From positions 1 to 28,236 of IMG/VR virus record IMGVR_UViG_3300035698_011058: a DNA stretch of 28,236 bases, one strand, 5' to 3'. The translations under genes were made by a program, and so were the position numbers. Positions 1 to 28,236 of this stretch are shown piece after piece. Under the pieces are notes generated by a model. The model did no database searches and had not been told where the DNA came from. It worked only from the letters and a program-made list of their open reading frames with translations. This DNA comes from a virus. How positions within the stretch are numbered: position 1 is the stretch's first letter; each line of letters opens with the position of its first letter.

Positions 1-490
1 AAATATTATTGATGAAACTAATGATAAATTAGATTATAATTTCAAGGAGGCATTACACCCAATTAATCCATTCAACATAGAACCTCCTAAGATAACAGAT
101 ATACATATTAACTTACTTAAGCAGTGGGATAGCGTTAGAGATAGCGTTAGAGATAGCGTTAGGGAGAGCGTTTGGGATAGCGTTAGGAATAGCGTTTGGG
201 ATAGCGTTAGAGATAGCGTTAGGGAGAGCGTTAGGAATAGCGTTTGGAATAATGTTTGGAATAGCGTTGGGGATAGCGTTAGGGATAGTGTTTGGTCATA
301 TGTCTCTTCCTTGTACCCTGGAATAAAAAAGTGGAAATATATAGATCACAAGAAAGGAGTTAATCCTTTTCAACCCAATATAGATCTTTGGCATATGGGT
401 TTAGTCCCTAGCTTTGATGGTAAATTGTGGCGATTGCATGGCGGTAAAGAGGGTGAAGTTTTATTTGGAATAGACAAGGTGAATTTATGA
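1..490 (+). CDS. partial repeat protein with tandem 'xSVx' tetrapeptides (5' end outside window)
   Basis: The reading frame is open from base 2 to the stop at 488-490; its start lies upstream. The visible part has a short N-terminal stretch ([20 protein letters not shown]), then 14 tandem tetrapeptides of the form D/E/N-S-V-R/W, then a non-repetitive C-terminal region rich in Trp and Gly ([39 protein letters not shown]). From memory, proteins with SVW/SVR tracts and a similar 'PSFDGK.WRLHGG' tail recur in phages and metagenomes with no assigned function. The regular period of four suggests a solenoid or extended helix, which is inference. The stop overlaps the next start as ATGA, so the two genes are probably translationally coupled. 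No function is claimed. Confidence 0.8.
128..295 (+). repeat. 14 x 12-bp in-frame tandem repeat (GAT AGC GTT AGR/TGG)
   Basis: Fourteen 12-nt units encode the tetrapeptides in order: DSVR x3, [16 protein letters not shown] x2, [24 protein letters not shown]. The fourth codon switches among AGA, AGG, TGG and GGG, so Arg, Trp and Gly interchange mostly by one first-base change. The S and V codons are almost invariant (AGC GTT). This is a coding minisatellite, not a CRISPR array: there are no unique spacers. Confidence 0.95.
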
Positions 491-819
491 GAAAAAGACG
501 AAATATAAAAAAACTATACATTGATTATGAACTTAAAATCAAAAAGTGTAGTATCTGCGGAGAGATTAAACCATTTGGACAGTTTTATTTTGGCGAGTAC
601 GAACAAATTAAGTATGCGTGTATTGATTGTTATAAGAGAGGAAACCTATTGAGATATTATGAAAGAGTATTGAAAAAATTACAAGAAGACAGAGGAAGTA
701 TTCAAGAAAAAAGCGCAAAAGAACAGAAGGCCGAAAGAGCGTATCAAGCTCTTGTAAAGATTCAGTACGACACGGCACTGAACAAATCAAAGATGCTAGA
801 TACAAAAAATTTGGATTAG
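487..819 (+). CDS. small zinc-ribbon-like protein
   Basis: This 110-residue protein starts inside the stop of the repeat gene (ATGA). Residues 21-24 give CSIC and residues 45-48 give CIDC; two CxxC pairs spaced like this make a zinc ribbon or a treble-clef half of an HNH-type fold likely. The spacing resembles small phage zinc-binding or HNH-like proteins, but I see no HNH catalytic histidines. The C-terminal half is charged and helical (KKLQEDRGSIQEKSAKEQKAE). It ends 2 bp before the convergent end of the terminase gene, with no terminator hairpin visible between them. A DNA-binding or nuclease-accessory role is only a guess. Confidence 0.75.
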   Translation: MRKRRNIKKLYIDYELKIKKCSICGEIKPFGQFYFGEYEQIKYACIDCYKRGNLLRYYERVLKKLQEDRGSIQEKSAKEQKAERAYQALVKIQYDTALNKSKMLDTKNLD

Positions 820-821
820 GT

Positions 822-2507
822 CTAGGTAAACGATGATTCGGTGTCTCTGCGTTTATTATAGTATTTAATTCTCTGGGCCAATGGTTTTACTGCGGTTTCG
901 CCAAAAATGATATCTTCATCCTGTTTTGCCGGATAATGGGCCTTAAAATTGCCAGCTACCTGCTGCCTGATGGCCTGTATCGCGATACAAGCGGCGACTA
1001 CTCTGTCCTTACTGTTTAGTATGACATTACCATCAGGCTCAACTACAAGGGTGATCATCTCCTTTAAAAGCTCTGGGTCTTTTATCTTTAAGATACCATC
1101 TCTGTATAGCTCAACGAAATCATCAAGCATTGCCATTTTAGTTTTCTTATTGGTTAGCCAACCCAGTTTCGGAGTTATCTTCTCTGCTCTCTCTTCCTTG
1201 ACCATTCTTAGATAGATATTAGGGTAATCGTTCTCTTTTATTTTTGCCACAGTCGCATGGCCATGGTTGTTTTTCTCTGGAGCAAGTAGGGCGTCTTTGT
1301 AATATTTACCAACCCGACACATCTCTGTACCGAATAGGTCGGGGTCTAATCTTCCATAAAAGGAGAATGTCTGGTTATAATCTTTGTCAATACCAAACAT
1401 AGCAGAAGCGTCACCACTTTCAAGCCCCTCGGCAACATCACCACCTATGGCGTATACTTTTTTATCCTTGACCTTTTCGTATAATTTATATCTACCATGT
1501 TCCTCTTGACAAAACTCTCCATTGCCGTTAAATTCCCCCTCGATTACCTCCGTAGTCAGACATGCAAGGTCATCCATTATTCTGCTTATTTCGAATACCG
1601 TTCTTCCCGAAGCGATAAACGCCTCCTCCGGGGAGGACGGATATTCTTGTTTAAACTGAGTAACCGGATCGAGCAAGGCACTACCTAACTCGTTTCTTAT
1701 TTTGTATCGTCGCCAGTTTATTTTGTTGTCTGTGATTTGAGGGTGTCTTTTTTGGATGTCTCTCTCTTCTCTTGTTGCGGAGAAGTCCCTATCTGTTTTG
1801 ATTTCATATTCGGAATTGTCGAACCAGGGGAAGAAAATGGGTGTAAAGTCTGAGTCGCCTTGCTCGGCCGCCCTCCACCTGTTGTAAAACTCTTCTCCTT
1901 TTCCTCCCATTCCATTGGCCGTGGATTCAATGATAATTGCAGTCCCAGGCTTAAGCGGTACCGATTGGAACAGTCCTGACACAGTAACACCGGCATCTGG
2001 CCAGAAAGCAAATTCTGAGCAATGGAGATAATGAATTGTCCCGGATCTTCCTGCCGTAGTTCTTCCAGCAGTCTCAAGGCCGATTGACGACAACAGGCCC
2101 GGGTTGGCATCTCTCGCTTTTTCATCCGCATTTTCAAAGACAAGTGCTTTTTCATTTGAATACCTCTTCATTGGTCTAATATCTAGTGGTGAAAAATCAT
2201 AATATCTTTTAGTCATATTAAACAAGTTATTTGTTGAGTCTCTGTCATGAGCGATAACAACGCCTTTTCTATAAAAAGCGGTGGCCGTTTTATGGTAAAG
2301 GTAGGCAGTACCCCAGGTTGATATGCCTAATTGCCTCGCTTTTAAAACAATTATTCTCACCGGCTTACCGGCCATCTCTGCCTTTGTAACTATGTCCGTT
2401 AATTGTCTTTGATAGGTATTGTTGTTTAGGCCTACCAACATTGAATCTTTAGTAAGTATCTTTAAAAAGTTTTGAGAATAAAAGTTAATATCAAGAATCG
2501 GATTCAT
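822..2507 (-). CDS. terL: terminase large subunit
   Basis: This 561-residue ATPase/nuclease pumps DNA into the procapsid and cuts it. The ATPase half shows a Walker A-like KARQLGIST (about residues 56-64), a Walker B-like run ending in SEFAFW (about 165-170), and the coupling motif IIESTANG (about 192-199). The RNase H-like nuclease half shows IGGDVAEG with its metal-binding Asp (about 354-361), a middle segment EKNNHGHATV, and a C-terminal KDRVVAACIA with another acidic residue. Length is normal for the family. The start overlaps the end of the small subunit by 17 nt, so the pair is coupled. It lies at the far end of the minus-strand late region from the portal, with the whole tail and lysis set between, and is read from its own promoter. 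Confidence 0.95.
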   Translation of the reverse strand: MNPILDINFYSQNFLKILTKDSMLVGLNNNTYQRQLTDIVTKAEMAGKPVRIIVLKARQLGISTWGTAYLYHKTATAFYRKGVVIAHDRDSTNNLFNMTKRYYDFSPLDIRPMKRYSNEKALVFENADEKARDANPGLLSSIGLETAGRTTAGRSGTIHYLHCSEFAFWPDAGVTVSGLFQSVPLKPGTAIIIESTANGMGGKGEEFYNRWRAAEQGDSDFTPIFFPWFDNSEYEIKTDRDFSATREERDIQKRHPQITDNKINWRRYKIRNELGSALLDPVTQFKQEYPSSPEEAFIASGRTVFEISRIMDDLACLTTEVIEGEFNGNGEFCQEEHGRYKLYEKVKDKKVYAIGGDVAEGLESGDASAMFGIDKDYNQTFSFYGRLDPDLFGTEMCRVGKYYKDALLAPEKNNHGHATVAKIKENDYPNIYLRMVKEERAEKITPKLGWLTNKKTKMAMLDDFVELYRDGILKIKDPELLKEMITLVVEPDGNVILNSKDRVVAACIAIQAIRQQVAGNFKAHYPAKQDEDIIFGETAVKPLAQRIKYYNKRRDTESSFT

Positions 2508-2928
2508 CTGATTTAACTACCTCACCTTCTATCGTGTTTTTTGCAAGTAGCGCTTGTAGATAGTCCTCGATGCTGGACCTGGGAGCATCTATAGTTATAT
2601 CTTTAACTTCCGTGACTTTGCCAACTAGTCTATCAAGTAGGAAACTAAACCTAGCAGGGTCGCCCTTCTTGATACCCTCCGTTAGTGTTTTGATTACTAG
2701 GAGGTCAAATGTTTTTGTTTTCGGGTCGTAAAAAAATTCATTCAATTTCTTAACCGGCATATTAATGTATCGATCAATAAGAATAACAAGAAGAGTCTTA
2801 TTCCTATTCTTCATTTCTCTCACTTCTTTTGGTTCTTTAGTACCGGAGGGATTTCTACACTCGCCTTTTTGGATAATCTTTAGATTTTTTTTAGATGCTA
2901 ATGCGGAGCCTTTGCCTGGTCCTTCCAT
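2491..2928 (-). CDS. terS: terminase small subunit (probable)
   Basis: A 145-residue basic protein directly upstream of and overlapping terL. It has a Lys-rich N-terminus, a helical middle, and GDPARFSFLLDRLVGKV (about residues 95-111), which resembles the C-terminal part of many small terminase or terminase-associated proteins. I chose the ATG at 2928 over the GTG at 2949 because AAGGAAG sits 3 nt upstream of the ATG, while the GTG lies inside the conserved leader hairpin. The scaffold gene has the same arrangement, GTG-AGC then seven codons to ATG-GAA, which supports the downstream start in both. The subunit would recognise viral DNA and feed it to TerL. Assignment rests on position and this segment. 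Confidence 0.75.
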   Translation of the reverse strand: MEGPGKGSALASKKNLKIIQKGECRNPSGTKEPKEVREMKNRNKTLLVILIDRYINMPVKKLNEFFYDPKTKTFDLLVIKTLTEGIKKGDPARFSFLLDRLVGKVTEVKDITIDAPRSSIEDYLQALLAKNTIEGEVVKSDESDS

Positions 2929-2942
2929 TGTCTTCCTTCGGC

Positions 2943-2964
2943 TGCTCACAAGTGTCGTGAGTCC
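2943..2964 (-). promoter_or_regulatory. 5'-leader stem-loop element, copy 1 (terminase mRNA)
   Basis: A 22-bp sequence repeated exactly at 20153-20174. Read on the minus strand it begins GGA, then forms CTCAC-GACACTT-GTGAG, a 5-bp stem with a 7-nt loop. It begins about 7 nt after a TATAAT -10 box, so the mRNA should start at or within a base or two of the element. It ends 14 bp before the start ATG, with the Shine-Dalgarno site between. Likely an mRNA 5' stabiliser or translation control element; that role is inference. Confidence 0.7.
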
Positions 2965-2971
2965 TGATAAT

Positions 2972-3005
2972 ATTATATTACCTCACATAAAGTAGAAGTT
3001 GGCAA
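2972..3005 (-). promoter_or_regulatory. sigma70-like promoter for terS-terL
   Basis: The minus strand has TATAAT at 2977-2972 (or TAATAT at 2980-2975). A candidate -35, TTGCCA at 3005-3000, is 19 bp from the second of these, which is long. The -10 is strong, the -35 weak, so activation by a phage factor is possible. Confidence 0.45.
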
Positions 3006-3072
3006 ATTTGCTATTTTGACTCACCCTCAAATAGCGAGAACCCTTTCTTTATTACAAGGATCCCGAATGATT

Positions 3073-3101
3073 TTGACTCTGAGCGGTCGCACTGTTAACT
3101 T
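3073..3101 (+). promoter_or_regulatory. possible promoter for the small plus-strand membrane gene
   Basis: TTGACT (3073-3078), a 17-bp spacer, then TAACTT (3096-3101). The -35 is good and the -10 poor. It would drive the gene starting at 3141, divergent from the terminase promoter. Confidence 0.25.
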
Positions 3102-3140
3102 CCCTCATCTGCTAGAAAAGTCTACAAAAGGGAGAATGCG

Positions 3141-3356
3141 ATGGCGTTGATAAAGATTTTCTTAAAAATAGTATTCGCACTGGCAGGGGTCTACTTCCTC
3201 TACAGTTTTAGTATCCCCTTCTTTAATGACCCGCTAATTAGGTTAAATGATGATGCCATAAACAAAGTAGAGCTTTCGCCAATGCCTGTCTCGGTAGATG
3301 GGTGGCCACCGACTGCAACCGCTAACAGCGTTATATATTACCGGGTCAAGGAATAA
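3141..3356 (+). CDS. small single-pass membrane protein, opposite strand to its neighbours
   Basis: A 71-residue protein with GGGAG 6 nt before the ATG. Residues 5-25 form one transmembrane segment (IFLKIVFALAGVYFLYSFSI); the rest is a short polar tail containing SVDGWPP. It sits alone on the plus strand between terS and the convergent 75-residue membrane gene. I do not recognise the family. An early-expressed membrane protein (for example superinfection exclusion) is conceivable from size and orientation but unsupported by motif. Confidence 0.6.
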   Translation: MALIKIFLKIVFALAGVYFLYSFSIPFFNDPLIRLNDDAINKVELSPMPVSVDGWPPTATANSVIYYRVKE

Positions 3357-3361
3357 GAGGT

Positions 3362-3387
3362 AGACAAGTTATTTATCTAATTTGTCT
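3362..3387. terminator. 10-bp hairpin between convergent genes (possible bidirectional terminator)
   Basis: AGACAAGTTA and TAATTTGTCT pair over ten positions (one G-T wobble) around a 6-nt TTTATC loop. It follows the stop of the plus-strand gene by 5 nt and overlaps the stop codon of the minus-strand gene. Neither side has a run of T, so it is not a canonical rho-independent terminator; it may block read-through or protect 3' ends. Confidence 0.4.
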
Positions 3388-3596
3388 CTGATCCACTTGA
3401 TATCATCCCTGATGTATTTTAAATGATTCCTAGTGTCTTCTCTAGCATCGGCGGCCTCTTCCTTTAGGCTTTGAATCTTAACGTCATTGGTATTTGTCCT
3501 AATAATAGCAGCGCTCCCTGCTGTTATTGCGGTTACAAGGGACGCGGCTATAACTATCGGTACTGCTTTAGACAAGATTGTGTTTTTTGCCATCAT
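3369..3596 (-). CDS. small TM plus coiled-coil protein (holin- or spanin-like candidate)
   Basis: A 75-residue protein. Residues 8-33 are hydrophobic (LSKAVPIVIAASLVTAITAG) and the remainder is a charged helix (IQSLKEEAADAREDTRNHLK) with heptad-like spacing, ending IKWIRDKLDK. AAGGGATT precedes tandem ATG codons. One N-terminal TM followed by a periplasmic or cytoplasmic coiled coil is the shape of inner-membrane spanins and of some small holin partners. It is the gene downstream of the tail fibre, a common site for lysis genes. No family signature is visible, so the lysis role is inference. Confidence 0.6.
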   Translation of the reverse strand: MMAKNTILSKAVPIVIAASLVTAITAGSAAIIRTNTNDVKIQSLKEEAADAREDTRNHLKYIRDDIKWIRDKLDK

Positions 3597-3608
3597 AATC
3601 CCTTATTC

Positions 3609-5798
3609 TTAAAGTTCTGCGGATGCCGTCCAGGAATAATTATAATACGCACCGTTATTTGTAGAGTCGCTTGTCATATAGCAACCAAATGAATCGACAT
3701 AATTATTTAATAATGTTGGGTTGGTTGTTGCAGGAAAACCAATCTCAGAACCATAAGCGAAAGTCATTGTGGGTGCAGCACGTTTTGTAGTTTTAAACCC
3801 AACAAAAGAGTGGTAATTTTGCCCACTGGTAGACATCCCCGACCATCCTTGGCCATATGTACCTGCACCAACTTCGTAGTACCTTTGACAAGCGTGGAGA
3901 TCCTCACCATATGGTTTTGCTTCAAATGCTGTGTATACTCCAATCTCTAGCTTTGCCCCTGATATCTCGATATAATCTCCAGTATCAACAGTAGTAGAAC
4001 CAAAAGCGGTATCGGCCGCAATCAAAGCGTACAATGAAAGGGCACTTGGCGCCGCAGTTATGGAGCTATTCCCTTGCAATAATTCCCAAGCTCCTCCACC
4101 AGTGTGGGTATTACTAGCAACTTCCGCACCTGTTGAATATAGTACTAACCTAGCATCTGCATTGTCTGATTTTACCCATGCGGATATCGTTACTGATGTT
4201 TGACCATTAAACTTAGTATAATATTCTATCGGCTGAGAAACCCCCATTACACCGTTGCCAGTATTTGTGGCAATCATTTTAAGAGATTTAGACCCTGACA
4301 ATGCTGCTGGTTGGCTAGCCGTTACTTGTTGAATGTCTGCTGTCGTCGTGGCCAGAGTCGTTTTCCATCTATCTATCGAATATGTACTATTGGTTGCTCC
4401 GGTAGCGGTAGTTATTGCAGTTCTTTGATTGATCTGTATATCCGCGTTGTCTAACCAATTTCGGTGAGGTGGTTCTACGGTTGTTCTACCATTAAGCAAT
4501 TCAAGCTCTGTCTGGTCTACTGTAGACACGTCAAAAGCAGATGTTCCATTGTATACAGGTACAAAATTGTCTGTACCTGCCGCCAATGGCGTTCCACCTG
4601 CAACAATGTAAACAGATGCCGAGGCGGTTGCTACGCTTAATATTCCCGTTGAGTCGAGATAGGCAACTTCTGTATTTGAATAGTTTCTGAAGGAAACAGT
4701 ATTAGCGCCAATATCATCTCCCATTCTAATGATTTGTTCTATTCCAGAGGGTACCGTAATAACATCGACATGATCTCTAGTCGTGATCATTTTACCAGAG
4801 CTGCTATGTGCATATGTTATTTCTGCAATCTCCATGACTTTGCCGGTCGAAGGTACAACATTAGTTAGATTACCTCCGGTAGCCATGTATACAGTATCGC
4901 CATCATTCCATGATTCGGAAGTACCTGGAGAACCAGTGCCATCGGTATCAATATTTGTTATTTCTCCGCCAATTCTTACTAATATTTGTTGACCGTCTGT
5001 TTTAGTTTCGGCCGCAACTCCTATTGCGTGAATCTTTGCGGAATTGGTATTATCACATAATGATACATCTGCTGTTTGACCAGTTGCCCCAGAAGTATAA
5101 ACACATTGACCTATTGTTATTCCTCCCGCTTCGCTAACCCTACCCTGTATAGTTAGTGCCGATGCAGCGGCAGCGCCCACATTAGTGATATTGCTTCCAT
5201 CACCAGCAAAAGCAACAGCGGATAGTTGCGTCCCGTCAAATGATAAGTTTGGAGATGATTTAACTCTATCGCTTGCGTCAAAGTATGCAACTTCTGTTGC
5301 AGTGCCAGAGCCGGTTACTACAGGTGTAGAGCTAACTGTTAACGTGCCTTGAAAGTCAGAGTCTAAGTAATGTATTACTGATGCACTAGAGGCAAGCATA
5401 ACGGGCGTTGATGCTGCTCTAATGTCTATTGTATCGACATCAGCAGTTGACTCAACGTTTATATAAGTATCGCCGTCAGCATCTTGTATCGCAGAGTTAA
5501 AACCACTTGATACTATTTGCGTCCAATTAGTAGAGGATCCACTGTCTGTTTTACGATAAATAGTCCCAGTTCCACTTTGAAAATACAAAGAACCCTCTGC
5601 ACCTGTTTTTGCAACAGAACTTGGATCATCAGTATCATTAGTTATAAATCTCAGGTCGCTACTTTTAAACTTAAAGTTAGACTTAAGTGCCTTAACATCA
5701 GATCCGTTAAATATAACCGCTTTGCCACCATATTGCGCATTAGCAGTAAAACATAAACAAGAGATCAAAAAGACAAAAGAAAATAGTAGAAACTTCAT
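3609..5798 (-). CDS. tail fibre / receptor-binding protein with an N-terminal signal peptide
   Basis: A 729-residue fibre-type protein with AAAGGAT before the ATG. Residues 1-21 form a typical Sec signal (MKFLLFSFVFLISCLCFTANA, cut after ANA), unexpected for a virion fibre; LISC within it also fits a lipobox. The N-terminal mature part contains GAEGSLYFQSGTGTIYRK and GSSTNW, a module seen in phage fibres. The middle is a Ser/Thr/Gly/Asp-rich beta-repetitive region. From about residue 445 comes NWLDNADIQINQR...YSIDRWK, then a jelly-roll-like domain and, near 635, ACQRYYE, all typical of carbohydrate-binding C-terminal domains of tail fibres. It probably binds the host surface. Four cysteines lie in the mature part. 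Neighbours are small virion-type proteins upstream and a membrane protein downstream. Confidence 0.85.
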   Translation of the reverse strand: MKFLLFSFVFLISCLCFTANAQYGGKAVIFNGSDVKALKSNFKFKSSDLRFITNDTDDPSSVAKTGAEGSLYFQSGTGTIYRKTDSGSSTNWTQIVSSGFNSAIQDADGDTYINVESTADVDTIDIRAASTPVMLASSASVIHYLDSDFQGTLTVSSTPVVTGSGTATEVAYFDASDRVKSSPNLSFDGTQLSAVAFAGDGSNITNVGAAAASALTIQGRVSEAGGITIGQCVYTSGATGQTADVSLCDNTNSAKIHAIGVAAETKTDGQQILVRIGGEITNIDTDGTGSPGTSESWNDGDTVYMATGGNLTNVVPSTGKVMEIAEITYAHSSSGKMITTRDHVDVITVPSGIEQIIRMGDDIGANTVSFRNYSNTEVAYLDSTGILSVATASASVYIVAGGTPLAAGTDNFVPVYNGTSAFDVSTVDQTELELLNGRTTVEPPHRNWLDNADIQINQRTAITTATGATNSTYSIDRWKTTLATTTADIQQVTASQPAALSGSKSLKMIATNTGNGVMGVSQPIEYYTKFNGQTSVTISAWVKSDNADARLVLYSTGAEVASNTHTGGGAWELLQGNSSITAAPSALSLYALIAADTAFGSTTVDTGDYIEISGAKLEIGVYTAFEAKPYGEDLHACQRYYEVGAGTYGQGWSGMSTSGQNYHSFVGFKTTKRAAPTMTFAYGSEIGFPATTNPTLLNNYVDSFGCYMTSDSTNNGAYYNYSWTASAEL

Positions 5799-5802
5799 GT
5801 AA

Positions 5803-6171
5803 TTATCCTTTAAAATTAATAGCTATGTAACCCGTTGATATAGCAACATCCTTCATATTCCTAAGACCTAAAGCAGTACCCGCCGGTAGCTTGACCTCAA
5901 CAGCGCCGCCGCCCAGAGGCAAGATACATTCAAGGACCGGAGTACCCGCTGGATCAGAATAAAGACCAATAAACTCTCCGATATCCTCAACCGATTGCAC
6001 CATTTGTATTTCATTTGCCAAGGATGCAACGATAGTGACGGGTGTAGCGGATGATTTTGGTATAGACGTTGTTCCCGTGTTTAATAGCGGGGTTGTATCT
6101 ATAAAATCTAAAACGTCTAGGTGCCTAATCTTCGTTTGTGTCACGGGTAATTTCATGTAACAAGTGCTCAT
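5803..6171 (-). CDS. small virion-type protein, function unknown
   Basis: A 122-residue, beta-rich protein (TPVTIVASLANEIQMVQS; GGAVEVKLPAGTALGLRNMK) directly upstream of the fibre gene and downstream of another small protein in the same transcript. GAGGA lies 7 nt before the ATG. The composition and ending (ISTGYIAINFKG) resemble short baseplate- or fibre-associated phage proteins that form one beta-sandwich. No signal peptide. A structural or fibre-attachment role is inferred only from position. Confidence 0.65.
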   Translation of the reverse strand: MSTCYMKLPVTQTKIRHLDVLDFIDTTPLLNTGTTSIPKSSATPVTIVASLANEIQMVQSVEDIGEFIGLYSDPAGTPVLECILPLGGGAVEVKLPAGTALGLRNMKDVAISTGYIAINFKG

Positions 6172-6173
6172 AG

Positions 6174-6524
6174 TTATATCCTCTTACAGTTAATTATTGC
6201 GCTTATTGATATCTCTCCCGAATCAATTGTCACATAAAGCCTAGCGTAGTAATATGAACACTCGTTAACTTCCCAATTGGAAGACCCAGCACCACTGATA
6301 ACACATTCGGAATCAGGTAAATCATACCAATTTATCCGATCTGTTGAGATTTGAATTTTAATAGAACCTGTTAATGCCGCCGTTTCCTCAGTCCATTGGG
6401 CCGAGATGTCGTACTTATTTTGATTTACTATTTGTTCGTTAGAGGCGGTGCTAGAATCATACGTTTGAACGCCGTTGCCGCCGAATAAACGGATAGCACC
6501 CTCTACTAGATTACTTGATGTCAT
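6174..6524 (-). CDS. small virion-type protein, first gene of the fibre transcript
   Basis: A 116-residue beta-rich protein with GGGGGA 6 nt before its ATG. Segments such as GSIKIQISTDRINWYDLPDS and YYYARLYVTIDSGEISISAI resemble the short beta-sandwich proteins common near phage fibres ('...qvStDg.nW...'). The gene begins a transcript read from the promoter at 6553-6582 and continuing into the fibre gene. The biochemical role is unknown. Confidence 0.65.
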   Translation of the reverse strand: MTSSNLVEGAIRLFGGNGVQTYDSSTASNEQIVNQNKYDISAQWTEETAALTGSIKIQISTDRINWYDLPDSECVISGAGSSNWEVNECSYYYARLYVTIDSGEISISAIINCKRI

Positions 6525-6552
6525 AAATTTCCCCCATTGAAGTGATATATAT

Positions 6553-6582
6553 ATGGTACGATATTAATACAGATTTTGACAA
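6553..6582 (-). promoter_or_regulatory. late-type promoter for the fibre transcript
   Basis: The minus strand has TTGTCA (6582-6577), an 18-bp spacer and TACCAT (6558-6553). Spacer and -10 match the scaffold promoter at 18 of 20 bases (GTATTAATATCGTACCATAT against GTACTAATATCGTACTATAT). Unlike the scaffold and terminase leaders, no hairpin element follows. Confidence 0.6.
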
Positions 6583-6609
6583 CAGAGAATTTACATTTAA
6601 AAATACTGT

Positions 6610-6714
6610 ATGAAAAAACTTAAGCGATATTTCGAAAAATTCGACTTGGTTGAAACTATAATGTTTTTGCTGGTTTCTCTTTTCGTTCTGGCCGGATGGT
6701 CATTTATTCACTAG
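6610..6714 (+). CDS. possible 34-residue single-pass membrane peptide
   Basis: An open frame encodes MKKLKRYFEKFDLVE, then a hydrophobic segment IMFLLVSLFVLAGWSFI, then a stop. A perfect TTGACA lies upstream (6576-6581), but no good -10 and no Shine-Dalgarno site are visible, and it overlaps the end of the convergent lysis-type gene by 11 nt. Charged head plus one TM is typical of small phage membrane peptides, but it may not be expressed. Confidence 0.35.
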   Translation: MKKLKRYFEKFDLVETIMFLLVSLFVLAGWSFIH

Positions 6715-7159
6715 TTGAATACGTTGCAGATCGTAGATCTATCGTTTTATGCGGTAATTGAAAATGAAAATGCAACGCAGTACCGCCATGATGTATACAT
6801 GTACAATGATTGTCTATTCTCTTATAATTCCTATTGCAATAGTCAACTATTTCTTTGGCTTCCTCGTCGGTAAATAGCCTTTTCCACCCATCATTTGTCC
6901 AATGCTGGTCTCTACCATCAAAGGCCAAATATTCTTGATGCACTCCACTTTCTTTAATACCGACTTTGCCTCTTATTCTAGTTATAAAAAGATGTTTGTC
7001 GTATAGCCGCTCAAGTCTATTATCTATATCAACAGCGAGCATTTGCAACATTTTAGGAGCACCGTAAAACTCTTTTGCAACTTGTGGGGTCTTAAAATTT
7101 ATCATGTAGTTACCTGTCAGTAGGTTTATAAGTGTAATTATTTCGATAACGTATACCAT
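6704..7159 (-). CDS. peptidase M15-like protein, candidate endolysin, with a hydrophobic N-terminus
   Basis: A 151-residue protein. SGVHQEYLAFDGR (residues 71-83) and HHGGTALHFHFQLP (123-136) resemble the zinc-binding layout of M15/DD-peptidase folds (His, Asp, later His): H74, D81 and H130 or H132 are candidate ligands. Such enzymes cut peptidoglycan peptides and serve as phage endolysins. The ATG used has GGAG 5 nt upstream, overlapping the previous stop, so residues 1-16 (MVYVIEIITLINLLTG) are probably translated and could be a signal-anchor; a second ATG at residue 19 has only a weak site. Small membrane proteins surround it, consistent with a lysis block. The match is distant, so other metal-dependent hydrolase roles are possible. 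Confidence 0.6.
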   Translation of the reverse strand: MVYVIEIITLINLLTGNYMINFKTPQVAKEFYGAPKMLQMLAVDIDNRLERLYDKHLFITRIRGKVGIKESGVHQEYLAFDGRDQHWTNDGWKRLFTDEEAKEIVDYCNRNYKRIDNHCTCIHHGGTALHFHFQLPHKTIDLRSATYSTSE

Positions 7160-7453
7160 CTATTCTCCGCAATAATCACTCCTTAACCTAATGCTTTCTT
7201 TCATCCAAGGCGTGATTTCAATTGCCCAAGCGTTTTTATGAAACCCTGTGAACTCCTCGCAGTAATCTAGATCCATTTCATAGACTTCACCAATCCGCTT
7301 TGCATTATATACATCATATTCATGACAAAAGCATGACTGAAAGTGAAAACTGATAGTACACCGCTCTTGAGGTTCAATTCTTGGTATCATTTTGCAATGC
7401 ATTGATTTACAACTACACATCGCCAATATTAGAAATATAAGCATCTTTGTCAT
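7160..7453 (-). CDS. cysteine-rich secreted or lipoprotein-like protein of the lysis region (outer-spanin candidate)
   Basis: A 97-residue protein beginning MTKMLIFLILAMCSCKSM: a short basic start, a hydrophobic core, then cysteines at 13 and 15 that only partly fit a lipobox. The mature part holds several more cysteines (CTISFHFQSCFCHEYD, YCEEF). Its start lies 41 nt inside the preceding gene and its stop abuts the start of the M15-like gene. Small cysteine-containing exported proteins beside an endolysin are often outer-membrane spanins, but the Pro-rich character of Rz1 is absent. Function is inferred from context. Confidence 0.55.
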   Translation of the reverse strand: MTKMLIFLILAMCSCKSMHCKMIPRIEPQERCTISFHFQSCFCHEYDVYNAKRIGEVYEMDLDYCEEFTGFHKNAWAIEITPWMKESIRLRSDYCGE

Positions 7454-7724
7454 TATTTAATACCGCCTCATCTAGCTTAGCTATTAACACTTTCCCCTGC
7501 TCAGTATCAACAACTCTCATTCCTTTTCTTACACAATGTAGGAGCACGGGTCCAACAAACTCATCAAACAATTCTTCTATCACAAAAACAGCAAGACGGC
7601 CCTTTAGGCCGCCTGTTGCACTGACTTTTAGGATCTCTTTTAGAAGTATCGAAGTTAAAGCACTTTTACTAAAAGCCAGGATAAGATCTTTAATTTTATC
7701 CTCGTCAAGGTTAAGGTCTGACAT
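7413..7724 (-). CDS. small helical protein of the lysis region
   Basis: A 103-residue protein, mostly amphipathic helix with one moderately hydrophobic stretch (GRLAVFVIEELFDEFVGPVL). It starts within the stop of the 59-residue gene (TAATG) and overlaps the next gene by 41 nt. I do not recognise it. Position places it in the holin/endolysin block; it is not hydrophobic enough to call a holin. Confidence 0.6.
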   Translation of the reverse strand: MSDLNLDEDKIKDLILAFSKSALTSILLKEILKVSATGGLKGRLAVFVIEELFDEFVGPVLLHCVRKGMRVVDTEQGKVLIAKLDEAVLNNDKDAYISNIGDV

Positions 7725-7903
7725 TATTTTTTAGTGACTGCCTTCATAATCTTACTTATAAAATATTCAGGACTTGCCTTAAGGGCAAATTCGGCCCCTA
7801 CGCCTTTCCCCTCATACCCTAGAGTTAAAACTAATTTACCATCTACATAATCAAATTCAATATCAAATTCTTTTGAAATTTCAACTTCTGCGATAGGATT
7901 CAT
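7724..7903 (-). CDS. 59-residue hypothetical protein
   Basis: A short gene that encodes MNPIAEVEISKEFDIEFDYV followed by DGKLVLTLGYEGKGVGAEFA and a helix ending KIMKAVTKK. AAGGAG lies 7 nt before the ATG, and the start sits inside the stop of the upstream membrane peptide (ATGA) while its own stop overlaps the next start (TAATG). This coupling and the good ribosome site make it real. Beta-strands followed by one helix; function unknown. Confidence 0.65.
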   Translation of the reverse strand: MNPIAEVEISKEFDIEFDYVDGKLVLTLGYEGKGVGAEFALKASPEYFISKIMKAVTKK

Positions 7904-8043
7904 TTCTTTCTCCTTGCTAAAACTTTTATAATAGAAAATACAATCTCAAAGACACTATTAGATTTTACTTTTGGTATCTGTGCTAATATCTCAGATATGG
8001 CCAATAGTGCCGTGAGAACTAATACTACCATTTGATTACTCAT
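7900..8043 (-). CDS. 47-residue membrane peptide (holin-like, lysis region)
   Basis: Encodes MSNQMVVLVLTALLAISEIL, then AQIPKVKSNSVFEIVFSIIK and a basic end VLARRKK. The pattern 'LLAxSE.LA.IP.vKsNSVFq' is one I recall from small membrane peptides next to phage lysis genes, which are of unproven function. One N-terminal TM plus an amphipathic C-terminus fits a small holin or holin partner. Both ends are coupled by 4-nt ATGA overlaps to the genes on either side, which argues strongly for expression. Confidence 0.65.
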   Translation of the reverse strand: MSNQMVVLVLTALLAISEILAQIPKVKSNSVFEIVFSIIKVLARRKK

Positions 8044-8342
8044 TTAGTTTTTGCTCCTTTGCCCTTTCTTCGGTTTACTTTAGTCTTTTTTTGGGCAATT
8101 CTGGCCAGGGATGCTTTAATTATCTCGGGTTCTTTCTTTTTTACCTTGATTATATCAGTAAACTTTTTAGTTTCAGCTTCCGAGGTAAGCAAAACATTAT
8201 AAACTGACCGGATACTCCTTGCCTGGAAAAACTCTTCGTTGTGCTTCATTACAATCATTCCAGAAATAGGATTTAACCAGCCATCATTATGGGCAAAACC
8301 CTCTCTAACAATTACTTTTACTTTATAATATTTATCCATCAA
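8040..8342 (-). CDS. 100-residue hypothetical protein with a basic tail
   Basis: Residues 1-60 look like a small beta-containing domain (YYKVKVIVREGFAHNDGW); the last 30 residues are very Lys/Arg-rich (QKKTKVNRRKGKGAKTK), suggesting nucleic-acid or membrane contact. It overlaps its neighbours by 4 nt at each end (ATGA), linking the exported 136-residue protein to the lysis-type membrane peptide. The family is not recognised. Confidence 0.65.
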   Translation of the reverse strand: MMDKYYKVKVIVREGFAHNDGWLNPISGMIVMKHNEEFFQARSIRSVYNVLLTSEAETKKFTDIIKVKKKEPEIIKASLARIAQKKTKVNRRKGKGAKTK

Positions 8343-8749
8343 TACACCTCGGTTACTGTTACAAATGCGCTTGCTGTAGCTTCTATTATACGAACATATG
8401 GTGTGGTAGTGTCAATCAAAAAATACTCCGTTGAGTTAGGAGGAATTAGCGCGTCATTAGTATCAGCTGCTGATATCGTTGCACCACCAAAAGAGATATG
8501 GGCCGCTTTGTCTATTGTTGTAACTCTGATAACTTTTGATTCCGCATATTTTTTTGTTTTACCTGCAAATGGATCAGTAGATGCTACTGGGGCCAGTTTG
8601 TAAGTGACCGATGGGGCACCTAATGCAAAGATGCTCATCGTGTCGTTGTTTGGCCATGTACCCATTCTTACATTTCTAGTTGTGTTGGGGATGATAGCGA
8701 ATAGATTAAATGATGCTAAAAAGATAGCTATAGCTATTAGTTTTTTCAT
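8339..8749 (-). CDS. small exported beta-rich protein (virion-type)
   Basis: A 136-residue protein starting with a clear Sec signal, MKKLIAIAIFLASFNLFA, after which the mature chain begins IIPN. The remainder is beta-rich (SKVIRVTTIDKAAHISFGGA; ALIPPNSTEYFLIDTTTPYV) and resembles short beta-sandwich phage proteins ('..aayI.fG...lip.g..e.f') that decorate heads or tails. It has no cysteine. Its start overlaps the end of the large ejection protein by 4 nt, so it belongs to the morphogenesis run. An export signal on such a gene is unusual. Structural role is inferred. Confidence 0.65.
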   Translation of the reverse strand: MKKLIAIAIFLASFNLFAIIPNTTRNVRMGTWPNNDTMSIFALGAPSVTYKLAPVASTDPFAGKTKKYAESKVIRVTTIDKAAHISFGGATISAADTNDALIPPNSTEYFLIDTTTPYVRIIEATASAFVTVTEVY

Positions 8750-10671
8750 TTCTTTTTCTCCTCTCTTCTGGAAGTATCACGTTTTGATTCTTGGAATATT
8801 GATTGGAATGCTGGCCTTACCAATTTAGATGGCACCTTAACTGCCTTGGCTGCGGCCTTTGCTGTCTGTCTAACTGCCTGAGCGCCTAGCCCTCCTATTG
8901 CAAAGTTAAAAGGGTGTGTCATTATCTGAGTTATAGCAGTCCCTGATGGGTTTATAGGCTCACCGATTTGCGATAGATAAGTTAGGTTGTTTCTGAGTGT
9001 TTTAAACTGTCTCGCTCCTATTGCTTCTTTAATAACTTCGTTCTTCTTGTTGATCTCTTTTAAAACAGTCGGTGCACTAAAAGATCCCTTTGCTGTCTTC
9101 TTCTTGAAAATGTCGAAAATATATTGCTTCCCTGCATCTTCTACTGTCTTTTTATCGACGACGTTTGAAAACTTTTTTAATGATTTTGTATCTAAAAAGA
9201 TCTTATCCAATACCCTTTCAGATGCTGCCTCTTTTTTGCCCAGTAGCCCCACTGATCCAAGATCTTCTCTTTTAAGTATCTGATCACGCCACAGATCCCT
9301 GGCCTTAGTAAATTTCTTGGCAAGCTCTGGATTCTGTAGTTTTAAGAGATCCCCGGTTTCATTCTTGAACTGGTCCGAAGCTTTACTTAATAGAACGTCT
9401 GAAAACTCTCTCTTTTGACCAAAATTAATGGAGCTATCTATTGTTTTTCTAAGGGCGTCTATGGTGTTTACGTTAACGCCCTCTGTTTTGTTTAGCTCAT
9501 CAAAAACATCCCCTAGCACACCCTGGACTTTTAGCCACTGGTCTTTAGCGACACCTGTCGCTGCTGAGTAATCTTTTGGAACGATGACACCGTCTACGGC
9601 CTTGAACATGTCAAGTTCTTGTATCTTCCCTAGAAACCTACCTTTAAATGCCCTCGATGGTATCTCGAGCCGCTTGCCTTCTTTCGCTACCTCTTGGAAT
9701 AGTCTTGATGCTTCATTCTTTATTTTGGTAACAGTCGTATTGGCCACATCTTTAAGGCCCTCACCTATTACTCCCCTTTTTGTATCTAAATCTAAATCAC
9801 CGATGATGTTTTCTACTTTCAATCTGGCGAGTTTTTGTTGTTTGGACACTGCTTTGTTGATTGATCTCCCGACTATTGGTAGCTCTGCCAATGCTCTCTC
9901 TTGTTTTCCAAGGAATCCACCGGCCATTTGACCAAATGTTGGGCTTGGTAAACCTTCTTCCGCTGCAATACCTGCTAGTTTTTGACCACCCTCTGATAGT
10001 ACCTTTGGTGCAAGTGCTCTAAAGCCTTTGCCTATAAGTTGACCACCACCCTCGCCAGCGCCACTTAAAAGCCCGGCCAAAGCTATCTCTTTTGCTCTCT
10101 CGCCACCTGATGCTACTTGTGGTATCCCGCCTTGGGCCGCAAGCAATTGTCTTGCTCCTGATCCCACGGCACCACCTAGTGCGGCACCTCCTATCGCCCC
10201 TGGTACATTCCCTAAAGCTGCCCCGGCTATGCCGCCTAAAGCACCCCCTGCCAACTCTGGTAATGCGCCAGCAAACTCTGCAACATCGGCCTCGCTAAAG
10301 CCTGGTGCATTTACTGGTCTTATTTGACCGTCTTGCAAAACGCTATAATCGCCAGCTTCATCCTTAAAGACGTTACCCTCTCCAAATTGTTGGATAAGCG
10401 CAGCTTCTCTATTTGCTAGCAATGGTTCAGTTGAAAATGCAAGCCTTTGTGTCACACCTAAAGAGGCCTCTGGTATCTCTGGTATTGGTGCTAACTCTTG
10501 GGCGACTCTTGCCTGTTCTTCTGCGACAGCTTGGTTTAACTGTTCTTCTGATAGAGCGTCTAATTGTATATTTGAAACACTCGGCGGTGCCTGGGTTGGG
10601 GCTTCTTGTGCCTGTAAACCAGTAACCGCTTGGTTAAGTTGCTCGTCTGACAATTGATTCAAGTCAACCAT
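8746..10671 (-). CDS. large ejection / internal virion protein
   Basis: A 641-residue protein, third of three consecutive ejection-type genes. The N-terminus carries a duplicated motif (LNQLSDEQLNQAV and LDALSEEQLNQAV). Residues of about 130-185 form a Gly/Ala-rich hydrophobic block (PELAGGALGGIAGAALGNVP), as in internal proteins that enter the host envelope with the DNA. The rest is long, charged and helical, ending in a basic tail (RDTSRREEKKK). I see no lytic transglycosylase motif. Location after nozzle and tail protein, and before the lysis region, is standard for the ejectosome of P22-like podoviruses. Family membership is inferred from composition and order. Confidence 0.75.
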   Translation of the reverse strand: MVDLNQLSDEQLNQAVTGLQAQEAPTQAPPSVSNIQLDALSEEQLNQAVAEEQARVAQELAPIPEIPEASLGVTQRLAFSTEPLLANREAALIQQFGEGNVFKDEAGDYSVLQDGQIRPVNAPGFSEADVAEFAGALPELAGGALGGIAGAALGNVPGAIGGAALGGAVGSGARQLLAAQGGIPQVASGGERAKEIALAGLLSGAGEGGGQLIGKGFRALAPKVLSEGGQKLAGIAAEEGLPSPTFGQMAGGFLGKQERALAELPIVGRSINKAVSKQQKLARLKVENIIGDLDLDTKRGVIGEGLKDVANTTVTKIKNEASRLFQEVAKEGKRLEIPSRAFKGRFLGKIQELDMFKAVDGVIVPKDYSAATGVAKDQWLKVQGVLGDVFDELNKTEGVNVNTIDALRKTIDSSINFGQKREFSDVLLSKASDQFKNETGDLLKLQNPELAKKFTKARDLWRDQILKREDLGSVGLLGKKEAASERVLDKIFLDTKSLKKFSNVVDKKTVEDAGKQYIFDIFKKKTAKGSFSAPTVLKEINKKNEVIKEAIGARQFKTLRNNLTYLSQIGEPINPSGTAITQIMTHPFNFAIGGLGAQAVRQTAKAAAKAVKVPSKLVRPAFQSIFQESKRDTSRREEKKK

Positions 10672-11705
10672 TAGAAACCCCTGGCCCTTAAAAAGTTAAT
10701 TTTCTCTTCCCTTGTCATTTGCTCTGGAGCGGTGCCTGCCGGTGGCCCTGCCTGCGGTGCTATCGGTCCCGCTACCGCTTGGGGGATCACATTCAATTGA
10801 GGAGATTGGTCTAGCGGTGGCTGTAGTGCAGCAGTTCCTGGTGGCAATGGCCCAGCAAATTGCTGCTCGCCTGGTCTAATTATGCCTGGGACATCTGGCA
10901 ATGGTGTATCGAAACTAACAGCGGAGGTATCGAATCCGGCCTTGGTCAAGGTGTCTACAAGCCCTCGTTGTTTAGTGACCAACAGTCTATTTACGTTGGC
11001 CAATTTGTTTTCGGCAACCTGGGGTGTGTCACCTAGTTTTGGAAACATCTTTGCGTATTTTATCTCATCTTCCTTTCTTAAAACCCCACCTTCCATGTAT
11101 CTACCAAATGCCTGTGATGTCGCTCGTATTTGTGAGTCCATTGTCTGCGCTCTGGTATCATAAGGGTTTAGCCCGGCAACTGTTCCTTTTATGGGACCGA
11201 ACACATCTTGGTTTTGGCTTATAGTGGTCTTGATATCCTCTAATAATTCCGGGATGAGAGATCCTTCATTTACATTGGTGATGTCTTTAGCACTTAGACT
11301 CTTCGGAGCATTTGATTTAATCTCCAGCTGGGCAGCAAACTTCTTCCCTTCTCTGGTCTGAATGAATGGCTTATTTAGTTCAGCTACTTCTCCCTTTAGC
11401 TTCTGTTTTTGTAGCGATTCAATCTCTCTCTTGTTGGCCCCTATCCTACCGCCGGCCTCTGCTATCACTCCAGCGATCCCAGACAAAGCCTCGGCATCTC
11501 CTTTAGTGAAGGAGTCTTGTATCTTTTGGGCATCTTCTGCGCTCAGCGGGACAGACTGTGATAACTGTTGGATAGTCTGTACACCTAGCAACGCATTTTT
11601 TCTCCTTTCCGATTCTTTTTTCGAAGCAGTTTCTTCTTGCTGCTTCCCTAGCTGTTGAAGACTCTGGAACCCCGCTAAAAGTGTCGATATACCGTCGTTG
11701 GCCAT
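10671..11705 (-). CDS. ejection / internal virion protein
   Basis: A 344-residue soluble helical protein with a Pro/Gly/Ala-rich C-terminus (GPLPPGTAALQPP...). The central segment, with GPIKGTVAGLNPYDTRAQ, then GGVLRKEDEIKYAKMFPKLGD and a helix of type NKLANVNRLLVTKQRGLVDTL, is a module I recognise from internal proteins of many podoviruses. The end EKINFLRARGF is also typical. It overlaps the next gene at the stop codon, and follows the 196-residue ejection protein. It probably forms part of the conduit ejected with the genome; the exact role is not visible. Confidence 0.75.
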   Translation of the reverse strand: MANDGISTLLAGFQSLQQLGKQQEETASKKESERRKNALLGVQTIQQLSQSVPLSAEDAQKIQDSFTKGDAEALSGIAGVIAEAGGRIGANKREIESLQKQKLKGEVAELNKPFIQTREGKKFAAQLEIKSNAPKSLSAKDITNVNEGSLIPELLEDIKTTISQNQDVFGPIKGTVAGLNPYDTRAQTMDSQIRATSQAFGRYMEGGVLRKEDEIKYAKMFPKLGDTPQVAENKLANVNRLLVTKQRGLVDTLTKAGFDTSAVSFDTPLPDVPGIIRPGEQQFAGPLPPGTAALQPPLDQSPQLNVIPQAVAGPIAPQAGPPAGTAPEQMTREEKINFLRARGF

Positions 11706-11714
11706 ATCAGCCTC

Positions 11715-12305
11715 CTATATTCTAGATTGAGTTAAAGACTGTCCAGTGCCAACGCCAAGCTGACCGCCGACCCCAGCGCCTTGTGTTCCACCTAACGATC
11801 CACCGATGCCTGCACCTGCAGCTCCTAAGATCGCCGGTAATATACCACCCTGTCTAGACCTTGCTGGCGTTGCCCCTGCTATTGTCCCTGGTTGCCCAAG
11901 CACTTGCCCTGCCGCACTTAATCTTTGCAGTTGTAATTGTCTTATTCTTTCAGGAAGGGAGAGTCTTGCTTCTTGTATCTGCTGGCCAAATTGCTGTTCT
12001 AACCCAGCTTGGTGACCTAGCCCAACTGATGTTGTGCCGAGTCCTCTTCTTGCCATAAGGTCTTGCAGTCTTCTCCTGGCGTCGTCCCTTTGCCCTGCTA
12101 GTCCTCTAGTCTCGCGCTCTACCTCTTGCCCTGCAATCTTCTCAGCAGGTGCAGATCCTAAAGATTCCAGCCCTGCCAGTTGTTGTTTCCTGGCCTCTGC
12201 CTGCACTGATAAAAGTTGACCTGGGAGCCTTTGCCCTTGTGGTGTCGTTGGCTTACCAAATAGTAGATTCTTATGACCTGTCGCAATTTTGTTAAAAATA
12301 CCCAT
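11715..12305 (-). CDS. small ejection / internal virion protein
   Basis: A 196-residue protein, strongly helical with many Gln, Arg and Leu, containing LMARRGLGTTSVGLG (about residues 83-97), a motif found in small internal virion proteins. The C-terminus is hydrophobic and Gly-rich (ILPAILGAAGAGIGGSLGG), suggesting membrane insertion on ejection, comparable in layout to P22 gp7-type proteins. It is the first of three consecutive ejection-type genes. No enzymatic motif seen. Confidence 0.75.
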   Translation of the reverse strand: MGIFNKIATGHKNLLFGKPTTPQGQRLPGQLLSVQAEARKQQLAGLESLGSAPAEKIAGQEVERETRGLAGQRDDARRRLQDLMARRGLGTTSVGLGHQAGLEQQFGQQIQEARLSLPERIRQLQLQRLSAAGQVLGQPGTIAGATPARSRQGGILPAILGAAGAGIGGSLGGTQGAGVGGQLGVGTGQSLTQSRI

Positions 12306-12314
12306 TATTATCTC

Positions 12315-13241
12315 CTAATTTTGAAAACCTACTAGCCATATCTCAAAACTGACCGCTGCACTGCTTGTTAGAAACTCTAGCTTCCCATTAGTCCCTGTCT
12401 GTACCCAAGCAGATCCAACCTCACCAGTGTTGCCTTGAATGTTAATCATTGCTGTACTGATGTCCGAGCCATCTGCGCTCATCCAATCTTCTGTATTGTT
12501 GCTAGGTCTGAAAGCTATTCTCATTGCCCCGCCCATATCAACTTTAAGGAAAACCATAGTTTGCTTACCGCCAACCCAATGGCTAATATCTAGAGTAGTC
12601 CATACTGTTGAGTTAACAGCATATGCCCTCACTGGCGTTCCAACAGGTTGCCATCCATTAGGTAGAATATCATTCTTTACCCACTGGAATACTGAGTAGG
12701 TAGCAATATGGTTATCCTTATCATTGTAAAATTTACCCATAACTTTGTTATCGCTAGTATCATAACCATTTTCGCCGGGTGCTGTTGTTAAAATAAGGGG
12801 AGTCAATGTAGAGTCATTTGATGTTGATTTAGCATAAACATAATATTCGGTGCCTGTTGCTTCTGCGCTACAACCGGTACAGCCCCATGTCGCTGCTGTA
12901 GTGGTCGCAGTCTGCATAAAGTTACCATTGATGGCCATTGTGCAATTACCGATCGAAAGGTTAGCGTTATCTGTTCTAGTAACTTTGCAACCTTCTGCAA
13001 TTCCCTCTAGGAGTACACCAAAAGCTGTTGTGTCTAAGGCATCTTTTATAATGGTACCACTTTGAATACATTCCCCATCTTGAGAGTTAGCAGCGCTGTA
13101 GACGGTATTAAGATCCACATTGTATCTACTCGCCGTGAGTCCGTCTCCAGTTACTACATCAGTTCTACTAATTGCAGTACATGCTGAGGAAACTGCTTTT
13201 GATATTAAGATCATAAAAATCAACAGTACAAAATTTCTCAT
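12315..13241 (-). CDS. exported tail-appendage protein with six cysteines
   Basis: A 308-residue protein beginning with a good Sec signal (MRNFVLLIFMILISKAVSSA, predicted cut before CTAIS). The mature part has exactly six cysteines, at ACTA, GECI, EGCK, GNCT and WGCTGC, an even number that fits disulfides formed after export. The C-terminal 120 residues (from NGWQPVGTPVRAYA) form a beta-rich domain ending EIWLVGFQN, like the terminal domains of phage appendage or fibre proteins. It lies 3 nt after the nozzle gene and before the ejection genes, where tail needles, fibres or plugs often are. Both structural and secreted roles remain possible. Confidence 0.7.
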   Translation of the reverse strand: MRNFVLLIFMILISKAVSSACTAISRTDVVTGDGLTASRYNVDLNTVYSAANSQDGECIQSGTIIKDALDTTAFGVLLEGIAEGCKVTRTDNANLSIGNCTMAINGNFMQTATTTAATWGCTGCSAEATGTEYYVYAKSTSNDSTLTPLILTTAPGENGYDTSDNKVMGKFYNDKDNHIATYSVFQWVKNDILPNGWQPVGTPVRAYAVNSTVWTTLDISHWVGGKQTMVFLKVDMGGAMRIAFRPSNNTEDWMSADGSDISTAMINIQGNTGEVGSAWVQTGTNGKLEFLTSSAAVSFEIWLVGFQN

Positions 13242-13243
13242 AA

Positions 13244-15130
13244 TTAATTCCTATTTCCATTTTTAGAAAAATCAAGCTGCGCCCTTACCAGTGCCATGTT
13301 TGCATTAACAGCTTCCTGGTAAAGACCTATCCTAATATTTTCACCTACTCTGTTAATATCAGACCTGGCAGTTACTATTTTATTTTCCTGGCCAAAGGTT
13401 GTTGTGTCGCCAAATACGAAAGTTCCTATAATGATCCCCGTGCTGTCGTCAAATGTATATGTATGTTCCTCTGAGTCTGACAGATCATCGTAATCTATCC
13501 ACACTTTGATAGTCATAGTATTTCGGGAGAAACTTCTAACTAGAAATTCCCTAAAGTTGAATGAAGCATCAAGATCATCACCGTCAAGCCAAATAGTGTG
13601 TGCATAAGCAGAAATAGTATCAATTGCGTTGTTTGAGTCGACATCCGTTCTATCCTCTTTGATAGAGTGAGTGTAAATATATCCACTAGTATCCGCTAAG
13701 AATACTGTTTCGTCATTAGCGCTATCTTCTCCGCTTGTCGCATCTACAAAGTTTAGATTAAACTCATAAGGGTAAAATCCCCCGACCTCAAACTGATAAA
13801 CATAAGCTTTTTTAAAGAATATGTTCCCACCTTCCGCTACAAATGTAATGTATTGGTCTAAAACTGGGTAATAAACAGAGAAAAAGTCGCTAAACTTGCT
13901 AGTGTTTACTTGATTTGCCCATCCAGGACGCTTAAATATATCGTCAATGTCGCCATTTGCAAGAGTAATAGGATTATCATCTTTACTAACCATAATTCCA
14001 TCAATGATTGCCCTCCACCCCTGAGTCGATAACCAAAATACTGCACCGTTTTTAACTTCTATAGTTTCATTGGATACGCAACCTATTTTCTGGTTAAGTG
14101 TTACTAGCCGAGCAAAGCCCTCTCTTTCTGAGTAAATATGTGTTGACGTTTTCTTGAATATTACTAGAAATGGATCGAGCACACTGTTGTTATAAAATCC
14201 AGTGGCCAGACCCGTAATATCACCGTCTCCTGATATGTTTAAAACTGTTTGGGTAGCAGTGTTGTCGAAAGCATCTGGTAAGTATTGCTCTGAAAACCAT
14301 ACATCGTTTTTAAAGGTGCTATTACCTGCATAGGCAAGCTTTGCATTAAACTCTGTTAGATACTTTGCCCCACCCGCTAAAGGCTTACCGTGTGTTGTTG
14401 GTGGTGTTGAGGTATTGCTAGAGTCAACCGTTATGCTATAATTTGTTGTTCCCAACGGCAATTCTGCTATAAACAACGAAGATCCTGAGTCCTTAGACAT
14501 ATATATTCGAATTTTATCGATACTAGAATTAGTTGAGTTGCTTATAATGTTTGTGACTGCTATCTCGCTATCAGGAGTAGCTACCGTAACCGCATCTGCT
14601 TTATTGCCATTATTTGTTTCGAATCCTGTTGTACTCGAATAAAAAGTGTATGAAATTTCATATTCCCCATCAGCTATAGAACCAGATGAAACAACAAGTG
14701 TAGTAGTTGGTGCTAATGGAGGATCTAGCCCCAGCTTATCGACAACAGTACCATCGTACGACAAAAGCCCGGTTGATCCAGCGGCGACAACGTGCCTATT
14801 GTTGAGCGTTAGCCCTCTATGCTTCTCTGTAGCATCTACACCGGAATACACTTCTGTCTTGGCCCCATTCTCATCTATTGAATAGAGGGAAGAACCTGCT
14901 TTTGCTATAACATATTTTTCATTATCTACATCTTTAAAAAAGCTTAGAGATTGTAATCCACTTATTGGCGTTGATATAAACCGGGAGAAACCAAATCTAG
15001 TGTCTAGACGTTCACTTGTGGCATAAACATTCCTGGCATCACTTAATTTGTTAGCCGTTTCACCGACCCTATAGCTAACAGGTATAGCAAAACTCTTCCA
15101 TTTGCCTGATGCTCTTTTAGACAACGCCAC
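13244..15130 (-). CDS. tail nozzle / hub protein (P22 gp10-like stabilisation protein)
   Basis: A 628-residue beta-rich protein immediately after the adaptor gene (adjacent stop and start). The opening KLSDARNVYATSERLDTRFG (about residues 28-47) is the typical start of podovirus nozzle proteins. Repeated beta-blades follow (LSSFF..., TGLLSYDGTVV, VFWLSTQGWRAIIDG, VFLADTSGYIYTHS), as expected for a propeller. Residues of about 145-255 form an Ig-like insertion with RIYMSKDSGSSLF that resembles the insertion in the adaptor protein. It extends the tail tube below the adaptor. It has a single cysteine, no signal peptide, and ends 3 nt before the exported tail protein. Confidence 0.85.
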   Translation of the reverse strand: MALSKRASGKWKSFAIPVSYRVGETANKLSDARNVYATSERLDTRFGFSRFISTPISGLQSLSFFKDVDNEKYVIAKAGSSLYSIDENGAKTEVYSGVDATEKHRGLTLNNRHVVAAGSTGLLSYDGTVVDKLGLDPPLAPTTTLVVSSGSIADGEYEISYTFYSSTTGFETNNGNKADAVTVATPDSEIAVTNIISNSTNSSIDKIRIYMSKDSGSSLFIAELPLGTTNYSITVDSSNTSTPPTTHGKPLAGGAKYLTEFNAKLAYAGNSTFKNDVWFSEQYLPDAFDNTATQTVLNISGDGDITGLATGFYNNSVLDPFLVIFKKTSTHIYSEREGFARLVTLNQKIGCVSNETIEVKNGAVFWLSTQGWRAIIDGIMVSKDDNPITLANGDIDDIFKRPGWANQVNTSKFSDFFSVYYPVLDQYITFVAEGGNIFFKKAYVYQFEVGGFYPYEFNLNFVDATSGEDSANDETVFLADTSGYIYTHSIKEDRTDVDSNNAIDTISAYAHTIWLDGDDLDASFNFREFLVRSFSRNTMTIKVWIDYDDLSDSEEHTYTFDDSTGIIIGTFVFGDTTTFGQENKIVTARSDINRVGENIRIGLYQEAVNANMALVRAQLDFSKNGNRN

Positions 15131-16120
15131 CTACAGCCCCCAACCATCTGAGTTACCAACAACGTCGCGAACTCTTTTAGAAAGATGCGTCGTCGATGCT
15201 GTCCTAGAAATAAAGTTAGATAGGAGTTCTTCATATTTCTGTAGTTTACGCTCTTGACCATCCCTGTCCCTATATTCATAGCCAAGAGAAATAACCCCAG
15301 CTTTCAAAACTGGCTTTAACCATTCTGGAATAGTTGGTATGCTAGTTACTACTTGATATAAATCGGTTGGCCTTCTGTAATAGTAAAAACTTAAAGTGTC
15401 AGCAGTCGATGGTTTGGGATAAAGCAAAACCTCTTCTTGAGATAATGCCGCCCAGTATTGAGGTGTACCGCTAGAAAAAGCACCTGGGAAAACTAATCTC
15501 ATTTGATCTTGATCCATATACTTTAACGTTCTATTAGTGGAAGTCTCAAAAAAGATTTCGCCATAAAGTTTTCTAATGTTGTTTGTGTCTTGAACTTCTA
15601 TTGTGCTTGTGGTGTCTGCTGTAACCGATGCTATAACAGCGGTATTATTACTTATCGTGCTGTAGTAGTAGAAAGCTCCGCCATCCTTACTTACATAAAT
15701 ACGTCTTGCCGTAACAAGAGGCTCTGCTGATACAGGAATTGCAGTAATATTGATAGTCTTGTTCACCGCTGTTGCCGTTACCGTAGCGGATACCGCACTA
15801 GCTACCGACTCATTATGTGTCGTTCCTTCATAGAAAGAAACTTTAACAGCATATGTTGATGTGTCTACTAAAGAACCACCGGAAGCGATAGTTGCCGTTG
15901 AAGCAATTGGCGCGGAAATAATCAATGTTTGGGCCTCTACACTGGCAGTTAAAACCTTTTTACCCTTAACTTTTAAGAAATCCCAATCGTGTCTAGCGCA
16001 AATATCTCGTTGAGTATCATTAAGCCAACCAAGAACCTTGGACTGAAAACCAGTGCTAGCATCACCTAGAAGAGTCGATAACTCAGTTACAAGGCTTGAG
16101 CCTGTCCACGAAACGGCCAT
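15131..16120 (-). CDS. head-tail adaptor (P22 gp4 / tail tubular protein A type) with an Ig-like insertion
   Basis: A 329-residue protein. The helical start (LVTELSTLLGDASTGFQSK, LGWLNDTQRDICARHDWDFL) and the later segment ending FYYYRRPTDLYQ with IPEWLKPVLKAGVISLGYEY match the podovirus adaptor that plugs the portal. Between them, residues of about 65-180 form an Ig/FN3-like insert with TARRIYVSKDGGAFYYYSTI. GGGGGCGG precedes the ATG. The gene sits between small virion protein and nozzle, the normal place. Insertions of this kind are known in neck proteins, and here the same module appears in the next gene. Confidence 0.85.
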   Translation of the reverse strand: MAVSWTGSSLVTELSTLLGDASTGFQSKVLGWLNDTQRDICARHDWDFLKVKGKKVLTASVEAQTLIISAPIASTATIASGGSLVDTSTYAVKVSFYEGTTHNESVASAVSATVTATAVNKTINITAIPVSAEPLVTARRIYVSKDGGAFYYYSTISNNTAVIASVTADTTSTIEVQDTNNIRKLYGEIFFETSTNRTLKYMDQDQMRLVFPGAFSSGTPQYWAALSQEEVLLYPKPSTADTLSFYYYRRPTDLYQVVTSIPTIPEWLKPVLKAGVISLGYEYRDRDGQERKLQKYEELLSNFISRTASTTHLSKRVRDVVGNSDGWGL

Positions 16121-16138
16121 ACCGCCCCCTTTATTTTA

Positions 16139-16411
16139 TTAGTTACCGTAAACTATCAAAGAACCTTTATCGCTATTCCCTACGCCATCAATGTAGACGC
16201 TACCTGGAGCTGTTGTAGATCCAGTATCCGAATAATTCTTGTAAACTATTCCATGATCATCGGTAGTTGTTGGAGAGTAGTCTGCGTGTAGAATGTTTTG
16301 CAATCCTGTGGCAATCTTGCCAGCGGTTACACTTGCAAATGATAGATCATAAATCTGAATTTTTAGTGTTCCAAAATTGTCATCTTTAATCTTTGTTGCT
16401 ACTAATGCCAT
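16139..16411 (-). CDS. small virion-type protein
   Basis: A 90-residue beta-rich protein (FGTLKIQIYDLSFASVTAGK; GSVYIDGVGNSDKGSLIVYG) whose start lies 26 nt inside the end of the polymerase/ligase-like gene. It precedes the adaptor. The composition is that of a small head or neck decoration protein. No signal peptide and no cysteine. The overlap suggests the membrane gene is well settled in the operon, not a recent passenger. Confidence 0.6.
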   Translation of the reverse strand: MALVATKIKDDNFGTLKIQIYDLSFASVTAGKIATGLQNILHADYSPTTTDDHGIVYKNYSDTGSTTAPGSVYIDGVGNSDKGSLIVYGN

Positions 16412-17552
16412 GTATATCCCCTTGATCTGATGCTATTAACGAATAGCAAATAATTCCAATTAGAGATGTTGCAGCGATATGAAAGGGAAAGCTCCCAAGT
16501 GAATCAATCAATATCGCTAACAAACATGGTACTAGTATAATACTTTTATTAGCGGTAAATAAAGGCTTAATGATAATCAATAGTAAAATAATCCCTATTA
16601 TCCCAAAAGCTATATAGAACTCAAGGTATTCATTGTGAGTTTGGAGAAATATTTTTCTCGCTTGAAAGTATTTATTATAGTTATCCCCAAAGAACCCAAG
16701 ACCCCTACCAATCCACATATCAAGACCTGATGACCATCCAACAGTATTCTGCCAAACCTCAAATCTACCTGAATCTTGTACGAATTTACTGCCGTAAGCG
16801 ATTATGAGATTATAACCAACTAACAAAGTCAACCCAACAGATATAAACATAAACTTTAGATTTGCGCGGTATTTCAATAGAAAATAGGACACTGTCGCCA
16901 CTATTGTCGATAGATATATCATGGAACTGTCGGACAAATAGACGCCGTATAAGGCGATAGGTAGTAAAAATACCCACTTTTTTCTAGTTAACGTCGTCAA
17001 AGTTATTGGAATCATTACACCGGATATCGTTCTGTTGCCGATGCTGCCGATTATGTCAGTTTCATGGCCAGTAAACGGAACCGCCGTGCCCTCTCCCATA
17101 TATAGTTTCGTAAACCTTCCTGGATAGCAAATGTCAAAGTAGATTTGATAAGGGTCAATGCCGAAACTATTGAGAATCAACCATACTGATTGAATTATAC
17201 AAGCAATTGCCATTGCATTATAAATAACTCTTTTATTTATTTGCCTAGAATTGCCTAGAAACTGTGATAAAAGCATAAACCCCGCATTTAGGCAGAAGAA
17301 TTGATATAAAACTGCATCGGATGTGGGTAAGTATTGACGAAAAAACGAGTAAATCGATAGTACCCCCATCGGGATAATAATTAGCTTAAATCTTTTTAGT
17401 GGATTCTCTTGATAACCGAAAAGGATAACTGAGAGATAGACCAGTGCCATAAATAGCGTATCCTGCCCGAATCGAACATCTGCACCGTTATATATCCTAA
17501 AATAAAGAGGGAGGCAGATAATCGCTGCCCCCCAATAAAGTGAAAAAATCAC
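16386..17552 (-). CDS. O-antigen polymerase/ligase-like membrane protein (Wzy/WaaL superfamily)
   Basis: A 388-residue protein with about ten to eleven transmembrane segments. GSIGNRTISG (169-178) resembles the GTxGNxN motif of Wzy/WaaL proteins; the large periplasmic loop follows, with SGRFEVW (261-267), IGRGLGFFG (281-289) and THNEYLEFYIAFGIIG (305-320), which match the R..W, G.G.G.f and HN.yl....e.G..G signature. Such enzymes polymerise O-antigen repeats or ligate them to lipid A core in the inner membrane. It begins with GTG, has no clear Shine-Dalgarno site, starts 3 nt after the decoration gene and overlaps the next gene by 26 nt. A phage copy could alter host surface sugars (serotype conversion, exclusion of other phages). 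Family confident; substrate unknown. Confidence 0.8.
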   Translation of the reverse strand: MIFSLYWGAAIICLPLYFRIYNGADVRFGQDTLFMALVYLSVILFGYQENPLKRFKLIIIPMGVLSIYSFFRQYLPTSDAVLYQFFCLNAGFMLLSQFLGNSRQINKRVIYNAMAIACIIQSVWLILNSFGIDPYQIYFDICYPGRFTKLYMGEGTAVPFTGHETDIIGSIGNRTISGVMIPITLTTLTRKKWVFLLPIALYGVYLSDSSMIYLSTIVATVSYFLLKYRANLKFMFISVGLTLLVGYNLIIAYGSKFVQDSGRFEVWQNTVGWSSGLDMWIGRGLGFFGDNYNKYFQARKIFLQTHNEYLEFYIAFGIIGIILLLIIIKPLFTANKSIILVPCLLAILIDSLGSFPFHIAATSLIGIICYSLIASDQGDIHGISSNKD

Positions 17553-17555
17553 TAA

Positions 17556-18065
17556 CTAGAGAAGATTAATAAATACTGGGACATTTGCTGTTGCACTTGA
17601 ATGGTCCATGAAGACACCAACATCATGCAAAAAAGCAGGATCCGTTTTAGCAACGACTGCGCCAACAGCTCTAACCGATCCGGCAGTGTTGTTATCCATG
17701 TAAGCTGGCTCACCTGGAGTCGCTACAGTAGAAGAACCTGGAGCATAAGTTACACTTCCAACACCGTATACCTGGCATTTACCAGAAGCGCCTTCTGCAA
17801 TAGCTTCAGCAGCTACACACAAAGGTTTTTTGTAAACAGATGTGGTCGTGGTGGCGTACATGCCATTGTCAGCACTTTCGGAAGTGTCAACTACCACAAC
17901 TTGACCTGCGGCGATAGAGCCGGTTGCCGAATAAATTCTTACAAAAATGTTGTCTTGGTAGTTGACAGTCCCTGTATTTGTTCGATCACTTGAAAATGAA
18001 TTTGCGATAATACCAAAGGCATTAAGTGACAAAAGCATTGTAAACACTAAAACTAAACTTTTCAT
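17556..18065 (-). CDS. head decoration-like protein (DUF2190-like pattern) with a signal peptide
   Basis: A 169-residue protein 12 nt after the major capsid gene, the usual place of capsid decoration proteins. Residues 1-18 (MKSLVLVFTMLLSLNAFG) form a typical Sec signal; the mature part begins IIAN. Then comes a beta-rich chain with ATGSIAAGQVVVVDTSE, CVAAEAIAEGASGKCQVYG and a Gly/Ala/Val pattern reminiscent of DUF2190-type head decoration proteins ('G.vv......G.a.....G....g.a..'). Two cysteines are in the mature chain. A capsid-surface protein should not need export, so either the signal is used for something else or it is not a virion protein. Assignment to decoration is from position and pattern. 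Confidence 0.7.
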   Translation of the reverse strand: MKSLVLVFTMLLSLNAFGIIANSFSSDRTNTGTVNYQDNIFVRIYSATGSIAAGQVVVVDTSESADNGMYATTTTSVYKKPLCVAAEAIAEGASGKCQVYGVGSVTYAPGSSTVATPGEPAYMDNNTAGSVRAVGAVVAKTDPAFLHDVGVFMDHSSATANVPVFINLL

Positions 18066-18077
18066 TCTATCCTCCTA

Positions 18078-19031
18078 TTAAGATGCTACTGTAATGTCGT
18101 CAAGTTTACCTTGATATCGTCTGTTGTTGCAAACTAAATTCCCCATCCAAAAGATCCTCATTAACATTGAGTTAGATGTTTCCAATCTTTCGATTGTTTC
18201 TTTTCTCATGTTTTCTTCGCGGTGGACTGCTAGGAAGAGGTAATCTTCATTTAGGAAATACATTGCACCCGCTTCCATGTGCGAATCGACAACAACCGGG
18301 ATTCCATTGAAGGTTAAAATATTTTCAAAACCTAATTGGTTCATTTCCTCAGATACTAGTCTTTGGTGTGGTTGGTATAATGCCCATAATTGGTCATGTA
18401 CATTCTGCCTACAGGTAACCAAGGTAGGACTGTCATTGTCTTGTGTACAAGCGCCATAGGCGCGTTGCATTCTTGACAATGCTAGAGCTTCTGCTGTTCC
18501 AGATGTTGCTCCGGTAATAATCTGAGCGATCCAATTAGGAGAGTCGGCTACAACAATTCCACCATAGGTAGAACTTGTTGACAAAGCAGCTTGAAAACCT
18601 GTGATGTCTTTAGAATCATTTCCAGTTCCATCAGAGAATAGACCATCGGCCAGATTTTCTCTAAATTGCTTTTCGGCAATCTTTACCTTAGATGCGATCA
18701 AGTTTAGCTTTGCAGCATCGCCATTGTTTTGCAGCATCTCTCTTCGAGAGATTCTAATAGGCTCGTAGTATTGTTTCCACTCATACTCAGCCGCTGTGAT
18801 GTTGTCTGTTCTGGAAGTATCAAGAGCATCAAGATCACTAAATGATCCACCAAGACCTGGCTCAGAGTTGATGATAGGGGCGATAATCTTTACGCCACCA
18901 TCTTTTAATTGCATCTTGTCTGGTCGTGACATTCTGGCCAAAATTGCGTTTGAATTGTAAATATTGTCAGCAAGAGTCTTTAAAAAAAGATTCTCAGTAA
19001 TTGCTGTTATTTGGTTGTATGAAAGTGACAT
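18078..19031 (-). CDS. major capsid protein (HK97-fold, podovirus type)
   Basis: A 317-residue protein right after the scaffold gene. The N-terminus (SYNQITAITENLFLKTLADN), the E-loop-like region with KIIAPIINSEP, the middle FRENLADGLFSDGTGND, and the C-terminal LVCNNRRYQGKLDDI are consistent with coat proteins of this type, where the last segment recurs as 'nl...NrRrqg.L..I'. It forms the icosahedral shell. There is no visible N-terminal delta domain, consistent with a separate scaffold gene. The length is on the short side of normal. Confidence 0.85.
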   Translation of the reverse strand: MSLSYNQITAITENLFLKTLADNIYNSNAILARMSRPDKMQLKDGGVKIIAPIINSEPGLGGSFSDLDALDTSRTDNITAAEYEWKQYYEPIRISRREMLQNNGDAAKLNLIASKVKIAEKQFRENLADGLFSDGTGNDSKDITGFQAALSTSSTYGGIVVADSPNWIAQIITGATSGTAEALALSRMQRAYGACTQDNDSPTLVTCRQNVHDQLWALYQPHQRLVSEEMNQLGFENILTFNGIPVVVDSHMEAGAMYFLNEDYLFLAVHREENMRKETIERLETSNSMLMRIFWMGNLVCNNRRYQGKLDDITVAS

Positions 19032-19040
19032 TACTCCTCC

Positions 19041-20138
19041 TTAGAGTTTTCTCAATAATTTGTTAACAGTTTCAAAATGGTTAACCACCCTCGATCTGCT
19101 TCTACTGCTTCCTGGTGATACCCCTTCTGGTACCTTAGCAATCGATCCAATCGTCGGAGATTTCTTAGTCTTGTTTTTAGTCGCCATTAGTTTCAGTTTC
19201 GACTCGTAAAGCTTATTGATATCGGAGCCGTGTTTCGATAGGAACACTTCTCTAAAGCTTTTGTCGCCCTGTTGCCATGTCTCCTTTAAACCATCCCAGT
19301 TAGGTTTAAGACCTAAAGCGCTAACAGCTTTAAACTCACTCTTTACACTTTCCATTTCAGAATCAAGCCCACGAAGTATAGACGAGTTTTCTGTTTGCTT
19401 ACTCTGTTCTTTTAATTCTTCAAGCTGTTGTGTAAGTTGAGCTATTTGATTGTTAACTACTGGGTTACTCATAAATCTAGTTTGAGTATTGAATTTGTCC
19501 TGGATTTGATCGTAGAAATCAGGGTCATCCTGTCTGATCGCATCTAAGGCAAAGTCCCACTGCTGTTTCTGTTTGATTTGCTCATTAAACTCAACCTTCT
19601 GCTCATCGAATTGCTTGAACTCTTGCTGAAGCTGGTCCACCGCTGTCGTGTACTCTTTTTCAGTTTCCTTCGATTGTTCGGCAAGCTTTTGAGTCTTTTG
19701 AGTGTAATCAAACCCCTGTTGTACCAATTCCTTAATTTTGTCGCCCTCGATTGTTACCTTTTCGCCTTTGTGGTCGATGATCATTTTAGAGACGTCGCCA
19801 GTAGTTTCCTGGGTCTCTTCGTCTTCTTCTTTGATCTCGCCATCATTAAGCTTTTTCATGATCTCTTCTGTAGTCAGCTCTTTGTCCTCAGATTCCCCTT
19901 TGGGTTGATCCTCAACGGACTTATCGCTACCTTTGTCAAGATCCTGTAGGACGTCTTGAACCATGGAATTGTAGTCGGTATCTCTGCTCGTCTTAGTGGT
20001 TTTCTTCATGTTCTTCGCTGGTGCTACCGATTCATCCGGTTTTCCCATTGCTTCTGATAAAAGTTCCTCTAAGTTGTCAGTGCTACCTTCTTGCTCCATT
20101 GCGGCATTTTCATTTGATTCTATTTGTTGTATTTCCAT
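19041..20138 (-). CDS. scaffolding protein
   Basis: A 365-residue, strongly acidic, helical protein with no cysteine, followed 9 nt later by the coat gene. It has a low-complexity acidic N-terminus (EEDEETQETTG), a long coiled coil (KLAEQSKETEKEYTTAVDQL; QIAQLTQQLEELKEQSKQTE), and a basic C-terminus with KKSPTIGSIAK and RSRSRV, which in scaffolds binds coat protein. I took the ATG at 20138, with AAGGGGAG 3 nt upstream, over the GTG at 20159, which lies inside the leader hairpin. It would drive procapsid assembly with coat and portal. Family inferred from composition and order. Confidence 0.8.
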   Translation of the reverse strand: MEIQQIESNENAAMEQEGSTDNLEELLSEAMGKPDESVAPAKNMKKTTKTSRDTDYNSMVQDVLQDLDKGSDKSVEDQPKGESEDKELTTEEIMKKLNDGEIKEEDEETQETTGDVSKMIIDHKGEKVTIEGDKIKELVQQGFDYTQKTQKLAEQSKETEKEYTTAVDQLQQEFKQFDEQKVEFNEQIKQKQQWDFALDAIRQDDPDFYDQIQDKFNTQTRFMSNPVVNNQIAQLTQQLEELKEQSKQTENSSILRGLDSEMESVKSEFKAVSALGLKPNWDGLKETWQQGDKSFREVFLSKHGSDINKLYESKLKLMATKNKTKKSPTIGSIAKVPEGVSPGSSRSRSRVVNHFETVNKLLRKL

Positions 20139-20152
20139 TGTCTCCCCTTGGT

Positions 20153-20174
20153 TGCTCACAAGTGTCGTGAGTCC
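20153..20174 (-). promoter_or_regulatory. 5'-leader stem-loop element, copy 2 (scaffold/capsid mRNA)
   Basis: Identical over 22 bp to 2943-2964. On the minus strand it starts 8 nt after the TACTAT -10 box, so it should be the first bases of the transcript: GGA, then CTCAC-GACACTT-GTGAG. It ends 14 bp before the start ATG and AAGGGGAG lies between. The bases around it differ between the two copies, which points to selection on the element itself. Confidence 0.75.
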
Positions 20175-20182
20175 GTTAATAT

Positions 20183-20211
20183 ATAGTACGATATTAGTAC
20201 ATACATTACAA
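20183..20211 (-). promoter_or_regulatory. sigma70-like promoter for the head-tail operon
   Basis: On the minus strand TTGTAA (20211-20206), exactly 17 bp, then TACTAT (20188-20183). Spacer and -10 are shared with the fibre promoter at 18 of 20 bases, suggesting a common late promoter class. Confidence 0.7.
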
Positions 20212-20256
20212 GGGTTAGCAAACTGGGATAAAGTTAGTAGAAGATAGCCCTAAGCA

Positions 20257-20649
20257 TTGGAGGGTAAGATGAAACTAAAGAGCATCAAAAAAAAGAACAG
20301 TAAACCGAGAGTTAGAATTTGCTATCGCTGTGGCTGTAAACTTCGCGGCAACCACCATGCAGAAGTCCGCTATGAGGGTATAGACCATACTTTTATAATG
20401 CATAAGGAATGTGCCGATATTGAAAAACTTGGCATTGATTTTCCCGTGGTTGAACTATTCCAACAAAAAGCTGGTGAGAAAAAACCGCTAAATAACAACA
20501 TTACTCAAGAAGTTCGAAACATCTTAACGTCATTAAACCGCAGGAGGTCACTATGCAAGATTACGAAACACACAAAGAAAAAGCTCTACTCACACCAAAT
20601 CAAGTTTGCACAATCCTTAACATTAGAATGTCCAAATTTAGATCAATGA
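20257..20649 (+). CDS. small zinc-binding protein of the plus-strand island
   Basis: A 130-residue protein with GGAGGG 5 nt before the ATG. Residues of about 22-50 show CYRCGCK...HHAE...FIMHKEC, a Cys2-His-Cys zinc-binding arrangement. The last 30 residues (from about RRRSLCKITKH) are read in a different frame across the start of the next gene, overlapping it by 97 nt; such a long overlap suggests the original stop was lost and this tail is recent or meaningless. Function unknown; a DNA- or RNA-binding role is plausible for a zinc protein beside an HTH gene. Confidence 0.6.
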   Translation: MEGKMKLKSIKKKNSKPRVRICYRCGCKLRGNHHAEVRYEGIDHTFIMHKECADIEKLGIDFPVVELFQQKAGEKKPLNNNITQEVRNILTSLNRRRSLCKITKHTKKKLYSHQIKFAQSLTLECPNLDQ

Positions 20650-20750
20650 TCTTTAGAAATGAGCTACCGGTAATAAGACTTGGTCGTCTTCTTAGAATCG
20701 ATAAGAATGAACTTCCAAAATGGATTGAGAGCAAGGAGAACAACCTATGA
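20553..20750 (+). CDS. excisionase-family helix-turn-helix protein
   Basis: A 65-residue protein with a strong AGGAGGT 5 nt before the ATG. LLTPNQVCTILNIRMSKFRS then ELPVIRLGRLLRIDKNELPKW is the excisionase / MerR-like HTH pattern ('LT..eaa..L.vs..t.. ... lP..rlGr..RI....l..wl'). Proteins of this kind act as recombination directionality factors or small transcription regulators. With no integrase in the window a regulatory role is more likely here, possibly on the divergent scaffold promoter about 350 bp upstream. The stop overlaps a tiny downstream frame as ATGA. Confidence 0.8.
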   Translation: MQDYETHKEKALLTPNQVCTILNIRMSKFRSMIFRNELPVIRLGRLLRIDKNELPKWIESKENNL

Positions 20751-20806
20751 ATAATTTAGACGTTCCTAAAAGAAGGAGGAATAGTGGTCACCGAGGAAAA
20801 ACATAG
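20747..20806 (+). CDS. possible 19-residue coupling peptide
   Basis: A 20-codon frame (MNNLDVPKRRRNSGHRGKT) starts inside the stop of the HTH gene (ATGA) and runs through the Shine-Dalgarno site and start of the next gene. It may serve to couple translation of the two genes; the peptide itself may have no role. Confidence 0.3.
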   Translation: MNNLDVPKRRRNSGHRGKT

Positions 20807-21011
20807 CAGCGATAGCCTTGAACACAATTTAAAATTAATACTAGAGATGGTCAAAAGCCCCGCACATTTCACTAATGTTTGCCCTATTTGCGCAAACCCC
20901 TTCATGAAAACAAGCGACGACACTTACCAAGAGTTTATGTGTGGGCATATAACCCGAATAGGATATGTCTATTTCTCTAAGATAACGGACCCATTCTCTT
21001 TTGAAGACTAA
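20784..21011 (+). CDS. small zinc-ribbon-like protein
   Basis: A 75-residue protein starting at GTG with a strong AGAAGGAGG just upstream. CPIC (about residues 33-36) and a later CGHITRIGY form a CxxC...CxH zinc site. Its stop overlaps the stop of the convergent portal gene by 4 nt, so there is no room for a terminator. Function unknown. Confidence 0.6.
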   Translation: MVTEEKHSSDSLEHNLKLILEMVKSPAHFTNVCPICANPFMKTSDDTYQEFMCGHITRIGYVYFSKITDPFSFED

Positions 21012-22963
21012 ACAACTGGCGGCGGTGCGACCCCTTGTCCATCCATAGACTCAGGGGCGACGCCTAGCTGAGCTTTTAACTGCTCATTTTCCGCCGCTAG
21101 CGCCTCTGCTGTGGCCTGCAATTCATCTTGCTGGGCCAAATCTTCTAGTATCTTATTCTTAGACGGTAGATCTGTTACTTCGAAGTATGTCTTCGGAAGT
21201 ATAGCACCGGTCTGTAGTAATTGAGTCATGCTTTGGAGGATAGCTTCTTTAGTTATCCCTGCTGATGTGCCTGGTACCAACTTAAGTTTGTAATCAAGCT
21301 TTTGAATGTCATCTGGTCTAAAGTCGATAAACTGTATCTGCCCTGACTTATCGTAGACTCTCAAGGTTCTTTCGACTGACCAATAGTGGACAATCCTTGA
21401 AGCAACAAGTTTTCCTTCCCTTAGCAGAGAGTATTCTTCCAGGTAGCGACTCTTTAATCTTACTCGGCCTACCGCCTGCTCTTGTAATGCAGTAATAGCA
21501 GATGCGGCTGTAATACCGCCTGGCTGGCGTCCTTGAGTTACTTCGTGTATACCTGATATCGCCTCCATTGATTCACGATTAGCGTTCTTGCTAATGCCAA
21601 GCTGTGGACTAATCTGGCCAGGAGGAATTCTACTAACTTCCGTTCCAACTTTTTTAGTGATGACAATTCCCTCATCGTTAGTGAGGGTAGTTTCATCAAC
21701 GCCAGATTCTTTGTCTAAAACCCAACCGCTATTTGCGTTAAGCCTTAGCCCTTTATATTCCGACCAATCCAGGTCATTGTACATCTTTTGTGCGTCGATT
21801 ATGTTCTTAAGCTCCCCTGTTCCATAGACGGATTCTGCTGATTTATAGCAATAGAAAGGAACTAATGGGATCATACCATCACCAACAGGTGACTCATCAT
21901 CAAACAATATTAGCTCACCCGTCCTAATGATTAGCCTTAGATTGTGAGAATATTTTGGTCTTTGCCCCTTTGGATTCTCTTCTTCTAGCATATCGTGCAT
22001 TTCTAGATGATCTTGCAATATTGCAAATGATAGACCTAATACGGGGTCGGTTGTCATCTCGCCAGTTTCCGGGTCTTGCACTGGTATCTGCAATTGCGCT
22101 TCTATCTGCGCCGCTAGAGCTTCATGAGCTTCCTTGTGAGCAGCGTGATCCTCGTACTTATGAACATCAGGGTTGACCCCGTTCATGATCTCCTCGGTCT
22201 CCTTTTCTATCTCCTCTTGGGTTTCCTCTTCGTCGATCTTCTCCATGCTATAATCTTTTAACCAAACCTCTTCTACGGTGATGAAGTTGTCAGATCTAAA
22301 CCTGTCAGTTTCGCTAACATAACCGGTTGTCCCACCAATACCATCCCACAAGCTTGGATCAAGCCCATCGGATTGCGTGTCTGCTCTATTTTCATCGAGA
22401 TGTGATATCTCATCAATTTCATCTGCTTTATTAGGATACTTGCGCTTTAACTCTTCCCTCCTGATAGGCATCTTTATAATAGCATAACCAGCTTGATCTA
22501 TTTCATCCGCTGTTGGGTCAATGAATACATATCGCCAATTGACATTTTTAATCAAAATAGAGCCTTCACCATTTGAGCCATCTGGGTCATAGTCTACATA
22601 GTGCCACCCTGTACCTGTTTTAAGCATAGCTCGAACAGCTTCAGAAACTTTTAATTGCTGATCTTGCTCCTCAAAGACATACTGCATTGCAGATTCCAAC
22701 ACTTTCGCATCTTCCATTTGTTCAGGCTGTTGAGGTATGACTGAGCTTGAAGGTCTTGTATCTGTTAAGATAGGGATTTCACCCTCAACAATAGAAAAAC
22801 ACCAATTTTTGGCCGGTCGCTCTGTTGCAAATTTCCAATGATTTCCTTCATAGAAGCGCTCTTGCTCTATCCATTTGCTCACAAACCGCTTTTTATACTC
22901 GTTAGCTTCTTTGAATAGGTCGTCTATCTTTTGATTAATTTCTCTCTCTTTGTCGTTAGCCAT
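21008..22963 (-). CDS. portal protein (P22-like)
   Basis: A 651-residue protein. The start (REINQKIDDLFKEANEYKK, WIEQERFYEGNHW) and the core segments IKNVNWRYVFIDPTADEID, PLVPFYCYKSAESVYGTGEL, then ITAASAITALQEQAVGRVRL match the portal clade of P22-like podoviruses. The C-terminus is a helical barrel-like tail ending in a Gln/Ala/Pro-rich segment. Twelve copies form the vertex through which DNA enters and leaves. AGGAG lies 9 nt before the ATG. It is separated from the scaffold gene by the plus-strand island and therefore has its own promoter region. Confidence 0.9.
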   Translation of the reverse strand: MANDKEREINQKIDDLFKEANEYKKRFVSKWIEQERFYEGNHWKFATERPAKNWCFSIVEGEIPILTDTRPSSSVIPQQPEQMEDAKVLESAMQYVFEEQDQQLKVSEAVRAMLKTGTGWHYVDYDPDGSNGEGSILIKNVNWRYVFIDPTADEIDQAGYAIIKMPIRREELKRKYPNKADEIDEISHLDENRADTQSDGLDPSLWDGIGGTTGYVSETDRFRSDNFITVEEVWLKDYSMEKIDEEETQEEIEKETEEIMNGVNPDVHKYEDHAAHKEAHEALAAQIEAQLQIPVQDPETGEMTTDPVLGLSFAILQDHLEMHDMLEEENPKGQRPKYSHNLRLIIRTGELILFDDESPVGDGMIPLVPFYCYKSAESVYGTGELKNIIDAQKMYNDLDWSEYKGLRLNANSGWVLDKESGVDETTLTNDEGIVITKKVGTEVSRIPPGQISPQLGISKNANRESMEAISGIHEVTQGRQPGGITAASAITALQEQAVGRVRLKSRYLEEYSLLREGKLVASRIVHYWSVERTLRVYDKSGQIQFIDFRPDDIQKLDYKLKLVPGTSAGITKEAILQSMTQLLQTGAILPKTYFEVTDLPSKNKILEDLAQQDELQATAEALAAENEQLKAQLGVAPESMDGQGVAPPPVV

Positions 22964-23004
22964 TTAATTTGACTCCTGAGATGTGATTGAATAGAATTTG
23001 TACT

Positions 23005-23012
23005 ATTATAAT
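23005..23012. promoter_or_regulatory. divergent -10 region between portal and ParB-like genes
   Basis: The palindrome TATTATAATA gives a TATAAT -10 box on both strands (plus 23007-23012, minus 23010-23005). No convincing -35 lies 16-18 bp from either; TTGACT on the minus strand is 23 bp away. The 86-bp gap must serve both directions. Confidence 0.4.
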
Positions 23013-23049
23013 ACTATTCACTTAGAGTAATAGAGTCAATGGAGGTTTT

Positions 23050-23535
23050 ATGATCAAATGTAGTCACGACGAGCTAGTTAAGATAGGCGAACTCAAGCCA
23101 CACCCCGACAATCCGAACTCCCACGACAGCAAGCAGATCAAGTTGCTTGCAAAGATCATGAAGCACCAAGGTTGGCGAAATCCCATTACTGTGTCCAATC
23201 AATCGGGTTTTATAGTAACTGGCCACGGCAGACTGCTTGCTGCAAAGAAAAATAAAGACAAGGTGGTGCCTGTGGACTACCAGGACTTCGACAACGACGG
23301 TGACGAATACGCCCACATGATTGCAGACAATAAGTTGGCAGAGCTGGCAGAATTGGATTTAGGCATGGTAGGGCTCGGCATACTGGACCTAGGGCCAGAC
23401 TTTGACCTTGAATTACTTGGGATCCCTGGTTTTGAAGCTGATGTTGACGGTTTCTCCGAGGACCCGAAAGAAAAAGAACTTGATGAGGGCATCCATACCG
23501 ATAGCGAATGTCCTTCCTGTGGTTACAAGTGGTAG
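23050..23535 (+). CDS. ParB-like nuclease-domain protein with a C-terminal zinc-knuckle-like end
   Basis: A 161-residue protein with GGAGG before the ATG. Residues of about 10-100 are a ParB/sulfiredoxin-type domain: IGELKPHPDNPNSH, GWRNPITVS, VTGHGRLLAAKK, VPVDYQDF and MIADNKLAELAELD follow the family order. Then a short linker FDLELLGIPGF and an acidic region end in CPSCGYKW. In phages this domain is commonly fused to or located next to DNA methyltransferases, often of the amino-methylating kind. Here it overlaps the methyltransferase start. It may bind DNA and guide modification, or be the surviving front half of a fused enzyme. Confidence 0.85.
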   Translation: MIKCSHDELVKIGELKPHPDNPNSHDSKQIKLLAKIMKHQGWRNPITVSNQSGFIVTGHGRLLAAKKNKDKVVPVDYQDFDNDGDEYAHMIADNKLAELAELDLGMVGLGILDLGPDFDLELLGIPGFEADVDGFSEDPKEKELDEGIHTDSECPSCGYKW

Positions 23536-24428
23536 CTCCAACAGTAATAAGTACATTTTGTGGCACCGGTGGGAGCTCTCTTGGTTATAAATGGGCCGGA
23601 TTCAAAGAGCTCCTAGCGGTAGATTTTGAATCTCATGCTGTTGAGTGTTTTAGAATGAATTTCCCAGAAGTTCCTGTCTGGCATAAATCAGTTACAGACA
23701 TCACAGGGCAGCAGATAATGGACTTTTGCGGTATCAAGCCTGGAGAGTTAGATGTATTCGACGGTTCGCCACCATGTCAGGGATTTTCTACCGCTGGCAA
23801 GAGAATAGTCAGCGATTCAAGAAATGACTTGTTTCAACACTACGTTAGACTGACCCATGAGCTACAGCCTAAAGTTTTTGTTATGGAGAATGTCACAGGG
23901 ATGGCCAAGGGCAAAATGAGAGGTAAATTTATTGAGATAATGCAGACACTGAAAGGGTTGAATTATCGAGTCAAATGTAAACAGATGAATAGTAAATATT
24001 ATAATGTGCCCCAGAGTAGGGAACGGTTGATATTCATAGGAGTTAGAAAAGATTTAGAGAGAGGCCCGGTTTATCCGATAGCTAGTAAAAAACTGATACC
24101 AATAAGAGATATCATACCAGACATTGATGGACACCACCGAGGTCAATTTGACAAAAAGATCAAAGGGGTTGGGTCGGTTGCCTATACCCTAACAAAGACA
24201 CCATCGATGAAATTCATTCGTAAAGGTGAAGAATGTACTCCAACAAAAGTTGAACTATTGAGGTTGTGTAGTTTTCCGGAAGAATGGAAAATGAAGGGTA
24301 CTGGTTCAGGAACTACCGCACTCGCTTGCAAGAAGAACGGTTTTAGGCATATTGGCATCGAACAGACCGAAGAACATTACGATATAGCAACAAAAAGGAT
24401 AGAGCATGATCAGACGAATCGGGTATGA
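23508..24428 (+). CDS. cytosine-C5 DNA methyltransferase with an amino-methyltransferase-like C-terminus
   Basis: A 306-residue enzyme. C5 motifs are in order: motif I STFCGTGGSSLG (15-26), motif IV DGSPPCQGFST (85-95, catalytic Cys90), motif VI ENVTG (127-131), motif VIII QSRERLIFIG (169-178), and a short target-recognition region ending at CTPTKVELLRLCSFPEEW (243-260). The expected GN.VP motif X is absent. Instead residues 264-298 read GTGSGTTALACKKNGFRHIG then IEQTEEHYDIATKRI, which is the C-terminal motif I of beta-type N4/N6 amino-methyltransferases. The start is either this ATG or the GTG at 23529; neither has a good ribosome site. It overlaps both neighbours. Activity is uncertain without motif X. 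Confidence 0.85.
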   Translation: MSFLWLQVVAPTVISTFCGTGGSSLGYKWAGFKELLAVDFESHAVECFRMNFPEVPVWHKSVTDITGQQIMDFCGIKPGELDVFDGSPPCQGFSTAGKRIVSDSRNDLFQHYVRLTHELQPKVFVMENVTGMAKGKMRGKFIEIMQTLKGLNYRVKCKQMNSKYYNVPQSRERLIFIGVRKDLERGPVYPIASKKLIPIRDIIPDIDGHHRGQFDKKIKGVGSVAYTLTKTPSMKFIRKGEECTPTKVELLRLCSFPEEWKMKGTGSGTTALACKKNGFRHIGIEQTEEHYDIATKRIEHDQTNRV

Positions 24429-24804
24429 GTTTTCAAACGGAGAGAAGCGGCACTACCTTGAAGGTTCAGCGGAGGAGCAATCTGCTGAGTACTGTAAGAA
24501 AGAGAATACTCGCGTAGTTCGCGTGTTTGACGGTGGTCTACCATGCTTTGCTCAAGTAGGGCAAAAAAGGGGAGACAATAACATAGAAGGCTGGAACCCC
24601 GCACTGGGTGAGTATGTCACGAGTAAGACGCACTACAAAAGGCTCTGTAAAGAAAAGGGACTAACGCCTGTAGGTAATGAGAAGCTTAAGACTAAAGACT
24701 TAACTAAGGAGGATAAATATTTTACAGATAGTGCCATCAAAGAGATTAAAAATATGGGTGCTGATGTATCCGATAGCGAGATTGATTCACTTAAAGAAAT
24801 TTAA
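24406..24804 (+). CDS. conserved phage protein downstream of the methyltransferase
   Basis: A 132-residue protein that starts 23 nt inside the methyltransferase end. The centre, GWNPALGEYVTSKTHYKRLC followed by KEKGLTPVGNE, is a pattern I recall from many small phage proteins of unknown function ('g.yv.sk.h.k...k..G...vg.e'), often in DNA-metabolism regions. The N-terminal part (RIGYEFSNGEKRHYLEGSAE) is soluble, with two cysteines (YCKKE and PCFAQ). The C-terminus is an acidic helix. No function assigned. Confidence 0.7.
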   Translation: MIRRIGYEFSNGEKRHYLEGSAEEQSAEYCKKENTRVVRVFDGGLPCFAQVGQKRGDNNIEGWNPALGEYVTSKTHYKRLCKEKGLTPVGNEKLKTKDLTKEDKYFTDSAIKEIKNMGADVSDSEIDSLKEI

Positions 24805-24828
24805 TATCTCCTACCGCATTGACTACTT

Positions 24829-25062
24829 TCACGAAAATCTCCTTTCACTATGGACCATTTTGTCCAATACCGTGTCTTTATTGTACCCATCAAAATAGTC
24901 TATTTTACATACCTCTGGACTAGACCCGACGCATATACCGCCTTCTGGCAAGTGGCCCACTGTTTCCGTTGCCAATATGGAAAGTTTGCCGTTGACAATA
25001 CGTAACGGGATATAGACCGCTCCCACTTCACCATAACTTCTAATTATGAAATATTTGCCCAT
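24829..25062 (-). CDS. 77-residue hypothetical protein
   Basis: The last gene of the minus-strand early-type operon. Beta-rich (KYFIIRSYGEVGAVYIPLRI; KLSILATETVGHLPEGGICV), two cysteines, charged C-terminus. Its ATG directly follows the stop of the 116-residue gene. Not recognised. Confidence 0.55.
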   Translation of the reverse strand: MGKYFIIRSYGEVGAVYIPLRIVNGKLSILATETVGHLPEGGICVGSSPEVCKIDYFDGYNKDTVLDKMVHSERRFS

Positions 25063-25413
25063 TTATTCTTCCCCGAAAGTTAGCTCTTCTTGCCCTGCCA
25101 TTAACCTATTCTTGTCCTTGTTCGGTACATATGCCTTATTTAACTTACGTTTAATTACATCAATTGATCCGCCCTCTTCAATATCTATTTCGAACTCCGC
25201 ATCAGATGCAGCGAAAGACTTTATAGCAATATCTTTCTCGTTTACCCACCAGGGGAAAAAGGCTATCTTGTAATTTTCAAACAACCCCTCAAATATCTTT
25301 TTAAGCTTGCCTATTTTCTCACTACACAACTTTTTGTCTTTTAGAAAAACCATCAACCTTTTTGAACCACCAAGATTATACGCTTTTATTGCCATTTCTT
25401 TTTTGTCAAACAT
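25063..25413 (-). CDS. 116-residue hypothetical protein
   Basis: An alpha/beta protein rich in Lys and Glu, with KKIFEGLFENYKIAFFPWWV in the centre and an acidic beta segment (DAEFEIDIEEGGSID). Its start overlaps the stop of the 42-residue membrane peptide (TAATG). No motif recognised; tight coupling supports expression. Confidence 0.6.
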   Translation of the reverse strand: MFDKKEMAIKAYNLGGSKRLMVFLKDKKLCSEKIGKLKKIFEGLFENYKIAFFPWWVNEKDIAIKSFAASDAEFEIDIEEGGSIDVIKRKLNKAYVPNKDKNRLMAGQEELTFGEE

Positions 25414-25541
25414 TATTTCCCCTTTTCTGATCTTACTTTATAACTACAAGTTAAAACTATAATTATTGTACAAAAGATAGATGCAATAGTATTTATAAAC
25501 ACCATTAAAAACAGTTTATTCAACGCTTCCATCCCAATCAT
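25413..25541 (-). CDS. 42-residue membrane peptide
   Basis: A short gene coding MIGMEALNKLFLMVFINTIA and then SIFCTIIIVLTCSYKVRSEK. One hydrophobic span and a basic end. The first ATG overlaps the upstream stop (ATGA); the second, three codons later, has AAGGA 9 nt upstream. The stop overlaps the next start (TAATG). Role unknown. Confidence 0.55.
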   Translation of the reverse strand: MIGMEALNKLFLMVFINTIASIFCTIIIVLTCSYKVRSEKGK

Positions 25542-25723
25542 TCCTTGCTCCCTATTCCCTTTTGCAAAGGTCTGAGCGTATCAATTTTCCTATATTTTGG
25601 CATTGGTAACTTTTTATTGACTAACTGCTGTGCCATTCCTTTTGTCTTCCCATTGTCTATTAACCAGTTAAGCAAGCATTCTCTGGCCTTTAAAATATCA
25701 CTCACCTCTTTATCTAATTTCAT
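25538..25723 (-). CDS. 61-residue hypothetical protein downstream of the resolvase
   Basis: A small basic helical protein (LNWLIDNGKTKGMAQQLVNK). It overlaps the RusA stop by 1 nt and the next start by 4 nt. Not recognised; possibly a partner of the upstream resolvase by position only. Confidence 0.55.
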   Translation of the reverse strand: MKLDKEVSDILKARECLLNWLIDNGKTKGMAQQLVNKKLPMPKYRKIDTLRPLQKGIGSKE

Positions 25724-26214
25724 TAAACACTCTCCTCGCTTTGCATGTTTATCAACATTCTATAACCTAATGTCGATCGTAAATCCATTTCTTCGTAGGG
25801 TTTAATCCCAATATAGACACGTTCTTGATTCTCATCGCTAGTTATCATTTTTAATTCAGTACCGTATTCTATATATTTGTCATCAATTCCCAAAAGATCA
25901 CATATGCAATCATCCACACATTTTATTCTGTTGGACACATCCAATTTCTTTGACCTGCCATCTTTGCGGCAAATTTTTTTTTTGTGGAATAGGAATATTC
26001 TTTCAAAAGATAGGGTATTGCCAGCATCTACCCAAACCTTTGCCATTTCGGAAAACCCCTTAAGAAGTTGAAAGTTGACTAGCTGATAGCCATTTACAAG
26101 ATCAATATACTCTTTGTACTTGTCAGTCTTGACCATTTTTGAGTGCTCTCCTGTTCTAACTGATCGGTATGCTCTATTTACTGAAATGGGCATGGGAAAA
26201 TCTTTTATGATCAT
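25723..26214 (-). CDS. rusA: RusA-family Holliday-junction resolvase
   Basis: A 163-residue protein. The start DFPMPISVNRAYRS matches the RusA opening (P.sVN..yr), and GRSKKLDVSNRIKCVDDCIC then LLGIDDKYIEYG matches the catalytic region: D of LDVSN, K of RIK, and DD of GIDD correspond to the metal-binding and basic residues; the second Asp of the classic D-x-D-N is Ser, as seen in many phage forms. The enzyme cuts branched DNA from replication or recombination before packaging. It overlaps its neighbours by 4 nt and 1 nt. A 28-nt piece of this gene (25865-25892) is duplicated at 27047-27074. Confidence 0.85.
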   Translation of the reverse strand: MIIKDFPMPISVNRAYRSVRTGEHSKMVKTDKYKEYIDLVNGYQLVNFQLLKGFSEMAKVWVDAGNTLSFERIFLFHKKKICRKDGRSKKLDVSNRIKCVDDCICDLLGIDDKYIEYGTELKMITSDENQERVYIGIKPYEEMDLRSTLGYRMLINMQSEESV

Positions 26215-26552
26215 TTGTCGTTCCTTGAACTAAATAAATAATACTGCCTAATCCTGGTTATAACTTCTATCTGTTCTTTTTTATCCAGATGTTTAAATCT
26301 CGGCTCATTTATCTTGTTGACAACCATCTGCTCACAAAGGTGTTTAACTGTACCCTCTTGAGACGCCATAATATCAAAACCTTTGTATTGATGTGCAGGA
26401 AAGTTTTGTAGTTTCTCTTTTGAACCCTCTACGCCGTTCATACTATATTCCATAAATATATGGTTGTATGAAAATGTTACACTGTAAAGGTTTTTACTCT
26501 GTAATCCGACAAAAGAGTGGATGAGAAAATCCGGCCTTGTCCCATGCTTCAA
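26211..26552 (-). CDS. 113-residue hypothetical protein (start uncertain)
   Basis: The frame opens with TTG at 26552, 59 nt inside the upstream gene. The first ATG is 33 codons later (MEYSMNGVEG) and has no good ribosome site either. The second half is helical (DKKEQIEVITRIRQYYLFSS) and follows a stretch QYKGFDIMASQEGTVKHLCE. The end overlaps the resolvase start by 4 nt. Family not recognised. Confidence 0.5.
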   Translation of the reverse strand: MKHGTRPDFLIHSFVGLQSKNLYSVTFSYNHIFMEYSMNGVEGSKEKLQNFPAHQYKGFDIMASQEGTVKHLCEQMVVNKINEPRFKHLDKKEQIEVITRIRQYYLFSSRNDK

Positions 26553-26691
26553 TGACCGGAATGGTTATCTCTTTATTTGCTACATAAACTTTAGAAAATT
26601 TTAAAACACAATCGTCTGGCTTATGACTTAGTATTTTATAGAATCCATTTTCAGCGACTACAAGGTAATACCTTTCCACTGGATGAATCAT
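26494..26691 (-). CDS. 65-residue hypothetical protein behind a poly-G tract
   Basis: A small alpha/beta protein (VERYYLVVAENGFYKILSHK; FSKVYVANKEITIPVIEAWD). A run of nine G on the mRNA sense strand ends 4 nt before the ATG and is the only possible Shine-Dalgarno-like sequence. It is the first gene of the resolvase operon as far as can be seen. Not recognised. Confidence 0.5.
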   Translation of the reverse strand: MIHPVERYYLVVAENGFYKILSHKPDDCVLKFSKVYVANKEITIPVIEAWDKAGFSHPLFCRITE

Positions 26692-26695
26692 TCTA

Positions 26696-26704
26696 CCCCC
26701 CCCC
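26696..26704 (-). repeat. nine-base poly-G tract at a ribosome-binding position
   Basis: Nine consecutive C on the plus strand, read as G in the mRNA, 4 nt before the ATG of the 65-residue gene and touching the stop of the small upstream frame. Homopolymer G tracts of this length slip readily. Confidence 0.8.
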
Positions 26705-26856
26705 TATTCGTCTTGGTAAAATTTGAATAATATATTGTCTTTTTCTAAAACGTCCATACGCTGTTGTAACAATACCATACTTTTACCTTGAGTTTTAATA
26801 ATAATTCCATTATGAATACCTAAAACTACTGAATGGTTAACAAAATTCAAAAACAT
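26704..26856 (-). CDS. possible 50-residue (or 24-residue) small protein
   Basis: An open frame (MFLNFVNHSVVLGIHNGIII, then KTQGKSMVLLQQRMDVLEKD). The first ATG lacks a ribosome site; the internal ATG at 26778 has AAGG 7 nt upstream and would give a 24-residue helix. It overlaps the end of the 32-residue membrane peptide. Low certainty. The interval from 26692 to 27064 otherwise holds only small frames. Confidence 0.3.
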   Translation of the reverse strand: MFLNFVNHSVVLGIHNGIIIKTQGKSMVLLQQRMDVLEKDNILFKFYQDE

Positions 26857-26935
26857 TGAAAAACTTAAAGAAAGTTACGAAGAAGAGTATTAATATCGTT
26901 GCTATTATTACTAGTGTTAAAAATTTATAAATCAT
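26837..26935 (-). CDS. 32-residue membrane peptide
   Basis: Encodes MIYKFLTLVIIATILILFFV then TFFKFFNVFEFC, almost entirely one hydrophobic span. GAGGGGG lies 8 nt before the ATG. Small membrane peptides of this type are common in phage early regions; function unknown. Confidence 0.45.
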   Translation of the reverse strand: MIYKFLTLVIIATILILFFVTFFKFFNVFEFC

Positions 26936-26978
26936 TTTACATCCCCCTCGTTCTATGTTTCATTTCCTGTATTTCACT

Positions 26979-27007
26979 CATCACTTCCCCTTATACTTTT
27001 CAATAAC
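26979..27007 (-). repeat. intercistronic repeat, copy 3 (EKYKGK end plus ribosome site)
   Basis: Read on the minus strand, GTTATTGAAAAGTATAAGG then GGAAGTGATG. It encodes the end (VIEKYKGK) of a 21-residue frame at 26981-27046 and places a ribosome site before the next ATG. It differs from copy 1 at 3 of 29 positions. Confidence 0.7.
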
Positions 27008-27046
27008 TGCCATGGTTGGTTTGAACTTTTTATCGTAGCTAGTCAT

Positions 27047-27074
27047 TATTCTATATATTTGTCATCAATTCCCA
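27047..27074 (-). repeat. 28-nt exact copy of an internal part of the RusA gene
   Basis: Identical to 25865-25892, where it codes GIDDKYIEY of the resolvase catalytic region. Here it covers the last codons and stop of the 41-residue membrane peptide and the following spacer, out of any resolvase frame. Confidence 0.8.
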
Positions 27075-27190
27075 CACATTTTCATTATAAACTCTTTGCC
27101 TTCGATTATATCGCCCATAAGCATGGCAATAATTAAAACTATTAAGAGTACCCCAACAATGAATCCTAAAACAAAATTACCATCTCCCAT
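27065..27190 (-). CDS. 41-residue membrane peptide
   Basis: Encodes MGDGNFVLGFIVGVLLIVLI then IAMLMGDIIEGKEFIMKMCG. One strong transmembrane span and an acidic-to-basic tail. AAGGAGGAG lies just before the ATG, which overlaps the upstream stop (TGATG). Its 3' end lies within the 28-nt RusA-derived repeat, so its original C-terminus may have been replaced. Function unknown. Confidence 0.55.
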   Translation of the reverse strand: MGDGNFVLGFIVGVLLIVLIIAMLMGDIIEGKEFIMKMCGN

Positions 27191-27212
27191 CACTCCTCCT
27201 TGTACTTTTCAA
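27188..27212 (-). repeat. intercistronic repeat, copy 2
   Basis: 25 nt identical to part of copy 1; it codes EKYKEE and stop, and carries AAGGAGGAG for the 41-residue gene. Confidence 0.75.
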
Positions 27213-27546
27213 GAGTCTTCGCCAAAGCTGCCAGGTCTTCCCAATAAGCGAACCGTGGTTTGTCCGGCATACTATAATTAACAGCAATAAAGTTACACAA
27301 AGTCTCCGCAGTAGACTCGACCTCTTTTTTTAACTCCCTGATCTCGGAGTTTTTGGCTTTGATTGTTTCGTCTTTTTTGGCAATATCCTCGGCGTGGAAT
27401 TGCTTTGCAAACTCGACAGCAATGCAATCATAAACAACCCTTTCGTCTCCCGTGGTGACAAACATCTCCTTGTCATCTTGCAAAGAGAGCCACCATCGTA
27501 GGTTCTTGTTGGTCTGCCATTCTTTTGGATAGTCTTTAGTTTCCAT
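27190..27546 (-). CDS. 118-residue coiled-coil protein
   Basis: An N-terminal domain with Trp residues (EWQTNKNLRWWLSLQDDKEM), then a coiled coil (KKDETIKAKNSEIRELKKEV), then a helix ending TLEKYKEE. The last codons form copy 2 of the intercistronic repeat and include the ribosome site of the next gene. It starts inside the stop of the 25-residue frame (TAATG) with GGAGG upstream. Not recognised. Confidence 0.6.
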   Translation of the reverse strand: METKDYPKEWQTNKNLRWWLSLQDDKEMFVTTGDERVVYDCIAVEFAKQFHAEDIAKKDETIKAKNSEIRELKKEVESTAETLCNFIAVNYSMPDKPRFAYWEDLAALAKTLEKYKEE

Positions 27547-27623
27547 TATTTCACCTCCAAGGCTTTAAGCGCCGCGATCAGCTCATAAATTTCTTTGTCT
27601 GACATTTCATCGTAATTAATCAT
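27546..27623 (-). CDS. 25-residue peptide frame
   Basis: Encodes MINYDEMSDKEIYELIAALK then ALEVK, one acidic helix. AAGGAGGAG of repeat copy 1 precedes its ATG, and its stop overlaps the next start (TAATG) with GGAGG embedded near its end. The frame could be a coupling leader for the 118-residue gene. Confidence 0.4.
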   Translation of the reverse strand: MINYDEMSDKEIYELIAALKALEVK

Positions 27624-27649
27624 CACTCCTCCTTGTACTTTTCAATAAC
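27621..27649 (-). repeat. intercistronic repeat, copy 1 (gene-end remnant)
   Basis: On the minus strand it codes VIEKYKEE and stop, then TGATG. Upstream of it the frame is closed by a TAA within about 15 codons, so it looks like the detached tail of a lost gene whose ribosome-site function was kept. Confidence 0.7.
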
Positions 27650-27676
27650 CGGACTCACACAGGCTATTCTTTAATA

Positions 27677-27898
27677 TCAGTCAGAGCCAGGGCCAGAGCC
27701 ATCGCCAGAGCCATCGCCAGAGCCATATCTAGAGCTAGAGCCAGAGCCATAGCCATATCCATGGCCAGAGCCTGAGCCATAGCCAGAGCCATCGCCATAT
27801 CCATGGCTAGAGCCAGAGCCATAGCCAGAGCCTGAGCCATATCCATGGCCAGAGCCAAGGCCAGAAAAGTCATCCGGTTGGATTATTACTTCTTCCAT
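27677..27898 (-). CDS. Gly/Ser/Tyr hexanucleotide-repeat protein, copy 1
   Basis: A 73-residue protein: a unique head MEEVIIQPDDFSGLG, then GS/GY/GH dipeptide repeats encoded by 6-bp units of GGC TCT / GGC TAT type, ending GDGSGPGSD. The first 35 residues are identical to the next copy upstream, and the DNA around the start is also shared, so this is a recent tandem duplication. The ribosome site (GAG 7 nt before ATG) is weak. The dipeptide repeat suggests a disordered, possibly sticky or phase-separating protein. Related Gly-Tyr-Gly-Asp repeat proteins occur in other phages without known function. Confidence 0.65.
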   Translation of the reverse strand: MEEVIIQPDDFSGLGSGHGYGSGSGYGSGSSHGYGDGSGYGSGSGHGYGYGSGSSSRYGSGDGSGDGSGPGSD

Positions 27899-27950
27899 AC
27901 TTCACTCGTTAAATTCATAATTCTCTCCATTTTTAAAAGTTAGTAGTTGT

Positions 27951-28229
27951 TTATTCGCCAGCTCCATCGCCATAGCCATAGCCATAGCCATCGCCATCTC
28001 CAAATCCAAATCCAGATCCAAATCCATCTCCATATCCATATCCAGATCCAAATCCATATCCAAATCCATATCCAGATGCAGATGCAGCTCCATGGCCAGA
28101 GCCTGAGCCATAGCCAGAGCCTGAGCCATATCCATGGCTAGAGCCAGAGCCATAGCCAGAGCCTGAGCCATATCCATGGCCAGAGCCAAGGCCAGAAAAG
28201 TCATCCGGTTGGATTATTACTTCTTCCAT
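27951..28229 (-). CDS. Gly/Ser/Tyr/Phe hexanucleotide-repeat protein, copy 2
   Basis: A 92-residue protein with the same head MEEVIIQPDDFSGLG and the same first 35 residues as copy 1, then a divergent tail in which GF and GD replace many GS units (GYGFGYGFGSGYGYGDGFGS). The period-2 peptide is encoded by a period-6 DNA repeat, so the other frames stay open too and give Ala/Leu/Met or similar products that are not likely real. The gene begins 7 bp before the window edge; more copies may lie beyond. Confidence 0.65.
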   Translation of the reverse strand: MEEVIIQPDDFSGLGSGHGYGSGSGYGSGSSHGYGSGSGYGSGSGHGAASASGYGFGYGFGSGYGYGDGFGSGFGFGDGDGYGYGYGDGAGE

Positions 28230-28236
28230 ACTTCAC

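Follow-up and report, generated by a model that had tools for sequence, protein, structure and literature searches.

Tailed-phage virions are, in the textbook account, assembled in the cytoplasm until lysis, and Wzy_C proteins act at the outer face of the inner membrane on undecaprenyl-linked glycans. Why, then, should a phage place a Wzy_C gene among its structural genes, beside a gene whose product begins with a predicted Sec signal? The closest described enzymes, the O-oligosaccharyltransferases of the PglL/PilO (TfpO) type, are encoded next to their acceptor in most cases, 21 of 31 lying beside pilins (Schulz 2013, PMC3643930). The PilO gene adjoins its pilin and the PglL gene ComP, both typically outside LPS loci; the enzymes have the Arg and His of the Wzy_C motif in common with WaaL; and the PglL_A motif marks the PglL subclass alone, PilO too being without PglL motifs (PMC3643930).

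Protein glycosylation on the other side of the membrane is represented by the bacterial Maf transferases, which are cytoplasmic and act on flagellin. For mycobacteriophages we know of no Sec signal on an acceptor and of no Wzy_C enzyme. There, in the report on Maravista (PMC11256854), tailed phages are proposed to glycosylate their capsid with enzymes of their own; the proposed enzymes are glycosyltransferases, and the capsid would be a cytoplasmic one. P22/SU10-like podoviruses, including Myxococcus phage Mx8, share the order portal, scaffold, major capsid protein (MCP), decoration, adaptor and nozzle with the locus described here; in Mx8 the annotation gives a major virion structural protein for the gene that follows the MCP, and has no Wzy_C gene beside the MCP. 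Phage-borne Wzy-type membrane proteins are also familiar from conversion by P. aeruginosa phage D3 and by Acinetobacter prophages. In Acinetobacter these genes sit away from the structural run and are not paired with a decoration gene that carries a signal, and we presume the same of those of D3. The present locus suggests that part of a virus particle is exported, sugar-coated outside the inner membrane and added late; we found no described tailed phage alike, and no precedent in the literature searched on tailed-phage signal peptides, Maf proteins in phages or phage O-oligosaccharyltransferases.

Predicted Sec signals in a P22/SU10-like structural run

The window, by which we mean the whole stretch of DNA analysed (28,236 nucleotides), is the record of a 28.2 kb virus whose structural run, on the - strand, is of the P22/SU10-like podovirus type. 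Its features are as follows.

21008-22963, - strand: portal
19041-20159, - strand: scaffold
18078-19031, - strand: MCP, SU10/P22-like (phrog_9953, E 6e-66; PF17236)
17556-18065, - strand: protein in the decoration (cement) position, 169 aa, predicted Sec signal at residues 1-18
16386-17552, - strand: multi-TM Wzy_C protein of the O-antigen ligase/PglL/PilO family (PF04932, E 7.6e-11)
16139-16411, - strand: small protein after the Wzy_C gene
15131-16120, - strand: adaptor (SU10_adaptor, PF24175, E 8e-15), without signal
13244-15130, - strand: nozzle/head-closure-like protein (phrog_8040, phrog_511), without signal
12315-13241, - strand: Cys-rich fibre-like protein after the nozzle, predicted Sec signal
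8746-12305, - strand: ejection-type proteins
8339-8749, - strand: small protein after the ejection genes, predicted Sec signal
3609-5798, - strand: tail fibre, 729 aa (PHROG phrog_4492), predicted Sec signal
822-2949: terminase

The MCP, which is 34% identical to that of Mx8, served as the anchor for finding relatives. No isolate relatives were found by tblastn of INPHARED with the Wzy_C, fibre, decoration and Maf proteins.

An earlier note on this DNA had singled out four virion-cluster genes as encoding Sec signal peptides. All four ORFs lie on the - strand where the note had placed them, and their products pass the written-out heuristic from which every signal-peptide call in this analysis derives: a basic n-region, a 9-residue uncharged core with a mean Kyte-Doolittle value of at least 2, and small residues at -3 and -1, the features of class I (SPase I) Sec signals. 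Exactly these four pass among the 29 window genes of at least 100 aa. Given a background of 10 in 761 ORFs in related Maf-type phage contigs, four or more passes in the window have P = 5e-4; shuffling the residues of these proteins gives a pass in 1-5% of trials. As the note had also claimed, the scaffold, coat, portal, adaptor, nozzle and ejection proteins carry no such signal (0 of 47 in the window and its relatives). Two heuristic calls, on the upstream gene of L142 and on the L179 nozzle, were discarded as false.

Could the starts of these genes be misassigned? An SD-like sequence directly precedes each signal-bearing ATG and the cleavage columns are conserved, which rules this out; alternative downstream starts are either lacking or would cost conserved mature sequence. 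Cysteine accounts for 2.0% of residues after the signal (97/4826) vs 0.26% (48/18258) in virion proteins without one, an odds ratio of 7.8, and the per-protein comparison gives a Mann-Whitney P of 2e-8, an optimistic value as the sequences are related. This enrichment is independent support for an oxidising destination. As a prediction, Sec export of the signal-bearing proteins is well supported, and the note's reading of them as exported is strengthened by the conserved signals and cleavage columns, the cysteine enrichment and recurrence in many phages; in the infected cell they would be both exported and cleaved. Its speculation about a periplasmic predator as host has no support: many phage lineages that are unrelated to one another show this arrangement, and two genome-contig scans with MCP alignments returned no genome-resident relative.

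The protein in the decoration position is predicted to be cleaved after residue 18 (MKSLVLVFTMLLSLNAFG^IIAN). Its signal is kept in six of six relatives, with Ala at -3 and Ala or Gly at -1 in all of them. Pairwise identity among the six proteins is lower in the hydrophobic region (25%) than in the mature part (39%), and C83 and C97 are invariant. The window protein is a borderline match to Phage_cement_2, with E 3.7e-5 and 24.5 bits against a cut-off of 24; three of the six members match this family, and the position after the MCP agrees. Scanning for the cement pattern with nothing but the window protein as query gave no matches, and its AF2 model (pLDDT 48) provided no fold support. In L163, L170 and L179 a separate cytoplasmic decoration-like protein precedes the signal-bearing one, so that in these lineages the main cement may be another protein than the exported one.

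A Wzy_C gene accompanies the signal-bearing decoration gene

Between the decoration and adaptor genes lies the Wzy_C gene (16386-17552), which the earlier note did not mention. It starts 4 bp after the decoration gene. PF04932 exceeds its cut-off in exactly those six contigs with MCP relatives that have the signal-bearing decoration protein, and the two are missing together from L011, L013, L049 and L051. An IMG/VR scan with a Wzy_C alignment yielded 23 distinct loci after removal of duplicates, 22 of which have a signal-bearing gene directly upstream (L173 counted through an internal start); the loci come from one collection and are not phylogenetically independent, and Fisher tests overstate the significance of the pairing. 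For a second IMG/VR scan, with an alignment from other lineages, the prediction was set beforehand. The upstream gene carries a signal in 12 of 13 assessable loci, the 14 new loci comprising 12 with a signal, one truncated and one ambiguous. At least five groups, one of them of the Phage_capsid_4/ChaB type, make up the capsid proteins of the Wzy_C loci, and no similarity is detectable between the groups. Signals are present on 15.5% of the other ORFs in Wzy_C contigs vs 1.3% of ORFs in Maf contigs.

How closely do these proteins resemble known O-oligosaccharyltransferases? Like PglL and PilO, the phage enzyme is encoded by a gene co-oriented with, and adjoining, that of a small signal-bearing protein; it lies outside any LPS locus, and the multi-TM Wzy_C domain keeps the Arg and His. 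R263, H306, N307, E308 and E311, numbered from the start codon, are invariant in 23 of 23 phage members. Unlike the PglL and PilO genes, those of the phages sit in structural modules, and the candidate acceptor, instead of being a type IV pilin, has a class I signal and is of the decoration/fibre type. PglL_A (PF15864) exceeds its cut-off in no phage Wzy_C member, with a single sub-threshold match in L196/G071, and since this profile is not reached, sequence alone cannot separate an O-oligosaccharyltransferase from WaaL or Wzy. The AF2 model (pLDDT 59) had no PDB match and gave no fold support. We file the phage proteins as Wzy_C proteins that would work like a cognate O-oligosaccharyltransferase, not as PglL members.

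Cousin phages carry a Maf-type protein in the same slot

Among MCP relatives at a greater distance (35-40%), decoration proteins are without a signal, and a PF01973 (MptE-like/Maf) protein is encoded between the decoration gene and that of the small protein; a glycosyltransferase had been expected in this place ahead of the search. Its nearest families are PF01973 and 5mu5, the sole PDB match of the Maf profile (E 1.4e-4), which we take to be a Magnetospirillum Maf structure. The upstream gene passes the signal heuristic in one of 62 Maf loci, and that single pass is spurious. NeuB/PseI (PF03102) is encoded in 26 of 35 Maf contigs and a PseB-like protein (PF02719) in 18 of 35; one of them, G006, has PseB, a cytidylyltransferase, an aminotransferase and PseH together. 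The cousin phages thus combine the two features by which we assign a Maf-type glycosyltransferase, a PF01973 domain and nonulosonate biosynthesis in the same genome. In place of this protein, and unlike the cytoplasmic enzymes of bacteria, the window clade has the membrane protein Wzy_C. NeuB is found in none of 29 signal/Wzy_C contigs, as expected if a host lipid-linked glycan is used there.

The simplest reading is that the slot beside the decoration gene would serve glycosylation of the decoration protein in both groups. In the Maf group this would happen in the cytoplasm with a phage-made nonulosonate, in the Wzy_C group in the periplasm with a lipid-linked glycan from the host. The equivalence of the two decoration proteins rests on position; hhalign gave no significant match between the signal-bearing and Maf-clade proteins. 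The exchange of Maf (cytoplasmic acceptor) for Wzy_C (exported acceptor) provides a direct and testable genomic rule.

A proposed route for the exported parts

The replacement by Maf in the cousins, together with the neighbouring Wzy_C gene, points to glycosylation as the reason for export. We propose that the capsid, portal, adaptor and nozzle would be built in the cytoplasm as usual, and that the decoration protein and the fibres would reach the periplasm by way of Sec, there lose their signals to signal peptidase I and be able to form disulphides. The Wzy_C protein would be a phage-encoded O-oligosaccharyltransferase of the PglL/PilO type, and the exported decoration protein, encoded next to it and probably its cognate acceptor, would receive a lipid-linked glycan of the host from it. 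At lysis, these glycosylated parts would encounter packaged heads and complete the virion. Completion beyond the cytoplasm, which the earlier note had offered as one reading, would be part of this account. We lean modestly towards this account, in which a cognate phage enzyme glycosylates exported virion proteins in the periplasm and these join capsids at lysis. Its parts differ in strength: we infer the glycosylation itself, transfer to protein in place of lipid ligation, and which protein accepts the glycan, and it is speculative that the parts join the virion at lysis or later. Finished heads of P22 can take up tailspikes in vitro. Were export and glycosylation of decoration proteins and fibres routine, assembly would have to end outside the cytoplasm, virions might carry the sugar coat of their last host, and signal-bearing phage genes now dismissed as misannotated or host-like would form a class that can be recognised.

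Might the Wzy_C protein instead remodel the host surface? It would then be a late O-antigen or capsule polymerase or ligase, the upstream protein a periplasmic partner or envelope protein foreign to the virion, and the proposed use superinfection exclusion or keeping progeny off debris. The Wzy_C family does cover both polymerases and ligases, the phage members stay below the PglL_A cut-off, and prophage-borne capsule conversion is documented in Acinetobacter (PMC13228068). Yet the two genes are 4 bp apart within a head-tail structural run and belong to no conversion module, the upstream partner has a decoration/fibre-type domain, the cousins' slot is occupied by a protein glycosyltransferase of Maf type, and the fibres bear signals too. 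We regard surface remodelling as rather unlikely.

Fibres and small proteins with signals

The case for export of virion parts extends to the fibres. The protein after the nozzle (12315-13241; MRNFVLLIFMILISKAVSSA^CT) carries a signal in all nine readable contigs (the window, L003, L005, L013, L049, L051, L160, L167 and L171), with mature parts that begin C..ISRT, as in the window, or similarly. The L013 member matches Phage Tail Collar (PF07484, E 2e-24). A lipoprotein reading of this fibre (SSAC) was rejected; there is no proper lipobox, and the position of the Cys shifts among relatives. Fibre signals also occur in phages without Wzy_C (L013, L049, L051), so export serves more than the Wzy_C enzyme. 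In the tail fibre (3609-5798; MKFLLFSFVFLISCLCFTANA^QY) the signal replaces a long N-terminal part of the family profile: residues 197-728 match positions 572-1096 of phrog_4492, a tail fiber protein (E 2.9e-28), and profile positions 1-571 are unmatched. Other signal-bearing fibres (L050, L051, L165) parallel it, without a conserved orthologue. Tail-Collar fibres and nozzle-like proteins with signals are encoded in L013, L173 and L182.

Tentatively, and with rather less than even confidence, we extend the proposal to several capsid lineages, whose virions would come from two compartments: cytoplasmic heads, and Sec-exported, disulphide-bonded, periplasmically O-glycosylated decoration proteins and fibres, joined at lysis. 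In some lineages the nozzle-like proteins are perhaps exported too.

Exported proteins could also remain with the infected cell, in the periplasm or on its surface, as receptor decoys or blockers that never enter the virion. This would suit late export during infection, the loss of the N-terminal part of the tail-fibre profile to a Sec signal, and the separate cytoplasmic decoration-like gene kept in some lineages. We consider it improbable: the window clade shows no other decoration gene or fibre there, so that its virions would miss them, and large Tail-Collar fibres and nozzle-like proteins make unlikely decoys. That the hydrophobic N-termini are uncleaved membrane anchors or virion-docking peptides, for instance for assembly at the inner membrane, is highly improbable, for although a few cores are long (L002, L005), most are short, the small residues at -3 and -1 are invariant in six of six decoration proteins, cysteine is enriched downstream of the segment, and the 8339-8749 protein has homologues without it.

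These homologues of the 8339-8749 protein (MKKLIAIAIFLASFNLFA^IIPN), L070:2188-2571 and L046:18361-18729 (contigs of L003 and L005), start at about the predicted mature N-terminus. The earlier note had named homologues that start downstream of the hydrophobic segment as a refutation of its signals; we find two such homologues for this protein, whose signal reads best as a local gain. Likewise, the L010 counterpart (8383-8709) of the small protein at 16139-16411 has a predicted Sec signal and the counterparts in L003, L005 and L009 have none. Given these two cases, virion-type domains seem to have acquired their signals as mobile additions at the N-terminus. The idea that host sequences had been captured has no support for the mature bodies, which have phage domains (Phage_cement_2, Phage Tail Collar, PHROG tail fibre), and the signals alone retain a mobile appearance. 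In Anabaena phage A-1(L), a neck fibre has its body in common with an L205-type signal-bearing protein (E 5e-4, with 36% over 101 residues).

Large virion proteins with Sec signals

Are even nozzle-like parts exported? Sec signals, called by our own heuristic, begin the following large virion-type proteins of related phage contigs:

L173:10085-11704, large virion-type protein
L182:10690-13116, large virion-type protein
L182:13103-15717, large virion-type protein

Their PHROG matches are to virion structural, internal virion and tail proteins. Some phage lineages may thus export even parts resembling the nozzle. In L162, four signal-bearing genes in a row (151, 615, 170 and 286 aa; 8840-12537) immediately follow the gene for Wzy_C, a putative glycan ligase. 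Contig L205 (IMGVR_UViG_2829002044_000001) carries a cassette of a signal-bearing cement-like gene and Wzy_C; its identifier is unlike the metagenome series. It may derive from a single genome, and could be the source of a first host.

Accessory genes

Nonulosonic acid synthesis genes, of the kinds NeuB/PseI, PseB, PseH, cytidylyltransferase and aminotransferase, accompany the Maf-type protein that adjoins the decoration gene in tailed phages: such genes are present in 26 of the 35 Maf contigs and in the contig of L006 (L077:2934-6459). These phages probably glycosylate their virions, and apparently constitute a large group not previously described.

Members of the window's phage family, BUCT555 and ppBjS10J-1 among them, repeatedly encode a small acetyltransferase of the GNAT type in the interval that separates the nozzle gene from the ejection genes:

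L005:13907-14233
L049:14030-14374
also L066, L065 and L068

In the window, a lipoprotein-like Cys-rich small protein (MTKMLIFLILAMCSC; 7160-7453) adjoins a possible endolysin (6704-7159) and is likely a lysis cassette member.

Low-complexity tandem codon repeats with overlapping frames (units Gly-Tyr-Gly-Ser, Leu-Trp and Lys-Arg-Ser-Thr-Phe) lie close to contig ends in the window (27664-28229), L075 (3724-3963) and L069 (3-413).
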